In this document: positions 1-64,000 of the stretch, in pieces
Numbering within the stretch: the stretch's first letter is position 1
Layout: the number at the start of each line of letters is the position of its first letter
IMG/VR virus record: IMGVR_UViG_3300009163_000025
Location: 1-64,000 of that record
DNA length: 64,000 bases
DNA from: a virus
Direction: 5' to 3' (one strand)
Translations under genes and position numbers: made by a program
The notes under the pieces: generated by a model
Databases searched by the model: none
What the model was told of the DNA's origin: nothing
The model's input: only the letters and a program-made list of their open reading frames with translations

Positions 1-305
1 CAACATCAGAGTTTGCATTATCAATTGAGAATCCTGAAGAGATGAATCAGTTGGATTTAGCATCAGATGCAATTATCAATAGCATTGATTATATCTTTGA
101 TGCGGATAATGTGTACAAACGTGAAGACTACACTAAAGAAGAATTGATTGAGTTCATTGATAATCTATCACAAAAACAATACGAAAAACTTTCATCATTT
201 TTTGAAACTATGCCAAAGTTGAAGCACGAAATCAAATGGAAATGTGCTGGCTGTGGGCAAGAAGATCATGTGACGTTGGAGGGTCTTGCAAATTTTTTCG
301 GATAA
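1..305 (+). CDS. 26: Baseplate hub subunit, T4 gp26-like (5' partial)
   Basis: The frame is open to base 1 (codons from base 3), so the N-terminus lies outside the window. The C-terminal end carries a CAGCG Cys pair followed by VTLEGLANFFG, the ending typical of T4-type baseplate hub proteins (gp26 family), which help build the central hub under the tail tube. It is followed by a gp51-like gene, the T4 gene order 26-51. Assignment rests on the C-terminal motif and context. Confidence 0.7.
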   Translation, partial: TSEFALSIENPEEMNQLDLASDAIINSIDYIFDADNVYKREDYTKEELIEFIDNLSQKQYEKLSSFFETMPKLKHEIKWKCAGCGQEDHVTLEGLANFFG

Positions 306-325
306 CATTGAGTCAAGAAAGTCTT

Positions 326-493
326 ATGAATTATTATAAGACTAACTTTGCTCTAATGCAACATCATAAATACACTTTAGAGGATTTAGAGAACATGATA
401 CCCTTTGAGAGGGAAATTTACATACTGCTTATTTCTCAACATGTGACTGAAGAAAACGAACGAATGCAAGCACAACAAGCACAGCGTAAATAA
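326..493 (+). CDS. 51: Small baseplate hub assembly protein, gp51-like
   Basis: A 55-aa protein starting MNYYKTNFALMQHHKYTLEDL and containing PFEREIY. Short proteins of this pattern follow gene 26 in T4-like phages and are annotated as hub assembly catalyst gp51. An earlier in-frame start at 236 would bury 70 nt in the upstream gene. The ATG at 326 has an AAGAAAG ribosome site about 5 nt upstream. The gp51 name comes mainly from position and pattern. Confidence 0.5.
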   Translation: MNYYKTNFALMQHHKYTLEDLENMIPFEREIYILLISQHVTEENERMQAQQAQRK

Positions 494-504
494 GGGTAAC
501 ACAA

Positions 505-1026
505 ATGGCTACAAAAGAAGAAAAAAAAGAAATTAAAGCCGAAGCAAAGGCACAAGAAGATTGGATGACTAAAAAATGGCGTCCAATGATGGCTATCATG
601 TATATGACATGCTGTATATTCGACTTTGCTATATTTCCAATCATGTTTACAGTAGTGCAGTTTTGGGAAACTTCAATTGCTAATGATGCGTTTCGTCAAT
701 GGGCTCCAATCACATTGCAAGGTGGTGGTTTATTTCATGTAGCAATGGGTGCAGTTCTTGGCGTTAGTGCATATGGCCGCACACAAGAGAAAGTTGCTGG
801 CGCAACAACAGTAAATACTGGAGTTGGTTTACAATCTTATCAAGTTGAAATGCCTATGCAACAGCCTTCAATGGAGATGAATCAACCTTCATTCCGTGGC
901 TCTTCTTATAGCAATAACCAAAACTATTCATCACCACAGCCTATGGGCATGATGAGTGGCGGTGTGGCTCCTGCTAGAAGATCATACAATAACATCGATC
1001 CAGATGCAGTCTTAGAGCGTGGTTAA
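505..1026 (+). CDS. Holin-like protein, 3-TM family
   Basis: 173 aa. After a charged N-terminus (residues 1-25, Lys/Glu rich) come two hydrophobic segments at about 29-52 and 68-90, with RPMMAIMY, QFW and WAPITLQGGGLFHVAMGAV, the pattern of the 3-TM holin family (GTA_holin_3TM type). The tail from residue 105 is Gln/Ser/Met rich and looks disordered. It would permeabilise the inner membrane at lysis. It lies between baseplate genes and a lysozyme-domain virion protein, so a virion role is also possible. Confidence 0.65.
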   Translation: MATKEEKKEIKAEAKAQEDWMTKKWRPMMAIMYMTCCIFDFAIFPIMFTVVQFWETSIANDAFRQWAPITLQGGGLFHVAMGAVLGVSAYGRTQEKVAGATTVNTGVGLQSYQVEMPMQQPSMEMNQPSFRGSSYSNNQNYSSPQPMGMMSGGVAPARRSYNNIDPDAVLERG

Positions 1027-1028
1027 TA

Positions 1029-4000
1029 ATGGCAATTAAAAATTACGGTAGAGCATTAGGACAACTTGCAACGGAATCTGTTAAAGGATCCGTGAAAGGT
1101 TTTGCAATGGGCATCAAAGGTGCCGCATTGCGTGAAATGCCTGGACTTACTGCTATGTATGGACTTAGCAGAGAAGTTAAAAATCGAGCAAACAAGTTAA
1201 GTGATGCATCAGTAGAAGCATCAGTAAAAGAACAAAGAACAAACAATGTCATTAGCATTGAGATGGTTCGACAACTCAGATCGATCAATAACAACGTTCT
1301 ACAACAAACACGTATCTCTGCACTTCAAGCAAACAATGCAAAACAAGCCGCATTGTTTGCTGAAGAAAATGATAGAGAAAAAGCACAAAGAGACAAAGAA
1401 TTACTAGATGCAATCAAATCACTCAAGGGTGGTGGGGGTGTTGCTGGTGCTTTAGGTTCTGCTGGTGGCGCTGGCGCTGGAGGAAAAGGACTTTTAGGCA
1501 CACTATTTGATGTGCTACAAAATGCAAGTTTGTTAGAGGCTCTTGGTGGCTACTTTGGTGGCAAAGCCATTCTTGACAAAGGTAAAGCAATATTCGGTAA
1601 AGGTGCTGGCGGTGTTCCTACAACTGGTGGCGGTGTTCCTACAACTGGAGGTACTGGAGGTAAACCACCTACTAGTGGATCACCACCTGTTGGCGGTGGC
1701 GGAAAAGTAATTCCATTCCCTGGTGGTAAAGCACCAACTCCTCCTACGGGAGGTGCTGGTGGCGGATGGATGAGAGGGGCTGCCGGCATGGCAGGAAGAG
1801 GCGCATTGCGTTTTATTCCTTATGTTGGTTGGGCGTTACTTGCCGCCGAAGTTGGTTATGAAGCATACAAAATTTTTGGTTCATCCGGTGGGCAAGGACC
1901 AAATAAGAAAAAACCTCAAGGTGATGTTAGTGGTGGCTTTGATGCGATGGGTAATTACACTGGAGGTGGAGAACTTGGTGGTGGATTATCTGAAGCGGCA
2001 CAGACAGTTTTAGGAAAAGGAAAATATGCAATAGGTGGTCCTAGAAGAAGATCAACTGTTGGTGCAGTTAAAGCAAATGCCGCAGAGTTCATTACGGGTA
2101 AAGAAGGATTCAGTAGCACAGCATATAAAGACACTAATAAAATGGCTATTGGTTATGGGCACAATATTACTGACGCAGAAATCAAAGCAGGTGAAATTGA
2201 TTTGGGTGGCGGTGACAAAATCAAGATTTCTGGTGAAGGTGGTAAAGATACTACAGTAACAAAAGAACAAGCAAATAAATTATTCTCTAAAGATTTAGGA
2301 AAATATGAGTCTGTTGTTGTTGCATCTATTGGCCAAGAAGCATATAATAAATTATCAGAAAATCAAAGAACTGCAATTCTAAGTTATGTTTATAACACGG
2401 GTTCAGTACCTAAAGGTTTTGCTGAAGCAATTAAATCTGGAAACTATGCGGCCGCAGCCGCTTCAATTCGCAATGGTGTTGCGAATGTTGATCCTAGTAA
2501 AGTTTCTGGATGGAGCAAAGAAAAGATTGCACAAGTCAATGATAGTCTCAAGAAAAGAAGAGAAGACGAAGCAAAACTATTTGATACTGCTGGTGGCGTA
2601 ACGCCTGAAGGACGTAGTGCTGGTGGAACTACTGGTGGTGCAGTCACAGCAAAAACATCTGGTAATCTTACTCCAGTATCGAGAGTGACAGCCAATGATC
2701 CAACAAATCTTTATACTGAATCAAATGGTCTTCAAGTATTAAAATCTGAATTAGGACAATCAAGAAACACTTCAGGAAGTGGTTTAAAACTATTAAGCGG
2801 TCCTATTCAAGTTGAAGATAAAAAAGCGAATTCTATTGCGGTACAACAACTTAAAGAAACTAAAACAGTTGCTAGAGCAACTTCTGTTGTTTCTAAGATT
2901 ACAACTGCTAGAGAAACATCACGCAAAGAAACTCCTGAACAAAAACTTCTTCGCAGAGCAAATCAAACATTCTTAAATCAATTTCAAAGTACAACTCAAC
3001 GTTTATTGAGTAAAGCAATTTATGATACACTTGTTGTTGGTGCATATGGTAAAGAGGGTTCACGCAATCTTGTAACTAAACAACAAGCACAAGGTGAAAT
3101 GTTCCGTGGCCAACAATTAGCAAATATTGTCGGGTTAAAAACAGGTAGTGAAAAACTTATTTCAAATCTATTTGGTAAACAAATAGGCAAAGCATACGGA
3201 CCAATGTTTGCACAACTTGGTACTGCGTATCTTGAAGTTGGTTCTAGATTCGTTGGGCGTGGATTGTTTAGTGGCGCAGGATTCAACGATAAAGATTCAG
3301 ATGCATTAAGTGGACAGATTTTAGGTAATTTTGCAAGAGGTAATAAGCAAGCCGCCACAGAACAATTACTGTATGGTATGACGGGAATTGCTTCTGGACC
3401 TGAATCTATATTTTTTAAGTATGGATTTAATTCTAGTCAACAAGGCGCAAACTTCTTAGGTGGTGTGGGTGCGGCACAATTGACTGCACCGATTGCTGGA
3501 ATGATGGGTGGTAATCAACCAACATATCGTGGTCCAAATGGACAAACATATGGTGCTGGTCAGTATCCAATGATGCAACCTGCAAATATGCAAGGCGCAT
3601 ATTATACAGGAACAAATGCAAGAGGTAATGAGCAAACATTTGTAAATCCTGCAATGATGCAAACTGCACTTGAAGCAGACAAAGCGTCTAGAGATTCATT
3701 ACCACATATCGCAAAAGGTACTTGGGACGCATTAGATCAAGCAAAAGCGGCTACTAAAGAAGCAGAGAAACAATATCTAGCCGCCGAAGCAGGATCATCT
3801 GAATATCGTATAGCACAAGAGGCTAGAGAACAAGCACAAGTACGTGAAACACAAATCACAAATGATATTCTAAGAACAAAACCAGGTGCTGTTGGTGGTG
3901 GTTCTAGTGCAGGCGGAACCTTCATGTCTAGCATGGGGAATTTTGCATTTGACTTAGGCACATCACTTGTTGCAAGTAAGTTAACGCAAAACATTAAGAA

Positions 4001-5387
4001 TCCATATCTAAAAGCGTTTGCTAATTTTGGTATTTCCTCAGCGGCTAGTTCATTTATTAGACCAATGATATTTGGTGCACCAGCGGCAGCCGGTGCGGCC
4101 GCATCTGCAACACCTTCTTTATTTACTGCTGGTAATGCATCACAATTAGGTCAAAGCGTGATGCCGGGAAGCGCAGTAGGCTTTGCTGGTACCGCAGGAA
4201 ATATTTTAGCAAATTCAGGTTACACAACTGCTGGTAACTTTATGAGCGGTGTTCAATCTGGTATGAATCTTGCATCCGGTACTGCTGAAGGTGTTGGTTA
4301 TGCCGCATCTGGTGTGGGTGGATCATTAGCGGCTGGAGAAACAGTTGGTCAAGTTTTAAGTGCTGTTGCACCTTATGCACCTTATGCGGCCGCAATATTA
4401 CAATTGGCTAAAGGTGATGTTAAAGGTGCGGCTGTGACTGCTGGATTTACGTATGCTGGTCAAGCCATTGGTAACTTTTTCTTTCCGGGAGTTGGCGGTG
4501 TAGTTGGTGGTATTATTGGTTCTATTGTTGGGTCAATATTTGGAAGAAGTAAGCCAAGAACACCAGAACCTGCACTCTTAAGAGTTATTGGTGCATCAGG
4601 AAATGATGTAACTGCTCTCGCAACAACATATACAAATGATAATCCTGATCCATCATGGACAAAATTTGCAGATACGATATTAGTTGCTTTGTTTAATTCG
4701 GCAAAGTTAATGCAACAAATGTCGGGAAAAACTTTGCCGTTTGAAAATATTGGTATTTACTTACACTCTACCGGTGGTATTACTTTATGTTTGTTTCAAA
4801 CAGGTGAGGCAACAAATAATGCAACTCCTAAATGGAATAAAAACTTTGGTGCGTTGAGTGCATGGAAAGCAGGTACTGGTATTACTGGCATGATTGAATA
4901 CATGCGTGATTGTATAAAACAAGGCGCAGATTCGGTTACAGCAGATAAACTAGATAAAGCAACTACAGAATTAAAATCTAAAAACATTACAGCAATCACT
5001 TCTGGTTTACTTACTGAATTGAAGACTGGTGGACAATATGATTTAACTAAAGGTGTTGGGTATAATACAGGTAAACCAACATCTGTTGGTGGCACAGGCG
5101 AGGCAAAAACTAGAGCCGGTGCTGTTAATCTTGGTTCTATTAATAACGCATCTAATGTTACATCATTGACTGCCGCAAGAGCAAACACTTCAGCAACCGC
5201 TTTAGTTCCAACATCAGGTGATACAACAAATGTAAGTACTATGGCTCCAACAAATTCTGTTGTTGCTGTTGGTGGTAGTTCTCAAGTTGACAATTCTATG
5301 AGTGTTACTAATATTAATCAGATTAGTACAATGAATGATCCATGGAGAAGAGGTGGCGTCAATACTGATTATCAATTAGCCGCATAA
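1029..5387 (+). CDS. Giant virion-associated protein with internal GH24 lysozyme domain
   Basis: 1452 aa. Residues 40-130 are helical and charged (coiled-coil like). About 130-255 is a Gly/Pro-rich linker. About 350-520 is a T4-lysozyme-type GH24 domain, with Glu359 and Asp368 nine residues apart as in T4 lysozyme (E11/D20), then IGYGH and a KKRREDEAKLF end. The remainder is Ala/Gly rich with small-residue hydrophobic stretches, including a GxxxG-rich segment near 1150-1175. It probably digests peptidoglycan during DNA entry, as a hub-lysozyme or ejected internal protein. It starts 2 nt after the holin stop. Exact virion role unknown. Confidence 0.7.
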   Translation: MAIKNYGRALGQLATESVKGSVKGFAMGIKGAALREMPGLTAMYGLSREVKNRANKLSDASVEASVKEQRTNNVISIEMVRQLRSINNNVLQQTRISALQANNAKQAALFAEENDREKAQRDKELLDAIKSLKGGGGVAGALGSAGGAGAGGKGLLGTLFDVLQNASLLEALGGYFGGKAILDKGKAIFGKGAGGVPTTGGGVPTTGGTGGKPPTSGSPPVGGGGKVIPFPGGKAPTPPTGGAGGGWMRGAAGMAGRGALRFIPYVGWALLAAEVGYEAYKIFGSSGGQGPNKKKPQGDVSGGFDAMGNYTGGGELGGGLSEAAQTVLGKGKYAIGGPRRRSTVGAVKANAAEFITGKEGFSSTAYKDTNKMAIGYGHNITDAEIKAGEIDLGGGDKIKISGEGGKDTTVTKEQANKLFSKDLGKYESVVVASIGQEAYNKLSENQRTAILSYVYNTGSVPKGFAEAIKSGNYAAAAASIRNGVANVDPSKVSGWSKEKIAQVNDSLKKRREDEAKLFDTAGGVTPEGRSAGGTTGGAVTAKTSGNLTPVSRVTANDPTNLYTESNGLQVLKSELGQSRNTSGSGLKLLSGPIQVEDKKANSIAVQQLKETKTVARATSVVSKITTARETSRKETPEQKLLRRANQTFLNQFQSTTQRLLSKAIYDTLVVGAYGKEGSRNLVTKQQAQGEMFRGQQLANIVGLKTGSEKLISNLFGKQIGKAYGPMFAQLGTAYLEVGSRFVGRGLFSGAGFNDKDSDALSGQILGNFARGNKQAATEQLLYGMTGIASGPESIFFKYGFNSSQQGANFLGGVGAAQLTAPIAGMMGGNQPTYRGPNGQTYGAGQYPMMQPANMQGAYYTGTNARGNEQTFVNPAMMQTALEADKASRDSLPHIAKGTWDALDQAKAATKEAEKQYLAAEAGSSEYRIAQEAREQAQVRETQITNDILRTKPGAVGGGSSAGGTFMSSMGNFAFDLGTSLVASKLTQNIKNPYLKAFANFGISSAASSFIRPMIFGAPAAAGAAASATPSLFTAGNASQLGQSVMPGSAVGFAGTAGNILANSGYTTAGNFMSGVQSGMNLASGTAEGVGYAASGVGGSLAAGETVGQVLSAVAPYAPYAAAILQLAKGDVKGAAVTAGFTYAGQAIGNFFFPGVGGVVGGIIGSIVGSIFGRSKPRTPEPALLRVIGASGNDVTALATTYTNDNPDPSWTKFADTILVALFNSAKLMQQMSGKTLPFENIGIYLHSTGGITLCLFQTGEATNNATPKWNKNFGALSAWKAGTGITGMIEYMRDCIKQGADSVTADKLDKATTELKSKNITAITSGLLTELKTGGQYDLTKGVGYNTGKPTSVGGTGEAKTRAGAVNLGSINNASNVTSLTAARANTSATALVPTSGDTTNVSTMAPTNSVVAVGGSSQVDNSMSVTNINQISTMNDPWRRGGVNTDYQLAA

Positions 5388-5412
5388 AAAAAGGGGAGCA
5401 TTTCTGCTCCCC
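5386..5412 (-). terminator. Rho-independent terminator of the gene 32 transcript
   Basis: Perfect 8-bp stem GGGGAGCA/TGCTCCCC with a 4-nt loop at 5393-5412, flanked on the left by seven A, which read as U7 on the minus strand. It ends transcription just after gene 32 and also separates it from the convergent plus-strand virion gene. Confidence 0.85.
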
Positions 5413-5442
5413 AAAATCATAACAAACAAAGGAGAAGAGGAA

Positions 5443-6339
5443 TTAATCCTCGGCTAACTTCTCAAAGTAACTCACATCATCTTCATCATCAAATTTGCTA
5501 GACTGCTCTACAGTAGTCTTAGGCTTTGCAACTGGTGCTTGAATTGGTGCGCTAGGCTTAGCAACTGCTTCAGCATATTCACCACTACCTTCAAGACCCA
5601 AAACTTTGTTCAAACGTGCTTTGAGTTCATCATATGATTTGAAATTCTTTTCACTCAAGAATTCAGAAAGCAAATGCTCTGACTTCCAAATCTTTTCCAA
5701 GTCATCTTCATCTTGCGACAAAGGTGCTGGTGATTCAAATTCAGACTTGTCATAGTTCTGATAGCCTTCTACTTTACGAATCTTCAACTTGAAGTTTGCA
5801 CCTTCCCACAAGTCAAACGGATTAACAGGTGTTTCATCCTCAAACTCAGGATTCATCATGTCATTCAACTTGTCGAAAATTTTCTTACCGAATTTAAACA
5901 GTTTAACTGTTCCATCATTGTCAGGATTAGCGGCATCCTTAATGATGTATACGTTTGCAATGTATTGCAATTTACGTTTTTGTTTACGTGCAATGTCTTT
6001 ATTTGCTTCAACGCCAGAGTTCCATAGAACAGTATTGTGTTCTGAAACTGGATCTTTCTTGTTGAGCGTAGTCAACGAATTCTCAATGTACCAACCACCT
6101 GGTCCTTGGAATGAATGACTGAAGACTTGAACCCAAGGTACATCTTCGCCTGCGGGTGCGGGAAGAAAACGGATCGTTGCGAAACCGTTACCTGCTTTAT
6201 CTACTGTGGGTTTCCAGAAGCGGTTGTCTTCATAAGACTTTTTACCTTCTTCTTTATTTCCTAGTTTTGAAATCTCGCTAGTGAGTTTCTCTAGGTCTGC
6301 GTTGCGTGACTTTTTCAAGTCTGCGAATGATGTTGCCAT
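5443..6339 (-). CDS. 32: Single-stranded DNA-binding protein gp32
   Basis: 298 aa, close to T4 gp32 (301). The conserved OB-fold core is clear: NGFATIRFLP (51-60), HSFQGPGGWYIE (75-86), LFKFGKKIFDK and PFDLWEGANFKLK. The C-terminus is acidic (DDEDDVSYFEKLAED), the tail through which gp32 recruits replication partners. T4's zinc ligands are mostly missing: His75 aligns with T4 His64, but the Cys positions are Asn/Asp/Ser here. It coats ssDNA in replication and recombination. It follows genes 33 and 59 in T4 order and is closed by a terminator. Confidence 0.97.
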   Translation of the reverse strand: MATSFADLKKSRNADLEKLTSEISKLGNKEEGKKSYEDNRFWKPTVDKAGNGFATIRFLPAPAGEDVPWVQVFSHSFQGPGGWYIENSLTTLNKKDPVSEHNTVLWNSGVEANKDIARKQKRKLQYIANVYIIKDAANPDNDGTVKLFKFGKKIFDKLNDMMNPEFEDETPVNPFDLWEGANFKLKIRKVEGYQNYDKSEFESPAPLSQDEDDLEKIWKSEHLLSEFLSEKNFKSYDELKARLNKVLGLEGSGEYAEAVAKPSAPIQAPVAKPKTTVEQSSKFDDEDDVSYFEKLAED

Positions 6340-6363
6340 ATTAGTATCCTCGTATTAAATGTA

Positions 6364-6483
6364 TTAAATGTATGTTTTTGCTTGTCCACGTTTATCATAA
6401 TCTACTATCTTATATAGTCGATCATAATCCTCTTTCTTGGCTAATAAGATACAAATCTTCTCAGGTTTGTTTACTATTGCCAC
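6364..6483 (-). CDS. Small hypothetical protein after gp59
   Basis: 39 codons from a GTG that overlaps the gp59 stop (TAGTG), reading VAIVNKPEKICILLAKKEDYDRL. A longer version from an ATG at 6561 would overlap gp59 by 79 nt. No function recognised. The short start is preferred for its junction overlap, but the ribosome site is weak, so this may not be a gene. Confidence 0.35.
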   Translation of the reverse strand: MAIVNKPEKICILLAKKEDYDRLYKIVDYDKRGQAKTYI

Positions 6484-7082
6484 TATGCTGTTACAATTTC
6501 TCGTAACGTTTTTTTCATCTTTACCGTATCGTAACTTAAGAAGGGCTGGTACTTTTTGCATATCTTACTTACCTCTTTGTAAATTGGATCATGAATCATT
6601 ATATCATACCTCTTCACAAAATGCAACACAGAATTGAGTATTGCCAATGTTTCGAGACTGATATCTCCCCTTAGATATTTTTTGATAATTGGTGGATGAT
6701 CGCCACCTTTAGAATCAAAAAACTCATTCAACTGTTCTGGAGTCCATCCAGAAACAAAATCCATTTCATTCTTAAAGATATAAGTCAAAGACTCTTGCCT
6801 TCGCTTCCATTCTTTATATCTGTCTTCACACTCTTCAGATAATAGTTCACCAACCCACATCTTTGTATCATGTAAGAAGTTAGAGACTAAAAACTCTTCC
6901 AAGTATGCATCTTTTCGATTGCCTAGTTTAGCAAAAAAGATTTTGTCTTTTCGTTTCATAAAAGAATCGTATGTGACATTTACTTTTTTGTTGTACTTGA
7001 ACCAATCATAACTATCTTGCGTAAAGTGATTTTTTATACCCAAATAAACTTTGTACGCATCTATTGCATCCATTTTATTCAA
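6483..7082 (-). CDS. 59: Helicase loader gp59
   Basis: 199 aa (T4 gp59 is 217). The N-terminus MDAIDAYKVYLGIKNHF..DSYDWFKYNKKV is the hallmark of the T4 gene 59 family; the rest is helical and basic. gp59 loads the gp41 replicative helicase onto gp32-coated forked DNA. It lies between genes 33 and 32 exactly as in T4, with a 4-nt ATGA overlap with gene 33. Confidence 0.92.
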   Translation of the reverse strand: MNKMDAIDAYKVYLGIKNHFTQDSYDWFKYNKKVNVTYDSFMKRKDKIFFAKLGNRKDAYLEEFLVSNFLHDTKMWVGELLSEECEDRYKEWKRRQESLTYIFKNEMDFVSGWTPEQLNEFFDSKGGDHPPIIKKYLRGDISLETLAILNSVLHFVKRYDIMIHDPIYKEVSKICKKYQPFLSYDTVKMKKTLREIVTA

Positions 7083-7321
7083 TCGTCAACCTCAATAGGT
7101 AATCTTGCTCTGTTAATTGTAATCATTCTTGATTTGATAGCCTCACCCTCAATAGATGCTTTCATCTTTGGAGTGATGAGACCAGCCGCAGTTTCTATCT
7201 CAAGATTTCGTTCTTCGCAAAAGAGTAGAACCGCTTCAATCATTGTAATAGGATGTTTCTCTATTACAAGTTTCTTGATATGCGCTTCAAACTCTTTCGG
7301 AGTTAAAATATTCAGACTCAT
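7079..7321 (-). CDS. 33: Late-transcription coactivator gp33
   Basis: 80 aa (T4 gp33 is 112). The core ILTPKEFEAHIKKLV..PITMIEAVLLFCEERNLEIETAAGLI matches the phage late-transcription coactivator family. gp33 bridges RNA polymerase, the late sigma gp55 and the sliding clamp. Its presence agrees with the TATAAATA late boxes at 36415 and 50065. It overlaps its neighbours by 4 nt on both sides. Confidence 0.88.
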   Translation of the reverse strand: MSLNILTPKEFEAHIKKLVIEKHPITMIEAVLLFCEERNLEIETAAGLITPKMKASIEGEAIKSRMITINRARLPIEVDD

Positions 7322-7503
7322 TCTGACCTTATTGAAATAATCTTGCCGTTCTGGTAATGTCCGAACTTGTTCTTCTGATTCGTTGGAACCGCAGTACGAT
7401 ATTCGGGGTTGTTTAATTCTTCGGGTGTTGCTGAATAGAATTTAGGATTCACTTTCTTGTTTGAAAAATTCCTAATTTTAAATTCTTTCTTTTCTGTTTT
7501 CAT
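7318..7503 (-). CDS. Hypothetical protein, early operon
   Basis: 61 aa from the ATG at 7503 (MKTEKKEFKIRNFSNKK); a longer version starting at 7545 extends further into the SleB gene. Basic, with no recognised domain. The stop overlaps the gp33 start (ATGA), so it is translated with the 33-59-32 group. Confidence 0.6.
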   Translation of the reverse strand: MKTEKKEFKIRNFSNKKVNPKFYSATPEELNNPEYRTAVPTNQKNKFGHYQNGKIISIRSE

Positions 7504-8023
7504 AATGTTTAGTCCTATAGAATACATGATCACCAATTTGAACAACTTTCACAGCATGTCTAGCCCAATCAGGTTTGACATATGTTGCGTGGAAATGTGT
7601 TGCTCCCTCTAATAGACTAATTATAGCAGTATCCTTCGATTTTGTCAAGAGCATCTTCGCCACATCATAGCATTCTTTCCATAGTGCTACATTGGGTGGA
7701 GACTTTACATTACCACCAGTGTACCAAGAGAACTGTTGTGGTTCGGTGACAACCGCTTGTATTGTTTTTGGAAATCTATTGTCCTTAAGACGATTAAGTG
7801 TAACGATACCAACTGCAATCTTACCAATGAGTGGTTCTTTACCTGCTTCGTAGTAGATGTTCATTGTTAACCAGTATAGGTCTGCTTTTGATCCATCGTT
7901 ACTTGAAATTAAATCTTTGTATGATATATTTGTTTGTTTTTTATCTTGAGCATATGTTTGATTTGACATTGCCATTAAACAGATAAGTACAAATACTCCA
8001 ACCTTTTTTAAGAAGGTTCCCAT
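7478..8023 (-). CDS. SleB-type cell-wall hydrolase (Hydrolase_2), secreted
   Basis: 181 aa. An N-terminal signal peptide (residues 1-25, hydrophobic VGVFVLICLMAMS) is followed by a Hydrolase_2/SleB lytic domain with NIYYEAGKEP (catalytic Glu59), GKIAVGIVTLNRL and a PQQFSWY segment. The family cleaves peptidoglycan glycan strands. A signal peptide implies Sec export to the periplasm. It is one of several peptidoglycan-active proteins here. Its 3' part holds a strong promoter for the downstream early genes. Confidence 0.88.
   Translation of the reverse strand: MGTFLKKVGVFVLICLMAMSNQTYAQDKKQTNISYKDLISSNDGSKADLYWLTMNIYYEAGKEPLIGKIAVGIVTLNRLKDNRFPKTIQAVVTEPQQFSWYTGGNVKSPPNVALWKECYDVAKMLLTKSKDTAIISLLEGATHFHATYVKPDWARHAVKVVQIGDHVFYRTKHYENRKERI
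7620..7648 (-). promoter_or_regulatory. Sigma70-type promoter inside the SleB gene
   Basis: On the minus strand TTGACA (7648-7643), a 17-nt spacer, then TATAAT (7625-7620), a perfect consensus promoter inside coding sequence. It would drive the 61-aa gene, 33, 59 and 32 independently of the hydrolase. Confidence 0.75.
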
Positions 8024-8043
8024 ATTTTCCCCTTTCGTTTAAT

Positions 8044-8099
8044 GAGGTGCTGTTGTAGCACCTCTTACGCACGTAGAATGCGTCCCACAAAAAATGTGG
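8044..8099. other. Three small hairpins between operons
   Basis: GAGGTGCT/AGCACCTC (8-bp stem, 8044-8064), ACGCA/TGCGT, and CCACA/TGTGG with an A-rich loop (8085-8099). There is no clear U-run on either strand, so terminator function is only possible. They separate the sugar cassette from the hydrolase gene. Confidence 0.4.
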
Positions 8100-8100
8100 A

Positions 8101-9084
8101 TTAGTTATTTAGTATTTTATTGAGAATTCTCGAATAATCTGACCAAACACTTTCCTTACTGTATGCTTTATACAGAGGTTCTAACGGCGTAGTTCCATTT
8201 GCAATGATTTGCTTAATGCTACTATTTTCAATTAAAACGCTAGGTTTTAAGTCCCAATAGTTTCGCATTTGATGACTACGTGTTACTGCAATAGGGCGTC
8301 CTGCCGCTAGTGCATAGTCTGGACTACTTGCTAGTCCACATCCATCTAGATAATCATAGAAGTAACAGTTAATCGTGTTTTGCGCTAACAAGTCAATAAT
8401 CTGTTGAGTATCTAATAGATCGTGTGTGATGATAACATCAATTCCTGGTTTTGTGATAATGCGTTTAACTTCTTCTGCTCTTGCGAGTGCATTACTTCCT
8501 TTGCGTCCATGAACTTGATCTTCATAGAAGCCAAATGGAATGTGAAGTCGCAATGTTGCTTCATCAAATTCTTCTTGCACTTGATGTGCTAGTCTAGCAA
8601 TGCCTTTGTGTGGAGGACCAAAACCTTGAAAACCAATGATTGGTTTCTCAGGTTCAACATATGATACAGTTGGTTTACCTGGAAGTAAACGATTTGTCGT
8701 AAACACATATGGTGTTTCTTTTACACTAGGGTCATCTGCAATAATGTATTCCCAACCATGATTGAATCGTGGCCAGTATGCATCTGCAATTGATTGGCTC
8801 ATGTCATGCATGATTCGAATGTGTTTAATCTGAGGAAACGTATTTCTCAAATGTGGATGATCCATCCATGGTGTTGTTCCTGGTGCGTAGTTGTAAACAA
8901 TTGCTTCTGGATTGAATGCGAGAATTGCATCTTCTACTGTATTAAGAGTATCCGCATAAACCATCTTGAAATTAAATTCAGGATGTTCAAGCAATACTTT
9001 ACCAGTAACATCTCCCATCAATCCAATACCACAAGCGGCTTTATCACCTAGTGTCTGTGTAACAAATAATATAGTGCGTTTCAT
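8101..9084 (-). CDS. Glycosyltransferase-like protein (GT-B type)
   Basis: 327 aa. The N-terminal Rossmann-like half begins TILFVTQTLGDKAACGIGL, has an IVYNYAPGTTPW turn, and a second half begins after KPIIGFQGFGPPHKGIARL. A C-terminal GxxxSPDYALAAGRPIAVT segment resembles the donor-binding region of GT4-like enzymes. It probably transfers a sugar from the nucleotide sugars made by this cassette. It resembles the protein at 10518-11444 in plan. Donor and acceptor unknown. Last gene of the operon. Confidence 0.6.
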   Translation of the reverse strand: MKRTILFVTQTLGDKAACGIGLMGDVTGKVLLEHPEFNFKMVYADTLNTVEDAILAFNPEAIVYNYAPGTTPWMDHPHLRNTFPQIKHIRIMHDMSQSIADAYWPRFNHGWEYIIADDPSVKETPYVFTTNRLLPGKPTVSYVEPEKPIIGFQGFGPPHKGIARLAHQVQEEFDEATLRLHIPFGFYEDQVHGRKGSNALARAEEVKRIITKPGIDVIITHDLLDTQQIIDLLAQNTINCYFYDYLDGCGLASSPDYALAAGRPIAVTRSHQMRNYWDLKPSVLIENSSIKQIIANGTTPLEPLYKAYSKESVWSDYSRILNKILNN

Positions 9085-9569
9085 GTTATTGCTTCTCCAT
9101 TTTCATCTACCTCTATCCATGTGTGATCACCTAGATATTTTACTCTAGTTATGTAGTCATAGTCAATAGGTTTCCCACAACTCCAGTCATTTGGACCCAT
9201 TGCTACCAATCGTGTAAGTGTTTTTCTGTTGTCCCAAACTAACCAGTAACAATGTCCATTGCTTAAAATGAATTGATACTCTGCCGAATGAACTGCATCG
9301 GTAATTTCTAATCTTCTTTTAATTTGTTCTGCTTGTTTTTGTAGGACATTAACTAAGTCCATGATTCTGTTATACTCTTGCTGTGCATGTAGCCTAGCAA
9401 TGTTAATCATGATATCTTTTTGTTTAGTTACTGGAACTAAATCAAACTTTGGACCTCCAGCCTCGGTAGGATATTCGCTTACATTACGATTGAAAAATGG
9501 AACAACTAATTCACCAATCTTTATGTCAAAACTATCTCTACCTTTTGCTGAATTATTTTCCTCTGACAT
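9081..9569 (-). CDS. DUF2452 family protein
   Basis: 162 aa. The pattern YPTEAGGPKFDLVPV, then HAQQEYNRIMDLVNVLQKQAEQIKRRLEI and a C-terminal NGHCYWLVWDN..LVAMGPNDW matches DUF2452 proteins of bacteria and T4-like phages. The middle is a predicted coiled coil. Function unknown. It overlaps the next gene by 4 nt and the upstream epimerase by 17 nt. Confidence 0.75.
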   Translation of the reverse strand: MSEENNSAKGRDSFDIKIGELVVPFFNRNVSEYPTEAGGPKFDLVPVTKQKDIMINIARLHAQQEYNRIMDLVNVLQKQAEQIKRRLEITDAVHSAEYQFILSNGHCYWLVWDNRKTLTRLVAMGPNDWSCGKPIDYDYITRVKYLGDHTWIEVDENGEAIT

Positions 9570-10521
9570 TAAAATTAATCCACCGATAGGTTTCTTTCAG
9601 TCCTTCTTTCAGATTTTGGCTTGGGCGCCAATTTAATTTTTCTTCTATTAACTCATTATTACTGTTACGCCCACGCACACCTGTTGGACCATCAATGTGT
9701 TTCTTGCGAATTGTTTTACCTGCAATCTGTGCAACAAGATCAACTGTATCATTAATGCTAATCATTTGATCTGCACCAATGTTAACTGGACCGTGAAACG
9801 TTTCGCTATTCATCAAGTGTCTAACACCTTCAATGCAATCATCAATGTATAGAAAACTTCTAGTCTGTTCACCATCACCCCAAATTTCAATTTCATCGCC
9901 ATCATTTGCTTTTGCAATCTTTCTGCAAATGGCAGCCGGAAACTTCTCTTTACCTCCTTCCCATGTACCATATGGACCAAAGATATTATGAAATCTAGCA
10001 ACTTTGTTTTGCATACCATGTTGACGATTGTATGCGTGAAACAATCTTTCGGAGAATAACTTCTCCCATCCATATTCAGAATCGGGATGTGCTGGATATG
10101 CACTTGATTCTCTGCAATCAGGATTTACATTTGATGATTGTAGTTCTTCATTGTATACACATGCGCTACTGCTGAAGAATACTTTTTTGATCTGCATTTC
10201 TTTGCATCTATGAAGTACATTCAAATTAATTGTTGCGCTATTGTGCATTACATCTGCATCATATAAATTCGTATTGATATAACCTGCACCACCCATATCG
10301 GCAGCCAGTTGATATACTTCATCGAAATGTATATCATCGATAACTCTTCGCACATCAGATTGTGAAGTTAAATCTGCAAGTTGAAAATCATCTGCGTGAC
10401 TGTATTCATGTTCATGCAGTTTTTTATCTACGCCACGAACCCAATAGCCTTCTGATTTCAAACGCTTAACCATGTGACCGCCAATAAAGCCACCTGCGCC
10501 TAGTACTAATGCAGTTTTCAT
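9553..10521 (-). CDS. NAD-dependent epimerase, GDP-mannose 3,5-epimerase-like
   Basis: 322 aa extended SDR. GAGGFIGG (8-15) binds NAD; SSSACVY (117-123) and YGWEK (Tyr150, Lys154) form the catalytic set. Cys121 and the Lys in GGKEKFPAA correspond to the acid/base Cys and Lys described for plant GDP-mannose 3,5-epimerase. The downstream GDGEQTRSFLYIDDCIEG also fits. With Gmd (14825-15856) it implies a GDP-linked sugar pathway. Product: GDP-L-galactose or a related epimer. Confidence 0.85.
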   Translation of the reverse strand: MKTALVLGAGGFIGGHMVKRLKSEGYWVRGVDKKLHEHEYSHADDFQLADLTSQSDVRRVIDDIHFDEVYQLAADMGGAGYINTNLYDADVMHNSATINLNVLHRCKEMQIKKVFFSSSACVYNEELQSSNVNPDCRESSAYPAHPDSEYGWEKLFSERLFHAYNRQHGMQNKVARFHNIFGPYGTWEGGKEKFPAAICRKIAKANDGDEIEIWGDGEQTRSFLYIDDCIEGVRHLMNSETFHGPVNIGADQMISINDTVDLVAQIAGKTIRKKHIDGPTGVRGRNSNNELIEEKLNWRPSQNLKEGLKETYRWINFNVRGK

Positions 10522-11444
10522 TTGTCTAGTAATCCTTCATACAATGTCAATAATTCATTTGGATTCCAAGCATCATAGAATTCTTGGAATGGTTCGATAC
10601 CACCAGCAACAATATCTTTAATTGATGTTTTTGTTAAATCATTAAACTCTTTACGTGTATGAGATAAGAACGTAGAATCATTAACACCAAAAGGTTTCTT
10701 TGATGCTAACGCACGATCTACTGATCCACTCACACCAGGAACGTTAGGTGTCTTATACCAATACAGATTAATGTCGTTTTGATTTAACCACGTAATCAAA
10801 TCTTTCTTATTAAAGAATTCTTGAGTCACATTAATTTGAACATTACTCTTAGCAAGTTTTCTACATGCACGTTCTAATGAATTTGAAAGCCCACCGCTTG
10901 GATCAACATAAGCACCATTTGCTAAGTGAAGATTTAAAATAACATCTTCGCTAAACTGTTCGTTTATTAAACCAATGATTTGTTCTAGATTTTTTGTTAC
11001 GTTACTGATACCGCTTGTGCCAATCTTTAATACACCATTAGGTTTTGAATATTGAATGTTATCGTAGTATGTGATTGGAGGAACGCCAGCGTATTCATCA
11101 CCTGATGTTTCTTTTCTAGGGTCAGTAAAGATATAAGAACTAACTCCAGTAAATTTATTAACATGTTCATGTCCAACAATTGCTAACTGTTTAATCTGCG
11201 TTAAATTTCCAATTGGTCTTGTTACACCATTGTTAAGCCAAGCCAACGTAGAAGGATGATGATTGTATATTACTGCATAGGGAGAAGTTTCGTTAACATA
11301 GTTATTGAAATGGTCACTTGAACCTGTTGCAAAAAATTCAAAATCATATCTCTTAGAAGTTTTAAGAATTTCAAATACTGAATCTGCATATTGAAATATG
11401 CCACATTCTTTAGTTGGTCCTGTGACCAAGATTACTTTTTTCAT
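10518..11444 (-). CDS. Glycosyltransferase-like protein
   Basis: 308 aa. Starts KKVILVTGPTKECGIFQYA and has a two-half layout with GVLKIGTSGISNVTKNLEQII opening the second half, then VDRALASKKPFGV near the C-terminus, as in GT-B enzymes. ATGA overlaps with both neighbours place it in the sugar operon. Specific activity unknown. Confidence 0.55.
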   Translation of the reverse strand: MKKVILVTGPTKECGIFQYADSVFEILKTSKRYDFEFFATGSSDHFNNYVNETSPYAVIYNHHPSTLAWLNNGVTRPIGNLTQIKQLAIVGHEHVNKFTGVSSYIFTDPRKETSGDEYAGVPPITYYDNIQYSKPNGVLKIGTSGISNVTKNLEQIIGLINEQFSEDVILNLHLANGAYVDPSGGLSNSLERACRKLAKSNVQINVTQEFFNKKDLITWLNQNDINLYWYKTPNVPGVSGSVDRALASKKPFGVNDSTFLSHTRKEFNDLTKTSIKDIVAGGIEPFQEFYDAWNPNELLTLYEGLLDK

Positions 11445-12361
11445 AATATTTGTTTAGTTGGTTTTCTATTAGATATGTATGTGGGTTTCAAGATCAAATC
11501 TGATATGATTCTAATTGCAACTTGATCGTCTATTGTATCACTAAAATATGAGTTTGTCAAATACTCACCTTCACCCATCAAGCAATCACGCATCTTATGG
11601 CTAAAGCACATGAAGGTTTGTTCTGGATTGTTCATGTTTGTTTTAGTGTGTGCATATGTGAATGGACCACTATTCTTGCCAACAATAAGTTTAGCAAATT
11701 GACTGATGTATCCAATCTGATTTAGATTGCCTGTTGGAGCACCAAAAATACTATCGGTACAGATTAAATTATTTTTAGTGATTCCAATGTCATGTGTGAT
11801 TAAAAATGCGTAGTCTGGAAAACTAGATGATAGCGAATCAATGATATTTTTCATATCACCCATGCTACTCTGTTCGCTTTGCTGAACACCATTACAAATG
11901 AGAATTAAATTCTTTGGAACAATTGTTCTCAGATATGAGTCACATTCACTCAAATCAAAACGATACCAATCAATCTTTGGTAGATAGAAGAAGTAATCAC
12001 CCCTCATTTCAAGTTCTAATGCATTGAAAATTTCTTTCCACATCGTATGAAGACAATGAAAATTAGCATGATCTTTTTCTGCTAAGTGTTTACCAATCCA
12101 ACAACCAACCCAAGTATTGATGTACAACGTATTAGGTTCATTCTGTGAAACTGCTAAAGGCACAAAGGTGCCAATAGCAGGAATCTCGTTAAGTGTTACG
12201 TGCTTACAATTTAAATCCGAAACAATGTTCGGATGATTGTTGTGTGCATATAAGAATTCAACATTAGGGAAACGGCTAATGATATCACGAACATATTCTT
12301 TGTTTATGAAACAGTCGCCGTTTCTCCATTGATTGAAGAAAATGATCTTAGTGAAATTCAT
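11441..12361 (-). CDS. Possible glycosyltransferase, GT9-like fold
   Basis: 306 aa. Starts TKIIFFNQWRNGDCFINKEYVRDII. The second half has KNLILICNGVQQSEQ and GKNSGPFTYAHT, reminiscent of heptosyltransferase-type (GT9) donor sites. No Cys-rich or membrane segments. It overlaps neighbours by 4 nt in the sugar operon. Family assignment is tentative. Confidence 0.45.
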   Translation of the reverse strand: MNFTKIIFFNQWRNGDCFINKEYVRDIISRFPNVEFLYAHNNHPNIVSDLNCKHVTLNEIPAIGTFVPLAVSQNEPNTLYINTWVGCWIGKHLAEKDHANFHCLHTMWKEIFNALELEMRGDYFFYLPKIDWYRFDLSECDSYLRTIVPKNLILICNGVQQSEQSSMGDMKNIIDSLSSSFPDYAFLITHDIGITKNNLICTDSIFGAPTGNLNQIGYISQFAKLIVGKNSGPFTYAHTKTNMNNPEQTFMCFSHKMRDCLMGEGEYLTNSYFSDTIDDQVAIRIISDLILKPTYISNRKPTKQIL

Positions 12362-13581
12362 TTCGAAATAATTTCAAAGATTGGACATGGAACAATGAAT
12401 GAACCGCCCGCATCTAAGAATGCTTTTTCTCTTGTTTGAAATTCGCTAATGAAGTGCCATGGAAGAACCAAAGCATAATCAGGATTTGCTTTACGCATTT
12501 CTTCTTCGCTGATAATTGGAATGTTTGTTCCAATTGTTTTGTAACCAAACTTGTAAGGGCTACGTTCTGCAATAGCATCAATGTGAGTACCATCTAAACC
12601 AAAGTACTGTAGCAAAGTATTGCCTTTAGTGCTTGCGCCATAACCATAAACACTTTTACCTGAAGATTTTGCTTCTTCAATGAATGTAAGAACATCATTC
12701 TTCAAATCGTCAAGTCGAACTTTGAATGCATCCCAAATCAAAGGATTTGAAATATCGATAACAGTATTTTCATATTCAAGAATACTATTCACACGATAGT
12801 CGCACACATCACGCAATGGGGATGTACCAAAACTCGCAACGTTTGCTGTATATTTTTGGAAGTAAACTCTGAAACTACCACCATTCGTATCATTCAAACT
12901 GCAATCAACAAGATTGAATCCATGCTGAGAAAACAACTTACTGATACTCTTTAAATCATAATAGTAAACGTGTTCGTGACAGATATTATCAAATGCCAAT
13001 TGATTAATCATCAAAGGTGTGTAACTCATTTGCAAAACAGCAATCCCGTCATCATCAAGAATATCATACATGTCTTGTACGAATGGATGTGGATTGTCTA
13101 AGTCATAAAACATTGCAATGCAAGTGATGACCTTTGCTTTTTTATCTGCAAACTTTGTTTTCTTCCATGCATCTTTGCTAAAGTAATCTTGTACGACAGT
13201 AGCAACTTTACTGCTTTCTGCATAGAACGAATCATCGCACGGATCAATACCAACTTTATTAATATTGTCTGGTACTGCTTTCAATAGAGTACCATCGTTA
13301 CATGCAATGTCAAGCCAAATGTCATCATCTTTCAACTTAACTCTGGATGTGATTTCTTTAACAATGCCTTGAAGTTCAAGTGTCATGCTAGTATTGATTG
13401 CGCTACGATACCAATACTTACCCCACATTGTGGATGCTGGTGCAACATCTTTCAATCGTGGTGCGCCCAACTCTTCGTCAAGATACAAATCAAGACTGTA
13501 CTTTTTACGTCCAGCCATTTCGCTATCATCTTTAATAAAATCGCTTACGTAGTGATCGCCAAGTTCAAGTAGTTTTTTCAT
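12358..13581 (-). CDS. SAM-dependent C-methyltransferase (deoxysugar type)
   Basis: 407 aa from the ATG at 13581, which has GAGG upstream and sits just after the previous stop. SAM-binding motif WLDIACNDGTLL is near residue 85, followed by NICHEHVYYY. The C-terminal domain SGKSVYGYGASTKGNTLLQYFGL is typical of sugar C-methyltransferases (Methyltransf_14 part). The N-terminal four-Cys zinc site usual in this family is missing. It probably C-methylates a 4-keto deoxysugar nucleotide such as the Gmd product. Confidence 0.8.
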   Translation of the reverse strand: MKKLLELGDHYVSDFIKDDSEMAGRKKYSLDLYLDEELGAPRLKDVAPASTMWGKYWYRSAINTSMTLELQGIVKEITSRVKLKDDDIWLDIACNDGTLLKAVPDNINKVGIDPCDDSFYAESSKVATVVQDYFSKDAWKKTKFADKKAKVITCIAMFYDLDNPHPFVQDMYDILDDDGIAVLQMSYTPLMINQLAFDNICHEHVYYYDLKSISKLFSQHGFNLVDCSLNDTNGGSFRVYFQKYTANVASFGTSPLRDVCDYRVNSILEYENTVIDISNPLIWDAFKVRLDDLKNDVLTFIEEAKSSGKSVYGYGASTKGNTLLQYFGLDGTHIDAIAERSPYKFGYKTIGTNIPIISEEEMRKANPDYALVLPWHFISEFQTREKAFLDAGGSFIVPCPIFEIISK

Positions 13582-13582
13582 A

Positions 13583-13960
13583 TTATTCCTCATGAGATTT
13601 TTCTTCAACCAATTCCGAATTGCAAAGAATGTTTATTTCTTTTTTGATTCGGCTTCGTTCATCGTTTGTTTTATAAATTTTTCTTGCAGTATCAATAAAA
13701 GGTTCTTTGAAATTTAATTCTTTTTCATATCGCCTAATATCTTCTTCAAGATGCCACAATGCATAGTTCACCTTCAACAAATCTTGATATTGATTTAAAA
13801 TTTGACTGTAGTAATGTATATATTCGGGTAAAGAAGTAAGAACGTCATATTCTTTTTGAACGTTCTTTAATTTAGATGCATCCTTAATCTCAAGTGTCTT
13901 GATTTTAAGAATGGTAATTTTGTCTATAAGTTCGCCAATGCTTGCTGGTATGAATATCAT
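13583..13960 (-). CDS. DUF6165-like protein
   Basis: 125 aa. PASIGELIDKITILKIKTLEI followed by KLKNVQKEYDVL matches small proteins (DUF6165) found beside glycosyltransferases in polysaccharide clusters. All-helical and charged; function unknown. Overlaps the upstream gene by 4 nt (ATGA). Confidence 0.65.
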   Translation of the reverse strand: MIFIPASIGELIDKITILKIKTLEIKDASKLKNVQKEYDVLTSLPEYIHYYSQILNQYQDLLKVNYALWHLEEDIRRYEKELNFKEPFIDTARKIYKTNDERSRIKKEINILCNSELVEEKSHEE

Positions 13961-14838
13961 TTTCTTTCAATGTCCTCTTCAATGCAATTTTCGCCATATT
14001 GAATTTCAATAACCCTCAACGGCTCATCTGTTTCATTGCAAAGTTTGTGCCATTGTTCTTTACTAATATGTAGACTGTCAAATTTATTGTAAGTCCCAAC
14101 TAAGTCCATATCTGTGCCAGCATTTAGTGTGTATACTGTAGCGGTACCTTCAGCAACAAACCAATGTTCTGCACGATCTTTATGTCGTTGCATACTCAAA
14201 CAAGTTTTAGCACCAACAGTCAATTCTTTAACTTTGATTTCTTTACCTTGTTCATGTAGCACTCTGTAGTAACCCCATGCTCTGCTAGTCTTAGGTGCTT
14301 TCCACTCTTCAAGAATCCATGAAGATGAATTCATTTTGTTATCACCACCAACAGAGAATACAAATTCTAAATTTTCTTTGTATCGTATATCATCAAGCAA
14401 ACTCATTTCAGGAATGTTTTCTGCTGTTCGATCTCCACCATTTGCAAAAATAATCTTTGCACCAGGAAATGTTTGAGTCGCTTGCTTGATTGCATTGATA
14501 GAATTGTTTTCGTCATCATTAAATTCGATAACGTAATCTACCATTTCTAAATTCTTAATCAACTGAAAACGTTCATCCCAAGTATAGAACGAACGTCCTT
14601 TTTTTCTTTTCAACCAAGAATCAGAATTGATACCAACAACAAGTGTATCACCCAATGCTTTAGCCGCTTTGAAGTATGCAAGATGCCCTGAGTGAAGTGG
14701 ATCAAATCCACCTGTCACTAGAACAACTTTTTTCTCAGCAGATTTAACTAAGACTCTGAAGTTTGGCGGTGTACCAAAGTCTCTAGCATAAACTGTTTTA
14801 CCGCCATCAGGACTTTCGTAAATTTTACGTGTTTCCAT
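13957..14838 (-). CDS. Nucleotidyltransferase-cupin fusion (sugar activation)
   Basis: 293 aa. Residues 36-180 form a cytidylyltransferase-type domain with VTGGFDPLHSGH (HxGH at 49-52) and NSSSWILEEW, as in RfaE2/TagD-like enzymes. Residues about 185-285 form a cupin like the C-terminal phosphomannose isomerase domain of ManC: WGYYRVL, KVKELTV, SMQRHKDRAEHWFVAEG. The fusion suggests one protein both activates and isomerises or binds a sugar phosphate for the cassette. Substrate not deducible. Confidence 0.75.
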   Translation of the reverse strand: METRKIYESPDGGKTVYARDFGTPPNFRVLVKSAEKKVVLVTGGFDPLHSGHLAYFKAAKALGDTLVVGINSDSWLKRKKGRSFYTWDERFQLIKNLEMVDYVIEFNDDENNSINAIKQATQTFPGAKIIFANGGDRTAENIPEMSLLDDIRYKENLEFVFSVGGDNKMNSSSWILEEWKAPKTSRAWGYYRVLHEQGKEIKVKELTVGAKTCLSMQRHKDRAEHWFVAEGTATVYTLNAGTDMDLVGTYNKFDSLHISKEQWHKLCNETDEPLRVIEIQYGENCIEEDIERK

Positions 14839-15856
14839 TTTGTTGAATCCTCATTTCACTTTCGCACATATCAAACACCAAGTCTTTGAATGTATACTCT
14901 GGTGTCCAACCCAAAACAGTTTTTGCTTTAGTGCAATCACCAAAGATCGTTGGCACTTCTGCTGGACGATAAAAGTCTTTGTTCACTTTGATGATAGTCT
15001 TACCCGTAGACTTATTGATGCCGACTTCATCTAAACCTTCACCACGCCATTCAATTTCAAATCCAAGATATGTCGCAACATCATTACAGAAGTCTTTTAC
15101 TGAATGCTCTTCACCACTAGAGATTGCATAGTCATCTGGTTTGTCTTGTTGCAGAATCAACCACATCGCACGAACGTAATCTTTAGCATGTCCCCAATCA
15201 CGCCTTGCTGTTAGATTTCCTAGTTCTAGAATATCTTGCAAACCGAGATGAGTGCGAATCATACCTAGTACAATTTTACGTGTAACAAATTCAGGACCTC
15301 TACGTGGGCTTTCGTGATTAAACAAAATACCATTGCATGAGAATAGATTAAAACTTTCACGATAGTTTACTGTGATCCAATAACCATACATCTTAGCAAC
15401 AGCATAAGGTGAACGTGGATAGAATGGAGTGTTTTCTGTTTGTGGAGTTTCTTTTACCTTACCATACAACTCACTAGTTGATGCTTGATAAAATTTGACT
15501 TGCTTTTCTTTGGCCAATCGTTTGACTGCTTCAAGCAATTTGAGTACGCCAAGAGCATTAACATCACCCGTATATGTTGGGCAATCATAACTTACGCTAA
15601 CGTGGCTTTGTGCGCCTAAGTTATAAACTTCATCTGGTCGCACTTTGATAACAATACTTTCAAGATTAGCCGCATCTGTTAGATCGCTATAGTGAAATGT
15701 AATTCGATGTTTGATATGGTTGATGTTTGCAGTATTGTTTCCTGTACTTGATCGGCGTACAAGACCATGCACATCATAACCTTTTTCAAGTAGAAGTTCT
15801 GCTAGGTAACTTCCATCTTGTCCTGTAATACCCGTAATCAAGGCAGTTTTTTGCAT
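14825..15856 (-). CDS. gmd: GDP-mannose 4,6-dehydratase
   Basis: 343 aa, the usual Gmd length. ITGITGQDGSYL (7-18) binds NADP; TSELYG (127-132), Tyr151 and Lys155 are catalytic; RRGPEFVTRK and NLTARRDWGHAKDYV are Gmd hallmarks. It converts GDP-mannose to GDP-4-keto-6-deoxymannose, the entry point to fucose, rhamnose, perosamine or colitose type sugars. First gene of the cassette. It lies immediately downstream of the tmRNA coding piece, so it may share that transcript. Confidence 0.95.
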   Translation of the reverse strand: MQKTALITGITGQDGSYLAELLLEKGYDVHGLVRRSSTGNNTANINHIKHRITFHYSDLTDAANLESIVIKVRPDEVYNLGAQSHVSVSYDCPTYTGDVNALGVLKLLEAVKRLAKEKQVKFYQASTSELYGKVKETPQTENTPFYPRSPYAVAKMYGYWITVNYRESFNLFSCNGILFNHESPRRGPEFVTRKIVLGMIRTHLGLQDILELGNLTARRDWGHAKDYVRAMWLILQQDKPDDYAISSGEEHSVKDFCNDVATYLGFEIEWRGEGLDEVGINKSTGKTIIKVNKDFYRPAEVPTIFGDCTKAKTVLGWTPEYTFKDLVFDMCESEMRIQQNGNT

Positions 15857-15887
15857 ATTGTATTCATCCTATTTTATTGTGAAATTA

Positions 15888-16216
15888 GTGACAGGTTATT
15901 CTGTTACGAGGAAACCTGTCGAAACCCTAAGCCGAGTTTAGGCGGCTAATGCGAAACGTGAGTCGTTTGCGTTTACTTTTTTTGCTTGATTAACGGTCAT
16001 CGCCTACCGTGCTGTCCACTCTGTTACTTGTTGCCCTGTCGAATCTAGATCAAGCCCATCATAAAAAGAATAAAAAAAACCAAAATAATAATACTCACTA
16101 CCCCGCAGGTATATTGGTATTTTACTTCAGGATCCATATAGTCTCCTTATGGTGGACTTGGGGGGATTCGCACCCCCGTCCAGGTCACTTTTCTCTTTGC
16201 TTCATACAGCAATAAC
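15888..16216 (-). ncRNA. ssrA: Circularly permuted (two-piece) tmRNA
   Basis: The acceptor piece comes first on the minus strand: T-arm GGGGG/CCCCC (16177-16161), acceptor strand CAAGTCC (16160-16154), discriminator A and CCA (16152-16150). After about 90 nt of spacer the coding piece starts at 16057 with GGGCTTG, which pairs with CAAGTCC (one G-U), then the tmRNA signature GATTCGACAGGG. The tag frame follows at 15970-15938, then stems ending with an 8-bp hairpin (15920-15891). 3' half before 5' half is the permuted layout. Outer ends are approximate. Confidence 0.9.
15938..15970 (-). other. tmRNA tag reading frame (ANDSRFALAA)
   Basis: GCA resume codon at 15970, then codons for ANDSRFALAA and TAA. 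This matches the bacterial proteolysis tag pattern AND...ALAA, so tagged proteins should go to host ClpXP-type proteases. No SmpB gene is seen in this window, so host SmpB would be needed. Confidence 0.9.
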
Positions 16217-16420
16217 TTACTCTCTACCCCATTTGATTTTCAACCAAATTCGTTCATGTATATAGTAGTCAACACTTAGCATAATATGCAATGCAGTTGC
16301 AAATCCAGTAGCATTACCTATATCACCGGTAAACAAATAAGTCCAAAAAATTGTAAACGCCCATGCAGTAACACGATATGTTAACATTCTCACTACGGTT
16401 CTTTTCTTTGTTTCAATCAT
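16217..16420 (-). CDS. DUF2061-like membrane protein
   Basis: 67 aa from the ATG at 16420 (MIETKKRTVVRMLTYRVTAWAFT). The pattern KR..V..L.YR..A...T, a transmembrane segment and DYYIHERIWLKIKWGRE match the DUF2061 small membrane protein family. Function unknown. The stop lies immediately before the tmRNA acceptor piece. Confidence 0.75.
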   Translation of the reverse strand: MIETKKRTVVRMLTYRVTAWAFTIFWTYLFTGDIGNATGFATALHIMLSVDYYIHERIWLKIKWGRE

Positions 16421-16447
16421 TATATCATTCTTTAATAAATTTTGCAA
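16419..16447 (-). promoter_or_regulatory. Candidate promoter upstream of the tmRNA
   Basis: TTGCAA (16447-16442), 17-nt spacer, TATAAT (16424-16419) on the minus strand. The -10 overlaps the DUF2061 start codon, so the transcript would mainly serve the tmRNA precursor. Confidence 0.4.
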
Positions 16448-16448
16448 G

Positions 16449-17117
16449 TTATTCGTTCAAAAGTTCTTCATATGTTTCACGATAAACAATAAAATCTTTA
16501 ATGTAGTCATTGCGTTTTTTGATGAACACTTGTGGATGTTCGGAATCAACGGCAATCATAATTACAATTTGTGGCACTGGTATACCAGTTCGTTCTTCGT
16601 ACATAACTGCATAGGCAGAACATTGCATGAAGTATCCTTTAATCCAACTCTCTTCTTTTAACTTGCTTGAAGTCTTGAAATCGATTATGGATAACTTGCC
16701 ATCATATTCTGCAATACAGTCAACTCTACCAGCAACTTTTAGATGATGGGAATACAAAGGAATCTCTAGTGCATGAATGTTGTTCACATGTTCATCTAAT
16801 AGAGGTTGTATAGACTTGAACATAACAACAGAATCTGGCATCGTCTTACGTGCGTAGTCTTCTTCGTTGTTCAAATAGTTTTCGCAAATCTTGTGTACTC
16901 TAGTTCCACGGCTGGATGCTTTAGTTGAAATACGATTTGCTTCTTCCTCACCCACACGTTTTCTCCATTCAAGGATTTTATCTTTGCCGTGTTGCGAGGT
17001 AATAGTAGTCACAGAGGGATATAACAATCCCTCTGGAGTTTTGTAAAATCTTTTGCCGTTTACTGTTTCAGTTTCAAGATCATAATCAATGTCACATCCA
17101 ATATGTTTAAAGTTCAC
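16449..17117 (-). CDS. PD-(D/E)XK exonuclease, RecB-like
   Basis: 222 aa. The nuclease core is GRVDCIAEYDGKLSIIDFKTSSK (Asp then D-x-K), preceded by the helical SSRGTRVHKICENYL typical of RecB/Cas4-like phage exonucleases. It probably processes DNA ends in recombination or degrades host DNA. Same strand and compact spacing with PhoH. Confidence 0.85.
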   Translation of the reverse strand: MNFKHIGCDIDYDLETETVNGKRFYKTPEGLLYPSVTTITSQHGKDKILEWRKRVGEEEANRISTKASSRGTRVHKICENYLNNEEDYARKTMPDSVVMFKSIQPLLDEHVNNIHALEIPLYSHHLKVAGRVDCIAEYDGKLSIIDFKTSSKLKEESWIKGYFMQCSAYAVMYEERTGIPVPQIVIMIAVDSEHPQVFIKKRNDYIKDFIVYRETYEELLNE

Positions 17118-17147
17118 TTTGCATAATCCTGTAGTTATAATGATATT

Positions 17148-17936
17148 TTATTTAGCATTCCAACTAGCCGCCTCCACCCCATCTTCATACTGTAACTTGG
17201 CAAGAATGTAATCTTTTACTAATGAGGAACGAACGATATCGTCCACGGTAAATTCAATCTTTGTAAATGCATTCATGTGATATGCAATGTCAAAGAATTT
17301 AAGAATACCCGACACATCATTTTTCTTTTTGGTCAAGTCTGTTTGGCGATAATCACCACACCAAATAATTTTAGAACGATAACCAACCCGTGTCATAACG
17401 GTGTCAATTTCTTCATACGTCATGTTTTGCATTTCATCCACAATGATGATAGCATCATCGAATGACATACCACGAATGAATGATGTTGAAATGAATTCAA
17501 TATGACCTTGTTCTTCTAATCTATCCCATGCATCTTTGCGACCAAATAATGTTTCGCAGATTTGACGATATGGTTGTTGATAGATTTCCATTTTCTCATT
17601 TACGTCACCTGGCAAATGTCCAATTTCTCGGCTTTGAACAGCAGAACGTACTATGATAATTTTGTTGAATGGATTAGATTTATCCATCACTTCTTCGATT
17701 GCTTTATACAATGCACAGAATGTTTTGCCTGTACCTGCAACGCCATGTAGTGCTACAAAATAGTCACCACGTTTGTATGCTTCGAAAAAGAGTTTTTGGT
17801 TTTCTGTTAACGGATCAAAAGTTTTTAAATCATCTAGTCTGAGTCTGAGTGTGTTATTAACTGCTTTGAGTTTTGGGATTGCGGAAAGTTCTGGTTCGGT
17901 GTTAGCAGTTCTGACTGCGGCAGATTTTCTTGCCAT
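17148..17936 (-). CDS. phoH: PhoH-like ATPase
   Basis: 262 aa from the ATG at 17936, which has AAGGG upstream; a longer reading from 18023 would overlap the previous gene by 50 nt. Walker A GVAGTGKT, Walker B IIIVDEMQNM, then TRVG..SKIIWCGDYRQTD, all in PhoH order. PhoH-like proteins are common in marine and freshwater phages and are predicted RNA/nucleotide-dependent ATPases. Exact role unknown. Confidence 0.93.
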   Translation of the reverse strand: MARKSAAVRTANTEPELSAIPKLKAVNNTLRLRLDDLKTFDPLTENQKLFFEAYKRGDYFVALHGVAGTGKTFCALYKAIEEVMDKSNPFNKIIIVRSAVQSREIGHLPGDVNEKMEIYQQPYRQICETLFGRKDAWDRLEEQGHIEFISTSFIRGMSFDDAIIIVDEMQNMTYEEIDTVMTRVGYRSKIIWCGDYRQTDLTKKKNDVSGILKFFDIAYHMNAFTKIEFTVDDIVRSSLVKDYILAKLQYEDGVEAASWNAK

Positions 17937-17973
17937 GGGTGCCCTTTTACTTGTAGTATGATGTAACCCCATA

Positions 17974-18210
17974 TTAGAATGTATTAACATCACCTTTAGG
18001 ATGAGCCGCCTTTGCCTTCGCAAGGACTTCTCTAAATCCGTTGTCTGGCTTTCGGATGCCTAACCTAATAGGATCACCTAATGATGGAGCGCCTAGCATA
18101 ACAGATTCATATTGAGGATTCTGTTCAAGGAATTCCTCTCTATCAGCAATTTTAAAAAGTTTCTCAATTATCTCGCCAGTCTCACGGTGGCGAAAGTTGT
18201 ATGTTGGCAT
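17974..18210 (-). CDS. Conserved T4-like phage protein (MPTYNFRHRETGE)
   Basis: 78 aa from the ATG at 18210 with AAGGAAC upstream. Starts like FmdB-type proteins (MPTYNFR..TGE) but has no zinc Cys; ends GAPSLGDPIRLGIRKPDNGFREVL..NTF, a pattern recurring in T4-like phages. Function unknown. Confidence 0.75.
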   Translation of the reverse strand: MPTYNFRHRETGEIIEKLFKIADREEFLEQNPQYESVMLGAPSLGDPIRLGIRKPDNGFREVLAKAKAAHPKGDVNTF

Positions 18211-18757
18211 GTTTTGTTCCTTCTTCGAACCAAGAAGGCATTTGTCTTTTGGTCCATTTTGCAAATCTTACTTTATCATGTATATAGTAATTGTGGTATG
18301 ATGTGACCGAATCATTTCTCACTTTATACTCATCAGGCATTGCTGGAGTCGGTTCAGTAAAAATTCCTTTAGGAATATTTATAGGATACAAGTAAAGTGC
18401 GCCCATTAATTTTTCACATGCATGTCTCTTACCATATCTATATGTATACTCTTGCAAAAGATAAAACCACATGCGATAAAGCCAACGATAATTTTCTTTC
18501 GATTGTCTTACCCAAATATTAGATGGATGATTAATGTGGCTTGCTTTATACAAAGTCTTTTCGGACAATTCATCTTTCATGCGCCAACGTTGAATGTTAC
18601 GATTATTGGCAGTCTTATCGGTATATTGTTCGCCATCAAGCATACGGTGTGCGGTTGACATGAGTTGTGCATACTCAATGATCATTTTGACAACGTGTTT
18701 ATCTAAGTGCATTTTAGCGCACGTAGACGGATCAGGATCAAGATAAAAGATATTCAT
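18182..18757 (-). CDS. Conserved phage protein, possible pyrimidine-dimer glycosylase fold
   Basis: 191 aa. MNIFYLDPDPSTCAKMHLDKHVVKMIIEYAQLMSTAHR is a widespread phage N-terminus that resembles DenV-type Pyr_excise proteins. The rest is Trp/Tyr rich (NIWVRQSKENYRWLYRMWFYLL). The enzymatic role is uncertain. Overlaps HAD gene by 4 nt. Confidence 0.6.
   Translation of the reverse strand: MNIFYLDPDPSTCAKMHLDKHVVKMIIEYAQLMSTAHRMLDGEQYTDKTANNRNIQRWRMKDELSEKTLYKASHINHPSNIWVRQSKENYRWLYRMWFYLLQEYTYRYGKRHACEKLMGALYLYPINIPKGIFTEPTPAMPDEYKVRNDSVTSYHNYYIHDKVRFAKWTKRQMPSWFEEGTKHANIQLSPP
18376..18383 (-). promoter_or_regulatory. Possible T4-type late promoter box
   Basis: TATAAATA on the minus strand inside the 191-aa gene, about 165 nt before the start at 18210. 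Exact match to the T4 late consensus, but the distance is long and it may be chance in AT-rich coding DNA. Confidence 0.3.
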
Positions 18758-19248
18758 TTATTTGGACAGTAATAATTTAATTTACGAATTGTTTCATCTA
18801 CGTCTTTATGTAGAATTGAAATGCCGCCTGCTTTATAGAAGCCTGCGGCAACATCTTCAGTATCATCAATTAAAATTGTAGATGCATTTGCGTATGCAGA
18901 TTTCAACGCACGACCAGGAACAGTATTCACTTTATAGGGAATGCCACGTTCACATAACCACATAGTCTTTTGCATTGTCACTTCAGCATGGTATTTATTT
19001 CCACCGCTAGAAGATAGAATTTCAATTGTCACATTTGGAATTGATTCTACAAACTGTAAGAGTTTATGTGCGCCTTCTTGCCAATCTAAACTAGCAAAAT
19101 TTTTACCTTCAATAAATTGTGTCCAATTGGAAGAGAATTCTTTTCTGTCTCTAGATGTTCCTGGAGTTTCGTTAAAGAGTTCAATGTATCGCTTTTCAAA
19201 CGAACAAAGAACACCATCCATATCTAGGTAAATTGTTTCTATAGCCAT
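18754..19248 (-). CDS. HAD-family phosphatase, 5'-nucleotidase-like
   Basis: 164 aa. Motif I DMDGVLCSF (9-17) with nucleophile Asp, SSSGG as motif II region, and ILIDDTEDV as motif IV. Size and motifs resemble 5'(3')-deoxyribonucleotidases. It likely dephosphorylates nucleotides, in keeping with phage nucleotide salvage. Substrate not proven. Confidence 0.8.
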   Translation of the reverse strand: MAIETIYLDMDGVLCSFEKRYIELFNETPGTSRDRKEFSSNWTQFIEGKNFASLDWQEGAHKLLQFVESIPNVTIEILSSSGGNKYHAEVTMQKTMWLCERGIPYKVNTVPGRALKSAYANASTILIDDTEDVAAGFYKAGGISILHKDVDETIRKLNYYCPNK

Positions 19249-19367
19249 GCCATCACCAATGCGATAATAACTACAATCATTACTGAATATTCCATCAGAG
19301 TGAAATTAGATATAATTCTAACATACCAATCATACTTGGTCAATCTCTCATGCAATGATAATTTCAT
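19239..19367 (-). CDS. Tiny membrane protein (42 aa)
   Basis: MKLSLHERLTKYDWYVRII then one transmembrane helix ending MIVVIIALVMAWL. The ATG overlaps the upstream stop (ATGA) and its own stop overlaps the HAD start by 10 nt. Function unknown. Confidence 0.6.
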   Translation of the reverse strand: MKLSLHERLTKYDWYVRIISNFTLMEYSVMIVVIIALVMAWL

Positions 19368-19522
19368 TCTGACATCCTTGTGATTAATGCTTGCAGTACG
19401 GGTTCAATTTTAAACGCAGGAAGGCCTGCCATGTATTGAACATATGGAACTACGTCAATACCAGTCAAGCCTTTATCCCATGCCTCTAATATATAAGATT
19501 CAATTAGAGTAGTTTCATCCAT
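19364..19522 (-). CDS. Small hypothetical protein (52 aa)
   Basis: MDETTLIESYILEAWDKGLTG then IDVVPYVQYMAGLP. Clean reading frame in a stretch otherwise without a gene, linked by ATGA to the tiny membrane protein. No family recognised. Confidence 0.65.
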   Translation of the reverse strand: MDETTLIESYILEAWDKGLTGIDVVPYVQYMAGLPAFKIEPVLQALITRMSE

Positions 19523-19533
19523 AAGTCACCATG

Positions 19534-19995
19534 TTACATTGCTCCGCTAACGTAGCCTTTAGCGTATTCACGATCTTCGAAATCTTCAATACTAGTATCG
19601 ATTTCGTCCAAAACATCAATTGGTTTACGCTTGACCATATTGGCCATTGCGTCTTCAATAGAATCCTGTTTAAGCACAGGTTTGGAAACCGCTTTTGCTT
19701 TAGCCGTAGGAGCCTTTGCAACTGGTGTTTTTGTAACAACTGGTTTTGTCACTTTAGCAACTGGTGCTTTAGCGACAGGTGCAGTACCATTGCCAACTAG
19801 TTCATAACTAACAACGGCACGACCATCACGATTTGCACGGACAGCGAAGCCCGTATTTTTCTTGATTTCCCACAGATAAGTAGAAAGTCGAGTAGGAACG
19901 ATTCCATCAATCGCCTTCACTTGGCTAACTGTCATCGGACCTTTAGCGGTTTGGAGGGCTTCGAAAACTTTCACATATTGCAAAGATTTAGTCAT
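19534..19995 (-). CDS. Small winged-helix-like protein with Ala/Pro/Lys linker
   Basis: 153 aa. Residues 1-65 look like a winged helix (VFEALQTAKGPMTVSQVKAIDGIVPTRLSTYLWEI). Residues 70-110 are repeats of PVAKAPVAK/KTPVAKAP type, and the C-terminus is acidic (IDVLDEIDTSIEDFEDREY). Possible DNA-binding regulator; target unknown. A weak promoter lies just upstream. Confidence 0.6.
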   Translation of the reverse strand: MTKSLQYVKVFEALQTAKGPMTVSQVKAIDGIVPTRLSTYLWEIKKNTGFAVRANRDGRAVVSYELVGNGTAPVAKAPVAKVTKPVVTKTPVAKAPTAKAKAVSKPVLKQDSIEDAMANMVKRKPIDVLDEIDTSIEDFEDREYAKGYVSGAM

Positions 19996-20032
19996 AATAT
20001 AATTTCCTTAAAAAGAGTTAACTAAGAGATAC

Positions 20033-20061
20033 ATGGTAACACACCATGGGGTGTTTGTCAA
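20033..20061 (-). promoter_or_regulatory. Weak sigma70-type promoter
   Basis: TTGACA (20061-20056), 17-nt spacer, TACCAT (20038-20033). The -35 overlaps the stop of the preceding gene; ATG of the winged-helix-like gene is about 40 nt downstream. Confidence 0.4.
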
Positions 20062-20471
20062 GCACTAACCACAAAAGGTTTGTCGTATTTGCCAACATTG
20101 ATATGAGCATAGTAAGCGGTATCGAAATAGTCCGTCATCGCATCGCTACGGTCATAATAATCACCAGAATAAATCGCAGTAACGATTTTGGTCATTAATT
20201 CTTTTGCCTTACCAGAGTAATGATCCTGATAATAATAATGATTCACTTGGTCGTAACCAGTCGTATTAGGTTGAAAACCACGGGCAACTTGATAAGAGTC
20301 ACGGCCGCAAGTTTCGTTTGCGTTTGCAATAAAGTCAACAGGTGCGGACTTGATTGTGCATGTAATAGAAAGACTATCGCAACGCAAGGAATACTTAACA
20401 CCAGTGCCTTTCAGCGCCTTGTCAAGGTTTGCTTTGATTTTCGCTTTGCGTTCTTGATTCATATAAGCCAT
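20058..20471 (-). CDS. Hypothetical protein, possibly LPD29-like
   Basis: 137 aa from the ATG at 20471 (MAYMNQERKAKIKANLDKA). KGTGVKYSLRCDSLSITCTI resembles the start of the polyvalent-protein-associated LPD29 domain of phages and plasmids. The C-terminal half is Tyr/Asp rich. No catalytic motif visible. Confidence 0.55.
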   Translation of the reverse strand: MAYMNQERKAKIKANLDKALKGTGVKYSLRCDSLSITCTIKSAPVDFIANANETCGRDSYQVARGFQPNTTGYDQVNHYYYQDHYSGKAKELMTKIVTAIYSGDYYDRSDAMTDYFDTAYYAHINVGKYDKPFVVSA

Positions 20472-20473
20472 GT

Positions 20474-20647
20474 TCAATTCACTCCATAAAAAATACAGTC
20501 TTCATCATACGATTCTGATTCATACGTCATCATATCGTGGTAAGCATTCATTGTATCACGGAATGCTTGGTAAGTCAAGTCGATTTCATCTTGTTGTTGG
20601 GTTAAAGCAACATCTTGAAGTTCAACATTAATCAAATCAATATTCAT
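20474..20647 (-). CDS. Small acidic hypothetical protein (57 aa)
   Basis: MNIDLINVELQDVALTQQQD..., rich in Asp/Glu/Tyr at the C-terminus. AAGGACT precedes the ATG and a strong promoter lies at 20680-20708. The TGA is 2 nt before the next ATG. An internal promoter sits within it. Confidence 0.65.
   Translation of the reverse strand: MNIDLINVELQDVALTQQQDEIDLTYQAFRDTMNAYHDMMTYESESYDEDCIFYGVN
20550..20578 (-). promoter_or_regulatory. Internal sigma70-type promoter
   Basis: TTGACT (20578-20573), 17-nt spacer, TACAAT (20555-20550) within the 57-aa gene; would drive the 137-aa gene alone. Confidence 0.45.
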
Positions 20648-20679
20648 AATTAGTCCTTAATCTCACAACCAACACCCTT

Positions 20680-20708
20680 AGTATACCGCACCTTCCGGCG
20701 AAAGTCAA
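20680..20708 (-). promoter_or_regulatory. Early sigma70-type promoter
   Basis: TTGACT (20708-20703), 17-nt spacer, TATACT (20685-20680). It is followed upstream (20709-20770) by GTTGC and a GGGCGGCTTTGGGCGG direct repeat; no gene in 20648-20783. Confidence 0.8.
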
Positions 20709-20783
20709 GTGTTTTTTCGGTAATGTTGCAAAAAAACGACAGAATTAGGGCGGCTTTGGGCGGTTTTTCGCTATAAGTCAATG

Positions 20784-21101
20784 CTAGAGTACGTCCGAAC
20801 CATCAGAGTCGCCCAAACGGCGGTCTAAGGCGTCAATATCGTGATCCAAACGGCTATGGAAAGAGTCTTCTCCATCATCTCCAGAAACCAACCAGTCGAT
20901 TCTCTGCACATAAATTTGTGCTAATAAAAGTGTCATATGAGCCAGTTTAAATTTTGCAATAGTTTCTGGTGAAAAATGCCAGCCCAAACTAGAGCCATTT
21001 ACATCTTTTTCTTGTAAGTCATTACTTAGGATAATATGCTCAATTTCATCCGCAATACGTCCTAGTTCATATTGTTTATAATCAAAATGTCCGCCGCTCA
21101 T
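20784..21101 (-). CDS. Conserved MSGGHFDY protein
   Basis: 105 aa from the ATG at 21101 (GGAAG upstream). The MSGGHFDYKQYELGRIADEIEHII opening is common in small phage and prophage proteins of unknown function. Helical middle, acidic tail. The longer reading from 21155 lacks a ribosome site. Confidence 0.75.
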   Translation of the reverse strand: MSGGHFDYKQYELGRIADEIEHIILSNDLQEKDVNGSSLGWHFSPETIAKFKLAHMTLLLAQIYVQRIDWLVSGDDGEDSFHSRLDHDIDALDRRLGDSDGSDVL

Positions 21102-21103
21102 AA

Positions 21104-21229
21104 TTATCTTCCTGTAATAAATCCGACAACAAAACCAAACGTTCGAATACACCAAACTTTGAAACGAAATCTTTTGTTTATGCCATTTCGTTTTGCATCA
21201 TTGTATCGATTACGAAATATTGGACTCAC
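21104..21229 (-). CDS. Tiny basic membrane protein (41 aa)
   Basis: GTG start overlapping the upstream TGA (GTGA) with GGAGGA 6 nt before it. MSPIFRNRYNDAKRNGINKR is followed by a short hydrophobic segment and GFITGR. Unknown function. Confidence 0.55.
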   Translation of the reverse strand: MSPIFRNRYNDAKRNGINKRFRFKVWCIRTFGFVVGFITGR

Positions 21230-21426
21230 ACGGTTCCTCCGTAATATGGAATCAGCAATTCTAAAGCGGAAATAAGTTTAATGTTATTTGCAACATCTTC
21301 TGGATGCAACCATTTTCCTTCTTTAAAATCTTCAAGTTCTTTTTGCAAATACTTTAATTGGTCTTGCATAGTCAGCAAAGTAATTTTATCTGCAATATCA
21401 TAGTCAAGTGTAAGTCCTTTACTCAT
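21226..21426 (-). CDS. Hypothetical protein (66 aa)
   Basis: MSKGLTLDYDIADKITLLTMQDQ followed by a predicted helical hairpin. Unrecognised family; between ATG/GTG-linked small early genes. Confidence 0.65.
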   Translation of the reverse strand: MSKGLTLDYDIADKITLLTMQDQLKYLQKELEDFKEGKWLHPEDVANNIKLISALELLIPYYGGTV

Positions 21427-21429
21427 ATT

Positions 21430-21630
21430 CTACCTCAAAAATGTTTTAGCAATTTTATCTGCACAGTAATGTCCATCTTTACCATTGTCGCCCATATCTT
21501 CGCAAATGTTTAGGCACTCTTGAATAATCAATTCAGCAAATTTATGAATGTCAATGTAACCGTGAAACAAACGGGGTGACGATATAGAAACTTCGGATTC
21601 TTGCAATAGTTCTTTAATTCGTTGGTTCAT
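21430..21630 (-). CDS. Hypothetical phage protein (66 aa)
   Basis: MNQRIKELLQESEV, then FAELIIQECLNICEDMG, a pattern recurring in small phage proteins. ATGA overlap with the Cys-rich gene upstream. Function unknown. Confidence 0.7.
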   Translation of the reverse strand: MNQRIKELLQESEVSISSPRLFHGYIDIHKFAELIIQECLNICEDMGDNGKDGHYCADKIAKTFLR

Positions 21631-21785
21631 TCTTCTTCTCCAAACTCTTGTGTTACTTGATTCACCATATCACACATGCAACTAAAACAAGTTGGGCAGA
21701 ATGATACACTTAGCATACCAAAGTAGCCGTGTATGCCGCCTTCGTCATCGGTGAATGAGCAATTACAAACACTACATTTGTTCAT
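21627..21785 (-). CDS. Cys-rich zinc-ribbon-like protein (52 aa)
   Basis: Seven Cys, including CSVC near the N-terminus and CPTC/CMC near residue 32-38, suggest one zinc site. ATGA overlaps at both ends tie it to its neighbours. Function unknown. Confidence 0.65.
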   Translation of the reverse strand: MNKCSVCNCSFTDDEGGIHGYFGMLSVSFCPTCFSCMCDMVNQVTQEFGEEE

Positions 21786-22039
21786 GCGAATTCCTCAATG
21801 TCAAATTTAGTCATAACTGTTTGCTTTACACCTTTAACTTTAATTGTCTTAGGATAAAAGTATTCGGGGAAACTTGTAGAACCATCTTCGTTCACTTGAA
21901 GAATTTTGCCAATTGCAATCCATTCTTTGATTGACATTTCCTCACCAGTAAATTGTTCAAGATATTCTTTGCATTGGTCAAATGTCTCAAATTCTTTTGA
22001 GAACATTAAATTCATAATTTTTGGTTTTGCGAGTAACAT
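21782..22039 (-). CDS. Hypothetical protein (85 aa)
   Basis: Contains MFSKEFETFDQCKEYLEQFTGEE and a beta-rich C-terminal half. The start may be the internal Met at 22013. Unrecognised. Confidence 0.6.
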   Translation of the reverse strand: MLLAKPKIMNLMFSKEFETFDQCKEYLEQFTGEEMSIKEWIAIGKILQVNEDGSTSFPEYFYPKTIKVKGVKQTVMTKFDIEEFA

Positions 22040-22042
22040 AAT

Positions 22043-22264
22043 TTATTCCTTATAAACAAGTGAGGAGGTACCATCGTAACGTGAAATGTCTTCGTTCCAT
22101 GAAGGTGGTTGTCCGCATTCAAAATGCGCTACATCACGGCCTTCAATGTCTTCTTCAACATCTAGAATATCAACTTCATCGGTGTAATGCCAATCGTGGC
22201 ACCATTCACAATAGACTTTGAATCTATCTTGTGCCATTAGTCGTTTGCTTTGAAAGCCTGTCAT
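22043..22264 (-). CDS. Hypothetical protein with CxxC (73 aa)
   Basis: YCEWCHDWHYTD followed by HFECGQ could bind zinc. Mostly acidic. ATGA overlap with the upstream gene. Function unknown. Confidence 0.6.
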   Translation of the reverse strand: MTGFQSKRLMAQDRFKVYCEWCHDWHYTDEVDILDVEEDIEGRDVAHFECGQPPSWNEDISRYDGTSSLVYKE

Positions 22265-22446
22265 TGATCTACCACTCCAAATAGTTCTTGAATGTTTTCA
22301 ATACATGCACGAATATCTACGCCGATATTTGAACAAGCCATATTGTATCCTTTATCCCAATCATCTTTGGGTTTAGTCCTTTGATCGGCAACTCTATCTT
22401 CCAATTCGTATAAAAATTCCAATACTTTAGAATAGTTTTTCTTCAT
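22261..22446 (-). CDS. Hypothetical protein (61 aa)
   Basis: Start taken at MKKNYSKVLEFLYELEDRV (22446), 2 nt after the upstream stop, instead of the longer 22497 reading that overlaps it. Helical; unrecognised. Confidence 0.6.
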   Translation of the reverse strand: MKKNYSKVLEFLYELEDRVADQRTKPKDDWDKGYNMACSNIGVDIRACIENIQELFGVVDQ

Positions 22447-22448
22447 GT

Positions 22449-22877
22449 TCACTCCGCAGAAATTGGATCTAAACAAAATTGTGCAAAGTCTTCCCACGTA
22501 CCATCAAATATAATTTGATTGTGTCCGCTATCGTATCCGTAACCACAATTCTGCACAATCACTTTGTCTTCATACACATGGTATTCATAGTCTTGGCTGT
22601 AGTCACGACCAAGCACAGGTGCGTGAATATAAATTCCACCAACACCGTGTTTTAACTGAACAACTAATTGTGCGGCAAGACAACTCATGCCATTTGCTTC
22701 AATTGAATTCTGTTCACCATAGCCATTGACAAGGGTTTTAGAATTCAAAAACTGAGCAAGTTCATGTCCGTGCCCTGAGGGATATCCATCGTATTGACGA
22801 TAGATGCACATGATTGGTTCAGATTCACCATTGTCACCACTAGAATCATAAACATAAGTTAAAGACCGAGTACCCAT
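22449..22877 (-). CDS. Conserved MGTRSLTYVYD protein
   Basis: 142 aa. MGTRSLTYVYD, PIMCIYRQYDGYPSGHGHELAQFL, and a C-terminal beta-rich region with GYGYDSGHNQIIFDGTWEDF. The pattern is widespread in phages and some bacteria; no function known to me. ATG adjoins the upstream stop. Confidence 0.8.
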   Translation of the reverse strand: MGTRSLTYVYDSSGDNGESEPIMCIYRQYDGYPSGHGHELAQFLNSKTLVNGYGEQNSIEANGMSCLAAQLVVQLKHGVGGIYIHAPVLGRDYSQDYEYHVYEDKVIVQNCGYGYDSGHNQIIFDGTWEDFAQFCLDPISAE

Positions 22878-23065
22878 TACATATTCTCCTTTGCCATATC
22901 ATAACCATTCATAAAATCAGCATCGGAAAACAATGTATCGTTCCAACGCTTCTCAACTATCACTTCAACCCATTCAACTGGACAACCAACTTGCGCCGCA
23001 ATGTCTTCACAAAGCATAACTGTAGTATCCAGCAATTCATTAATTTCAATTTCAATATCGCTCAT
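22877..23065 (-). CDS. Hypothetical protein (62 aa)
   Basis: MSDIEIEINELLDTTVMLCEDIAAQVGCPVEWVEVIVEKRW: acidic helices with a CPxEWVE motif resembling small HTH proteins. TAATG overlap with the upstream membrane gene. Confidence 0.6.
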   Translation of the reverse strand: MSDIEIEINELLDTTVMLCEDIAAQVGCPVEWVEVIVEKRWNDTLFSDADFMNGYDMAKENM

Positions 23066-23229
23066 TATGCATCCTCACGAATTACACTAACACCAATCAA
23101 CATGCCGATTAGACCGCCAATCGCAACCATCATTAGGGTCAACAAGTCGGCATCGGGATTCACTTCAATACCACCAACGGCACCAAAGACAATTAGAAAA
23201 CTAACAAGCATTATAATAGAACCACGCAT
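23065..23229 (-). CDS. Small two-helix membrane protein (54 aa)
   Basis: MRGSIIMLVSFLIVFGAVGG and LMMVAIGGLIGMLIGVSVI are two transmembrane helices around a short acidic loop. Linked by TAATG on both sides. Role unknown. Confidence 0.65.
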   Translation of the reverse strand: MRGSIIMLVSFLIVFGAVGGIEVNPDADLLTLMMVAIGGLIGMLIGVSVIREDA

Positions 23230-23405
23230 TAATTCCAACTCCTAACATTAAGTACTTCAATTTCAACAAATTCATCCTCAATATCATCAGGTATTTGCTT
23301 TTCAATGGTATTAGCAAAATACACAGCGGCATCATTATTATCAAATGCCTTCAAATTGACCCAACCATTCTCAGGACCAAAACTCTTAACGATATAAACT
23401 TCCAT
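23229..23405 (-). CDS. Small hypothetical protein (58 aa)
   Basis: MEVYIVKSFGPENGWVNLKAF then an acidic C-terminus. First gene behind the promoter at 23435; AGAGATT serves as ribosome site. TAATG joins it to the membrane protein gene. Confidence 0.65.
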   Translation of the reverse strand: MEVYIVKSFGPENGWVNLKAFDNNDAAVYFANTIEKQIPDDIEDEFVEIEVLNVRSWN

Positions 23406-23434
23406 TTTAATCTCTTTTCAACTGAACAAATTCT

Positions 23435-23462
23435 AGTATAGCACAATGGGCAGGTAAGTCAA
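23435..23462 (-). promoter_or_regulatory. Early promoter with conserved upstream element
   Basis: TTGACT (23462-23457), 16-nt spacer, TATACT (23440-23435). Upstream to 23500 lies AACAACA...TGTTG/GTTG, the element shared with the promoters at 36946, 39236 and 40211. Confidence 0.8.
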
Positions 23463-23496
23463 CAACTATTTTCAAGACTGTTGTTTTCTAGCAACA

Positions 23497-24144
23497 TCAA
23501 TAATAACTTTGAGTTAGTGATTTATTATTGGACATATATGAAATAAAAAATAATAGTGTTAATCTACAGTCATCTTTATTACTTCCAAAAAACATATTTT
23601 CTTTATGGAAAGTTTGTGAATTATACAAAAATAATCTATTATATACATTTGACACATCTAGCGTCTTTATAAAACATGAATTATGATCAATTCTATTTTT
23701 ATTTACGACTGAAATATCAATTAATTCATCATTGTAAAATTTCTGCTTTATATCTTCACCAAGATTATTTTGATTGGCAAATTCATCTAAAACATAAAGT
23801 GACGTTCCAGCATTAATTGGTGCATTCGGTGTTAAATATATTACACCAGCGATATCAAATTTTGGACCATCATGGTGCACCCAACCTTCTTGATATTTAC
23901 CAAAAGATTGTTGAAACATCATTTCGACATAATAATTTACTTTGTGTTCTTTTAAATCGAATAAAAACGATAATGCTTTTTTGATAACAAAGTCATTAAA
24001 TTTTGAATCTAGTATATTCATAAATGAAGTTCTAACTCCAGGAATTATTTCACCAGATTTTCTTTCATATGGTAAAGTTAAAGCATAATCTCTAACTAGT
24101 GTTGGAGATTCAAAAAAATTATCCACTATAATATTTGGTGTCAT
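23497..24144 (-). CDS. DUF6445-type Fe(II)/2OG oxygenase-like protein
   Basis: 215 aa. NIIVDNFFESPTLVRDYAL start; HHDGPKFDIAGVIYLTPNAP (His-x-Asp-like ligand region), then YNRLFLYNSQTFHKENMFFG and DCRLTLLFF. This is the plan of DUF6445 proteins, relatives of 2OG-Fe(II) oxygenases that occur beside tryptophan-halogenase-like genes in bacteria. A paralog lies at 31744-32265. No close halogenase neighbour here. Activity inferred only. Confidence 0.7.
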   Translation of the reverse strand: MTPNIIVDNFFESPTLVRDYALTLPYERKSGEIIPGVRTSFMNILDSKFNDFVIKKALSFLFDLKEHKVNYYVEMMFQQSFGKYQEGWVHHDGPKFDIAGVIYLTPNAPINAGTSLYVLDEFANQNNLGEDIKQKFYNDELIDISVVNKNRIDHNSCFIKTLDVSNVYNRLFLYNSQTFHKENMFFGSNKDDCRLTLLFFISYMSNNKSLTQSYY

Positions 24145-24146
24145 TT

Positions 24147-24401
24147 TTAAACCCCCAATCTGTTGGTTTTAGCAACACCAGAAATTTGCCACAATTTTTC
24201 TTCACCTTCATAATCGTGTGCATAAACAGAAAGTTTTTGCCCATATACTTCAATAGTGCCCCAATTATCATAAACATTATACGGGTCTGGTTCTACAGTA
24301 ACGTTCCGCATAATTTCACAATAACCATTTCGCCACGTAGGCAATTTCTGTTTAAAATACTTATCGTTTTCACGTTGAATAACAAAGATTTTAGATTTCA
24401 T
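24147..24401 (-). CDS. Hypothetical protein (84 aa)
   Basis: MKSKIFVIQRENDKYFKQKLPTW, beta-rich, ending WQISGVAKTNRLGV. Unrecognised. Just downstream of a terminator, 2 nt before the DUF6445-like gene. Confidence 0.6.
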   Translation of the reverse strand: MKSKIFVIQRENDKYFKQKLPTWRNGYCEIMRNVTVEPDPYNVYDNWGTIEVYGQKLSVYAHDYEGEEKLWQISGVAKTNRLGV

Positions 24402-24414
24402 TTTATTTCACTTC

Positions 24415-24477
24415 AAAAAAAAAGGGGGAAAACATTACGCAACACAAGTCCGCCTAGCGGTAGGGCTAGTTTTCCCC
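24415..24477 (-). terminator. Rho-independent terminator with branched loop
   Basis: On the minus strand GGGGAAAAC (24477-24469) pairs with GTTTTCCCC (24433-24425), followed by nine T (24423-24415). The loop holds a second CTAGC/GCTAG stem. It overlaps the 3' end of the 56-aa gene. Confidence 0.75.
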
Positions 24478-24605
24478 TCAAGGATATTCTTTACAATTTT
24501 ATCTGTCATAATTACACCACCATATGCACGGCGATAAATTTCAGCACATTCTTTAATTCCAAAAACTAAAACTTTACCAGTTGGCATGAGGAGGGTGTAA
24601 TTCAT
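24435..24605 (-). CDS. Small hypothetical protein (56 aa)
   Basis: MNYTLLMPTGKVLVFGIKEC then ending TSPTARRTCVA. The start lies just after the GP88 stop, with GGAG absent but GGCGGC nearby. Its last codons form part of the terminator stem. Unrecognised. Confidence 0.55.
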   Translation of the reverse strand: MNYTLLMPTGKVLVFGIKECAEIYRRAYGGVIMTDKIVKNILEGKTSPTARRTCVA

Positions 24606-24606
24606 T

Positions 24607-25356
24607 TTAAGCCGCCATTAATATAAGAGTAGGATACTTTACAAAACCAGTGGTGTCTTTTTTTGCTTTGCCTTTTGCATACAAACCAACAACAACACCT
24701 TTAGGATCAAGGAAACGCAAATCGGATTCGTCACCATTGAAAACTGGCATACCCATATAAGTCTCAGGCATTGGCAAAGTTTTCTTAATACCAAACACGG
24801 TAGCAACATTATAACCTTGTTGAATTGCTTTTGCAACATCAACATCATTGCCGTCAGCGGCAGAAAATGTCAAATGGTAGTTAGCGATATCAACAATTTT
24901 ACGACCAAGAATCTTGGTGTAGTCATAGAATTGGACTTCAGGAAAAGCGGTGAACATGTTACGAAACAATTGACCGTTACGGACAACTTCATACTTTTCA
25001 AACGCAAGGTCGGAAGTACCATTCAAACGGAATACAGGAATCAGGTTCATCCGTTTGCTTTGCTTAATTGCTAATTCAATATCGGCAACCAGCAGGTTCA
25101 TAAATTGAATACGGTCTTCGAAAAACATTTTGGTTTTGCGAATGCGGGCTTGTTGAATAACGTTAGTGGTTTCGCCACGCTTAAACATACCGCCACGACC
25201 AGCGAGGTTCAAACAAGCGGCAGTACAACCAGCGGTACGCTTGGCGCAAGTTTCATAGCCACTCAAATCTGCTGGCGCAAGGTGCAGAATGTAGGTATTG
25301 TAACCTTGTGACATTCCTTTAAGAACTTTGGGGTTTCCAGTAGATAGAAGTTTCAT
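24607..25356 (-). CDS. GP88 family protein
   Basis: 249 aa from the ATG at 25356 (AAAGGAAATTTT upstream). NPKVLKGMSQGYNTYILHLAP, CAKRTAGCTAACLNLAGRGG, a KTKMFFEDRIQFMNLL stretch and RLNGTSDLAFEKY follow the gene-product-88 family of phages and plasmids. Conserved Cys suggest metal binding. Biochemical role unknown. Monocistronic unit between promoter 25392 and the next gene. Confidence 0.85.
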   Translation of the reverse strand: MKLLSTGNPKVLKGMSQGYNTYILHLAPADLSGYETCAKRTAGCTAACLNLAGRGGMFKRGETTNVIQQARIRKTKMFFEDRIQFMNLLVADIELAIKQSKRMNLIPVFRLNGTSDLAFEKYEVVRNGQLFRNMFTAFPEVQFYDYTKILGRKIVDIANYHLTFSAADGNDVDVAKAIQQGYNVATVFGIKKTLPMPETYMGMPVFNGDESDLRFLDPKGVVVGLYAKGKAKKDTTGFVKYPTLILMAA

Positions 25357-25391
25357 AAAATTTCCTTTTGTTTTCTCACTCAACAGAATCT

Positions 25392-25419
25392 ATTGTACAC
25401 CGTTCCGAACGTAAGTCAA
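25392..25419 (-). promoter_or_regulatory. Early promoter of the GP88 gene
   Basis: TTGACT (25419-25414), 16-nt spacer, TACAAT (25397-25392). Its leader GTTGAGTGAGAAAACAAAAG is nearly identical to that at 40622-40650. Confidence 0.7.
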
Positions 25420-25474
25420 GGGTTATTTTTGCTGTGGGGTAAAAACAACAATAGGTGTTGCAAAAAAACAACGC

Positions 25475-25500
25475 AAAAAACCGCCTTTTGGGCGGTTTTT
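25475..25500. terminator. Bidirectional terminator
   Basis: AAAAAACCGCC (25475-25485) and GGCGGTTTTT (25491-25500) form a stem with U-runs on both strands. It closes the operon ending at 25557. A related GGGCGGCTTTTGGGCGG direct repeat lies at 25535-25557. Confidence 0.75.
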
Positions 25501-25556
25501 CTAGTCTAGGAGGGGTCTGAGTACAGTCTAGGACGAAGAGCCGCCCAAAAGCCGCC

Positions 25557-25967
25557 CTATACTGTCTTCTGATGCCAACTGCGAAGTGCTTTATCCAAGT
25601 TTCGGAATGCTTCCTCTTCCTCATCGGTTGTTTTATCATATGCGTATGATGTTGTACTTCCACCCAAATCTAATGGAGCGGTTGTATAAGTTGGTGGTTG
25701 ATAATTATTCATTGTACTCATTGCGCTAAAATCATATTTAACTTCATTTTTTTCATCCCTAACTGCATCAAATACAGTTTGAAATTTTTCATACAATGTA
25801 GAATCGATATCGTCAATCATACCTTCAAGTGTATAGATTGCAGATTGCACCACTTTCATATCTACATCATTCTCTGCGCCAGCAACAAGAAGTTTAAAGA
25901 GATTTTTAAACTCCCCAACTCGGATGATTGCAGATTCCAGTTCAGTTAGTTCAGCCCAATGTTTCAT
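25557..25967 (-). CDS. Hypothetical protein (136 aa)
   Basis: Helical N-terminal 75 residues (MKHWAELTELESAIIRVGEF), then a Pro/Tyr/Thr linker and acidic DEEEEAFRNLDKALRSW end. No recognised family. ATGA overlap with the upstream membrane gene. Confidence 0.6.
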   Translation of the reverse strand: MKHWAELTELESAIIRVGEFKNLFKLLVAGAENDVDMKVVQSAIYTLEGMIDDIDSTLYEKFQTVFDAVRDEKNEVKYDFSAMSTMNNYQPPTYTTAPLDLGGSTTSYAYDKTTDEEEEAFRNLDKALRSWHQKTV

Positions 25968-26131
25968 ATTGACTCCAGTTTAATAGGTTTTGGTGCAGGT
26001 TGTTCTTGCACCGATTCTTTAATAACGCCTTGAAAATTATTTACCGATTTATCAATCAATTTTGCAATGCCAGTTGTACCAGCAGTTGCAAGAAAGATTC
26101 CAAACGCAATACCAAATGCAAAATTTATCAT
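25964..26131 (-). CDS. Small membrane protein (55 aa)
   Basis: MINFAFGIAFGIFLATAGTTG is a single membrane helix, followed by a charged tail with QEQPAPKP. ATGA overlaps on both sides. Confidence 0.65.
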   Translation of the reverse strand: MINFAFGIAFGIFLATAGTTGIAKLIDKSVNNFQGVIKESVQEQPAPKPIKLESI

Positions 26132-26436
26132 GCTGTGATCCAATCAATATCATCACGAATTTCTACAGATTCAGCACCATCATATTCGTGAATACGAAAA
26201 GCAGTACCGACAGGCAACCATTGAACTTTTAAATCACCTGCACCACCACAGTATGTGTCTGGATATTTGGCTTCGCAATATTGTGTAATTGTTTCAGAAT
26301 TTGTTCCGTCTTCAATCATCTCTACAATAGTTGGATCAAACAACAATTCTGAATTAGAATTCCATGTTGACCAACCAGCACCAAATCCTGGAGATACAAG
26401 TACTGCAACTTTTCCATCACGAATAACTTTGTTCAT
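26128..26436 (-). CDS. Conserved phage hypothetical (102 aa)
   Basis: MNKVIRDGKVAVLVSPGFGAGWSTWN, a middle helix and LPVGTAFRIHEYDGAESVE. The GFGAGWSTWN motif recurs in phage and prophage proteins of unknown role. Overlaps neighbours by 4 nt. Confidence 0.75.
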   Translation of the reverse strand: MNKVIRDGKVAVLVSPGFGAGWSTWNSNSELLFDPTIVEMIEDGTNSETITQYCEAKYPDTYCGGAGDLKVQWLPVGTAFRIHEYDGAESVEIRDDIDWITA

Positions 26437-26657
26437 AACATAAATTTCCTAAGAACTTTTTTTGCATCCGAAAACTCACTAATCATTGATTCATCAATCA
26501 ATTCATGTAAGATCAATTTCATTAGCACATCACTCATTCTTTTATCACCATCAGTTAAAGATTCATACCACTCAAGATATTCATCTTCTTTATCGATTGA
26601 CCACATAGCATCTAGCAATTCAACTTGATGTTCTGTCAAATTTTCGATTTTAATCAT
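26433..26657 (-). CDS. Hypothetical protein (74 aa)
   Basis: MIKIENLTEHQVELLDAMWSI: the LT.HQ..LLD.MW..D pattern recurs in T4-like phages. Helical and acidic. Function unknown; ATGA linked to the phosphoesterase gene. Confidence 0.7.
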   Translation of the reverse strand: MIKIENLTEHQVELLDAMWSIDKEDEYLEWYESLTDGDKRMSDVLMKLILHELIDESMISEFSDAKKVLRKFML

Positions 26658-27493
26658 ACTTCAATCACCTTTGCAAAATATGGTTCTTTATCATTGCTTT
26701 CACGTTCGTAGTTAACGTAGCCTCTTGGATTGCAAACAACTCTAGTACTACCAATCATGTAATCAAACACTTCATGCGTATGCCCATGCGTCCACAGTTT
26801 AATTTCAGGATGATCTAAAATAAAATCATTTAAATCGCTAGAGTATGCACCATTCATCATAGTCTCATGTTTATAACGTGGATGAGTAGATTGTTTGCTA
26901 GGTGCATGATGCCCAACAACAACATACTTGTTAGATTTACCCATCAAAGAAATCATCAATCGAATGTACTCAAGCATTTTTCTATGATCTTCAACTGAAT
27001 CTTCTGGTGTAAAACGTGGCGGTCTTGTTTTTGTATGAATACGATTGCTGTTTGTAACACAACGGAAGTCATTCATAATACCTTTGATATTATACAGAGT
27101 AAGTCCATCTTCTTTGTTCATATCTGTCCAAAGTGTTCCGCCAATGAAAGTAACGTCATCAATAGTCACATGTGATTTGTCAAGAAACTTTACACCAATA
27201 TCGTGACATGCACTACCTAGGATAGTTGCAGTTGTTGCAAAGTCTCCATTATAGTGTTCGTGATTACCCATAATATAAAGAACATGTTTATATTCTTTAA
27301 CACAATTTTTCAAGAATTCAATGAACCTATGTCCTTTGTATTCTATGGTTTGATTGGGATCACCAACTGCGTTTTCAACTTCATTGGCAGTCATAATATC
27401 ACCACTTAGAATGAGAACGTCAGCATTCTCAGGATTGACTGGATACCAGTCTCCAAATTCCAAGTGTATATCTGATGTAATTGCAACTTTCAT
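26654..27493 (-). CDS. Calcineurin-like metallophosphoesterase
   Basis: 279 aa. Metal-binding motifs in order: SDIHLEFG (7-14), LSGDIM, MGNHEHY, VVGHHAPS and THGHTHEVFD. These match the GDxxD/GNHE/GHxH signature. Substrate unknown (nucleotides, cyclic nucleotides or phosphoprotein). One of three phosphoesterases in the window. Confidence 0.88.
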   Translation of the reverse strand: MKVAITSDIHLEFGDWYPVNPENADVLILSGDIMTANEVENAVGDPNQTIEYKGHRFIEFLKNCVKEYKHVLYIMGNHEHYNGDFATTATILGSACHDIGVKFLDKSHVTIDDVTFIGGTLWTDMNKEDGLTLYNIKGIMNDFRCVTNSNRIHTKTRPPRFTPEDSVEDHRKMLEYIRLMISLMGKSNKYVVVGHHAPSKQSTHPRYKHETMMNGAYSSDLNDFILDHPEIKLWTHGHTHEVFDYMIGSTRVVCNPRGYVNYERESNDKEPYFAKVIEV

Positions 27494-28104
27494 TAGTCTA
27501 CCTTCATTGCATTTAATTCGCTAATCTTTTGTGTTTCAATCTTATCTGTTTGTTTATCTAACTCACGAAAAGATTTAGATGCACGTAACTGAGCATAGAG
27601 TGCGGCGTTACGTTGTACTTCAGCAAGCATGATCTTGTTTGATTCGTCAGCAGAGAAACGCAGTCTAACGAATGTACGAAAGCCACTACCTTCTTTTACT
27701 GTCATAAAGTTAACACGTTGTACACCAACTAAATTTACTTTAGAAACAATCAATCGTGTAGTACGTTCAATGTCAGCATTAGCAACACCTTTACCTAACA
27801 CACCAGATTCAACTGCAAAGTCTTTCATCATAGCACTAGTGTATGAAGAATAGTTAGATGCAAGTTCACGTTTAGCAGACAACATTGCTTTGTCTACAGA
27901 GAACTGAAAATCGTTTGAGTATTCAGTACCAACACCATAGATAGCAGAATCATCTTTCTTTGGTGCATCAGCATACCACTTAGGATAGTCAACTTCATTA
28001 CTAAACATTTTTGTTTCACTCACACTCGGACCATCTTTGATAGTACTACATGCGCTTAATGAAATTACAAACGGCACCACAATATAACAGAGTAATTTTT
28101 CCAT
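27493..28104 (-). CDS. LPP20-family outer-membrane lipoprotein
   Basis: 203 aa. Lipoprotein signal with lipobox LSAC (Cys19). PKWYADAPKKDDSAIYGVGTEYSNDFQFSVDKAML and an AKRELA helix match the LPP20/FlgP family. It would be exported and lipidated by the host. Last of a three-gene exported-protein group. Role in infection unknown; possibly surface exclusion or envelope remodelling. Confidence 0.8.
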   Translation of the reverse strand: MEKLLCYIVVPFVISLSACSTIKDGPSVSETKMFSNEVDYPKWYADAPKKDDSAIYGVGTEYSNDFQFSVDKAMLSAKRELASNYSSYTSAMMKDFAVESGVLGKGVANADIERTTRLIVSKVNLVGVQRVNFMTVKEGSGFRTFVRLRFSADESNKIMLAEVQRNAALYAQLRASKSFRELDKQTDKIETQKISELNAMKVD

Positions 28105-28107
28105 GAT

Positions 28108-28236
28108 TTATTTTCCCACATTCTTAATGTATTGACCTGCTTGATTCAAGTCTTGTCCAGCACCTTGCAAAGTGCCACCCACAGTACCACAGCCAGTTAA
28201 GACTATCAGTACACCCATAATAAAAAGAGACTTCAT
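28108..28236 (-). CDS. Entericidin-like small lipoprotein (42 aa)
   Basis: MKSLFIMGVLIVLTGCGTVG: lipobox LTGC at 13-16, then LQGAGQDLNQAGQYI, the pattern of EcnA/B entericidins. Entericidins are small membrane lipoproteins linked to toxicity/antidote pairs in bacteria. Sits between two exported-protein genes. Confidence 0.7.
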   Translation of the reverse strand: MKSLFIMGVLIVLTGCGTVGGTLQGAGQDLNQAGQYIKNVGK

Positions 28237-28238
28237 AC

Positions 28239-28967
28239 TTACCTCATAATGTTAATTTGATGATTTACAAGTTTCCTTCCTAAGAAAGGAAGACTCATTA
28301 CCAACTGATCAAACTCAAGTGTACTATACTTCGGTTGAAATGTCAAGTTATCTTCGGTAAACAAAAACACTAGAACTTCTTTTGATTGTTGTTTTGTTAT
28401 TGGCAATAATGCTTCGAACTTTTGATTTGCCGTTGGCAAAGTAAATTCTTTGTTTGGCAATTTAACAGAGTACTGGTGTATTAGTCGGTATTCATTGCCT
28501 GTCATGTTGAATACCGCAAGTTTACCAGCACGATTGATAACAGCATTGAATGCAAATCTATCACCATGTTTGTACTCTGTTTTGCCGTCTACTTTGAATT
28601 GAATTTGATTTGTGACCTTTTCTACATCTGCAACAATGTCAACAAAACAAATTGTTTGCTTATGTTGTGGTGCTGTGTAACGATTCTTGCTAATGACGTT
28701 TTTGACTTCGCCGCTTGTCTCCGAAAAGTATTTTCGATACGATGTACAATACTCATCCTTACAAATTTCGTTTGTTGAATGTTCAATTAGTTCACCAACA
28801 AATTTCTCAATAGCATCTTTCTTAGCACGTTCTTCTGCTAGACTACATGCAATGTTTTCTGCTGTTTCTGGACCGAAACGATACTCACCATTTCCTACGA
28901 CTGTCGCATTTGCCGAGAGTCCTCCGAGTATTGCAAGTATTGCGAGGGAAAGTTTTGCCTTAACCAT
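28239..28967 (-). CDS. Secreted protein, DUF4384/FlgT-like
   Basis: 242 aa. Signal peptide with ANA cleavage near residue 21. The first mature part has IACSLAEERAKKDAIEKFVG, like FlgT N-domains. The C-terminal half, with GDRFAFNAVINRAGKLAVFNM, KFEALLPITKQQSKEVLVFLFT, resembles DUF4384. Followed by entericidin-like and LPP20 lipoproteins. Function unknown. Confidence 0.6.
   Translation of the reverse strand: MVKAKLSLAILAILGGLSANATVVGNGEYRFGPETAENIACSLAEERAKKDAIEKFVGELIEHSTNEICKDEYCTSYRKYFSETSGEVKNVISKNRYTAPQHKQTICFVDIVADVEKVTNQIQFKVDGKTEYKHGDRFAFNAVINRAGKLAVFNMTGNEYRLIHQYSVKLPNKEFTLPTANQKFEALLPITKQQSKEVLVFLFTEDNLTFQPKYSTLEFDQLVMSLPFLGRKLVNHQINIMR
28318..28346 (-). promoter_or_regulatory. Candidate promoter for the lipoprotein genes
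   Basis: TTGACA (28346-28341), 17-nt spacer, TACACT (28323-28318), inside the 3' end of the secreted-protein gene; start of the entericidin-like gene is 82 nt downstream. Confidence 0.45.
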
Positions 28968-29047
28968 GATATAGCATCCTGTTCATTATCAAAATATGGA
29001 CCAATAATTCGAGTGTTTTGCATCCAAAAATAAGTATAGGTTGCCAT
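28895..29047 (-). CDS. Small hypothetical protein overlapping the secreted-protein gene
   Basis: 50 aa from the ATG at 29047 (AGGGATG upstream): MATYTYFWMQNTRIIGPYFD, then EQDAISWLRQNFP. Composition looks protein-like, but it overlaps the next gene by 73 nt, unusual here. Confidence 0.5.
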   Translation of the reverse strand: MATYTYFWMQNTRIIGPYFDNEQDAISWLRQNFPSQYLQYSEDSRQMRQS

Positions 29048-29072
29048 TTGTGCATCCCTATACTTTATCAAT

Positions 29073-29543
29073 TCAAGCAATTTTCAATCCTTTAAGTCTA
29101 TCTGCGGCATATGATGCGGCAAACGCTTTTGGTTTCACCATAGGAATTACATTACATGTTCCACGAATGTAACCAATTGCTTCTTGAAGAACACATGAAG
29201 AACCAAACATTTCATTCGGATTAATATCCAAATGAACTTCAACTTCTCTATCTTCTAATACGTCAAAAAGTTTCAAGTATAACTCCGAAAGTTTATATGC
29301 TTCGTTCATTAAACGATAGCGTGGTTTACTAACTTTTTTATCAAAATCTTTTTCACGTATCACTTCACCAAAAAGTTTACATCCATGTTTACCATCGATA
29401 TGAACAACGATTGCAAGTATGTAGTCTGCGTACCAAACACCATCAACACGCAATCTTTCAGAATCGCACCCCAAATAGATTTTAGTCTCAGGCGTCTGTT
29501 TTTCAATGAACTCTTTTACTTCTTCTAAATTTAATTTTGCCAC
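29073..29543 (-). CDS. RNase H-like protein, YkuK family
   Basis: 156 aa. IYLGCDSERL, VVHIDGKHGCKLF, RLMNEAYKLSELY, VHLDINPNEMFGS and EAIGYIRGTCNVIPMVKPKAFAAS follow the RNase H-like (YkuK, DUF458) family. Acidic residues in CDS and LDINP are the likely metal ligands. Probably a nuclease or nucleic-acid binding protein. Driven by the promoter at 29567. Confidence 0.8.
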   Translation of the reverse strand: MAKLNLEEVKEFIEKQTPETKIYLGCDSERLRVDGVWYADYILAIVVHIDGKHGCKLFGEVIREKDFDKKVSKPRYRLMNEAYKLSELYLKLFDVLEDREVEVHLDINPNEMFGSSCVLQEAIGYIRGTCNVIPMVKPKAFAASYAADRLKGLKIA

Positions 29544-29566
29544 AATATTTCCTAAGTCATGACTAC

Positions 29567-29595
29567 ATTATTGCACAATAACAATTGCCTGTCAA
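29567..29595 (-). promoter_or_regulatory. Sigma70-type promoter after tRNA-Trp
   Basis: TTGACA (29595-29590), 17-nt spacer, AATAAT (29572-29567). A CATAAATA box, one base from the late consensus, lies at 29596-29603. Confidence 0.55.
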
Positions 29596-29603
29596 GTTAT
29601 TTA

Positions 29604-29677
29604 TGGCATCCCGCCAGGGATTCGAACCCCGATCAACGGTTTTGGAGACCGCTATGTTGCCTTTACACTAGCGAGAT
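29604..29677 (-). tRNA. tRNA-Trp (CCA)
   Basis: Acceptor ATCTCGC/GCGGGAT, discriminator G, encoded CCA; anticodon loop CTCCAAA on a 5-bp stem; T-loop TTCGAAT. Like all tRNAs here, the 3' CCA is encoded. Confidence 0.95.
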
Positions 29678-29679
29678 AT

Positions 29680-29754
29680 TGGTGGGCTTAAGTGGATTCG
29701 AACCACTACCTTATCAATTATGAGTTGACGGCACTACCTTTATGCTATAAGCCC
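29680..29754 (-). tRNA. tRNA with CAT anticodon (Met, or Ile if lysidine-modified)
   Basis: Acceptor GGGCTTA/TAAGCCC, discriminator A, encoded CCA; anticodon loop CTCATAA; T-loop TTCGAAT. The initiator-type GGG/CCC anticodon stem is absent. Met versus tRNA-Ile2 cannot be settled by eye. Confidence 0.9.
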
Positions 29755-29757
29755 AAT

Positions 29758-29842
29758 TGGTATGAGTAGCCGGAATCGAACCGGCATGCCTTGCGGCGAG
29801 AGATTTTAAGTCTCTTGCGTCTACCTATTTCGCCATACTCAC
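29758..29842 (-). tRNA. tRNA-Leu (TAA)
   Basis: Acceptor GTGAGTA/TACTCAT, encoded CCA; anticodon loop CTTAAAA; long variable arm CGCCGCAAGGC as in class II tRNAs. Its 5' end abuts the stop codon of the halogenase-like gene. Confidence 0.95.
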
Positions 29843-31111
29843 TCAACTACCATCATTTGCGATTTGAAGCCTCAACTCTTGCAGTTGGTGTAAGGTAATT
29901 TTATCGAAAAATCCATAGCCGAAGTGTGTATCAGAATCCATGATTTTAAAATTCTTTTCGTTGAAAACAAAACTTAGCGATCTGTAGTAATTTCTTGAGT
30001 CACCAAAACGCATTGCATGAATGAAATCATGAAACGCATCACTTTCTTCTAAGATTTTTTGCGCTGGTTCTTTAATTCCATTCCAGAATGGTGTATCGTG
30101 AATACTGCCATCACGATACATGTATGCGATAACAGTAGCAACATTATTAATTTCAGCAGATATTACCGCATTTGCTCCTTCTTTTGATCCACCATATGCA
30201 ATATACCCAACAATTGCACGATTGATTGTGTCATATAAGTGTAGTGAATTTGCAAATAGCGGTTCGAAAAATACAGCACGATTACCATTCTTAAAAATTC
30301 TTTTACCAATAATTTGTTTAGCACGATATGAATTGAATTTGTATTCAATATTTTGCAACTCTTCTACAGGAACACCAATCTCTTTAGAGAAATTTTGAAG
30401 TGCTTCTTCTTTCGTTGTTATTGTATCATTAAAAAGATATCCATAACTTTTTCTATTGGTTAATGGCACACCAAACATCCATCCATCCGGTGTCGCTCTA
30501 TGTAATGTATATTTCCATCCTTCTTTATCATCCTCTTGAACATTATGAACAAGGCAATGATTGACTGTTTGAACGGGCATCAAACTGTAATCTTCATATG
30601 ATTTTGGAAACCCACGACAATCTACAACAAAATCGTAATTGTGTTCTTCACCATCGATAACCATAGTGACTTTATCATCATGCTCCGTCATTGAATCGAC
30701 TGTACCAACTACTTCTTTAAATTTTTCACGCCAAACTTTTTTGAGTCTAGGTATTGCAAATTCTCTAAGTTTAAATGTATTAAAATGAATCGCCGCACTA
30801 CCATTAATTAATGGATTGTGAAAGTCGTGTTCACGCCAATTTTCAAATTTTGTTGTTAGTTTTAATGTTGCGTCTAATTCTTCTAAATTATCATACAAAT
30901 TAAATCGTGTACCATATTCAAGCGCAGTAATGAATGTTGGATTTGTACTCTCACCAATTCCTACAATAGGAATAGATGGATCATGAATTGACACAACCTC
31001 AAATTCAAGCCCATCAAGCCAAGCAAGAAAAAAAGATAATGACTGAATGCCAGCACTACCAGTTCCAATAACTGCAACTTTTTTCTTTATGATTTCTTTT
31101 ACACTATGCAT
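29843..31111 (-). CDS. FAD-dependent halogenase-like protein (divergent)
   Basis: 422 aa. FAD motif is GTGSAG (16-21) in place of GxGxxGW. GIGESTNP (51-58) matches the flavin loop; TLKLTTKFENW puts Lys84 at the catalytic Lys position; FFEPLFANSL keeps the second catalytic Glu. The WxWxIP motif is GWMFGVPL. It is the first gene downstream of two oxygenase-like genes. It probably acts on an aromatic substrate with a reduced-flavin partner, but halogenation is not certain. Confidence 0.75.
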   Translation of the reverse strand: MHSVKEIIKKKVAVIGTGSAGIQSLSFFLAWLDGLEFEVVSIHDPSIPIVGIGESTNPTFITALEYGTRFNLYDNLEELDATLKLTTKFENWREHDFHNPLINGSAAIHFNTFKLREFAIPRLKKVWREKFKEVVGTVDSMTEHDDKVTMVIDGEEHNYDFVVDCRGFPKSYEDYSLMPVQTVNHCLVHNVQEDDKEGWKYTLHRATPDGWMFGVPLTNRKSYGYLFNDTITTKEEALQNFSKEIGVPVEELQNIEYKFNSYRAKQIIGKRIFKNGNRAVFFEPLFANSLHLYDTINRAIVGYIAYGGSKEGANAVISAEINNVATVIAYMYRDGSIHDTPFWNGIKEPAQKILEESDAFHDFIHAMRFGDSRNYYRSLSFVFNEKNFKIMDSDTHFGYGFFDKITLHQLQELRLQIANDGS

Positions 31112-31136
31112 TATTTCTCCTTAACGAATTTTATAA

Positions 31137-31742
31137 TTATTCAACTTTTTTCATCGTATTAAAACTAATAATCACTCTATTCTTAGTTTGATTTTGTTCA
31201 TAGTTTGACCCATGCTTTAACCAACTAGGAAAGAATAAAATATCTCCCGCACCAACTTTAATAGTCCAAAGATCGACAGTATACATTGTTTTGATTTTAG
31301 TTGGTGTTAAACATTTTATTTGATTCAATGGCGCATCAAATGTTATACCTGTACTATCCTCATCAACATTAATGTATATAGCGGCTGATGCCCAACTATC
31401 TGGATGATAATGTTGTTTTAAAACGCTACCTTCATGCTGTATTGCATACCATGAATTTGTGATAGCCAATCGATACATTCCAAATTTTTCTGCGTATTCA
31501 TTAATGCCATTTTCAAGAAATTCATACAGCCCATGACAACTTGGAATATTTTTTTCTAATTCTTGAATGAATAATGTTTCTTCAAGATAACTTGTCCTAA
31601 CGTTTCCAGTTAAAGTGTCGTGTGAAGTGCCGTGTGGTTTTGCCATTATATATTCAAATATATCTTTTCGGCGCTGTTCTTCAATGACACCTCTGTGCCA
31701 TCTAACCAAAGTTGGGAATATATCAAAGTCTATTGTTTCCAT
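31137..31742 (-). CDS. Putative 2OG-Fe(II) oxygenase (2OG-FeII_Oxy_5 type)
   Basis: 201 aa. SWYAIQHEGSVLKQHYHPDSWASAAIYI holds the His-x-His/Asp iron region; GAGDILFFPSWLKHGSNYEQNQTKNRVIISFN carries the distal His and the Arg that binds 2-oxoglutarate. The plan matches phage 2OG-FeII_Oxy_5 proteins. Two nt before it lies the DUF6445-type gene, 26 nt after it the halogenase. Substrate unknown. Confidence 0.8.
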   Translation of the reverse strand: METIDFDIFPTLVRWHRGVIEEQRRKDIFEYIMAKPHGTSHDTLTGNVRTSYLEETLFIQELEKNIPSCHGLYEFLENGINEYAEKFGMYRLAITNSWYAIQHEGSVLKQHYHPDSWASAAIYINVDEDSTGITFDAPLNQIKCLTPTKIKTMYTVDLWTIKVGAGDILFFPSWLKHGSNYEQNQTKNRVIISFNTMKKVE

Positions 31743-31743
31743 A

Positions 31744-32265
31744 TCAAACGAAAAATGTAAATGTTAATCGGGAATCTTCAATTGTAGTTCCAAAAAATCT
31801 TTGTGGACGATGAAGTATATTCTTATATAGCACAAGTCGGTTAAATTTATTTTCAACTACAATTTCTTTACCATTTGAAACCAAAATCGTTCCACTATTA
31901 GGTTCAGGTGTTTTATTTAGATAGATCACACCAGCACAAGAACATTGATCTGTGTGCCACCAATGCCGAACTGGTATATCATAATTAGCAAATTCTGGAA
32001 TGATTGCAAGATATGCACTTGCCTTTGTGTAATCGAATTTAACTGACTTTGATACTATTTGTTTCAATGTATCAATTTGAGTCTTACTGATATCCGTAGA
32101 ACGATATCCACGCCACATTGCAGGCGGCCGTGAAGGTTCATTGGAGTCAATTTGAACTCCATCAATAATCCTGTCTTCAAATGTATAATAAGTTGCAATC
32201 CTTGAAAGTGCGACTAATTGATCTGGATCAGATAAAATGTTATCAACTACAATATAATCATTCAT
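31744..32265 (-). CDS. DUF6445-type oxygenase-like protein
   Basis: 173 aa. NDYIVVDNILSDPDQLVALS start, RHWWHTDQCSCAGVIYLNKTPEPNSGT (HxD iron pair), FNRLVLYKNILHRPQRFFG and DSRLTFTFF. Paralog of 23497-24144. DUF6445 proteins are neighbours of tryptophan-halogenase-like and 2OG enzymes in bacterial TonB-receptor loci, matching the arrangement here. Confidence 0.72.
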   Translation of the reverse strand: MNDYIVVDNILSDPDQLVALSRIATYYTFEDRIIDGVQIDSNEPSRPPAMWRGYRSTDISKTQIDTLKQIVSKSVKFDYTKASAYLAIIPEFANYDIPVRHWWHTDQCSCAGVIYLNKTPEPNSGTILVSNGKEIVVENKFNRLVLYKNILHRPQRFFGTTIEDSRLTFTFFV

Positions 32266-32270
32266 AATTA

Positions 32271-32345
32271 TGGCCCGACCTGAGGGAATCGAACCCCCAT
32301 AATGACTTTAGAAGAATCATGTCCTATCCGTTGAACGAAGGTCGG
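32271..32345 (-). tRNA. tRNA-Arg (TCT)
   Basis: Acceptor CCGACCT/AGGTCGG, discriminator G, CCA; anticodon loop CTTCTAA; T-loop TTCGATT. Reads AGA/AGG. Confidence 0.94.
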
Positions 32346-32352
32346 AATAAAT

Positions 32353-32426
32353 TGGAGCGGGATATGAGAATCGAACTCATAACTGAAGTTTGGAAGACTG
32401 CCGTTTTACCACTAAACTAATCCCGC
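32353..32426 (-). tRNA. tRNA-Gly (TCC)
   Basis: Acceptor GCGGGAT/ATCCCGC, discriminator T, CCA; anticodon loop CTTCCAA; T-loop TTCGATT. Confidence 0.95.
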
Positions 32427-32429
32427 AAT

Positions 32430-32504
32430 TGGTGGAGATGGAGAGAATCGAACTCTCAATTTCTGGTTGCAAACCAGATGTGTTCCCATTAGCACTACAC
32501 CCCC
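32430..32504 (-). tRNA. tRNA-Ala (TGC)
   Basis: Acceptor GGGGGTG/CATCTCC, discriminator A, CCA; anticodon stem TCTGG/CCAGA with loop TTTGCAA. Begins directly after the oxygenase stop at 32505. Confidence 0.95.
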
Positions 32505-33086
32505 TTAAATATCTTTCTTAACGTAATGACAATTAATTGCAATACTCAATCTATCTTCATCACTACGATTTTCATTTACATAATGCATTAGCCAACTAGG
32601 AAAAATCAAAAGTGTTCCTGCGTTAGGTGCTACAACAAATATACTGCTGTTGAATTCATTATAACTACTAATAATTTCGTCGGAATAAGAATGCAATGCG
32701 GCCGCATTTGGTGTTGTAAATTCTATAGTTCCAAATTCTTTTTTTCCTATTGGATAATAAACCGCACTAAAAAAAGAAGTTGGATGTGTATGAGGTTTGC
32801 TTGTTACATAACAATTATTTATTGTACACCAAGCCTCTCTAATTTTTAAAAAATATTCATCACTAAATCCATATCGTTTGTATACTTCATTAAATTTATT
32901 TTCAACATGATCGAATAAGTCTTTGATAACACCACTAACATTTTCTTGTCTTATCCAAGATTGATGATCCGACATACGATTTTTTTCTGTGATAAGATTT
33001 TTACGACAAAAATTAACAATTGACTCATTGTCCAATGATAATTGATCCACCGCTAAAAATGTTGTAAATATGTTCGTATATTGCAT
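32505..33086 (-). CDS. Putative 2OG-Fe(II) oxygenase (2OG-FeII_Oxy_5 type)
   Basis: 193 aa. INNCYVTSKPHTHPTSFFSAVYYP gives the His-x-His iron region; NAGTLLIFPSWLMHYVNENRSDEDRLSIAINCHYV carries the distal His and cosubstrate Arg. Paralog of 31137-31742 with the same FPSWLxH motif. Lies between tRNA-Pro and tRNA-Ala, so its mRNA is probably cut out by tRNA processing. Substrate unknown. Confidence 0.8.
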   Translation of the reverse strand: MQYTNIFTTFLAVDQLSLDNESIVNFCRKNLITEKNRMSDHQSWIRQENVSGVIKDLFDHVENKFNEVYKRYGFSDEYFLKIREAWCTINNCYVTSKPHTHPTSFFSAVYYPIGKKEFGTIEFTTPNAAALHSYSDEIISSYNEFNSSIFVVAPNAGTLLIFPSWLMHYVNENRSDEDRLSIAINCHYVKKDI

Positions 33087-33106
33087 AAATTCCCCACAAA
33101 ATAAAT

Positions 33107-33180
33107 TGGTCTCGATGGCAAGAATCGAACTTGCGCCTCATGGTCCCAAACCACGAATGATACCATTTCACCACACCGAG
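33107..33180 (-). tRNA. tRNA-Pro (TGG)
   Basis: Acceptor CTCGGTG/CATCGAG, discriminator A, CCA; anticodon loop TTTGGGA. The promoter at 33189 would start transcription at or next to its 5' end. Confidence 0.95.
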
Positions 33181-33188
33181 TTTTCTCT

Positions 33189-33217
33189 ATTATACATCAA
33201 TCTGCTATCAATGTCAA
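33189..33217 (-). promoter_or_regulatory. Promoter of tRNA-Pro and downstream oxygenase operon
   Basis: TTGACA (33217-33212), 17-nt spacer, TATAAT (33194-33189): full consensus. The -35 overlaps the stop of the D-Ala-D-Ala peptidase gene. Confidence 0.8.
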
Positions 33218-33957
33218 AGCAAATTGATTATATTCTTTACCAGACTGTCTACGTCATTTCTTGTTTTGCCGCCAAGAACAACAATTGCAAATCTGTCTTC
33301 TCTTTTATGTACAATCATCACAACGCATTTACCAGCAAGATTTGTTGTTCCGGTCTTGGACATTTCAATCACATCAAATTTAGATAACAAATTTTTATTT
33401 GTGCTATTGATTTCAATCAATCGCTCTCTATTCTTTTTATCATACACATGAAGATCATATTCACGCAATGATGCAATTTCTTTTATCTTCTCAATGTTAT
33501 ACGCATAATTCAGTAGTGTAACTAACTCAACTGCATTACTCACATTCTTTGGACTCAATCCAGATGGGTCATCAAACTTTGTATTAACCATTCCTAACAT
33601 TTCTGCTTTACGATTCATTTGATATACGAACCATGCTTTACCATGATTGCTATCTGCTAATGCATCGGCTGCCTTGTTGTCACTTTTAACTAATAACAAA
33701 TTCAACAATTCTTCTCTAGTAAATTTTTTGCTAGAGAAAAACATTCCCCTATATGTAACTTTCTCATCCAATGGCAGTCCACTCTCCATGATAACAATAG
33801 CAGTCATCAATTTCGTAATACTTGCAATTGGTTTTACATCATAAATTTCAGAGTCAACTATTGGAATATCTTTTGTTATGTTATGTGCGTAAACTGTTAT
33901 TGCATTTGCATTCATACACATAAAAACTGTGAGTATGCAATATAGTATTTTTTTCAT
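33214..33957 (-). CDS. D-alanyl-D-alanine carboxypeptidase/endopeptidase (S11)
   Basis: 247 aa. Signal peptide ending NANA (residue 19). Penicillin-binding motifs in order: SITK (Ser46, Lys49), SDN (92-94) and KTGTT (near 200), plus NLAGKCVVMIVH. Size resembles PBP7/DacA-type catalytic domains without the C-terminal anchor. It would trim or cleave peptidoglycan peptides in the periplasm. Flanked by tRNA-Val and tRNA-Pro. Confidence 0.88.
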   Translation of the reverse strand: MKKILYCILTVFMCMNANAITVYAHNITKDIPIVDSEIYDVKPIASITKLMTAIVIMESGLPLDEKVTYRGMFFSSKKFTREELLNLLLVKSDNKAADALADSNHGKAWFVYQMNRKAEMLGMVNTKFDDPSGLSPKNVSNAVELVTLLNYAYNIEKIKEIASLREYDLHVYDKKNRERLIEINSTNKNLLSKFDVIEMSKTGTTNLAGKCVVMIVHKREDRFAIVVLGGKTRNDVDSLVKNIINLL

Positions 33958-33967
33958 ATTTACTTTC

Positions 33968-34042
33968 TGGTACCTTGTGACAGGATCGAACTGCCGACCT
34001 TCTCCGTGTAAAGGAGTTACTCTACCGCTGAGTTAACAAGGC
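33968..34042 (-). tRNA. tRNA-Val (TAC)
   Basis: Acceptor GCCTTGT/ACAAGGT, discriminator A, CCA; anticodon loop TTTACAC; T-loop TTCGATC. Confidence 0.93.
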
Positions 34043-34047
34043 GTTAT

Positions 34048-34121
34048 TGGTGCCCCTTGACAGAATCGAACTGCCGTAACCTGATTACAAAACAGGCGTA
34101 ATACCATTATACTAAAGGGGC
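34048..34121 (-). tRNA. tRNA-Thr (TGT)
   Basis: Acceptor GCCCCTT/AAGGGGC, discriminator A, CCA; anticodon loop TTTGTAA, with a T-T mismatch closing the stem. Confidence 0.92.
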
Positions 34122-34140
34122 TCATACTTTATATATCTAT

Positions 34141-34214
34141 TGGCAGAGGGTACAAGAATCGAACTTGTGACAACGGAATCAAAATCCGTGGTTATACCAT
34201 TTAACTAACCCCCA
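34141..34214 (-). tRNA. tRNA-Gln (TTG)
   Basis: Acceptor TGGGGGT/ACCCTCT with a mismatched first pair, as tolerated in tRNA-Gln; discriminator G, CCA; anticodon stem ACGGA/TCCGT, loop TTTTGAT. Confidence 0.92.
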
Positions 34215-34219
34215 ACATT

Positions 34220-34309
34220 TGGTGGAAGCGGTGAGATTCGAACTCACGGACCCTTTCGGATCGACAGTTTTCAAGACTGTTGCCATAAACCTGACTCGAC
34301 CACGCTTCC
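34220..34309 (-). tRNA. tRNA-Ser (TGA)
   Basis: Acceptor GGAAGCG/CGCTTCC, CCA; anticodon loop CTTGAAA; long variable arm CGATCCGAAAGGGTC. Confidence 0.95.
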
Positions 34310-34315
34310 ATTAAT

Positions 34316-34390
34316 TGGCACCCAATGAAGGAATCAAACCTCCAACTCCTCGTTCGTAGCAAGGTGTGATATTCATTTCACTAATCGGGT
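34316..34390 (-). tRNA. tRNA-Arg (ACG)
   Basis: Acceptor ACCCGAT/ATTGGGT, discriminator G, CCA; anticodon loop CTACGAA. The A34 would need host TadA deamination to read all CGN wobble codons. Confidence 0.92.
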
Positions 34391-34393
34391 AAT

Positions 34394-34476
34394 TGGTGCC
34401 CCAAGAGAGACTTGAACTCTCACGCACTAGGCACTGGCTTCTAAGACCAGCGTGTCTACCATTCCACCATCGGGGC
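34394..34476 (-). tRNA. tRNA-Leu (TAG)
   Basis: Acceptor GCCCCGA/TTGGGGC, CCA; anticodon loop CTTAGAA; long variable arm TGCCTAGTGCG. Confidence 0.95.
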
Positions 34477-34484
34477 AATATACT

Positions 34485-34558
34485 TGGTACCCAGTAGAGG
34501 TATCGATCCTCTGATTAACGCTTATCAAGCGTTTGTTATACCATTTAACTAACCGGGC
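34485..34558 (-). tRNA. tRNA-Ile (GAT)
   Basis: Acceptor GCCCGGT/ACTGGGT, discriminator A, CCA; anticodon stem AACGC/GCGTT, loop TTGATAA. Confidence 0.94.
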
Positions 34559-34563
34559 ATATT

Positions 34564-34639
34564 TGGTACCGACTTCAGGTTACGATCCTGATTCTCTGGT
34601 TTTTCAAACCAGCGCAATGACCACACTTGCTCAATCGGC
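34564..34639 (-). tRNA. tRNA-Phe (GAA)
   Basis: Acceptor GCCGATT/AGTCGGT, discriminator A, CCA; anticodon stem CTGGT/ACCAG, loop TTGAAAA. Its first 9 nt overlap the 3' end of the phosphoesterase gene. Confidence 0.93.
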
Positions 34640-35215
34640 AGAACCATTTCCGTTCTTAAATCCTACTACACCACCTTCTTCTTTGATGCGTTTGATAACG
34701 TCTTCAAAAAGAATTGGCGTGTAATCTGTTTGTTCTACACATACACAATAGTATCTTGGATCGGGAACTGGAACACCATACTTACCTACTGGTTGCATCA
34801 TCACTCTGTTAGAATGTAGATGCCCATGAATGTTCACACCGAATCTTCCAAGACTGTCTACGTGAATAGGAATGTGAGAAAGAATCATTCCGTTCATTAC
34901 ATGATAAGCACGTAACTCTCTAAAATATTTTCTATACTCATCATCACGAAAAATATCGTGATTACCACGAATTAAAACTTTGTCACCATTTAGCCTACTC
35001 ATAATGCCTAGACTTTTACGATTGATAACAACATCGCCTAGATGATAAACTTTATCGTTAGGGCGAACTCTATCATTCCAGCGCCTAACCATTTCTTCAT
35101 CCATCTCATCTGCATTATCCCATGGACGTAGTTTTGTCACACCATCATTACGCATGAATCTACACACACCAGTGTGACCAAAGTGTGTGTCACTAACTAA
35201 AAATACTGATGGCAT
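34631..35215 (-). CDS. Metallophosphoesterase
   Basis: 194 aa. SDTHFGH (8-14), HLGDVV, RGNHDIF, LSHIPIH and NIHGHLHSN are the five metal-site motifs of calcineurin-like phosphoesterases of the phage/YfcE-like type. The last three codons lie inside tRNA-Phe. Substrate unknown. Confidence 0.88.
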   Translation of the reverse strand: MPSVFLVSDTHFGHTGVCRFMRNDGVTKLRPWDNADEMDEEMVRRWNDRVRPNDKVYHLGDVVINRKSLGIMSRLNGDKVLIRGNHDIFRDDEYRKYFRELRAYHVMNGMILSHIPIHVDSLGRFGVNIHGHLHSNRVMMQPVGKYGVPVPDPRYYCVCVEQTDYTPILFEDVIKRIKEEGGVVGFKNGNGSAD

Positions 35216-35229
35216 ATATTACTCCTTTG

Positions 35230-35304
35230 TGGGGTGTCTAATGAGGATCGAACTCATACGGAGGGAATCACAATCCCTAATGCTACCACTACATCATAGA
35301 CACC
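35230..35304 (-). tRNA. tRNA-His (GTG)
   Basis: Encodes the extra G(-1) opposite C73, the histidine identity feature; acceptor GTGTCTA/TAGACAC, CCA; anticodon stem AGGGA/TCCCT, loop TTGTGAT. Confidence 0.95.
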
Positions 35305-35312
35305 ATAAAAAT

Positions 35313-35387
35313 TGGTAGGGGCACCGAGAATCGAACTCGGATTAATAGGTTAAAAGCCTACTACTTTAGCCGTTAAGTTATGCCCCC
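35313..35387 (-). tRNA. tRNA-Lys (TTT)
   Basis: Acceptor GGGGGCA/TGCCCCT, discriminator A, CCA; anticodon loop CTTTTAA. Confidence 0.95.
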
Positions 35388-35391
35388 ATAT

Positions 35392-35466
35392 TGGTGGTTC
35401 AGGTTGGATTCGAGCCAACGACCTACTCCGTATGAAGGAGTTGCACTACCGCTGTGCTACTGAACC
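35392..35466 (-). tRNA. Second tRNA with CAT anticodon (Met or Ile2)
   Basis: Acceptor GGTTCAG/CTGAACC, CCA; anticodon stem ACTCC/GGAGT, loop TTCATAC; T-loop CTCGAAT. Differs strongly from the first CAT tRNA, so one is likely elongator Met and the other lysidine-type Ile. Confidence 0.9.
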
Positions 35467-35469
35467 GAT

Positions 35470-35555
35470 TGGTGGAGAATCAGGGATTCGAACCCCGTAT
35501 ACCTTAAGGTGACAGATTTACAGTCTGCTGAAGTCGCCAATGCTTCTCATTCTCC
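35470..35555 (-). tRNA. tRNA-Tyr (GTA)
   Basis: Acceptor GGAGAAT/ATTCTCC, CCA; anticodon loop CTGTAAA; long variable arm CACCTTAAGGTAT, as in bacterial tRNA-Tyr. Confidence 0.95.
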
Positions 35556-35561
35556 GTTGTT

Positions 35562-35640
35562 TGGCTCCGAGTAAGAGAATCGAACTCTTCTAACCAGTGA
35601 TTAACAGTCACGCCCATGCACCTTGCTCGGGTTTCTCGGA
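35562..35640 (-). tRNA. tRNA-Asn (GTT)
   Basis: Acceptor TCCGAGA/ACTCGGA (one mismatch), discriminator G, CCA; anticodon loop CTGTTAA; T-loop TTCGATT. The left boundary of the gene-free RNA-like region. Confidence 0.88.
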
Positions 35641-35930
35641 ATAAATGCTTTCTCTCTGCGGCGGTAATTATAGTACTAATGGACTCTGAGGACGTCTGTT
35701 TTACCAGACACTCATACCACGTACCCTCCACCCGCTCCCCGACCAGAGAAAACTCTCGTATTGCCAACGCTACTTTGGTAAGAGTAGTACCACACTTGAG
35801 TAACGAACTCACTTCACTTCCTGCGTGTCACAGTAGCCAGACGTTACTCCAGCGGGTTTGGTTGCAGGTAGTGGTAACGCTCCACTCTCGCTATGGCTTA
35901 TGAGACCATGCGGGTCCTTGACCTACCTGC
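35641..35930 (-). ncRNA. Candidate structured non-coding RNA
   Basis: About 290 nt with no convincing gene and visibly higher GC than its surroundings. Stems: GCAGGTAG/CTACCTGC (35864-35871 with 35923-35930), GAGTAACG/CGTTACTC (35798-35805 with 35842-35849), TGGTA/TACCA (35776-35792), GTCTG/CAGAC (35694-35709) and AGAG/CTCT near 35745. It lies between tRNA-Asn and a gene. RNase P and tmRNA signatures were looked for and not found. Strand inferred from its neighbours. Confidence 0.5.
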
Positions 35931-35934
35931 GATA

Positions 35935-36390
35935 TTACTTTATAACTTGTAGATACTCGTAATTAACTGTATCTTCGTTTTCTCTAAACACTATTGCACC
36001 ATTACGTGTATGAAACCTTTTGGCTAAATCAGTCTTTGGTGATAGTGTCACAAATCGTTTAATGTCTGGATTGTTTTCTTTGATAGATTTTACCGCTTCA
36101 AATATCAATGTGCGACCTGCTCCTGGTGCGTAACTCCATATCGTATAGAATACAGCAACATCTGGCGTATCACAAATCTCAAACAACTCAGATTCTTTTG
36201 TTGGAATCATGTTTTGATAACTAACACATGTCATTGCTTTCACTTCATCTTGTTCATTGCGGAACACAAAGATATCTCTGTTCTTTCCGATTCTATCAAC
36301 GTGAGGAATGTTTGGGCGAACTGGATCGTCAATCAAAAATTCAAAAAACTTATCAGTCAATTCTTTTATAGTACGTATCATATTATTCAT
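35935..36390 (-). CDS. GNAT-like acetyltransferase-type phage protein
   Basis: 151 aa. FEICDTPDVAVFYTIWSYAPGAGRTLIFEAVKSI (acyl-CoA-loop-like GAGR), then RFVTLSPKTDLAKRFHTRNGAIVFRENEDTVNYEYL. This pattern is common in T4-like aquatic phages and has the GNAT plan. Substrate unknown. A T4-type late box is 25 nt upstream of the start, so expression is probably late. Confidence 0.7.
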   Translation of the reverse strand: MNNMIRTIKELTDKFFEFLIDDPVRPNIPHVDRIGKNRDIFVFRNEQDEVKAMTCVSYQNMIPTKESELFEICDTPDVAVFYTIWSYAPGAGRTLIFEAVKSIKENNPDIKRFVTLSPKTDLAKRFHTRNGAIVFRENEDTVNYEYLQVIK

Positions 36391-36414
36391 TTCTTAAAAT
36401 TATAAATCGTCATA

Positions 36415-36422
36415 TATTTATA
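36415..36422 (-). promoter_or_regulatory. T4-type late promoter
   Basis: TATAAATA on the minus strand, 25 nt before the ATG at 36390. Exact consensus at the right distance; would need late sigma plus gp33. Confidence 0.75.
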
Positions 36423-36429
36423 TAAAATC

Positions 36430-36505
36430 TGGCGGTCTTAGGGGGTAACGATCCCCACTCTTATGGCGTGACAAGCCATCGTGCGTCCATGAACACTTTA
36501 AGACC
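36430..36505 (-). tRNA. tRNA-Asp (GTC)
   Basis: Acceptor GGTCTTA/TAAGACC, discriminator G, CCA; anticodon stem ATGGC/GCCAT, loop TTGTCAC. Confidence 0.95.
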
Positions 36506-36510
36506 AATCT

Positions 36511-36598
36511 TGGCGGAGAGTATCAGATTCGAACTGATGCATCGCTTTCGCAATGACGGTTTAGCAAACCGCTGGTTTAACCACTCACCCAACTCTCC
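36511..36598 (-). tRNA. tRNA-Ser (GCT)
   Basis: Acceptor GGAGAGT/ACTCTCC, discriminator G, CCA; anticodon loop TTGCTAA; long variable arm CATTGCGAAAGCGATG. Confidence 0.95.
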
Positions 36599-36604
36599 TT
36601 TGTT

Positions 36605-36681
36605 TGGAATAGGTGACAGGACTCGAACCTGCATGAAACGGATTTGCAATCCGTAGCCTAACCATTCGGCGACACACCTAC
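36605..36681 (-). tRNA. tRNA-Cys (GCA)
   Basis: Acceptor GTAGGTG/CACCTAT, discriminator T, CCA; anticodon stem ACGGA/TCCGT, loop TTGCAAA; T-loop TTCGAGT. Confidence 0.94.
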
Positions 36682-36692
36682 GTATCTAATTC

Positions 36693-36820
36693 TACCATTT
36701 GTTTTGCTGACGCACTATTTGCAAAGCCTCAACGGAATTGGTGGCCACACTACCGTTTATTGACAGAGTTACTCAAGGTTGACGTTTACCTCATGGCTTA
36801 CGTCAGCAAAACAAATGGTA
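36693..36820 (-). ncRNA. 20-bp inverted repeat enclosing an 88-nt loop
   Basis: TACCATTTGTTTTGCTGACG at 36693-36712 is perfectly complementary to 36801-36820. Inside are AAGCC/GGCTT and AACGG/CCGTT stems, giving a plausible folded RNA of 128 nt. One arm contains the CCA and discriminator of tRNA-Glu, so the fold competes with or follows tRNA 3' processing. No gene fits in this stretch. Likely a structured ncRNA or processing element. Confidence 0.6.
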
Positions 36821-36890
36821 CTCGGTAGGGGAATCGAACCCCTCTTTCCGGCGTGAAAGGCCAGCGTCCTAACCGATAGACGAACCGAGC
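36816..36890 (-). tRNA. tRNA-Glu (TTC)
   Basis: Acceptor GCTCGGT/ACCGAGT, discriminator A, CCA; anticodon stem CTGGC/GCCGG, loop CTTTCAC. First tRNA of the array behind the promoter at 36946. Confidence 0.95.
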
Positions 36891-36945
36891 ATTTGACAGG
36901 CAAATTGTTAAAGAACATTTGATTGATTTCTCAATCTATGAATAG

Positions 36946-36974
36946 AGTATAACACGATACGCTATCCATGTCAA
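36946..36974 (-). promoter_or_regulatory. tRNA-array promoter with conserved upstream element
   Basis: TTGACA (36974-36969), 17-nt spacer, TATACT (36951-36946). Upstream to 37012 carries the AACAACAG..TGTTG element shared with other early promoters. The start site would be about 50 nt before tRNA-Glu. Confidence 0.8.
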
Positions 36975-37013
36975 CAATATTTTTTGGTACTGTTGTTTTT
37001 TGTAAACACAAAT

Positions 37014-37043
37014 AAAAATCCCCTAGTTTTTTAGGCTAGGGGG
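37014..37043 (-). terminator. Terminator upstream of the tRNA array
   Basis: CCCCTAG/CTAGGGG stem (37020-37026 with 37036-37042); on the minus strand it is followed by ATTTTTATTT. It isolates the tRNA array from the small-gene operon. The plus strand also has a short U-run. Confidence 0.7.
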
Positions 37044-37072
37044 CTTTTGTTTGCATTTAAGGTTTTTGGTCC

Positions 37073-37186
37073 TCAGGTGCAAGCCCCCATTCCAGGTGTG
37101 TGGCAATCGGCAATCTCAAAGCGAGAATTACCCTGCCAACTTGATGGCATATAATTCGTCTTTGACTGTACCGATAATAGTTTCAT
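37073..37186 (-). CDS. Possible tiny gene after MazG-like
   Basis: 37 codons starting MKLLSVQSKTNYMPSSWQGN, whose ATG overlaps the MazG-like stop (TAATG). No ribosome site beyond coupling and no family; may be untranslated leader sequence. Confidence 0.25.
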   Translation of the reverse strand: MKLLSVQSKTNYMPSSWQGNSRFEIADCHTPGMGACT

Positions 37187-37464
37187 TAAATTTTCTCTTT
37201 AGTAAAAATGTCTGACCACGTTTGTAATTTCTTACGTTTGTTTTGTGAAGCCTGTTCTACTTCATCAATGTTGATGATTTTATTTTCAATCATCAATTGA
37301 ATCATGCAAAACAAATCTCCAACTTCTTCTGTTAACCTTTGCCGATTGGTGCGATCCAAATGAACTGCATCAATGCCAAATCGAAAAACTTTGCTAATCG
37401 CTTGTGTCACTTCCGCACATTCTTCCTGTGCAATCAGCAATACTTCTTTTTCGACCTCATTCAT
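37186..37464 (-). CDS. MazG-like nucleotide pyrophosphohydrolase
   Basis: 92 aa from the ATG at 37464, which sits about 20 nt after the promoter -10 at 37485. AQEECAEVTQAISKVFRFG and RLTEEVGDLFCMIQLM give the ExxE...EExxD metal motifs of the all-alpha NTP pyrophosphohydrolases. It would hydrolyse (d)NTPs or ppGpp-like nucleotides. Confidence 0.8.
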   Translation of the reverse strand: MNEVEKEVLLIAQEECAEVTQAISKVFRFGIDAVHLDRTNRQRLTEEVGDLFCMIQLMIENKIINIDEVEQASQNKRKKLQTWSDIFTKEKI

Positions 37465-37481
37465 TATATATCCTTTTTCTT

Positions 37482-37769
37482 TCAATTATACACTTGTTCG
37501 AGCAAATTGTCAAGAACTTTTTTTGTTTCTTTGCTTGTCGCACCATAAATCTTAAATTGATCTGCTAGTGACATTACGCCTTGAACTAACATTTCTTTCG
37601 GCTCGCCTTTATTGTATTCATACATCACTCGCTTATTCAAGAATGACGCAACCTTTTCAATTACGATTCTTGGAAACTCATCTGTTTTTAAATTCCATTG
37701 ATTAGCACTCAAATCAACACTAATGTTTGTTCGAATCGCAATATTTGGATGCGGTTTATTGATATTCAT
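37482..37769 (-). CDS. Hypothetical protein (95 aa)
   Basis: MNINKPHPNIAIRTNISVDL, then FPRIVIEKVASFLNKRVMYEY and a helical end. Unrecognised. Overlaps the preceding start by 4 nt. Confidence 0.6.
   Translation of the reverse strand: MNINKPHPNIAIRTNISVDLSANQWNLKTDEFPRIVIEKVASFLNKRVMYEYNKGEPKEMLVQGVMSLADQFKIYGATSKETKKVLDNLLEQVYN
37485..37513 (-). promoter_or_regulatory. Promoter of the MazG-like gene
   Basis: TTGACA (37513-37508), 17-nt spacer, TATAAT (37490-37485), inside the 3' end of the preceding gene. Confidence 0.75.
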
Positions 37770-38062
37770 TCTACAAATTTCCTTACAAGAAAACGTTTTA
37801 CATCATAACACTTTTTAAAATATACTGAAGATCGTTTGTTATTAATTGACAACTTCACTTCAATATTCTTCGGTGATTTCACAACAACTGCACCATAACA
37901 ATTTTTGTTCAACCCAAATGGTATCACATAACCATCACCTCTGTCAAGTTTTTTCTTTGCATATCCGTTTGCGCCTTTGATCTTATCCAAAGCACCAAAA
38001 CGAATTGTGTCCAAAACTTCTACGGCAATAGATTGTCTCGGACCCATGCCTTCAATATACAT
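37766..38062 (-). CDS. Hypothetical protein (98 aa)
   Basis: Start taken at MYIEGMGPRQSIAVEVLDTI (38062) with AAGGAAC upstream. Basic and beta-rich (DGYVIPFGLNKNCYGAVVV). Unrecognised. Confidence 0.6.
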   Translation of the reverse strand: MYIEGMGPRQSIAVEVLDTIRFGALDKIKGANGYAKKKLDRGDGYVIPFGLNKNCYGAVVVKSPKNIEVKLSINNKRSSVYFKKCYDVKRFLVRKFVE

Positions 38063-38192
38063 ATTGTTCCTTGTGCTTTGGTTCTCTCTTACGTTTGTCT
38101 TCAACCACACGCATACGATACTTAGGGCTACGCAAGTCCTTTGCTACCATATTACGTGGCTTTGATCTACAAACTTTCACCGTAATCACCAT
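38052..38192 (-). CDS. Small basic protein (46 aa)
   Basis: KPRNMVAKDLRSPKYRMRVV core, highly basic. The ATG at 38192 has GAGG 4 nt upstream and overlaps the previous gene by 26 nt; a GTG at 38180 is an alternative. The pattern NMVAKxL...R.V.DK recurs in small phage proteins of unknown role. Confidence 0.6.
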   Translation of the reverse strand: MVITVKVCRSKPRNMVAKDLRSPKYRMRVVEDKRKREPKHKEQYVY

Positions 38193-38400
38193 AGTCCTCA
38201 TTTGTTCCCATTCCTGCTGAAGCCATAGCGGAATCAAAATCTCCGTCCATGCTTTCATTATACTCTACATCCATAAAACTTGCAACAAAATCATCTACCA
38301 ATTCTACTGGTATACTAAGCATTGTTGCAATCGTGAATTCATTGTATCCTTGTGTATACAATTGTTCAATCTCCATAGCCAACTCGCTCATCCTACTCAT
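38167..38400 (-). CDS. Hypothetical protein, HTH-like (77 aa)
   Basis: LYTQGYNEFTIATMLSIP looks like a helix-turn-helix; the C-terminal half is acidic and Met/Gly rich. ATGA overlap with the upstream gene. Confidence 0.6.
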   Translation of the reverse strand: MSRMSELAMEIEQLYTQGYNEFTIATMLSIPVELVDDFVASFMDVEYNESMDGDFDSAMASAGMGTNEDYGDYGESL

Positions 38401-38741
38401 GCTAGTTCCTTTTGTTTATCCAAAACTTCCTGATACGTCATTGTGGGTTCTTTGCTAGTGATAGCACCATCAAACTGTAACTGAGACCTCTCAAACCATG
38501 AAAGGTAATCATCACTTTCCATAGACCAATCAGTCATGTACTCGCTGGAATAATCTGTATCTGTTTCAATGCCAGTCAAGGTGAACTTCACAAACTCATT
38601 ATAGTCTATGTTAAGCGGAACGTCAAGTATCTTATACTCGGAACCGCCTTTTGCTTTCCAATACTGAGGACACTCACCCACACCATCCCAATCATGTGCG
38701 CCATAATTTTCGTGGTACTGAGTGCGGATAACTATCATCAT
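38397..38741 (-). CDS. Conserved phage protein (114 aa)
   Basis: MMIVIRTQYHENYGAHDWDG followed by CPQYWKAKGGSEYKI is a pattern found in many T4-like and podoviral phages. C-terminus acidic. Function unknown. Confidence 0.75.
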   Translation of the reverse strand: MMIVIRTQYHENYGAHDWDGVGECPQYWKAKGGSEYKILDVPLNIDYNEFVKFTLTGIETDTDYSSEYMTDWSMESDDYLSWFERSQLQFDGAITSKEPTMTYQEVLDKQKELA

Positions 38742-38753
38742 ATATTTAGTCCT

Positions 38754-38948
38754 TTAATAACTTTGGTGTGAATGACCTATTGCGAACAATGGAGCACCAT
38801 CGTTGTCATCGCCAGCAGGCCGTGGCAAAAAACAATCCGCAAAATCGTCATAACAATAATAACCAGTCTGTGTCACAACCAACCGAGCATCGGCTGGCAA
38901 AGCGGACAAAGCGGCAATCATATCTGCAACATTAATAAAATTAGTCAT
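38754..38948 (-). CDS. Hypothetical protein (64 aa)
   Basis: MTNFINVADMIAALSALPADARLVV, then acidic loop DDNDGAP. Resembles small phage proteins with A..ALS.LP.D..VV. Function unknown. Confidence 0.65.
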   Translation of the reverse strand: MTNFINVADMIAALSALPADARLVVTQTGYYCYDDFADCFLPRPAGDDNDGAPLFAIGHSHQSY

Positions 38949-38949
38949 A

Positions 38950-39204
38950 TTATCTCTCCTTAAAACCTAATTCAAATTCCATCATCAACATTTTGGCAAT
39001 ATTGATATACTGCCTTGCATCATTCAACGCACGTTCACTACCCGACTGCATCACTTCCTGTGCATCAGAAAGGTAACTTGCAATCACCATACCAGGACCA
39101 GAAAATTTGAAACTGATTGAATCCGTAACGGACTCAAGAATTTCGGATTTCTTAGCACCGTATGCTTGGATTTCCCAGAGGGTTTGTTCGTTTGCTGTTC
39201 TCAT
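38950..39204 (-). CDS. Hypothetical protein (84 aa)
   Basis: Start at MRTANEQTLWEIQAYGAKKS (39204), with AAGGACA upstream and behind the promoter at 39236. SFKFSGPGMVIASYLSDAQEVM suggests a mostly helical fold. Unrecognised. Confidence 0.65.
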   Translation of the reverse strand: MRTANEQTLWEIQAYGAKKSEILESVTDSISFKFSGPGMVIASYLSDAQEVMQSGSERALNDARQYINIAKMLMMEFELGFKER

Positions 39205-39235
39205 TTCAATGTCCTTTATCAACTCAACAGAATTA

Positions 39236-39263
39236 ATTATACACGGTTCGGAGGGTAAGTCAA
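39236..39263 (-). promoter_or_regulatory. Early promoter with conserved upstream element
   Basis: TTGACT (39263-39258), 16-nt spacer, TATAAT (39241-39236); upstream AACAACAC...GTTG element to 39300. Confidence 0.85.
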
Positions 39264-39284
39264 CAACTATTTTTGATAGTGTTG

Positions 39285-39467
39285 TTATTCTGCAACAGTT
39301 GCAAACATCTTGCGGCCGTCAACCATGAACCGCTCGAATGCTTCCATAGTCTTTTCAGAGTAAACCATCTTACCTTCACGTTGGATATCTTGCAACAACT
39401 CCAAGAAACCCAAGCCTAAAAATTCACGTTCTTTATTCAGAATACCAATTGCTGTTTCGATTTTCAT
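39285..39467 (-). CDS. Hypothetical protein (60 aa)
   Basis: MKIETAIGILNKEREFLGLG, helical and acidic. Its last codons contain the upstream element of the promoter at 39236. Unrecognised. Confidence 0.6.
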   Translation of the reverse strand: MKIETAIGILNKEREFLGLGFLELLQDIQREGKMVYSEKTMEAFERFMVDGRKMFATVAE

Positions 39468-39476
39468 TTTATTTCC

Positions 39477-39656
39477 TTAATCAAAAAAGTTGCCAGACTG
39501 ACACGAAAATGCATTCTGGCCAGCATCAAACCAAGCCATAGGATGCAAATCTAATTTATCAATCACTTGACGATTGCACATTTCCATCGCATTCAGTTTA
39601 GACTCTGCGGTGAATTCATAAACATCTTTACCAACATAAAATTTGTATGTAATCAT
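39477..39656 (-). CDS. Hypothetical protein (59 aa)
   Basis: Start at MITYKFYVGKDVYEFTAESK (39656), just after the upstream stop; the longer 39752 reading would overlap it heavily. Compact beta/alpha. Unrecognised. Confidence 0.55.
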   Translation of the reverse strand: MITYKFYVGKDVYEFTAESKLNAMEMCNRQVIDKLDLHPMAWFDAGQNAFSCQSGNFFD

Positions 39657-39657
39657 A

Positions 39658-39894
39658 TTAAGCACCATAAAAGTCAGAAGTAAAACCACAAGTATTGTAG
39701 ACACATTCCCGAACATCTGTGTCCATTGCTTCACCAAATTTGCTGTAATCATTTTTGGCTAACATGTTGAGACACTTGTAAGTTTCTGGCCATGTCAGGT
39801 TCATTGTTACTGCGGCAACAACAACACCATGAACGGCTAAGTTACCAACTTCGCTAAACATTCCGTAAGAGATATCATGTGATAATGTAGTCAT
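39658..39894 (-). CDS. Hypothetical protein (78 aa)
   Basis: MTTLSHDISYGMFSEVGNLAVHGVV with a helical C-terminus holding two Cys. Same strand, 9 nt after its neighbour. Unrecognised. Confidence 0.6.
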   Translation of the reverse strand: MTTLSHDISYGMFSEVGNLAVHGVVVAAVTMNLTWPETYKCLNMLAKNDYSKFGEAMDTDVRECVYNTCGFTSDFYGA

Positions 39895-39903
39895 TTTATT
39901 TCC

Positions 39904-40173
39904 TTAAATCAAATCAACTTGAACTTGCGTACCAACTTGCGAGGTATTGTAACTTGTCATACCAACACCAGTGGGAACCAACGCACCATCTTTTTGTGCC
40001 ATGTAACGCATGTAAGACAAACGCAACAGAGCATCATTGGCCGCTTGTGAATGAGTGTATGTAGCAAACACACTAGACACACCAGCAACGGTGGTGTAGA
40101 CACCAATTCCGTCAAACATCACACGAATTTTCTGTGAATTTTTGAAGCCTTGGATGTAGGTTTTAGTACGCAT
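39904..40173 (-). CDS. Hypothetical protein (89 aa)
   Basis: MRTKTYIQGFKNSQKIRVMFDGIGVY, beta-rich N-terminus and Tyr/Met-rich helix. First gene behind promoter 40211, AAGGAAA ribosome site. Unrecognised. Confidence 0.65.
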   Translation of the reverse strand: MRTKTYIQGFKNSQKIRVMFDGIGVYTTVAGVSSVFATYTHSQAANDALLRLSYMRYMAQKDGALVPTGVGMTSYNTSQVGTQVQVDLI

Positions 40174-40210
40174 TTCAAATTTCCTTTTCTTTTCTCAATC
40201 TCTAGACTCT

Positions 40211-40238
40211 AGTATACCACAATGGGTACATATGTCAA
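40211..40238 (-). promoter_or_regulatory. Early promoter with conserved upstream element
   Basis: TTGACA (40238-40233), 16-nt spacer, TATACT (40216-40211); upstream AACAACAG...GTTG element to 40270. Confidence 0.85.
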
Positions 40239-40286
40239 CAACTATTTTCAATTCTGTTGTTTTTATGCAACTGAATACTTTGGTAT

Positions 40287-40622
40287 TCACATTGCTCCCA
40301 TCCAACGAACATTCTGAAAAGTCCGTGCCATCGTGTTTCCACGGGCAAAATTCTTAGCGGGACTTGCCCATCCAGCGGCTTTCAAAATGTCGCCTTTAGT
40401 GAATTTGCCCATGTCACGGAGACAAACAAACGAATGCACGGAACGACCGCTACCTTTGCGACCAGTAATTACTTTGATGTAACTGCGACCAACTTCAAAT
40501 GACAGGCTATCGCAAAAATCTTGCGCCATTGCCTTTTGGGTTTCAGTAGGTGTTGCACCTTGCCACTTAATGTAGTCAGCCTTGATGCATTCCAGATATT
40601 CGTTAAAACCGTCAATCATTTT
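40287..40622 (-). CDS. Hypothetical protein (111 aa)
   Basis: Start at MIDGFNEYLECIKADYIKWQ (40622) with AAAGGAAACAAA upstream. Contains FEVGRSYIKVI, GRKGSGRSVHSFVCL and KGDILKAAGW; the GKFxxGDIxKxAGW pattern recurs in phage proteins. Possible nucleic-acid binding; unproven. Confidence 0.65.
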   Translation of the reverse strand, partial: KMIDGFNEYLECIKADYIKWQGATPTETQKAMAQDFCDSLSFEVGRSYIKVITGRKGSGRSVHSFVCLRDMGKFTKGDILKAAGWASPAKNFARGNTMARTFQNVRWMGAM

Positions 40623-40654
40623 GTTTCCTTTAGTTTTCTCACTCAACAGATACA

Positions 40655-40682
40655 AGTATACTCGCTTCGGAGGGTAAGTCAA
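40655..40682 (-). promoter_or_regulatory. Early promoter
   Basis: TTGACT (40682-40677), 16-nt spacer, TATACT (40660-40655). Leader is almost the same as that of the GP88 gene. Confidence 0.8.
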
Positions 40683-40724
40683 GGGTTTTTTGATGTGTTG
40701 CACAAATACAACATATTTGTGGGG

Positions 40725-40806
40725 AAAAAACAACGCCCTAGAACCGGTTTTAGGCGGTTTCTAGGGCTAAGGAGGGGTGTCAGTACATTAGACGGCTTGA
40801 GCCGTC
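40725..40806 (-). terminator. Terminator and second hairpin
   Basis: GCCCTAGAA (40735-40743) pairs with TTCTAGGGC (40759-40767); on the minus strand GTTG and six T follow. A second perfect stem GACGGC/GCCGTC lies at 40791-40806. They end the operon finishing at 40827. Confidence 0.6.
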
Positions 40807-40826
40807 CTAGAGGGCGGTTTAGAACG

Positions 40827-41018
40827 CTATTTTACATCATCAAAGTCTTCAAATTCATCCCACTCATCCTCTTTAATATTTTTAGGATCAATGAATCGAA
40901 TTTGCTTACGGAATTTATCTTTTTGCTTTTGTGATTCGCTCACGTTTTTAGATTTCTTTTTTGGACGATCATCGTCCTCATAAAATTCTCGAAACGTGTT
41001 ATACTTTTTGCTTGTCAT
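40827..41018 (-). CDS. Small charged protein (63 aa)
   Basis: Highly charged: DDDRPKKKSKNVSESQKQKD followed by an acidic WDEFEDFDDVK end. Likely disordered. Found downstream of RNase H and DUF6433 as in other T4-like phages. Function unknown. Confidence 0.65.
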   Translation of the reverse strand: MTSKKYNTFREFYEDDDRPKKKSKNVSESQKQKDKFRKQIRFIDPKNIKEDEWDEFEDFDDVK

Positions 41019-41023
41019 GGAAT

Positions 41024-41464
41024 TTATTTTTCCCCTAGAAAAACTTCTGGCAATGCTTCTTCAACAAGTTTGCGTGAGAAGCCTTTGTAGGACAATTTCT
41101 TGTCTTTGATTTGAAGAATGAGTTTTGCCTCTTCTGGCGAAACTGATTCTAAAATTTCAATGAAGATTTTTTCACGTTTAATTGTATTGACGTTATATGT
41201 CGCAAGCAAATATTCAAACTTACGCATTTCTTTCGGCAATCTATTGTGTCCCCAATTGTCAGGTGTTTCCATAGGTTTGTATGGAGGTGCACCTTCGGGC
41301 AAATCAAATTTTACATCATTGCGATAAACGTACCACAAAAGAACTTTTACGTCTTTTCGTAGATTCCCAATTTGTTTCAGCGCATCAACTCTTTTACCTG
41401 CCGATAAATCGGATACGTGTTTAAGTATTTCGGGCAAAGTCATTTTATCAACATTAATAGCCAT
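41024..41464 (-). CDS. DUF6433-like T4-type protein
   Basis: 146 aa. LPEILKHVSDLSAGKRVDALKQ, then LLWYVYRNDVKFDLPEGAPPYK and a LLATYNVNTIKREKIFIEIL helix. Conserved beside RNase H in T4-like phages (DUF6433). Function unknown. Confidence 0.75.
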   Translation of the reverse strand: MAINVDKMTLPEILKHVSDLSAGKRVDALKQIGNLRKDVKVLLWYVYRNDVKFDLPEGAPPYKPMETPDNWGHNRLPKEMRKFEYLLATYNVNTIKREKIFIEILESVSPEEAKLILQIKDKKLSYKGFSRKLVEEALPEVFLGEK

Positions 41465-41465
41465 G

Positions 41466-42332
41466 TTAAAATTCCTGTATGTGTTCCATCAGCATCTTCA
41501 AACGATACTTGATAAAGTAATTAAAAATCTTGTCCCTGCTATTTTCATTAGCGGAGTCATAATGTTCTAGAATTTTGTCCTGAATTTCTTGTGGAATTTT
41601 AGAGAGATCAATAAGCATTTCATTACGTTTATAGTTTCTCAGCATAATTTCATCACAAAAAGTCTCAGGTTCTTGTTCTAGCCAACTATTTAGTTTTTTT
41701 TCAGTTACAGGTTTCTGGCGGCTTTCTGCGACAAACGTATCATCGGAAGACAAGAAGTTAGGAATGCCATCACTTCGATCACCCTTAAGAATGTGTTCTT
41801 TTAGGAATTTGTCTGCGCTATTTGTGCGTAGGAATTTCTTGCCCATCGGGCTGTATTGTTCCACATTGACAAACTTTTGCAATTGCATAAAGTCTTTATC
41901 ACTAGAGAGAATAAGAATTTTTTCAGTCGCATCATTTTTAAGTTGTGTTCCGAACTTGTGGCAGAGTGTGCCGATAATGTCATCGGCTTCTGTTTTATCA
42001 ACTTGGATAACTTTATATGGTAAGTGTTCCTTGATTTCATCACGCACTCTGTTTAGCGTTTCAAAAATTAGATTCCAATCAAACGGAGATGCTTCTCTGT
42101 CTTTCTTACGTCCTGCTTTGTAGTAAGGAAAGAAGTCTCTGCGCCAATACTTCTTGTCATCGCTACAGATAACAATATCACCATACTGTTCTTTGAATTT
42201 AGTATTGTACATTCGAATGCTGTTAAGCACCATGTGACGAATTAGATTTTCATCTAACGGTGTTGATGCATTAGAACCAATCTGCATCATCAGATTGGAA
42301 ATCATTACCTGATTCAAGTCAATCAAAATCAT
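41466..42332 (-). CDS. rnh: RNase H / 5'-3' exonuclease (T4 Rnh, FEN family)
   Basis: 288 aa (T4 Rnh 305). LIDLNQVMISN (first Asp), ICSDDKKYWRRDFFPYYKAGR, KTEADDIIGTL and SSDKDFMQLQ are the metal and arch motifs; GDRSDGIPNFLS is the helix-three-turn-helix region. It removes RNA primers and flaps on the lagging strand, working with gp32. Confidence 0.93.
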   Translation of the reverse strand: MILIDLNQVMISNLMMQIGSNASTPLDENLIRHMVLNSIRMYNTKFKEQYGDIVICSDDKKYWRRDFFPYYKAGRKKDREASPFDWNLIFETLNRVRDEIKEHLPYKVIQVDKTEADDIIGTLCHKFGTQLKNDATEKILILSSDKDFMQLQKFVNVEQYSPMGKKFLRTNSADKFLKEHILKGDRSDGIPNFLSSDDTFVAESRQKPVTEKKLNSWLEQEPETFCDEIMLRNYKRNEMLIDLSKIPQEIQDKILEHYDSANENSRDKIFNYFIKYRLKMLMEHIQEF

Positions 42333-42341
42333 TTTATATTC

Positions 42342-42524
42342 TCAATAGTTCTGAACAATCCAAGCAGATAGTTCTTTAACTCGGGATTCAAGTACCGAGA
42401 TTGCGGTATGAATGTGTCCAGTATCATGGTCTTCTATTCGGCTTTTTAAGATTTCAATTTCATCTTTAAGTGCCTCAACATGCTTAACACGATCATGCAC
42501 TTCACTTGTAGTAACGATTGCCAT
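42342..42524 (-). CDS. Coiled-coil hypothetical protein (60 aa)
   Basis: HDRVKHVEALKDEIEILKSRIEDH forms a coiled coil. Just upstream of RNase H. Function unknown. Confidence 0.6.
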   Translation of the reverse strand: MAIVTTSEVHDRVKHVEALKDEIEILKSRIEDHDTGHIHTAISVLESRVKELSAWIVQNY

Positions 42525-42535
42525 AATGTATTCCT

Positions 42536-43654
42536 TTAATTTAATACTCTAACAATGATTGTATCAGAATTAATACGTCCTGTCAACTCGCTAGGTTTGG
42601 TAGACAAACCATCTAGGAGTTTTTTCAACACAATCTTGCCACCATCAAGTACTTGCTTAACAGTCACTTCAGGCTTACGCAAACGTTTGCCAATGGACGT
42701 TTCAACATTAAAGTTTTGAATTGTCGTACCTTTGATCGTCAAACCTTTTGCGTTATCTGCATTGTACATGCCAAGCAATTTAGTTTTGGTATTATACAAC
42801 CACACTTGATTCGCACCAATAATCTTTTCGGGTAGAACACTCTTCAAATTCAACTCAGCAAAATCTTTCATGTATTGCACTTTGGCGGCAACTACACTTG
42901 CTGGTTTCTCTTTTACTTTACGTGCTTTACGGGTAGGTTTCTTTTCTGCGCCACGATTTGTTTCTGCAACAATCGCATCATAAAATTCTTTAATCTTACG
43001 CAATTGTACTTTGCTGAAATTAGAATAACCTTCTTTGATATCAGCATCGGTTGTATTCATCGCATCTTCAAACTCTTTAGAACGTTTAATGAACACTTCA
43101 CACATACGCTTTTGCACAACGGAAGATAAGTCTTTGCTTTTCAGATATGATTGCATGTCTGGTGCAGATTTGCATCCACCAGCAATGAAGTCATCCACAA
43201 GCCCCTCAATTTCGCCAACTTCTTCAAGTGCCTTCTCATGTATACGATCTTGAATGTTAACAGTTATTACTGCAATGTGCTGTGCGGTTTTGGCTTTTGC
43301 TTTTGTTTTCTTTGCAGTTTCAAGAACATTCTTAAACTCTTTGACAAAGAATTTCTTGAATGATTCGGAAGGTTCGTAGCCCATACACATCATACGTGCT
43401 ACCCAACCAAGTTGCACTGGAATAGATGCGTCACTTGATGCGACTAGAGCAATTTCTTCCTTCGGTCTATCAATGCTATCCATGTATTCGATAACAAACG
43501 TTTTTGCTTGCTTGTTGTCACAAAAATAATTATACCAATTCAATGCACGAATTTCTTCGCTTCTAAGATTAGTCATCTCGGCTTGATTGGTCCAAGAAGG
43601 TTCCATGCCATATGCTTTTGCATCGGCACCAGGATTAATCTTGGAAAATTTCAT
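42536..43654 (-). CDS. T4-like conserved protein (372 aa)
   Basis: MKFSKINPGADAKAYGMEPSW opening, NWYNYFCDNKQAKTFVIEYM, then a basic linker KKPTRKARKVKEKPASVV, then a C-terminal domain with GIANQVWLYNTKTKLL-like beta structure and TSIGKRLRKPEVTVKQVL. Conserved in aquatic T4-like phages. The linker may bind DNA. Function unknown. Confidence 0.7.
   Translation of the reverse strand: MKFSKINPGADAKAYGMEPSWTNQAEMTNLRSEEIRALNWYNYFCDNKQAKTFVIEYMDSIDRPKEEIALVASSDASIPVQLGWVARMMCMGYEPSESFKKFFVKEFKNVLETAKKTKAKAKTAQHIAVITVNIQDRIHEKALEEVGEIEGLVDDFIAGGCKSAPDMQSYLKSKDLSSVVQKRMCEVFIKRSKEFEDAMNTTDADIKEGYSNFSKVQLRKIKEFYDAIVAETNRGAEKKPTRKARKVKEKPASVVAAKVQYMKDFAELNLKSVLPEKIIGANQVWLYNTKTKLLGMYNADNAKGLTIKGTTIQNFNVETSIGKRLRKPEVTVKQVLDGGKIVLKKLLDGLSTKPSELTGRINSDTIIVRVLN
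42558..42586 (-). promoter_or_regulatory. Promoter for the RNase H operon
   Basis: TTGACA (42586-42581), 17-nt spacer, TACAAT (42563-42558) in the 3' end of the preceding gene. Confidence 0.6.
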
Positions 43655-43657
43655 AGT

Positions 43658-43972
43658 TTATTCACCCAATGTAAATGATACAGATTTAATAGAATCGTAA
43701 CGGAATGAACGCCATTCGTTTTTCTCTAAGTCAACTACAGAGATAGACTCATCAGTTGAAGTGATGCGAACACGCTCGGTTTTCTTTTCATATACTGGAA
43801 TTGCAGATTCTTCTAGTGTGCATTTCATGGTACGCATTGTGCCATCTTTCTTTTGAAAGTCAACAGTCACAGGACCAAATTTGAGGTGGCTAACAAGCCA
43901 CTTCCGAAATGCTTTTTGTTCACTTGTATTAGCACTCGCATAATAAAAATTCGTCATATCAAAGTTCTCCAT
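43658..43972 (-). CDS. DUF2693 / SH3-barrel-type phage protein
   Basis: 104 aa from the ATG at 43972 (GGAGA upstream); the longer reading would begin above the promoter -10 at 44001. GPVTVDFQKKDGTMRTMKCTL and the final RSFRYDSIKSVSF match the DUF2693/SH3 beta-barrel phage family. Function unknown. Confidence 0.75.
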   Translation of the reverse strand: MENFDMTNFYYASANTSEQKAFRKWLVSHLKFGPVTVDFQKKDGTMRTMKCTLEESAIPVYEKKTERVRITSTDESISVVDLEKNEWRSFRYDSIKSVSFTLGE

Positions 43973-44000
43973 GTTAAAAATAACGTTTGTCAATGTTTCT

Positions 44001-44029
44001 AGTATACTCACAACTCGGTGGATTGTCAA
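44001..44029 (-). promoter_or_regulatory. Early promoter
   Basis: TTGACA (44029-44024), 17-nt spacer, TATACT (44006-44001); the start codon at 43972 lies about 20 nt after the predicted start site. The -35 overlaps the end of the glutaredoxin-like gene. Confidence 0.75.
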
Positions 44030-44280
44030 GTGTCATCTTCATCATTATCCAATTTTGTTAATTCATGTAGATGGTCATACAACTCTTTTAGCCCGCCAAT
44101 ATAATTAAGCCCATGATATACGTGAGGTATTTGCTTCGTTTCTGGATGCAATCTTAGCAATTGATTTACAGTATAGTGCTTGCCGATAAGAAAAATTTTA
44201 TATTGTTGGTGAGATGCCAGCAATAAATTTTCTGCTTTATCTGTAGCCCTACTATTTTCTGCTCCGTATATGTAGAACAT
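44026..44280 (-). CDS. Glutaredoxin-fold protein lacking CxxC
   Basis: 84 aa. FYIYGAENSRATDKAENLL and KQIPHVYHGLNYIGGLKELYDHL give the glutaredoxin fold with its cis-Pro and GG motif. The usual Cys-x-x-Cys is NSRA, so redox catalysis is unlikely. It may serve as a binding fold. Confidence 0.7.
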   Translation of the reverse strand: MFYIYGAENSRATDKAENLLLASHQQYKIFLIGKHYTVNQLLRLHPETKQIPHVYHGLNYIGGLKELYDHLHELTKLDNDEDDT

Positions 44281-44660
44281 TATCGACCTTGTTGAATTTT
44301 GATAAACTCACCAGGGTCATAATTTAATTTTGTTGACATAATTTTTCCTTTATAGTCGTAAGTAACGTAATATCCACTCAATACATTTTGAGTTTCATTT
44401 TCGTATACGATTCTACAAGAAATTTGATTCGGAGTCACTATGGTAATTGAATTATCGAATCTATCATAATGAGTCCGCTGTTGGATTTTATTGCACACTT
44501 GCCGTGATACAAGTCTATCCTGTTTATCAAACACAAGTTCCTTAGTTAGAATTTTTGCTTGATACGTTCCATTCTCAGCAGAATCGGATACAACATTCAC
44601 TTCTGCATGTACTGCATTAATGAATGCTATCAGTAATACTGCTTTTATATATGCTTTCAT
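44280..44660 (-). CDS. Secreted periplasmic protein
   Basis: 126 aa. Signal peptide MKAYIKAVLLIAFINAVHA. Two Cys in the mature part and a C-terminal YYVTYDYKGKIMSTKLNYDPGEFI segment, like the C-terminal part of betaproteobacterial 2TM glycine-zipper lipoproteins. Paralogous in plan to the next upstream gene. Confidence 0.6.
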   Translation of the reverse strand: MKAYIKAVLLIAFINAVHAEVNVVSDSAENGTYQAKILTKELVFDKQDRLVSRQVCNKIQQRTHYDRFDNSITIVTPNQISCRIVYENETQNVLSGYYVTYDYKGKIMSTKLNYDPGEFIKIQQGR

Positions 44661-45004
44661 TCTATTACATAAATTCGTTTAACAACTTTAATTGGTACTC
44701 TCATTGCAGGTTCTTTAGCCAATTTTACTGTACGCAATTCTCCATCATACTCAATTGTCACATTGTATCCAATTGGTGTAGTATAATACATCTTATCATG
44801 ATATGTGGTGCAACTTTGTTTTTCCTGATTGGTACCAACTTGCATAATTGTGGTGCATGATTGTCGTGGTACAGTATTGAAACCAGTCTTTAGAATTGGA
44901 TCAACATTGACAACCCTAGCATAGTCATACTGAACAACTTCCTGTGCGGATGCAATAGCCGCAAATGATGCAAGCAAGGCAAAGGCTAAAGTTTTGTATT
45001 TCAC
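44657..45004 (-). CDS. Secreted periplasmic protein, paralog
   Basis: 115 aa from a GTG at 45004 with AAAGGAAAAATC upstream; the ATG at 45046 would add residues ahead of the signal peptide (KTLAFALLASFAAIASA). SCTTIMQ/SCTTYHD Cys pair and GYNVTIEYDGELRTVKLAKEP match the neighbour at 44280. Role unknown. Confidence 0.6.
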   Translation of the reverse strand: MKYKTLAFALLASFAAIASAQEVVQYDYARVVNVDPILKTGFNTVPRQSCTTIMQVGTNQEKQSCTTYHDKMYYTTPIGYNVTIEYDGELRTVKLAKEPAMRVPIKVVKRIYVIE

Positions 45005-45014
45005 GATTTTTCCT

Positions 45015-45167
45015 TTAAAAAAGTTTATCTGCAAGTGCCGCCGCATTCCATGCTGAAAAGAATATATTCAGCCATCCCATTTTATTGTTTCCATTTTCAA
45101 AGTCAATTGTTGCAAACTTCCAACACATTACCATAAACAATACATTGAGTACAATAAACATATTCAT
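45015..45167 (-). CDS. Small membrane protein (50 aa)
   Basis: MNMFIVLNVLFMVMCWKFAT is one membrane helix, then GWLNIFFSAWNAAALADKLF. ATGA overlap with the upstream membrane protein gene. Confidence 0.65.
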   Translation of the reverse strand: MNMFIVLNVLFMVMCWKFATIDFENGNNKMGWLNIFFSAWNAAALADKLF

Positions 45168-45367
45168 GATTTCATTCCTTTAATCATAGAACCGACTAGG
45201 AATTGTAAATACGCTAATGCTAAAATAGTTTCCAAGTCAAAGGAAATTGAAGTTAAAAATACAGTATTGATTGCCCATATCGTAATCGCAGAGGATATAA
45301 TAACGGCAACAAACATGCCTGCTAAAAATACCAAAATGGCAGTTAGTGTCATTTCTTTAGTGTTCAT
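45164..45367 (-). CDS. Membrane protein (67 aa)
   Basis: Start at MNTKEMTLTAILVFLAGMFV (45367) with GGAGATTTT upstream. Two transmembrane helices. Unrecognised. Confidence 0.65.
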   Translation of the reverse strand: MNTKEMTLTAILVFLAGMFVAVIISSAITIWAINTVFLTSISFDLETILALAYLQFLVGSMIKGMKS

Positions 45368-45389
45368 AAAATCTCCATTCATATTTAAC

Positions 45390-45418
45390 ATCTTAACATA
45401 CTTGAATTGGCATGTCAA
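45390..45418 (-). promoter_or_regulatory. Promoter for the membrane/secreted gene group
   Basis: TTGACA (45418-45413), 17-nt spacer, TAAGAT (45395-45390). Confidence 0.55.
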
Positions 45419-45419
45419 G

Positions 45420-45737
45420 TCAGAATGTATTTAAGGTTGGTTCGCATTCTGCTATCAACTCACGTTCCCTTTGGTGGGCTGGTTTGCGTCCACGAATGAT
45501 TTCCATCACTTCGTATTGCCACTTTGCGCCAGACAATTCACGCAATGCATTACACATTGCCCAATCTTTGTCTTCGCACTTTGCACGGCTCACATGCTTT
45601 TGCCACCGAACTTTTACGGAACGCAAGTAGGCTTGACCCTGTGCAACAGTCAAGCCGATGTATGTATCACCTGTATCCACGCAAGTAACTCTGTACAGAA
45701 CGTGGTTTCTATCAGAACGTTTTTTTCTCATTACCAT
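45420..45737 (-). CDS. GIY-YIG-like endonuclease domain protein
   Basis: 105 aa. LYRVTCVDTGDTYIGLT, RWQKHVSRA and an ALRELSGAKWQYEVMEII stretch follow the GIY-YIG layout (first Tyr, YIG, Arg/His helix). No DNA-binding extension, so it may be a stand-alone nuclease rather than a homing enzyme. Close to the promoter start site (45744), so translation could be nearly leaderless. Confidence 0.65.
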   Translation of the reverse strand: MVMRKKRSDRNHVLYRVTCVDTGDTYIGLTVAQGQAYLRSVKVRWQKHVSRAKCEDKDWAMCNALRELSGAKWQYEVMEIIRGRKPAHQRERELIAECEPTLNTF

Positions 45738-45743
45738 ACTTAC

Positions 45744-45771
45744 AGTATAGCATAGTGAGGATGTAAGTCAA
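45744..45771 (-). promoter_or_regulatory. Early promoter
   Basis: TTGACT (45771-45766), 16-nt spacer, TATACT (45749-45744). Upstream (45772-45840) repeats GTTGC...AACAAC motifs. Confidence 0.75.
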
Positions 45772-45847
45772 GTACTTTCCACATTGTTGCACAAAAACAA
45801 CAAAATCCCCCTACAGAAAGTGTTGTTTTTACGCAACATCCTAGGAC

Positions 45848-45877
45848 TTGGTTTACCATAAATAAAGGCACTATAAT
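45848..45877 (+). promoter_or_regulatory. Candidate promoter of the plus-strand cassette
   Basis: TTGGTT (45848-45853), 18-nt spacer, TATAAT (45872-45877). A CATAAATA box (45857-45864), one base off the T4 late consensus, overlaps it, 32 nt before the start codon. Either could be used. Confidence 0.5.
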
Positions 45878-45895
45878 CCTAGGGAGGGAATAGTT

Positions 45896-46045
45896 ATGGA
45901 CATGGTAGAAATACTTTTAAAAGCATGGCCAGTTTTTTTAGCGTTTATTACTCTCGTTATTGTTTTAGCAAAAATGGATGTGCGAATTGGTGTCTTAGAA
46001 GACAAAGTAAAATCGCTTTTCGATTTATATAACAAAGGAAAGTAA
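45896..46045 (+). CDS. Small membrane protein (49 aa)
   Basis: MDMVEILLKAWPVFLAFITL: one transmembrane helix, then MDVRIGVLEDKVKSLFDLYN coiled tail. Strong GGGAGGG ribosome site. First of seven plus-strand genes. Resembles small phage membrane proteins paired with holins; function unknown. Confidence 0.75.
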   Translation: MDMVEILLKAWPVFLAFITLVIVLAKMDVRIGVLEDKVKSLFDLYNKGK

Positions 46046-46046
46046 A

Positions 46047-46391
46047 ATGGCAGAAGAAAATAAAGAAAGTGCTAAAGGCGCTTTCATAGAGAAACTATTG
46101 TTTGCTCTACTCCCCCTACTAATTGGTTCAACGGGATACTTAATTCAAGCATTGGGTTCTATTCAACACGATGTAACTATTTTGAATCAAAAAGTTAGTT
46201 TAGTTGTTACAACAGATAATAAACAAGCAAGTAACAGCGGTGCTGAATTAGCCCGTGAAAAACTACGTCAAGACTTAGAAAAAGAAATTCAAAAGAACCG
46301 TGATGCTATCATGGAAAATCGCCAACATATTGCCGTCTTGGAAGATAGATTAGGTTTTGGTTCAAAGAAAATTGGCTCAATGAAAGATTAA
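46047..46391 (+). CDS. Membrane-anchored coiled-coil protein (114 aa)
   Basis: TM segment 17-38 (FIEKLLFALLPLLIGSTGYL), then coiled coil with AREKLRQDLEKEIQKNRDAI and a short end. AGGAAAG ribosome site overlaps the previous stop. Holin-like topology; function unknown. Confidence 0.7.
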   Translation: MAEENKESAKGAFIEKLLFALLPLLIGSTGYLIQALGSIQHDVTILNQKVSLVVTTDNKQASNSGAELAREKLRQDLEKEIQKNRDAIMENRQHIAVLEDRLGFGSKKIGSMKD

Positions 46392-46409
46392 AGAAAGTAA
46401 AATACTATA

Positions 46410-47150
46410 ATGGTAACAAAAAAAGTTATAGCGAAACCAACTACAAAAAAAGCAACACCTGTTAAAAAGGCAACAGTAAAAAGAACAGTTAAAAAAGTAT
46501 CACCTGCACCAACATCAGTAATTAGTGTTGATGTGAGTGGTGCTACAAAATCTGCATCTTCTATGGTAGATAAGGCTATTGATTTAATTAAGTGGGTTGA
46601 CACGCCGTTCAAATTGTTTGAAGTTATTCTTCTCGCTAGTATATTCTTTTTTGGATACTTTGCATGGGATAGTAGAGTTGTAATTCTAAATGCAATTACA
46701 CAATCAAGTCATGTGACAAATCTTAAAGAAGTGAACCATCTTGTTCCAGTTGCAGGGAGTTTACAAAAAGATTTAGAAGCAACAACTGTAATTGTACACA
46801 AAGCATCTCTTAATGTGAATACAAGAAAAACAATGTTAGCGTTTGGTCCAAAAGGAAGAGATAATTCATTAGATGGATTAAATTCTAGTTTGTTTAGTAA
46901 AGATCAATCTAGAAATGCTGGCATCATTGGTATGTTAAATGGTGAAGTTGTTTGCGATAAAATAAGTGTGCTTGATAAATCTTCTGAATGGGAATCTAAA
47001 CAAGGCGTGACATTTGTTTGCCGTGGTGGTATTCCTCCTGAGATTGGAGACTTTGATGGGTATGTTGCTGTGGGATGGAAAAAGGAACCTAGTGATCTAA
47101 CAATAGTGAAAACTAGAATTAACCTAGCATCGTCTGAAATGTCGCAATGA
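46410..47150 (+). CDS. Membrane protein with basic N-terminus (246 aa)
   Basis: Residues 1-35 are Lys/Thr/Ala repeats; one transmembrane helix near 70-90 (FEVILLASIFFFGYFAWDS); the rest is presumably periplasmic, with FVCRGGIPPEIGDFDGYVAVGW. Two Cys. Unrecognised. Confidence 0.7.
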   Translation: MVTKKVIAKPTTKKATPVKKATVKRTVKKVSPAPTSVISVDVSGATKSASSMVDKAIDLIKWVDTPFKLFEVILLASIFFFGYFAWDSRVVILNAITQSSHVTNLKEVNHLVPVAGSLQKDLEATTVIVHKASLNVNTRKTMLAFGPKGRDNSLDGLNSSLFSKDQSRNAGIIGMLNGEVVCDKISVLDKSSEWESKQGVTFVCRGGIPPEIGDFDGYVAVGWKKEPSDLTIVKTRINLASSEMSQ

Positions 47151-47425
47151 AATGGATTATTCTATTCGTAGGAATGTCTGCGTTGATTGTTGGGTCAACA
47201 GCGCAGGTACCATGTGATCTCGGTGAGTTTAAAACTATTGCGTTAACTACGCATCATCCCTATGAACGTAAGGCAAAAATAATAGAGTGGTTGAAATCAA
47301 AAGGACCACAATGCGACAAAGAACAAGTCTCAAAGATATATAATAATTTAGCACACCTATTGGGAACTTCGGATGATGCAGAAGTTCGTGCTGTGACATA
47401 TGAAATGTACCGGAATGCAAAATAA
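47147..47425 (+). CDS. Secreted small protein (92 aa)
   Basis: Signal peptide ending STAQ (residue 19), then Cys23 and Cys55. ATGA overlap with the previous gene. Unrecognised. Confidence 0.65.
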   Translation: MKWIILFVGMSALIVGSTAQVPCDLGEFKTIALTTHHPYERKAKIIEWLKSKGPQCDKEQVSKIYNNLAHLLGTSDDAEVRAVTYEMYRNAK

Positions 47426-47659
47426 ATGGACGCCGTTCGATGGTTTCCAATCGTTGCGCCAAGTTATGCAAATGTAGATGGCATACTAGCCGATGTTCAT
47501 GCAAGAAAAAATGAAGAACGTTGGGACGAATATAATAAACAGTTAATTGAAAAAATACATCTTAGAGATTATTTGTATGATTTGTATTCGAAAAGATCAC
47601 ATGAGAATCACATACGCATGGAAATATACAATGTCAGCACTATAGATTTTTACGTTTAA
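47426..47659 (+). CDS. Hypothetical protein (77 aa)
   Basis: MDAVRWFPIVAPSYANVDGI, then charged helix HARKNEERWDEYNKQLIEKI. Starts directly after the previous stop (TAAATG). Unrecognised; found in a cassette of membrane proteins. Confidence 0.65.
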   Translation: MDAVRWFPIVAPSYANVDGILADVHARKNEERWDEYNKQLIEKIHLRDYLYDLYSKRSHENHIRMEIYNVSTIDFYV

Positions 47660-47664
47660 TTAAA

Positions 47665-48438
47665 ATGGATCCAATCACACTATTTGCCATGGCTAATGCC
47701 GCTGTGTCAGCGGTTAAAAAAGGATGCCAACTATACAAAGATATTAAAGGTGCGGCTGGTGATGTTAAAGCAGTACTCAAAGATTTAGATGAACAGTTTC
47801 ATAATAACCACAAAGACAAGCCAGCAACAGTTACGCAACGTAATGCTTACATAGTAGAAAATAATCGTGTTATAGAAGTAAACAAACGAGATGGTGAAAC
47901 TGTTGGTATCTATACAGAAATTGGAAATCATCTTGGCACATACTATGATAACTTAAATAAATGCATGGCTATCTTTGCAGAAGAAGAACGTAGAAGTAAA
48001 GAGGAGTTATATGAAGGTGATGATAGTTTAGGTAAACGTGCGCTACAGCGTGTTCTGATGAAAAAACAATTGGAACAAATGGGGACCGAATTACGTGAAT
48101 TGATGGTGTATCAAAGCCCACCTGAGTTAGGTGCTTTGTATACTGAAGTAGAAGAGATGATGAAAGTTATGGGTAAAGAACAAAAAATACTTATGACAAT
48201 TAAGATGAGAGCAGAAGAAGTGCAATCAAAAAGAAGAGCCGCACAGATAAAACAGTTAAGGCAAGATGCTATAATAGGTCTGGTTATTTTAATAGTAATA
48301 TTTACTATGGGCGCAATGTTTATGTGGGTTGCATACGATAGACAACAAAAATATCCTCAATACGGTGATGAGTTATTTCCTAAGAGTGAACGTCAACGAC
48401 AGCGAGAAAGAGAACCACAGGTATATATAGGTAGATAA
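47665..48438 (+). CDS. Tail-anchored coiled-coil protein (257 aa)
   Basis: ITLFAMANAAVSAVKKGCQLYKDI opening; long charged helices with EEERRSKEELYEG; a C-terminal TM at about 205-226 (AIIGLVILIVIFTMGAMFMW). C-terminus is basic (RQRQREREP). The pattern is common in aquatic T4-like phages; function unknown. Confidence 0.7.
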   Translation: MDPITLFAMANAAVSAVKKGCQLYKDIKGAAGDVKAVLKDLDEQFHNNHKDKPATVTQRNAYIVENNRVIEVNKRDGETVGIYTEIGNHLGTYYDNLNKCMAIFAEEERRSKEELYEGDDSLGKRALQRVLMKKQLEQMGTELRELMVYQSPPELGALYTEVEEMMKVMGKEQKILMTIKMRAEEVQSKRRAAQIKQLRQDAIIGLVILIVIFTMGAMFMWVAYDRQQKYPQYGDELFPKSERQRQREREPQVYIGR

Positions 48439-48460
48439 TAATAAAAGGGGAGATATAATT

Positions 48461-49192
48461 ATGGCAGGCGAAGCGGCAGAAAGACAAGAATCTGGAGTAG
48501 TTAAGGCTATTAAAGATGCTGTTAAAAAAAATAAAAATAATCCAATAACTATAGTTGCGGGCAAAACAACAATCGCTGGAGTTATTAATGCGGAAAAATT
48601 TACTGGTCGACAAGAAAGTGGATCCGAACCATATACGGATGTACAACTTTTCATTTACAATAAAAAAGAACCAATTAATCTTTCGCTAAAAGGGGAATCA
48701 GCACCATCACTTGCTGGTGGTGGTTTACGTGGACTTGAATTGGCCGTTCCAGGAATAGCAAAAAAATTTATGAAAGCCGCATTTGAACATTTAACAAAAA
48801 AAGTTAAGTTGAAACCCGGAGATAAAGTTCCTGATGTATTTGGTAAAATTGGAGGACCCGCAAAATTGAAAATTGTTGTTGGTAATAAAGCCATGGGGGG
48901 ACCAATTGATTATATGTACATTGGACCCATGAATGTTGTTGCGCCATATGATATGAAAAAAAACATAGTAAAATTTAATGGTGCATTAACTGGTGCAGTT
49001 GAGTATGCAAAAACTCATGATTTGTATTTTAGATTTAGGGCTAGAAGAGAAGATCAAAGATTTGATCCAACCGCAAAAGATGCAGACGGAACTCCAAAGA
49101 TATATGGAAAATCTCCCTCTAGGGGAGATTCAGCAGGAAGAATAGTTGTCACCGATAAAGTTTCAGGCAAAGGTGAATTAGTCAATATATAA
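48461..49192 (+). CDS. Conserved phage protein, PD-(D/E)XK-like segment
   Basis: 243 aa. PYTDVQLFIYNKKEPINLSLKG has the D...(I/L)SxK spacing of restriction-nuclease-like folds, followed by SAPSLAGGGLRGLEL. The C-terminus has a KIYGKSPSRGDSAG segment. Possibly a nuclease or virion protein; not proven. Last gene of the plus cassette. Confidence 0.55.
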   Translation: MAGEAAERQESGVVKAIKDAVKKNKNNPITIVAGKTTIAGVINAEKFTGRQESGSEPYTDVQLFIYNKKEPINLSLKGESAPSLAGGGLRGLELAVPGIAKKFMKAAFEHLTKKVKLKPGDKVPDVFGKIGGPAKLKIVVGNKAMGGPIDYMYIGPMNVVAPYDMKKNIVKFNGALTGAVEYAKTHDLYFRFRARREDQRFDPTAKDADGTPKIYGKSPSRGDSAGRIVVTDKVSGKGELVNI

Positions 49193-49200
49193 CTAATATA

Positions 49201-49404
49201 TTACTTTACAGGCTTCTTTTTTGAGTAATTTCTAGCCGCAGGTTTTTTGACAGGACTTGCTGGAACTGGTTTAGGTTCTTCAATCTTTGCAACAACTGGC
49301 TCTGGAGCCTTCGGCACTTCAACAACTGGCTCTGGATGTGGCCAATTTGTTGATTGTTCAACAGGTTTAGTTCCTAGAACCCAATCTTTAATTTTCTTAA
49401 ACAT
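49201..49404 (-). CDS. Pro/Ala/Lys-rich small protein (67 aa)
   Basis: MFKKIKDWVLGTKPVEQSTN then PVVEVPKAPEPVVAKIEEPK repeats and a basic end. Likely disordered. 10 nt after GH19 endolysin, so probably co-expressed late. Function unknown. Confidence 0.6.
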   Translation of the reverse strand: MFKKIKDWVLGTKPVEQSTNWPHPEPVVEVPKAPEPVVAKIEEPKPVPASPVKKPAARNYSKKKPVK

Positions 49405-49414
49405 AAACTTTCCT

Positions 49415-50035
49415 TCAAGTTAAAATTTCAATCGCATGATTGTAATGATTGATACGATCTTCAAGTCCAATGTAACCGCCATTAATGCGTTTAGTCATCA
49501 ACTTCAAGTCTCCGATATCTGCTAAATCATTTAACTTAGCGGCAGTCCAAAACCAACCTGCTGAGTGAATTGCATATTCTGGATCAAGCAACATGTCTGG
49601 ATTCTGTACTAAAGAATCATCTTCAAACATATTCTGCGACACTTTTATATAGTTATTTTTTCCTGTGATTTGAACAATTCCTCGACCACGATAAGTCCAT
49701 CCATCATTACTACGTTCATCACCATTGCCCATACGATTTGCATAAACTCTATTTGCAATCTTTTGAGGTTGTCTTTCGTATTGCTTTGCAATCTCATCTG
49801 TTGGGAAGTATTTACCAAACGTTCCTCTGAGTCCCTTTGCACTATAGTTTAGGTTCTCTTGCATGAGAGTAAATCCACCCGATTCATGTCCACATTGTGC
49901 CATGAATGCCGCAACTCTTTGGGGCGTGTCGATATCGTAATCAGGTAAAATTGTGCTTAACAATTCATACCATTGATCAAAATTCTTTACTTTCGGCATC
50001 AATTGTTTTGCCGCTTCTGGTGTAAAAAAGTCCAT
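49415..50035 (-). CDS. Endolysin, GH19 chitinase-type
   Basis: 206 aa. FMAQCGHESGGFTLMQENLNYS holds the two catalytic Glu (51 and 60); YRGRGIVQITGKNNY and FWTAAKLNDLAD complete the GH19 lysozyme pattern. No signal peptide, so it needs a holin (505-1026 is a candidate). Driven by the late box at 50065. Confidence 0.92.
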   Translation of the reverse strand: MDFFTPEAAKQLMPKVKNFDQWYELLSTILPDYDIDTPQRVAAFMAQCGHESGGFTLMQENLNYSAKGLRGTFGKYFPTDEIAKQYERQPQKIANRVYANRMGNGDERSNDGWTYRGRGIVQITGKNNYIKVSQNMFEDDSLVQNPDMLLDPEYAIHSAGWFWTAAKLNDLADIGDLKLMTKRINGGYIGLEDRINHYNHAIEILT

Positions 50036-50064
50036 TGCTGTCTCCTATTTTATAATCATAGGAG

Positions 50065-50072
50065 TATTTATA
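50065..50072 (-). promoter_or_regulatory. T4-type late promoter of the endolysin
   Basis: TATAAATA on the minus strand, 30 nt before the ATG at 50035, lying just beyond the stop of the 223-aa gene. Confidence 0.8.
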
Positions 50073-50073
50073 T

Positions 50074-50745
50074 TCAATCCCAAAGTGCTTGATAGTATTT
50101 TCCGAACAAACGAAATCCGTTCTTGATTCGTTCCTCAACAATTGCCATGCCGTCATAGTCACATTTGTATGTGTGTTTGGGACCTTCTTCCAATCTAAAC
50201 ATTTTTGGCTTACCATTTTCATCCCACTCACAAGCAACCGACTTATGATCAAATTCACCTGACCGATATCCTTCTTCCCACTCTTTATTGATGTGGTGAT
50301 CGAATGCAAAAATCATTTCATCCATGACCCAATCCCAACGCTTGAAATGGTTGTCATCGGTGTCCCATTCATTTTCTTTTGCTGGCGCTGAAGTAGACTT
50401 CAATTCTTCTGGCACATCTTCATCATCAACAAAAGGCGCACCATGCTTTTTATCTTTCAACTGTTTCAACATAGGCAAAGCAATTTGACCAAGAGTATGA
50501 TCCATAGACCAAGTATCCCAATAGTCAATCTTCACATAGTCAATCTTAGGGTGAATTACATCCAAGACTTTTGCAATCACTTTGCAGATAGGGTCTAAAA
50601 AATTAACCCACTTCTCGTATGGTGCGTTAGGCTTGTCTTCGAGATTATAGAACACATCATTAGTTTTTTCCCAAAAGCAAACAAACTCTAAGATGTGATA
50701 TGGACTTAGCCAGTGATTACGATATCCGCTGATGTAGACTTTCAT
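50074..50745 (-). CDS. Conserved T4-like phage protein (223 aa)
   Basis: MKVYISGYRNHWLSPYHILEFVCFWEK, KIDYVKIDYWDTWSMDHTLG, KRWDWVMDEMIFAFDHHINK and YQALWD end. Trp/Asp rich pattern found in many myoviruses. Function unknown. ATGA overlap with the halogenase gene. Confidence 0.75.
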   Translation of the reverse strand: MKVYISGYRNHWLSPYHILEFVCFWEKTNDVFYNLEDKPNAPYEKWVNFLDPICKVIAKVLDVIHPKIDYVKIDYWDTWSMDHTLGQIALPMLKQLKDKKHGAPFVDDEDVPEELKSTSAPAKENEWDTDDNHFKRWDWVMDEMIFAFDHHINKEWEEGYRSGEFDHKSVACEWDENGKPKMFRLEEGPKHTYKCDYDGMAIVEERIKNGFRLFGKYYQALWD

Positions 50746-52217
50746 ATTGGTTGGTATTCGTTGATTTGTTTAAGGAATTCTTTATGATCTAATGCTTGAG
50801 TTGCAGTCAAAGCATCAATTATTTCTCTATACTCTTGTGGTGATGGACGAACATTCTCAAAGCCCTTAATATTGATAGGCTTTTCAAATATTTCAAGTCC
50901 ATAACCAACTTGAAGATAACTATACAAAGCAAAGTATACATTGATACGCATGTTTGGAATGTTATAGGGACGTAGATTTCCATCTTTAAGAAATGGAATC
51001 AAATTTCTAATATATTCTGGTGGAGGATTTTTCTCCACAAACTCAGTCCAAAATGGGCTATCTTTTCGTTTTGTGAGATAGTGAAAGTATACAAACCCCA
51101 TAGTGTCATCCATGTTGTTTCTTGCAATATCGTTAAACACTTTGATACTATTCTCATCGGGATTGTCAATCTCATTAATGAATTGACGGAAAGTATCTAA
51201 CTCACCGACAGACAAAAAGATAGACGTTGATTCTAATGGTTCAATAAAACTAGAAGACAATCCAACTGCAAGACAGTTTTTGATCCAATAGTTTTCAAAG
51301 CGACCTGGATTCAGATCAATAACTTTACGCACCTTGATTTCTTGCCCTAAGTATTCTTCAACTTCAGCCTTTGCTTGTTCTACTGTGATATAATCGGAAT
51401 CGAAAACATAACCTGCACCTGTACGATGTTGCAGAGGAATTTGCCACATCCATCCATACTTCATTGCAATTGCAGAAGTGTATGGTTTGAGTTCAGTCTC
51501 TTGAATCCAAAATGGAATCGCTTTCTTCATTGGCAGATATTTTGAATACGATACCCATTCGTCTTTATACACTCCACCAATCAACAGTCTAGCCATGCCA
51601 GAACAATCAAAAACAAAGTCTACGGGAACACTACGCCCATCTTCAAGATTCAATGCTTTAATATACTCACGTTCATCTTGTGTTGCGTGAGTATACACAC
51701 CTTCAACAATTTCAATACCACGTTCAACACCTTTTTCGGATAAATATTTTGAAAATTCATTCGTATCGAAATGAATTGCCCATTCCGTTCTATGCAAATC
51801 AATTTTATTATCGTATGCTAGATGAATTTGATAATTGTAATCTTCTAAACTCAAACCTTCAGCAATACATTTCTTCAAAAAGAAATCTTGCCCGTCTACA
51901 CCAAATGTAGGTTGAACTGAGAAGTCTGTGACTTTATCACAAAATCCATGCATGTAACGTTTCTCATCGCCATTCCAATTTTCAAAATTAATTCCACTCT
52001 TAATCGTGCCTTTAGTGCTTCGAATCAAATCGATGATATCAATATTAATTTGCGAAAGAAACGCAACGATGTTTGGTGTTGTCGCTTCACCAACACCAAT
52101 GATACCAATTTCTTTGCTTTGAACGACAGTAATTTTATCATTTGGAAAAACTGTATGTGCATACAATGCAGTCAACCAACCAGCGGTACCGCCACCCAAT
52201 ACTACGATATTTCTCAT
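50742..52217 (-). CDS. Flavin-dependent tryptophan halogenase-like
   Basis: 491 aa. FAD-binding GGGTAGW (8-14); Lys73 in TIKSGINFENW at the catalytic Lys position; GWMWQIP (255-261), the WxWxIP halogenase motif; SSFIEPLEST with catalytic Glu326. The full set supports halogenation of an aromatic substrate through HOCl/chloramine chemistry with FADH2. Length is near PrnA/RebH. Second, more canonical homolog of 29843-31111. Confidence 0.9.
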   Translation of the reverse strand: MRNIVVLGGGTAGWLTALYAHTVFPNDKITVVQSKEIGIIGVGEATTPNIVAFLSQINIDIIDLIRSTKGTIKSGINFENWNGDEKRYMHGFCDKVTDFSVQPTFGVDGQDFFLKKCIAEGLSLEDYNYQIHLAYDNKIDLHRTEWAIHFDTNEFSKYLSEKGVERGIEIVEGVYTHATQDEREYIKALNLEDGRSVPVDFVFDCSGMARLLIGGVYKDEWVSYSKYLPMKKAIPFWIQETELKPYTSAIAMKYGWMWQIPLQHRTGAGYVFDSDYITVEQAKAEVEEYLGQEIKVRKVIDLNPGRFENYWIKNCLAVGLSSSFIEPLESTSIFLSVGELDTFRQFINEIDNPDENSIKVFNDIARNNMDDTMGFVYFHYLTKRKDSPFWTEFVEKNPPPEYIRNLIPFLKDGNLRPYNIPNMRINVYFALYSYLQVGYGLEIFEKPINIKGFENVRPSPQEYREIIDALTATQALDHKEFLKQINEYQPI

Positions 52218-52375
52218 GCTAACTCCATTTTTTTATTTCGTTTTTCTATTTCTATAATATTTAATAGTCTTTTCGCTTCTTTATGAACTTCGCTAGTAAC
52301 TGCCCACCCGAATCCTTCTGGATGCAATAAGTTTTCTAAAAAATGCACAACCTCATCATACGTCTTTTGATTCAT
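52214..52375 (-). CDS. Hypothetical protein (53 aa)
   Basis: Start at MNQKTYDEVVHFLENLLHPE (52375); an overlap of about 20 nt with the upstream gene remains. ATGA overlap with the halogenase start. Unrecognised. Confidence 0.55.
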   Translation of the reverse strand: MNQKTYDEVVHFLENLLHPEGFGWAVTSEVHKEAKRLLNIIEIEKRNKKMELA

Positions 52376-52592
52376 CATATATCCTTGTAAATGGACTGTT
52401 AACAACAAAATCTTCAGGCAATGCTTCTACAATCTTTGTGAAATGATATGGATCCGGATAGTGCCTTAGAATACTTCTCGCACGTTCACGCACGTATTTA
52501 GGCACTTTTGGTGTTACTTTGGGATTCAATAAATCTAAAAGTAATTGTTGTCCGCATCTCAACGAACGATATCTTTCATCGGGTAGAGTCAT
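52356..52592 (-). CDS. BPSL0761-like protein
   Basis: 78 aa. MTLPDERYRSLRCGQQLLLDLL, then VPKYVRERARSILRHYPDPY: the pattern of the BPSL0761 family of betaproteobacteria. A host-type marker carried by the phage; function unknown. Confidence 0.7.
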   Translation of the reverse strand: MTLPDERYRSLRCGQQLLLDLLNPKVTPKVPKYVRERARSILRHYPDPYHFTKIVEALPEDFVVNSPFTRIYDESKDV

Positions 52593-53064
52593 AATTATCT
52601 TTCCGAATGTGTTCGTCCATTGTGGTAAAAAATGTTTTCTTTTTCAACTCATCATTCCATACTTTTGCGTAATCATTGTCTTTGTCGCACAATGCAAGTG
52701 CTTCTTCTTCAGTCACAATACGATGTGACATAATAGTTTCACCCAAATGTTCTTGTGAAAATTCTTTTGCTTCACTTAGAGTAACAGTATCAAGTGCCCA
52801 CTCCGATTTATCTTTACCATAGCGATCTGTGCCAATAGGAACTTCTACCATGTAGCGTTCACGGAACATAGAAACGGCTTCAACAAGAACCCATTGTGTT
52901 TCTTTCTTTCTCATAGTCCAACTCCCATCACCATTGTCAATCCAATCTAAAGTGTCGCCAGTTTGCCAACCAGTTCCTGCAAGTATTTCATCATTCAATG
53001 GAAGAATCAAGTCACCAGTTTCGGCGTCTTTTTCCAACGTTATAATCCAAGATTTGTTTTCCAT
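52576..53064 (-). CDS. AbrB-like N-domain protein (162 aa)
   Basis: WIITLEKDAETGDLILPLNDEILAGTGW is an AbrB/MazE-type swapped-hairpin domain seen in aquatic phage proteins; the C-terminal part is helical and charged. Possible DNA-binding regulator. Behind promoter 53090. Confidence 0.65.
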   Translation of the reverse strand: MENKSWIITLEKDAETGDLILPLNDEILAGTGWQTGDTLDWIDNGDGSWTMRKKETQWVLVEAVSMFRERYMVEVPIGTDRYGKDKSEWALDTVTLSEAKEFSQEHLGETIMSHRIVTEEEALALCDKDNDYAKVWNDELKKKTFFTTMDEHIRKDNYDSTR

Positions 53065-53089
53065 AGGTACTCCTTAAGCGAATACATTC

Positions 53090-53118
53090 ATTATAACTTA
53101 ACAACTGTGGAATGTCAA
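53090..53118 (-). promoter_or_regulatory. Promoter of the AbrB-like gene
   Basis: TTGACA (53118-53113), 17-nt spacer, TATAAT (53095-53090). The -35 overlaps the stop of the membrane gene. Confidence 0.8.
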
Positions 53119-53408
53119 GCCATGAGCATTCGTGCTAAACCAATGCTATCGATTGTCGTTAGCAATATGTAGTTAGCAAGCATCCCAAATGATTTCCGAG
53201 TATAACTAGCCCAAGCATAGATACCACAGCCGATGATCCAAATAGGGTACAAAGTAAGTAGGGGCGGATTTGGGACTGTGACAGCCATGGTAATTGAACA
53301 GCCAATAGAAATAGCCCAAGCAAGACACTCAGCAACAAAACGAATACGATTACTATACCAGTCATCTTTAATCCAATCTACAGTAGGTCTAAACAAATCA
53401 ATAATCAT
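53115..53408 (-). CDS. Conserved phage membrane protein (97 aa)
   Basis: FRPTVDWIKDDWYSNRIRFVAE then three hydrophobic helices, with PLLTLYPIWIIGCGIYAWAS. The pattern is common in T4-like aquatic phages. Function unknown. Confidence 0.75.
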   Translation of the reverse strand: MIIDLFRPTVDWIKDDWYSNRIRFVAECLAWAISIGCSITMAVTVPNPPLLTLYPIWIIGCGIYAWASYTRKSFGMLANYILLTTIDSIGLARMLMA

Positions 53409-53409
53409 A

Positions 53410-54225
53410 TCAATCTAAATGAAAAAGTTGTGGATGATGTTTCATAAAATGTTCACGCAATACTGCCCAATACTGATACATTTGCGGTGAATCCATTTTG
53501 AGTGAAAGTTCTTTAATCTCATTCAATACAACAAGCGGTTTTTCAAACTCACCAGTATTGTAAACACTAAAATCAACTGGTTGACTATAAACTTTGTATT
53601 CGGGATGTAAATGTAGAAACGTAGAGAACAATCTTTCAACAATGAAAGGAAACATGCTGAGATTTTTATCTCTGCTGTAGTTTGCGCTACCATGATAAAT
53701 CTCTGCATTCTCTCCAGTCAATGCTTCAAGTCTATCATAAATGTCTCTAACAAAATCTAAGTAATCTCGCCAAAAAACTTTTGTTGCAACAAAGTAACTT
53801 GAGTAACACACGTTCTTTGTCATAATAACATCTAGAATTTTTTCATTGTAACCTGCGGCTTTCAATGCGGCCGCAGTTACTTGTTTAATTCCTTTGTGAA
53901 ATATTTCACCATGTTCCCAAACGTTATATGTAAATGCGCTAACAACCCTTGCATGATTGAATACGTACACATCATGTCCTGGATTATCATCAATTGAATT
54001 CATAATCACTTCAGATGAGTATCTAAGTTTTTGTTGCCAACGTGGACCGAAAACGCCCCATGCATCTAGACCATCTGCAACGTTTTCTTTTTCAATTCTA
54101 TCAAAAGAATGAAACTCACGCAACTCAGGTCTTTCATTTGATGTATTATCAAATGGCTTAAGTAAAGGATCAACTTTAGAGATTTGATCCTTGTCGAAAC
54201 AAATTTGAAAAATTTCGTATTTCAA
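53410..54225 (-). CDS. Hypothetical protein, possibly sugar-related (271 aa)
   Basis: MKYEIFQICFDKDQISKVDP start, WGVFGPRWQQKL, a DVYVFNHARVVSAFTYNVWE stretch and several His/Trp motifs. Next to a GT-A-like gene (ATGA overlap), so a role in glycan transfer is possible. No catalytic motif recognised. Confidence 0.45.
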   Translation of the reverse strand: MKYEIFQICFDKDQISKVDPLLKPFDNTSNERPELREFHSFDRIEKENVADGLDAWGVFGPRWQQKLRYSSEVIMNSIDDNPGHDVYVFNHARVVSAFTYNVWEHGEIFHKGIKQVTAAALKAAGYNEKILDVIMTKNVCYSSYFVATKVFWRDYLDFVRDIYDRLEALTGENAEIYHGSANYSRDKNLSMFPFIVERLFSTFLHLHPEYKVYSQPVDFSVYNTGEFEKPLVVLNEIKELSLKMDSPQMYQYWAVLREHFMKHHPQLFHLD

Positions 54226-54992
54226 TCTGACACCTGTGTACCGTTAGGCGCAATACCACCTTCAATTCCGATCTTATCAGGAACACGAATTTGTGTGGGA
54301 TTTAAATAGTTAAAAAGCAAATGTTCAATGTCAATGTATCCGCCATTGTTAATTCGTGTTACCATGTGTGCATACATTGCTTGATAGCATTCTGTAATGT
54401 AGTTTATAAGACTAGTATCAAAACTCCATAAACGGCTCATATACTGTCTTGTAATTCCTCCAGTTGTTTCTGGTGGGAATTGACTTGTATACGGACCACG
54501 TATCACAATGCCATGTTTGGTTTTATTGTGAAAATCAAAATCGAAATTATCATTCAGAATATATCTACCGCTTACTTTAAAAACTCTTGAATATTCTTTT
54601 TTAATTTGTTCTGCATTTTGTGTAAAGAACGTTCCATACATCAAAATTTCAATTGCATTTTTTACGATATCTTGACTCGGTACTGCTTGAATGCCTTTAA
54701 CCTCTGTCTCATCTGTATACGAAATGAAACGGCTCATGCTACCCCTGAGAATATCTTTTTCACTATCAGATAGGTGTTTATATCCACCATCTAAAATAAT
54801 AATGTCGGAATTAGGAACCTTTGTTTTAATTGAATCGCAAGTTGCAATCGTTTGATTCAATCTTTCTTCCGCACTATAGATTCCGTGTTTAGCGTGTATT
54901 GCTGAAGATATGAGAAATAGTGACTTACTCTTTAGTTGCTCGTTTTGCTGGAGTTCGTTTTGTTGGGGGTTTTGTTGATTTTGATTTTGCAT
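54222..54992 (-). CDS. Glycosyltransferase-like protein (256 aa)
   Basis: The Gln-rich N-terminus (1-20) overlaps the ClpP-like gene by 68 nt in another frame. Core: SLFLISSAIHAKHGIYSAEERLNQTI and IIILDGGYKHL resemble a nucleotide-sugar fold. No internal ATG near the core offers a shorter start. Function uncertain. Confidence 0.5.
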   Translation of the reverse strand: MQNQNQQNPQQNELQQNEQLKSKSLFLISSAIHAKHGIYSAEERLNQTIATCDSIKTKVPNSDIIILDGGYKHLSDSEKDILRGSMSRFISYTDETEVKGIQAVPSQDIVKNAIEILMYGTFFTQNAEQIKKEYSRVFKVSGRYILNDNFDFDFHNKTKHGIVIRGPYTSQFPPETTGGITRQYMSRLWSFDTSLINYITECYQAMYAHMVTRINNGGYIDIEHLLFNYLNPTQIRVPDKIGIEGGIAPNGTQVSD

Positions 54993-55575
54993 TTTTCACC
55001 TTATCAATTGCATCATTCTTTTTGCCGAGTCGTTTGACAACATCGTCTGCACTCATCCAAATGTCTTTATTATCTAGTATAGATTTAATTTCATCTTCTG
55101 TCAAAAAGTCTGCATAAACATTACGCATCATTTTATCTGACCATTTACGTTCATATACTAATTCATCATACATCTCACCACCCTTACCGATGGTACCACC
55201 AGAGTAGTTGTGAAACATAAACATAGCATGTTCTGAGATTTCATATGCGCCAGCACTTAAGAAAATCATTGTTGCGGCTGACATACAAGCACCTTCAACC
55301 GATGCAACGATTGTAGCAGGAGTTTCTGCCATCACTCGCATAAACTGTACTGCTGTGAATAGATCACCACCAGGAGAATTGATATGTAGTCTAACAACAT
55401 CACTTTCTGATGTATTACGCATAGTCTCAAATATTTCAATATAATCTTCTGCTTCAGTAATTGCACCAGACAAATAGATTGAGTATACATGTCCAATCGG
55501 TTTAGGTTGTCTAGGTTTTTTACTGTCGTTTAAATTAAATAATTGTGACGTTACCTGTTCTTCTTCCATTTTCAT
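54925..55575 (-). CDS. ClpP-like serine protease
   Basis: 216 aa. HINSPGGDLFTAVQFM, EGACMSAATMIFLSA (catalytic Ser region) and MFMFHNYSGG (catalytic His) follow the Clp/crotonase fold. The tail is Lys/Pro rich (SKSTKPPTKRTPAKRATKE). Possibly a prohead or regulatory protease. No AAA+ partner in the window. Confidence 0.85.
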   Translation of the reverse strand: MKMEEEQVTSQLFNLNDSKKPRQPKPIGHVYSIYLSGAITEAEDYIEIFETMRNTSESDVVRLHINSPGGDLFTAVQFMRVMAETPATIVASVEGACMSAATMIFLSAGAYEISEHAMFMFHNYSGGTIGKGGEMYDELVYERKWSDKMMRNVYADFLTEDEIKSILDNKDIWMSADDVVKRLGKKNDAIDKVKNAKSKSTKPPTKRTPAKRATKE

Positions 55576-55602
55576 AAATTCTCACTTTCTGCTAGAATAT
55601 CT

Positions 55603-55631
55603 ATTATACTCTATTGGGTTTCAGTTGTCAA
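55603..55631 (-). promoter_or_regulatory. Promoter of the ClpP-like gene
   Basis: TTGACA (55631-55626), 17-nt spacer, TATAAT (55608-55603); start codon is about 20 nt after the predicted start site. Confidence 0.8.
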
Positions 55632-56174
55632 CTTATCTACTCCATACTTACATATCCAGTAAGCATCAATCAAATCGGAAGACGGATTCCATTGCTTCTC
55701 TGTCATATGTAGTTCTTCTTTAAGCCGAATGTTTGTGTTCTCTTCAAAAACTTCTTGCATTCTTGCCTTATCTGCATTACCTTTACCAGTGGCAAACTTC
55801 TTAATCACGGTAGGTGGTATAGTTTCAAATGTGACATGAAAGTTCCATAATCTATATTTAAACACGCCTGTGTTTTCGGCTATATGAAAAACTCTGCCCT
55901 TTGAACCCATTGAATAATCTTCAATGAAAACTTTAACTTCATCGTCTAGTTCTAAGATTCTATCGATAAAAAAACTAGAGATGATATCGTATCTTTGCAT
56001 CTCATTTGTATATTCAAAAAAATAACCTTTTACATTTTTAAATTTAACATCATATTTTTTGCTTTGCGTCATGTAGTGCAAATCACAATTTTCAAATTTA
56101 AAATCATTACTCTCAATATTGTATAAACATATTGCAGGTGAAGTCATTGAATAGTCAACGCCAGCAACATACAT
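55611..56174 (-). CDS. RuvC-like resolvase / RNase H-fold nuclease
   Basis: 187 aa from the ATG at 56174 (TAATG overlap with upstream). YVAGVDYSMTSPAICLYN (first Asp), VKVFIEDYSMGSKGRVFHIAE (Glu), PPTVIKKFATGKGNADK and DLIDAYWI (final Asp) are the RuvC-like motifs of T4-like phages. Probably resolves branched DNA. Confidence 0.8.
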   Translation of the reverse strand: MYVAGVDYSMTSPAICLYNIESNDFKFENCDLHYMTQSKKYDVKFKNVKGYFFEYTNEMQRYDIISSFFIDRILELDDEVKVFIEDYSMGSKGRVFHIAENTGVFKYRLWNFHVTFETIPPTVIKKFATGKGNADKARMQEVFEENTNIRLKEELHMTEKQWNPSSDLIDAYWICKYGVDKLTTETQ

Positions 56175-56383
56175 TATTCTTTCCAATCATCAACATCGTC
56201 TAAGCCTTCTTCGGATAACTTATCCCAATCATTCTCATCTTCATCGTATTCTTTTATCAAATCATCGTTTAATGTTTCACCACAATATGCACAATGTGCT
56301 GGTGGATCAATATTGATTCCATCCAATGACGTTACTGAGTATTCAGCGTCACACGATTCACAAACTACTTCGTATGTTGGCAT
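56174..56383 (-). CDS. Zinc-ribbon protein (69 aa)
   Basis: MPTYEVVCESCDAEYSVTSL and CAYCGET give a four-Cys zinc ribbon, then an acidic tail (DEDENDWDKLSEEGLDD). FmdB-like start. Linked to the RuvC-like gene. Confidence 0.7.
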   Translation of the reverse strand: MPTYEVVCESCDAEYSVTSLDGINIDPPAHCAYCGETLNDDLIKEYDEDENDWDKLSEEGLDDVDDWKE

Positions 56384-56393
56384 TTTTTTCTCC

Positions 56394-57026
56394 TTATTCG
56401 TACATTATTGTATCTGCATCACCAATCGCCCATTTTGGATTTTGCTCTACAATGTATTTTTTTGTGCAGACTTTAAAGTCCGGAAATAGCATCTCTTTCG
56501 GATTGCTTGCGGCATCAAGAAATATGCAACGATTGTTCGGCTGTGCCGCATACTGTCCGTTGTCTAGTTCAAGAAAGTTATATGATTTATGATCTTCTGG
56601 ATTCTCGCTATCACCCATATCTAGATGTTCATCTGATGCACAATTGTCAACAGTAAACATATAATTACCTTGATACCATTGTTTATCTTTAGCATAAAAT
56701 TTGCCACTTAGATTTAATAGAAATGATTTTTGTATTACAGTAAGGTCATACGATAAACAATCCCATATCTGTAAATGATCTAGAGGCAGAAATTTATCTC
56801 TATCTAAATCGTGATTTCTACTCACATACGCTTCTAATGGAAGTTTATCATACAATGCTCCATACTCAGGCAAATACGATTCGATGAAGAATGCCCTACG
56901 GCTCATTGATTTGATTGATATCCAAATACAAGGTACGTATTCACCAAAGCCTTTTTCAAAATTATAAAGAAATTCTTTTCTTATATAACATCTAACTCTT
57001 GGTGTGTTTGCAACTAAAAAACTCAT
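56394..57026 (-). CDS. Conserved T4-like phage protein (210 aa)
   Basis: FLVANTPRVRCYIRKEFLYNFE, CIWISIKSMSRRAFFIESYLPEYGA, KQWYQGNYMFTVDNC. Conserved in aquatic T4-like phages; function unknown. Two Cys near the N-terminus. Confidence 0.75.
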   Translation of the reverse strand: MSFLVANTPRVRCYIRKEFLYNFEKGFGEYVPCIWISIKSMSRRAFFIESYLPEYGALYDKLPLEAYVSRNHDLDRDKFLPLDHLQIWDCLSYDLTVIQKSFLLNLSGKFYAKDKQWYQGNYMFTVDNCASDEHLDMGDSENPEDHKSYNFLELDNGQYAAQPNNRCIFLDAASNPKEMLFPDFKVCTKKYIVEQNPKWAIGDADTIMYE

Positions 57027-57032
57027 ATATTT

Positions 57033-57182
57033 TTACCAATGCCTTATAACGCCTGCTACAATAAACAGATTCGTTATTATATAGCAAAGTACAATAGTTG
57101 TTCTAATAATTGCAACTTTATCCGATTCTTTATCACACTCACTAGATTTGTGTCCTAGTGCTTTTGCCCACAGTCGCCACAT
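57033..57182 (-). CDS. Small conserved membrane protein (49 aa)
   Basis: MWRLWAKALGHKSSECDKES, then VAIIRTTIVLCYIITNLFIV as one membrane helix and IRHW. The pattern recurs in T4-like phages. Confidence 0.8.
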   Translation of the reverse strand: MWRLWAKALGHKSSECDKESDKVAIIRTTIVLCYIITNLFIVAGVIRHW

Positions 57183-57184
57183 GG

Positions 57185-57484
57185 TTATTGAGTGCAAGTT
57201 CTTTCACGATAGATTCTTCCATCGGATTGCTGAATTTCTTTCCAATCAGTACACACTTGAGGTGACTGTTGAATTATAACGGGCTGTTGTTGTACATATA
57301 TTGGTTGCGGTTGAACATATATGGGTTGTTGTCTTGCAATTTCATATCCAATGACACCGCCGATGATTGTAGGTCCAATCCAACTGTATGGTCTAATTCC
57401 ATAGCCGTGATGACGGCCGTGATGATGTTGTGCAAATGCTGAAGCAGACACCATCAACAAAAATATAGTTAATAGTTTTTTCAT
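57185..57484 (-). CDS. Secreted His/Gln-rich protein (99 aa)
   Basis: Start MKKLLTIFLLMVSASAFA (57484) is a signal peptide. The mature protein has HHHGRHHGYG, a small Gly-rich hydrophobic segment and PIYVQPQPIYVQQQ repeats. Two Cys at the end. Possibly metal binding; function unknown. Confidence 0.65.
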   Translation of the reverse strand: MKKLLTIFLLMVSASAFAQHHHGRHHGYGIRPYSWIGPTIIGGVIGYEIARQQPIYVQPQPIYVQQQPVIIQQSPQVCTDWKEIQQSDGRIYRERTCTQ

Positions 57485-57485
57485 G

Positions 57486-57956
57486 TTATTCACACCAAGA
57501 AGTTTTTGCTTCGCCGTAGTATTCACGGGCTAGCCCGTTTGCAATCAATGCTTGGCGTAAACTTTTTCCGTCTAAGATAACATCACCAAGAAGACGGCCA
57601 CCATACTTGTCCCAATCCATTACAATGACTTGGCGTTTCTTTGCAGAAGTAACTGCTTTTTTTGTGAATTCAGTAGCCTTTTGTCCCATCACATCTTCTT
57701 TTGGGCATTGCGCTCTGAATCCTTTTTCTGGTGTGTCAACACCAAAGACACGGATGCTCAATTCTTTTTTGAGTGGGTCTGGAAGCCAAGGCGCTTCAAC
57801 CGCAACAGTATCCCCGTCAATCACTCTAGTGATCACAGCGTCATACAAAACTCCTGGTTTTTGTTTTCCTGTTTGTGCGTGTGCATTCAATGCAGAAAAT
57901 GTAAATCCTGCAACAATCAATGCAAGAGCAAAAAATACATATGTTAATTGTTTCAT
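57486..57956 (-). CDS. Secreted thermonuclease-like nuclease (SNc)
   Basis: 156 aa. Signal peptide ending AHAQ (28). VIDGDTVAVEAPW, RVFGVDTPEKG (Arg and Asp), KYGGRLLGDVIL and ARE at the end are staphylococcal-nuclease motifs. It would degrade nucleic acids in the periplasm or outside. Between NrdB and a secreted protein. Confidence 0.85.
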   Translation of the reverse strand: MKQLTYVFFALALIVAGFTFSALNAHAQTGKQKPGVLYDAVITRVIDGDTVAVEAPWLPDPLKKELSIRVFGVDTPEKGFRAQCPKEDVMGQKATEFTKKAVTSAKKRQVIVMDWDKYGGRLLGDVILDGKSLRQALIANGLAREYYGEAKTSWCE

Positions 57957-58945
57957 GCCGCTTTACCCCATACGTCTGCCCAATCACCTTTTGTAGCACC
58001 CTTTGCATAATCGGTTGCTCTGTTCTCAAAGAAATTAGTATGCGTTGGCGCATTAATCATTTCTTCAACCCAAGGTAATGGATTTCTTTTAACTTTAAAA
58101 ATGCCTTTTAGTCCAAGACTGATAAGGCGCCTGTCTGCAATATAACGAATGTACTTCTTAACTTCTTCTGAGGTGAGTCCTTCCATCTCATTGATGCCGA
58201 ATGCCAAGTCAATAAACTTATCTTCAAGTTCAACCATTCTTTCTGCAATAGTATATATCTTTGATTTAAGTTCATCATTCCAAATTTCAGGGTTTTCTTC
58301 TATGTATGTACGAAATAGTTTAATCATACCTTCGCAATGTTGAGTTTCATCAACGATTGACCAAGTTACAATTTGCCCCATGCCTTTCATCTTACCTGTG
58401 CGTGGAAAATTCAAAAGCATAATGAATGAAGAGAACAACTGCATACCTTCCGTGAATGCTGAAAATACTGCAATATGTGTAGCAGTAGATTGCAAGTCAC
58501 CATTCTTATCTGAAATGTCTAACACATAATCGTGTTTGTCTTTCATTTCTTGATATGCTAAGAATTCGTTATATGTTGTATCTGGCAGACCCAATGTTTC
58601 AATAAGGTGTGAGTATGCGGCAACGTGCAATGCTTCTCTAGCGGCAAAGCCAAGCAACATCATACGTACTTCTGGTTGCTTGAAGTATGGCAGATAGTTT
58701 TTTACATAACCACCAGCAACGTCAATGTCACCTTGAGTAAAGAATCTAAAGATGTTTGTGAGAAAATGTTTCTCTTCTGCACTAAGTTTTTTCTTCCAAT
58801 CTTTTACGTCTTCAGCCATAGGCACTTCAGTATGCAACCAATGTGATTGTTCATGCTTAAGCCAAGCATCATAAGCCCAAGGATAGTTAAATGGTTTGAA
58901 ACTATTTCTGTCTTCTAACAAACTACTATTCTTCTTTTTAACCAT
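57953..58945 (-). CDS. nrdB: Ribonucleotide reductase beta subunit
   Basis: 330 aa. REALHVAAYSHLIETLG puts a Tyr four residues after His at the radical Tyr position; TQGDIDVAGGY and IVDETQHCEGM hold metal ligands. It makes the radical for NrdA (60681-62462). Grouped with thioredoxin (58938), NrdA and ThyX for DNA precursor synthesis. Confidence 0.93.
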   Translation of the reverse strand: MVKKKNSSLLEDRNSFKPFNYPWAYDAWLKHEQSHWLHTEVPMAEDVKDWKKKLSAEEKHFLTNIFRFFTQGDIDVAGGYVKNYLPYFKQPEVRMMLLGFAAREALHVAAYSHLIETLGLPDTTYNEFLAYQEMKDKHDYVLDISDKNGDLQSTATHIAVFSAFTEGMQLFSSFIMLLNFPRTGKMKGMGQIVTWSIVDETQHCEGMIKLFRTYIEENPEIWNDELKSKIYTIAERMVELEDKFIDLAFGINEMEGLTSEEVKKYIRYIADRRLISLGLKGIFKVKRNPLPWVEEMINAPTHTNFFENRATDYAKGATKGDWADVWGKAA

Positions 58946-59183
58946 TTAAAAACTCCGTTAATTTTTCTTTTGTTTGCATACCAATAAGTCTTCCAACTTC
59001 AGTATTATTTTCGTCTAACTTGATCAGCGTTGGAACACCACGCACACCATAAAACATTGGTATGTCAGTAGATTGATCGATATCAATCACTTCAATTGGA
59101 ATATTTGTTTCGATATCAGCAAGTGTCATTGCTAATCCTTTGCATGGTTGACACCATGATGCTGTAAATCTAAGTACTTTCAT
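58938..59183 (-). CDS. Thioredoxin-like protein
   Basis: 81 aa. RFTASWCQPCKGLA gives the redox CxxC, VRGVPTLI the cis-Pro loop. Likely the reductant for ribonucleotide reductase beside it. Shorter than typical thioredoxin (about 105). Confidence 0.9.
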   Translation of the reverse strand: MKVLRFTASWCQPCKGLAMTLADIETNIPIEVIDIDQSTDIPMFYGVRGVPTLIKLDENNTEVGRLIGMQTKEKLTEFLNG

Positions 59184-59197
59184 TTTTTACCCTTAAG

Positions 59198-59917
59198 TTA
59201 TTTCCAGTATTTTGAATAATCAATATTATTCCAATACTTTTCATTATTACGATTCCAAAAATTCTTAATAAGATACCAAGTCATACCTGTATATCCCATT
59301 ATTTCAAATCTTCTACTATCTTGACCAAAATGATGATTCATTAATTTAAATTTTTTCGGATCATATTTTTTCGATAGAAAAAAATCTTCGCTTACTTTAT
59401 ACTTCTCAGAAAATCCATCAAATTCTCTAAATTTATCTGTTCTAGTTAACATGAAAGCACCAACAGCAAAAGGAACTTTATATTTCATAATACTGTTGAT
59501 TGTGTTAAACAATGTAAATCCAATTTGTGTTCTAACATTTCCATCATAGCATTTAATTTTTAATCCTATAAGATCCAAATTTTTTGATTCAATTGTATTG
59601 ACAGCATCTCGTATTGCATTATTCTTAAAGAAACGAACATCCGCATCGAGAAATAGTATATATGGTGTCGTAACTAACTTGGCACCACTATTCTTAGCAA
59701 ATGAAACTGTACCACCGTCAATAATTTCAACGTTCAACTCACCTTTCATCATTTGAATAACCCATCGTGTATTGTCCGTGGAACAATCGGCAATAATGAT
59801 TCTTGTATTTCCAATTTCTTGTAGACGCAAAGATTCTAATAAATGATGAATATAATTTTCTTCATTTTTACAAGGAACAACTATTGTAATTTTTTCTTCT
59901 ACGATACTTCTTGACAT
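59198..59917 (-). CDS. Glycosyltransferase family 2
   Basis: 239 aa from the ATG at 59917. KITIVVPCKNEENYI start, NSGAKLVTTPYILFLDADVRFF with the DxD metal motif, and EDFFLSKKY near the base region. Overlaps the LpxH-like gene by 19 nt, which suggests a joint envelope-sugar role. Acceptor unknown. Confidence 0.85.
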   Translation of the reverse strand: MSRSIVEEKITIVVPCKNEENYIHHLLESLRLQEIGNTRIIIADCSTDNTRWVIQMMKGELNVEIIDGGTVSFAKNSGAKLVTTPYILFLDADVRFFKNNAIRDAVNTIESKNLDLIGLKIKCYDGNVRTQIGFTLFNTINSIMKYKVPFAVGAFMLTRTDKFREFDGFSEKYKVSEDFFLSKKYDPKKFKLMNHHFGQDSRRFEIMGYTGMTWYLIKNFWNRNNEKYWNNIDYSKYWK

Positions 59918-60678
59918 TTTGTTTGATCTTCTACAGTTACTATTTTTTCCCAATGAATAATTTCCCACGTACCATTCATGTTTTCAACCAATGCTGTACA
60001 AGATTCTACCCAATCACCATCATTCATATAAATGATTCCGTCTATTTCTTTTATTTCTGCATGATGTATATGTCCACATATAACACCATCATAACCACGC
60101 TTCTTACAGTAGCCCGCTAAATTCTTTTCGAACTGAAATATAAAATCTACTGCTTTTTTGACTTTGTGCTTAAGGAATTTACTAAGACTAAAGTACCCAA
60201 AACCAAAACGATGACGTATCCAATTGAACTTACTATTGAGCGATAAAATGAAATCATATGCTTTATCTCCTAAAAATGCTAGCCACGGTGCTAATCTTGT
60301 TATACCATCAAACAAGTCACCGTGAGTAACAAGATAATGTTTACCATCAATACCAATGTGTTCTATTTGATTGTGTATTTCTACTAAACCAAAACTAAAA
60401 CCATATGGTATCATCGGTCTTAGAAATTCATCATGGTTGCCCGCAATGTAAAGAACTCTAGTACCACGTTTAGCATGACCTAATACTCTACGAACAACAT
60501 TCGTATGACTTTGTTTCCATCGCCATTTGTTCTGTTGAATTCGCCACGCATCTATTATATCACCGACAAGATAAAGTGTATCACACTTATTATGTTTCAA
60601 AAAATTATTTAAAAAATCCGCTTTACAGTCATTCGTACCCAAATGCACATCACTAATGAATATGCTTTTGTATTTCAT
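59899..60678 (-). CDS. LpxH-like UDP-2,3-diacylglucosamine hydrolase
   Basis: 259 aa. SDVHLGTN, VGDIIDAWR, GNHDEFLRP, HGDLFDGI and GHIHHAEI are the phosphoesterase motifs with LpxH-type spacing. LpxH makes lipid X for lipid A. In a phage it could change host LPS or serve another nucleotide-lipid reaction. Lies between NrdA and a GT2 gene. Confidence 0.75.
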   Translation of the reverse strand: MKYKSIFISDVHLGTNDCKADFLNNFLKHNKCDTLYLVGDIIDAWRIQQNKWRWKQSHTNVVRRVLGHAKRGTRVLYIAGNHDEFLRPMIPYGFSFGLVEIHNQIEHIGIDGKHYLVTHGDLFDGITRLAPWLAFLGDKAYDFILSLNSKFNWIRHRFGFGYFSLSKFLKHKVKKAVDFIFQFEKNLAGYCKKRGYDGVICGHIHHAEIKEIDGIIYMNDGDWVESCTALVENMNGTWEIIHWEKIVTVEDQTKCQEVS

Positions 60679-60680
60679 TT

Positions 60681-62462
60681 TTAACCTTCACATGCAAGAC
60701 ACGCATCGCCATCAATAAGTGCTTTCATATCTAATTCTTTAATTACTTCACGTTCAATGCGTTTTGATACTTTGTCTGCTTTACCAATCTTTTCTGAACG
60801 GCAATAGTACAATGTCTTCAAGCCTTGTTTCCACGCTTGAAAGTGTACTGCATGTAAATATTTAATGTTTACATCAGGACGAAAAAACAAATTCAATGAT
60901 TGTGCTTGGTCAATATACTCTTGTCTATCTGCGGCATGATTGACTAACCAACGTTGGTCAATCTCCATAGATGTTTTGAATACATCTTTCTGCCAATCAT
61001 CTAAAATATCTAAGTGCTGTACGCTACCATCATTTGCGATAATACTAGACCAGACTGTTTGATATTCATCATCTGATTTTACTACACTCTTGATGATTCT
61101 GTCAAGCCACTTGTTCTTGGCTAATGATGACCCCGATAAAGTGTCCTGACGATAAGCATTAGCACGATAAGGTTCGATACTAGGGCTAGTATTTCCCATG
61201 ATGATAGACGAAGAAGCATTTGGAGCAACAGCCATAAGATGACTGAAACGTTGACCAGTGCCAACAGCATCAAGAGCCTCGCCTCGCTCTTTACCCAATT
61301 TAAGATTCGCATCATTGAGTTGTTCCCTTATGTGTTTGAAGATTTGTTTGTTTCTTCCGACTGCAAGTGCGGATTCGAACGGCACGTTATTTCGTTGTAG
61401 ATAAGCATGAAACCCAAGAGCGCCGATGCCAATACTGCGCTCACGTATGGCAGAGAACCTTGCACGTTCAACGGCGGCAGGAGCATTATCGATAAAATAC
61501 TGAAGAACATTATCAAGCATTTCTGCAATATCAGCAAGGAATAGAGGATCATTTTTCCACTCATCATAGTACTCCAAGTTAACTGAAGACAAACAACATA
61601 CTGCTGTTCTATCTTTATCTGTAGGCAAAATAATTTCAGAACAAAGATTACTTTGCTTAATACTTAGTCCCAAGTCTTTTTGAAACTGTGGCATAGCACG
61701 ATTGCTTGCGTCAATGAAGTGTAGATATGGTTCACCAGTCTGCATACGAATGTCAAGTATACGTTGCCACAAATCTTTAGCAGAAACAACTTCACGCAAT
61801 TCATTACTGTGTGGGTCTCTTAATTCCCAAGAATCATCTGCGTCTTTATCTTGCATACAATTCTCAACGATTTGCATGAATGAATCTGGAATGTTGATGC
61901 CGTGATGCAAGTTCAATGTACGTAAATTGGGATCGCCCGTAGGCTTTCTCATTTCAAGAAATAGAAGAATGTCTGGATGAGAAATATCAAGATAAGTAGC
62001 ATAGGAACCACGGCGAGTCCTACCTTGTCTATAAGCGAGAGATGATGCGTCATATGTGCGAAGGTGCGGCATGACTCCAACCGATTTATCATCCGAACTG
62101 CGAATGCCGACACCGATGCCGACACCACCACCCAACATCGATAACCAATTGACTTCAGCGAGGCAATTGACAAGCCCTTCTGCACTATCGTGTAGATATG
62201 GAAGAAAACATGAAATAGGGAGCCCACGACTACTGCGACCAAAAGAAAGAATGGGAGTAGAATAAGACAACCAATGCCTACTGCTGTATTCGTATAATCG
62301 CTGTGCGTGTTCTGGATTGGAACCAAACGCTTTTGATACATGTGCAAATCTTTCTTGTGGAGAAGTTTCATCTTCTCTCATATAACTTTCTTTTAATCGT
62401 TTAATTCCTAATTCATCAAACAATGAATCTCTACTATAATCGATTACGATTTCTTTTGTCAT
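60681..62462 (-). CDS. nrdA: Ribonucleotide reductase alpha subunit
   Basis: 593 aa, shorter than E. coli NrdA (761): the N-terminal ATP-cone appears absent. Active-site Cys are in LPISCFLP, QSNLCSEI (thiyl Cys with Glu) and TAVCCLSSVNL; the C-terminal CLACEG pair takes thioredoxin electrons. Catalyses NDP to dNDP. Without the cone, dATP feedback is probably lost. Confidence 0.94.
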   Translation of the reverse strand: MTKEIVIDYSRDSLFDELGIKRLKESYMREDETSPQERFAHVSKAFGSNPEHAQRLYEYSSRHWLSYSTPILSFGRSSRGLPISCFLPYLHDSAEGLVNCLAEVNWLSMLGGGVGIGVGIRSSDDKSVGVMPHLRTYDASSLAYRQGRTRRGSYATYLDISHPDILLFLEMRKPTGDPNLRTLNLHHGINIPDSFMQIVENCMQDKDADDSWELRDPHSNELREVVSAKDLWQRILDIRMQTGEPYLHFIDASNRAMPQFQKDLGLSIKQSNLCSEIILPTDKDRTAVCCLSSVNLEYYDEWKNDPLFLADIAEMLDNVLQYFIDNAPAAVERARFSAIRERSIGIGALGFHAYLQRNNVPFESALAVGRNKQIFKHIREQLNDANLKLGKERGEALDAVGTGQRFSHLMAVAPNASSSIIMGNTSPSIEPYRANAYRQDTLSGSSLAKNKWLDRIIKSVVKSDDEYQTVWSSIIANDGSVQHLDILDDWQKDVFKTSMEIDQRWLVNHAADRQEYIDQAQSLNLFFRPDVNIKYLHAVHFQAWKQGLKTLYYCRSEKIGKADKVSKRIEREVIKELDMKALIDGDACLACEG

Positions 62463-63170
62463 TCAATTTCCTTCTCTTATACTTTTAATTATTGGAAATA
62501 CATTTGCAATTACTTCTGCACATGCTCTTGCAATCTCTGCGTGTTCTTTTTGTGTTCCATTACCATCTCTCAAATCAATGTAGTGAATCCATGATCTAAG
62601 TGTACCATTCACATACAATCTTGATACAGTAAGTCCTTCTGGCAATACTGCTCTTGCTTGTTCTTTTGCAATACCATTCTTAATCGCCCACTCATATTCT
62701 TTTTTAACTGCGTATAGCACTCGCTTTTGAGAACGTTCCCAGTCATATGCTAATAGTCTTTGCTTTTCATCAGACATATCAAGTTCTACAGAATTCTGAC
62801 GATTCTTTGTATCCTGCATTCTCGCTTCACGCAAAACAAATGCGTTATCTAACTCTGCTGTTGGATCTGCGTATCGTTGACTAAATTCTTGAAACGAAAA
62901 ACTTCTATGTCTCAAGAGTTGTCTTGCAATGTCTCTTGTTGTCTCAACTTCAATACATGCGGAGACCATTTCCAGTGGACTCCAATGCTTGTGTTTGATG
63001 AGGTATTTGATGAGTCTTTCTGAAGTTTCAGAATTGACTTGATTGGAGGGATTAGAGACTCTTGCACAATATGCAACGAGGTCTTGTAAGTTTGGTAGTT
63101 CGAATTCAAATTCATCTTGTTTACTCGGATCGATTGCTTGTTGTGAATAACTTATTAATTTTACGCTCAT
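62463..63170 (-). CDS. thyX: Flavin-dependent thymidylate synthase ThyX
   Basis: 235 aa from the ATG at 63170 (ATGA overlap with the primase). RHRSFSFQEFSQRY is the ThyX motif RHRxxSxxExSxRY; RSWIHYIDLR and LPEGLTVSRLYVNGTLR complete it. Makes dTMP using FAD/NADPH. Confidence 0.96.
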   Translation of the reverse strand: MSVKLISYSQQAIDPSKQDEFEFELPNLQDLVAYCARVSNPSNQVNSETSERLIKYLIKHKHWSPLEMVSACIEVETTRDIARQLLRHRSFSFQEFSQRYADPTAELDNAFVLREARMQDTKNRQNSVELDMSDEKQRLLAYDWERSQKRVLYAVKKEYEWAIKNGIAKEQARAVLPEGLTVSRLYVNGTLRSWIHYIDLRDGNGTQKEHAEIARACAEVIANVFPIIKSIREGN

Positions 63171-64000
63171 CTTAACTTCCATATGTTGAATTCGAGTAAT
63201 GCTTTGGGACCAGAAAAAGTATTTTTATTTATTGTCTCAATGATTTCATCTTGAGTTTTATCTGCAAGAATCATCTCATTAATATCTTTTTCTTTGTATG
63301 ATTTAGGCCAAATACAGACGCTTGCGCCTGCATCAATTGCATCTCCAATTTCTTTTACGATTTCTTTATTTCTAGGTTCATTGTCATAGATAAGAACTAA
63401 CTTATCTTTAGGCAAATGATTTAATGCATACTTTAAATTAGAGTTTCCAACTGCGACTGCATTTGGAAGAAACAAACTATCAATAGGTCCTTCAGTAACA
63501 AAAATAGTCTGTGATCTATCTATCCCATTCATATTGTAAATCATAGGCAAATCATCTTTTATTTTCACTACAAGATATCTTTGTTTCTCACCACGCAATG
63601 CACGGCACGAAAGTCCAACTAGTTCGTTTTCACTATCATAAAAAGGCAATACAAGTCTAGGCTCATTCGTTACAATTTTATCATCATAGTTTGGTGAAAA
63701 TAACTTTAACTTTTGAACATCTTCAACATAGTATAAAGTCTTTAATTTATCATTTGGGATTTTTCTAGAACGTGCGTAAACAAGGGATTCATGATTCTCA
63801 TTAAATTTAATTATCGCAGTCAATACGCCTTTGAAGTTATCAGACTTATTACTACCGAATACGACAGGCTTAAAAATGAATCCGTGTTCTTTGTGTGCTT
63901 TGCGACCCGTGTCACCTTCTTTGTATCGTTCTAAACAATACTCTTTATATAAGTTGGGATCAATGGCTTTGATAAGATTTCCGAGTGACATACTAGCCGA
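63167..64000 (-). CDS. 61: DNA primase, T4 gp61-like (5' partial)
   Basis: The frame stays open past the Met at 63991 to the window edge (Ser-Ala-Ser upstream), so the N-terminal zinc domain is probably outside. The TOPRIM-type core has IFVTEGPIDSLFLPNAVAVG and LVLIYDNEPRNKEIVKEI. Works with gp41 helicase to prime the lagging strand. Confidence 0.85.
   Translation of the reverse strand, partial: SASMSLGNLIKAIDPNLYKEYCLERYKEGDTGRKAHKEHGFIFKPVVFGSNKSDNFKGVLTAIIKFNENHESLVYARSRKIPNDKLKTLYYVEDVQKLKLFSPNYDDKIVTNEPRLVLPFYDSENELVGLSCRALRGEKQRYLVVKIKDDLPMIYNMNGIDRSQTIFVTEGPIDSLFLPNAVAVGNSNLKYALNHLPKDKLVLIYDNEPRNKEIVKEIGDAIDAGASVCIWPKSYKEKDINEMILADKTQDEIIETINKNTFSGPKALLEFNIWKLR

What the first reader, a model, noticed from the sequence alone, without database searches (positions are those of the whole stretch)
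15888..16216. Phage-encoded circularly permuted tmRNA with tag ANDSRFALAA
The CCA-ending acceptor piece precedes the coding piece on the minus strand. GGGCTTG at 16057 pairs with CAAGTCC at 16160, GATTCGAC follows, and the resume frame spells ANDSRFALAA. Permuted tmRNAs are known from alphaproteobacteria, cyanobacteria and one betaproteobacterial lineage. Phage copies are rare to my knowledge, and I do not know of a permuted one. It may free stalled ribosomes or tag host proteins late in infection.
Basis: partly seen in the sequence, partly recalled or inferred. Interest (0 to 1): 0.88.

Follow-up and report, generated by a model that had tools for sequence, protein, structure and literature searches.

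The report
Hidden small gene inside phage tmRNA
This phage carries a known type of rearranged ribosome-rescue RNA gene, and the piece of its transcript that is normally thrown away also encodes a tiny membrane protein, an arrangement that recurs in many related phages and that I found nowhere described.

Summary
The tmRNA is real: RF04321 (permuted tmRNA) 132 bits, RF01850 (beta type) 116 bits, and ARAGORN calls it permuted with tag ANDSRFALAA.

What is new lies in the intervening segment (IVS, 16149-16058), which maturation discards. It carries AAGGAG directly after CCA, then ATG and a 30-codon frame, MDPEVKYQYTCGVVSIIILVFFILFMMGLI (16137-16045). Such minigenes recur in phage IVSs: 16 of 96 IVS clusters against 1.1 expected by shuffling. 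None was seen in 50 distinct betaproteobacterial IVSs. They evolve as coding sequence: substitutions at codon positions 1/2/3 are 72/34/122, and amino-acid changes 100 against 154 expected. Two minigene families have free-standing homologues in other phages.

The Shine-Dalgarno lies in a conserved helix that extends the acceptor stem (63 of 64 folds). That helix is weaker in minigene IVSs. I infer that the minigene is translated only before this helix closes, after which the RNA matures into tmRNA. Coding is well supported; the switch is inference.

The parts
16150..16211 (-). tmRNA acceptor (3' tRNA-like) piece with T-arm and encoded CCA; 5' end approximate
   Evidence: RF04321 match begins at 16211; sequence
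16058..16149 (-). Intervening segment (IVS), 92 nt, absent from mature two-piece tmRNA
   Evidence: lies between CCA and the acceptor 5' strand
16143..16148 (-). Shine-Dalgarno AAGGAG of the IVS minigene
   Evidence: sequence; near-constant position in the other minigene IVSs
16045..16137 (-). IVS minigene MDPEVKYQYTCGVVSIIILVFFILFMMGLI*, single-TM-like; its last codons and stop lie in the 5' piece because of a 2-nt difference from relatives
   Evidence: relatives L101, L102, L360, L372, L106, L109, L116, L236, L389; codon test for the window/L101/L360 cluster p=0.0045
16142..16149 (-). 5' strand of the helix that extends the acceptor stem; contains the Shine-Dalgarno
   Evidence: fold; fixed register +n with -(n+4) across clusters
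16062..16069 (-). 3' strand of that helix (TCTTTTTA), pairs with the Shine-Dalgarno
15890..16057 (-). tmRNA 5' tRNA-like and coding piece; 3' end approximate
16051..16057 (-). acceptor stem 5' strand GGGCTTG
   Evidence: pairs with CAAGTCC 16160-16154
15938..15970 (-). tag reading frame ANDSRFALAA*
15890..15920 (-). terminal hairpin GACAGGTT...AACCTGTC of the coding piece
   Evidence: sequence, fold; identical in L098

Best explanation
A phage-encoded, beta-type, circularly permuted tmRNA gene whose discarded intervening segment is itself a small protein gene. One transcript carries both. The minigene's Shine-Dalgarno emerges right after CCA; about 90 nt later its complement is transcribed and closes the helix that extends the acceptor stem, hiding the Shine-Dalgarno and allowing cleavage into the two tmRNA pieces. 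The likely order is therefore translation of a small, usually single-membrane-span peptide on nascent or unfolded precursor, then folding and maturation into tmRNA that works with host SmpB. Shown by sequence: the tmRNA, the minigene's recurrence, its coding evolution, and the pairing potential of its Shine-Dalgarno. Inferred: transcription, processing, translation, the order of events, and the peptide's function (possibly in the host envelope).
For: tmRNA. Minigene: strict Shine-Dalgarno+ATG+ORF in 16 of 96 IVS clusters from scans that did not select for it, against 1.10 (sd 1.0, max 4 of 200) after shuffling IVS interiors; 16 of the 20 clusters with an early Shine-Dalgarno-like motif and IVS of 60 nt or more have it. 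Codon-position substitutions 72/34/122, 100 amino-acid changes against 154 (minimum 136 of 1000), no stop where 9 were expected. Window cluster: 8 changes against 15.7, p=0.0045. Free-standing homologues of the L046/L061 minigene upstream of the tmRNA in L438, L453, L457, L474 and L033, and of the L051 minigene in L478. The Shine-Dalgarno is paired with the IVS 3' end in 63 of 64 distinct minigene IVSs. The helix is conserved in fixed register with many pair types in ORF-less IVSs, and is weaker in minigene IVSs (mean -5.5 against -8.1 kcal/mol, p=1.5e-6). At the same locus, phages with a 94.5%-identical neighbouring exonuclease (L098, L099) carry an unrelated, minigene-free IVS between conserved tmRNA halves.
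Against: No expression data. All minigene examples are metagenomic; none of the eight isolates read had one. The window copy has a 2-nt difference from L101/L360 that changes its last codons and moves the stop into the 5' piece, which might be a sequencing error in a T-run or the start of decay. The helix exists in all permuted tmRNAs, so pairing of the Shine-Dalgarno follows from its position and need not be regulatory; A/U- and G.U-rich stems are expected wherever AAGGA is placed in it.
Confidence: 0.75

Rival explanations
1. The minigene is real but has no regulatory link to tmRNA: the IVS is a tolerant place where small phage genes nest for compactness.
For: Many unrelated peptides occupy the site, 16 of 24 cluster representatives TM-like and the rest not; same-locus exchange with minigene-free IVSs; homologous genes exist outside the IVS.
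Against: The Shine-Dalgarno sits inside the conserved helix almost every time although the loop would offer open sites; weak, because scans 30-32 selected for that position.
Confidence: 0.45
2. The open frames are chance by-products of AT-rich, stem-constrained spacer RNA; only the tmRNA matters.
For: U-rich IVSs yield hydrophobic translations by composition, and the last F/L codons are dictated by the helix strand.
Against: Shuffles that keep the stem ends and dinucleotides give 1.1 instead of 16 clusters; codon-position and amino-acid tests; spurious GTG/TTG frames show no such signal; free-standing homologues; a PF09791 domain in another IVS family.
Confidence: 0.06
3. The excised IVS acts as a tiny mRNA. 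In window-like copies whose stop lies in the 5' piece, RNase P cleavage would remove the stop and leave a non-stop mRNA that the tmRNA itself would rescue.
For: The window stop lies 13 nt past the IVS end, as in L005, L012, L013 and L084.
Against: Many families use the TGA just before the 5' piece (offset -1), so it is not general; a released hairpin would still hide its Shine-Dalgarno.
Confidence: 0.05

Closest known systems
Permuted (two-piece) tmRNA in phages: Melnitz (PMC9004378); isolates Stenotrophomonas DLP_6 and Yut2, Pseudomonas UF_RH6, Xanthomonas Rb1, X1 and XacN1, Acinetobacter BUCT628, Alcaligenes QDWS595
   Same: Acceptor piece before coding piece, resume tag, phage genome
   Different: Melnitz has an alpha-related tmRNA with a glutamine riboswitch; in the eight isolates read here I saw no Shine-Dalgarno/ATG minigene in the IVS
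Betaproteobacterial permuted tmRNA (RF01850)
   Same: Overall structure and tag (ANDERFALAA and similar in hosts), and a helix that extends the acceptor stem
   Different: Bacterial IVSs in this sample are 18-49 nt with no minigene in 50 distinct sequences; the sample was limited by the scan pattern to short spacers
Permuted tmRNA with a tRNA-Ala gene in its IVS (PMC11915505)
   Same: A second gene nested in the discarded segment
   Different: A tRNA in one nominally archaeal genome; here a protein gene, recurrent and in phages
Homing-endonuclease genes in tmRNA group I introns (PMC11915505)
   Same: Protein gene inside a segment removed from tmRNA
   Different: Self-splicing introns there; here the processing spacer of a permuted gene, with peptides of about 19-52 residues not like endonucleases

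Membership tests
Permuted tmRNA (RF04321) | Covariance model match over the curated cut-off | tested here: met
   132 bits, cut-off 47
Permuted tmRNA (RF04321) | Acceptor piece precedes coding piece; 7-bp acceptor stem with G3.U70 | tested here: met
   GGGCTTG 16057-16051 with CAAGTCC 16160-16154, third pair G.U
Permuted tmRNA (RF04321) | Resume frame with a degron-like end and a stop | tested here: met
   ANDSRFALAA*
Permuted tmRNA (RF04321) | Two mature RNA pieces, alanine charging, SmpB dependence | not testable with these tools
   No SmpB gene found in the 88-kb record, so the host's would have to serve; the record may be a fragment
Beta-type tmRNA (RF01850) | Covariance model match over the curated cut-off | tested here: met
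   116.4 bits, cut-off 84; phages of gammaproteobacteria match it too, so it does not fix the host
Protein-coding gene (IVS minigene) | Ribosome-binding site, start codon and open frame beyond chance | tested here: met
   16 of 96 clusters against 1.1 by shuffling
Protein-coding gene (IVS minigene) | Purifying selection on the amino-acid sequence | tested here: met
   contaminated control resolved
Protein-coding gene (IVS minigene) | Translated product | not testable with these tools
   no expression data
Shine-Dalgarno-sequestering RNA switch | Conserved helix that hides the ribosome-binding site | tested here: met
   63 of 64 folds; fixed-register helix
Shine-Dalgarno-sequestering RNA switch | Alternative state and change of output | not testable with these tools
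   needs mutants and reporters

The most novel reading that the evidence does not exclude
In phages, the spacer of permuted tmRNA genes is a recurrent nesting site for small, mostly membrane-protein genes whose ribosome-binding site is built into the tmRNA's own extended acceptor helix, so that one transcript must choose between being a messenger for the peptide and becoming the ribosome-rescue RNA.
Probability: 0.35. Interest if true: 0.85.

Novelty: new variant of a known kind. Interest (0 to 1): 0.7.

Why it matters
A stretch of RNA treated as processing waste turns out to carry selected protein genes in many phages. If the two products exclude one another on each transcript, phages would have a simple link between translation and ribosome rescue. 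It also gives a cheap way to find overlooked small phage membrane proteins, because the site is fixed by tmRNA models, and it explains why ordinary annotation misses them: they overlap an RNA gene.

Tried and rejected
Novelty of the permuted phage tmRNA itself: rejected (PMC9004378; isolates). tblastn of the window minigene and of one other minigene peptide in the phage collection: no match, though short hydrophobic queries are weak. One search used a peptide to which I had added invented letters and should be ignored. A codon-degenerate scan for MDPEVKYQY in IMG/VR found only four contigs, all of them tmRNA loci already in hand. First ORF-less control for codon periodicity was itself periodic, 78/30/28; traced to one family whose IVS encodes a PF09791 domain. 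Without that family the counts are 31/22/20, not significant by my own chi-square estimate (about 0.24). Frames that read into the IVS from an ATG in the acceptor piece are not enriched as a class (13 against 16.8 by shuffling). PHROGs gave no convincing family for the minigenes. The whole-precursor fold is only mildly more stable than shuffles (z=-1.76). sigma-70 and terminator scans were uninformative. The first genome contigs pattern, with GATTCGAC, found nothing.

Full report
Observation. On the minus strand an acceptor piece ending in an encoded CCA (16152-16150) precedes a coding piece that starts at 16057. GGGCTTG pairs with CAAGTCC in seven positions with the G3.U70 wobble, GATTCGAC follows, and the resume frame gives ANDSRFALAA. 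ARAGORN calls a permuted tmRNA. Rfam gives RF04321 132 bits and RF01850 116 bits, far over their cut-offs. The window belongs to an 88,348-base IMG/VR record with T4-like genes: gp32-like single-strand binding protein, PhoH, ribonucleotide reductase, primase, thymidylate synthase; the gp32 is about 56% identical to those of cyanophages. No SmpB gene was found in the record, so the phage RNA would have to use the host's.

The tmRNA itself is not new. PMC9004378 describes a two-piece tmRNA in phage Melnitz and reports that 53 of 133 unique phage tmRNA structures are two-piece, 50 of them aquatic. PMC11915505 merged the permuted models into RF04321. One scan of viral contigs with a 19-base motif gave 86 loci, nearly all of which ARAGORN calls permuted; in all, ARAGORN called 364 permuted genes in the loci fetched, bacteria included. 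Eight named phages checked have RF04321 matches.

The spacer. Between CCA and the acceptor 5' strand lie 92 nt (16149-16058). They begin UAAGGAG, followed by AUG at 16137 and an open frame of 30 codons. Reading other phage spacers side by side showed the same plan again and again, with different peptides: Shine-Dalgarno just after CCA, ATG, a short frame, and a stop just before or just inside the 5' piece. For the tests I extracted permuted genes by a rule that requires at least six acceptor pairs and a T-loop motif; 327 loci passed.

Is it more than chance? In the viral loci from scans that did not ask for a Shine-Dalgarno or ATG there are 96 spacer clusters. Sixteen have the strict arrangement; shuffling only the interior, with dinucleotides and both stem ends kept, gives 1.10 on average and never more than 4 in 200 trials. 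Fifty distinct betaproteobacterial spacers have none, but these were found with a pattern limited to short spacers, so longer bacterial spacers remain unexamined.

Is it coding? Within families, substitutions fall 72/34/122 on codon positions 1/2/3, away from start and terminal helix; 100 amino acids change where 154 would under the same substitutions placed at random (minimum 136 of 1000), and no stop arises where 9 would. In the cluster of the window peptide, 8 amino-acid changes stand against 15.7 expected (p=0.0045). Two clusters of spurious GTG or TTG frames show no such signal. The ORF-less control first looked periodic; the cause was a family of 18 loci whose spacer encodes an Oxidored-like domain (PF09791, E=1.7e-11), in a frame whose only start codon is an ATG in the acceptor piece. 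That is a further coding spacer, with an unexplained start; without it the control is flat by my own arithmetic.

Kin of the peptides. Two minigenes have free-standing relatives. That of L046/L061 resembles a 37-residue gene lying a few hundred bases upstream of the tmRNA in L438, L453, L457 and L474, with relatives beside the tmRNA in L033 and L215; that of L051 resembles a longer ORF in L478. Small genes have thus moved into or out of the spacer. Sixteen of 24 cluster representatives look like a single membrane span. The window peptide has seven distinct aligned relatives or variants with invariant M1, E4, Y7 and C11; all copies found lie in tmRNA spacers.

Same place, different spacer. In many T4-like contigs the tmRNA lies beside the PD-(D/E)XK exonuclease gene, as in the window. 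L098 and L099, with exonuclease 94.5% identical to the window's, have a nearly identical acceptor piece and 3' half, but an unrelated spacer without the Shine-Dalgarno/ATG minigene. The minigene is an exchangeable part.

The helix. In all classes, position +n of the spacer pairs with -(n+4), which extends the acceptor stem by about ten pairs. In 77 ORF-less clusters nearly all positions pair through many pair types, far beyond shuffled partners. In 24 minigene clusters the pairs are kept, but the two Gs of the Shine-Dalgarno mostly face U; this helix is weaker, -5.5 against -8.1 kcal/mol (p=1.5e-6). In 63 of 64 distinct minigene spacers the Shine-Dalgarno is paired in the predicted fold.

How it most likely works. 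The Shine-Dalgarno leaves the polymerase before its partner. A ribosome that binds first can read the minigene; once the partner strand is made and free, the helix closes, the Shine-Dalgarno is hidden and the precursor can be cut into two-piece tmRNA. This order is inference from anatomy. The plain alternative, a nested gene without regulation, is nearly as likely. Peptide function is unknown; a role in the host envelope is a guess from the membrane-span pattern.

Caveats. All minigene loci are metagenomic. The window copy differs from L101 and L360 by two bases in a T-rich run, which changes its last residues and carries the frame into the 5' piece; this may be a sequencing error. Scans 30-32 selected for a Shine-Dalgarno near CCA, so frequencies come only from the other scans. 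In the papers held I found no report of a protein gene in this spacer; the founding papers on permuted tmRNA were not all available.

Noticed in passing
L026, L070, L132-L149 (18 loci): A 115-nt tmRNA spacer encodes an Oxidored-like domain (PF09791) with strong codon periodicity, but the only in-frame start is an ATG inside the acceptor piece; how it is started is unexplained.
   Followed up: partly
L005, L017, L026, L034 and others: ARAGORN predicts unusually long tags of 27-31 residues (ANVNKTVTVSGKN...ALAV; ANADTFDFSAMSFTGN...ALAA) in some viral permuted tmRNAs.
   Followed up: no
window 29604-36890 (-): 23 tRNA genes in one region of the phage record, interleaved with small ORFs.
   Followed up: no
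window 50742-52217 and 29843-31111 (-): Two tryptophan-halogenase-like proteins (PF04820) in one phage record.
   Followed up: no
window 9553-15856 (-): Sugar-nucleotide genes directly downstream of the tmRNA: GDP-mannose dehydratase, cytidylyltransferase with mannose-6-phosphate isomerase domain, C-methyltransferase, epimerase.
   Followed up: no
window 16217-16447 (-): A DUF2061 small membrane protein gene ends within a few bases of the tmRNA acceptor piece; L098 has a different small ORF in this position.
   Followed up: partly
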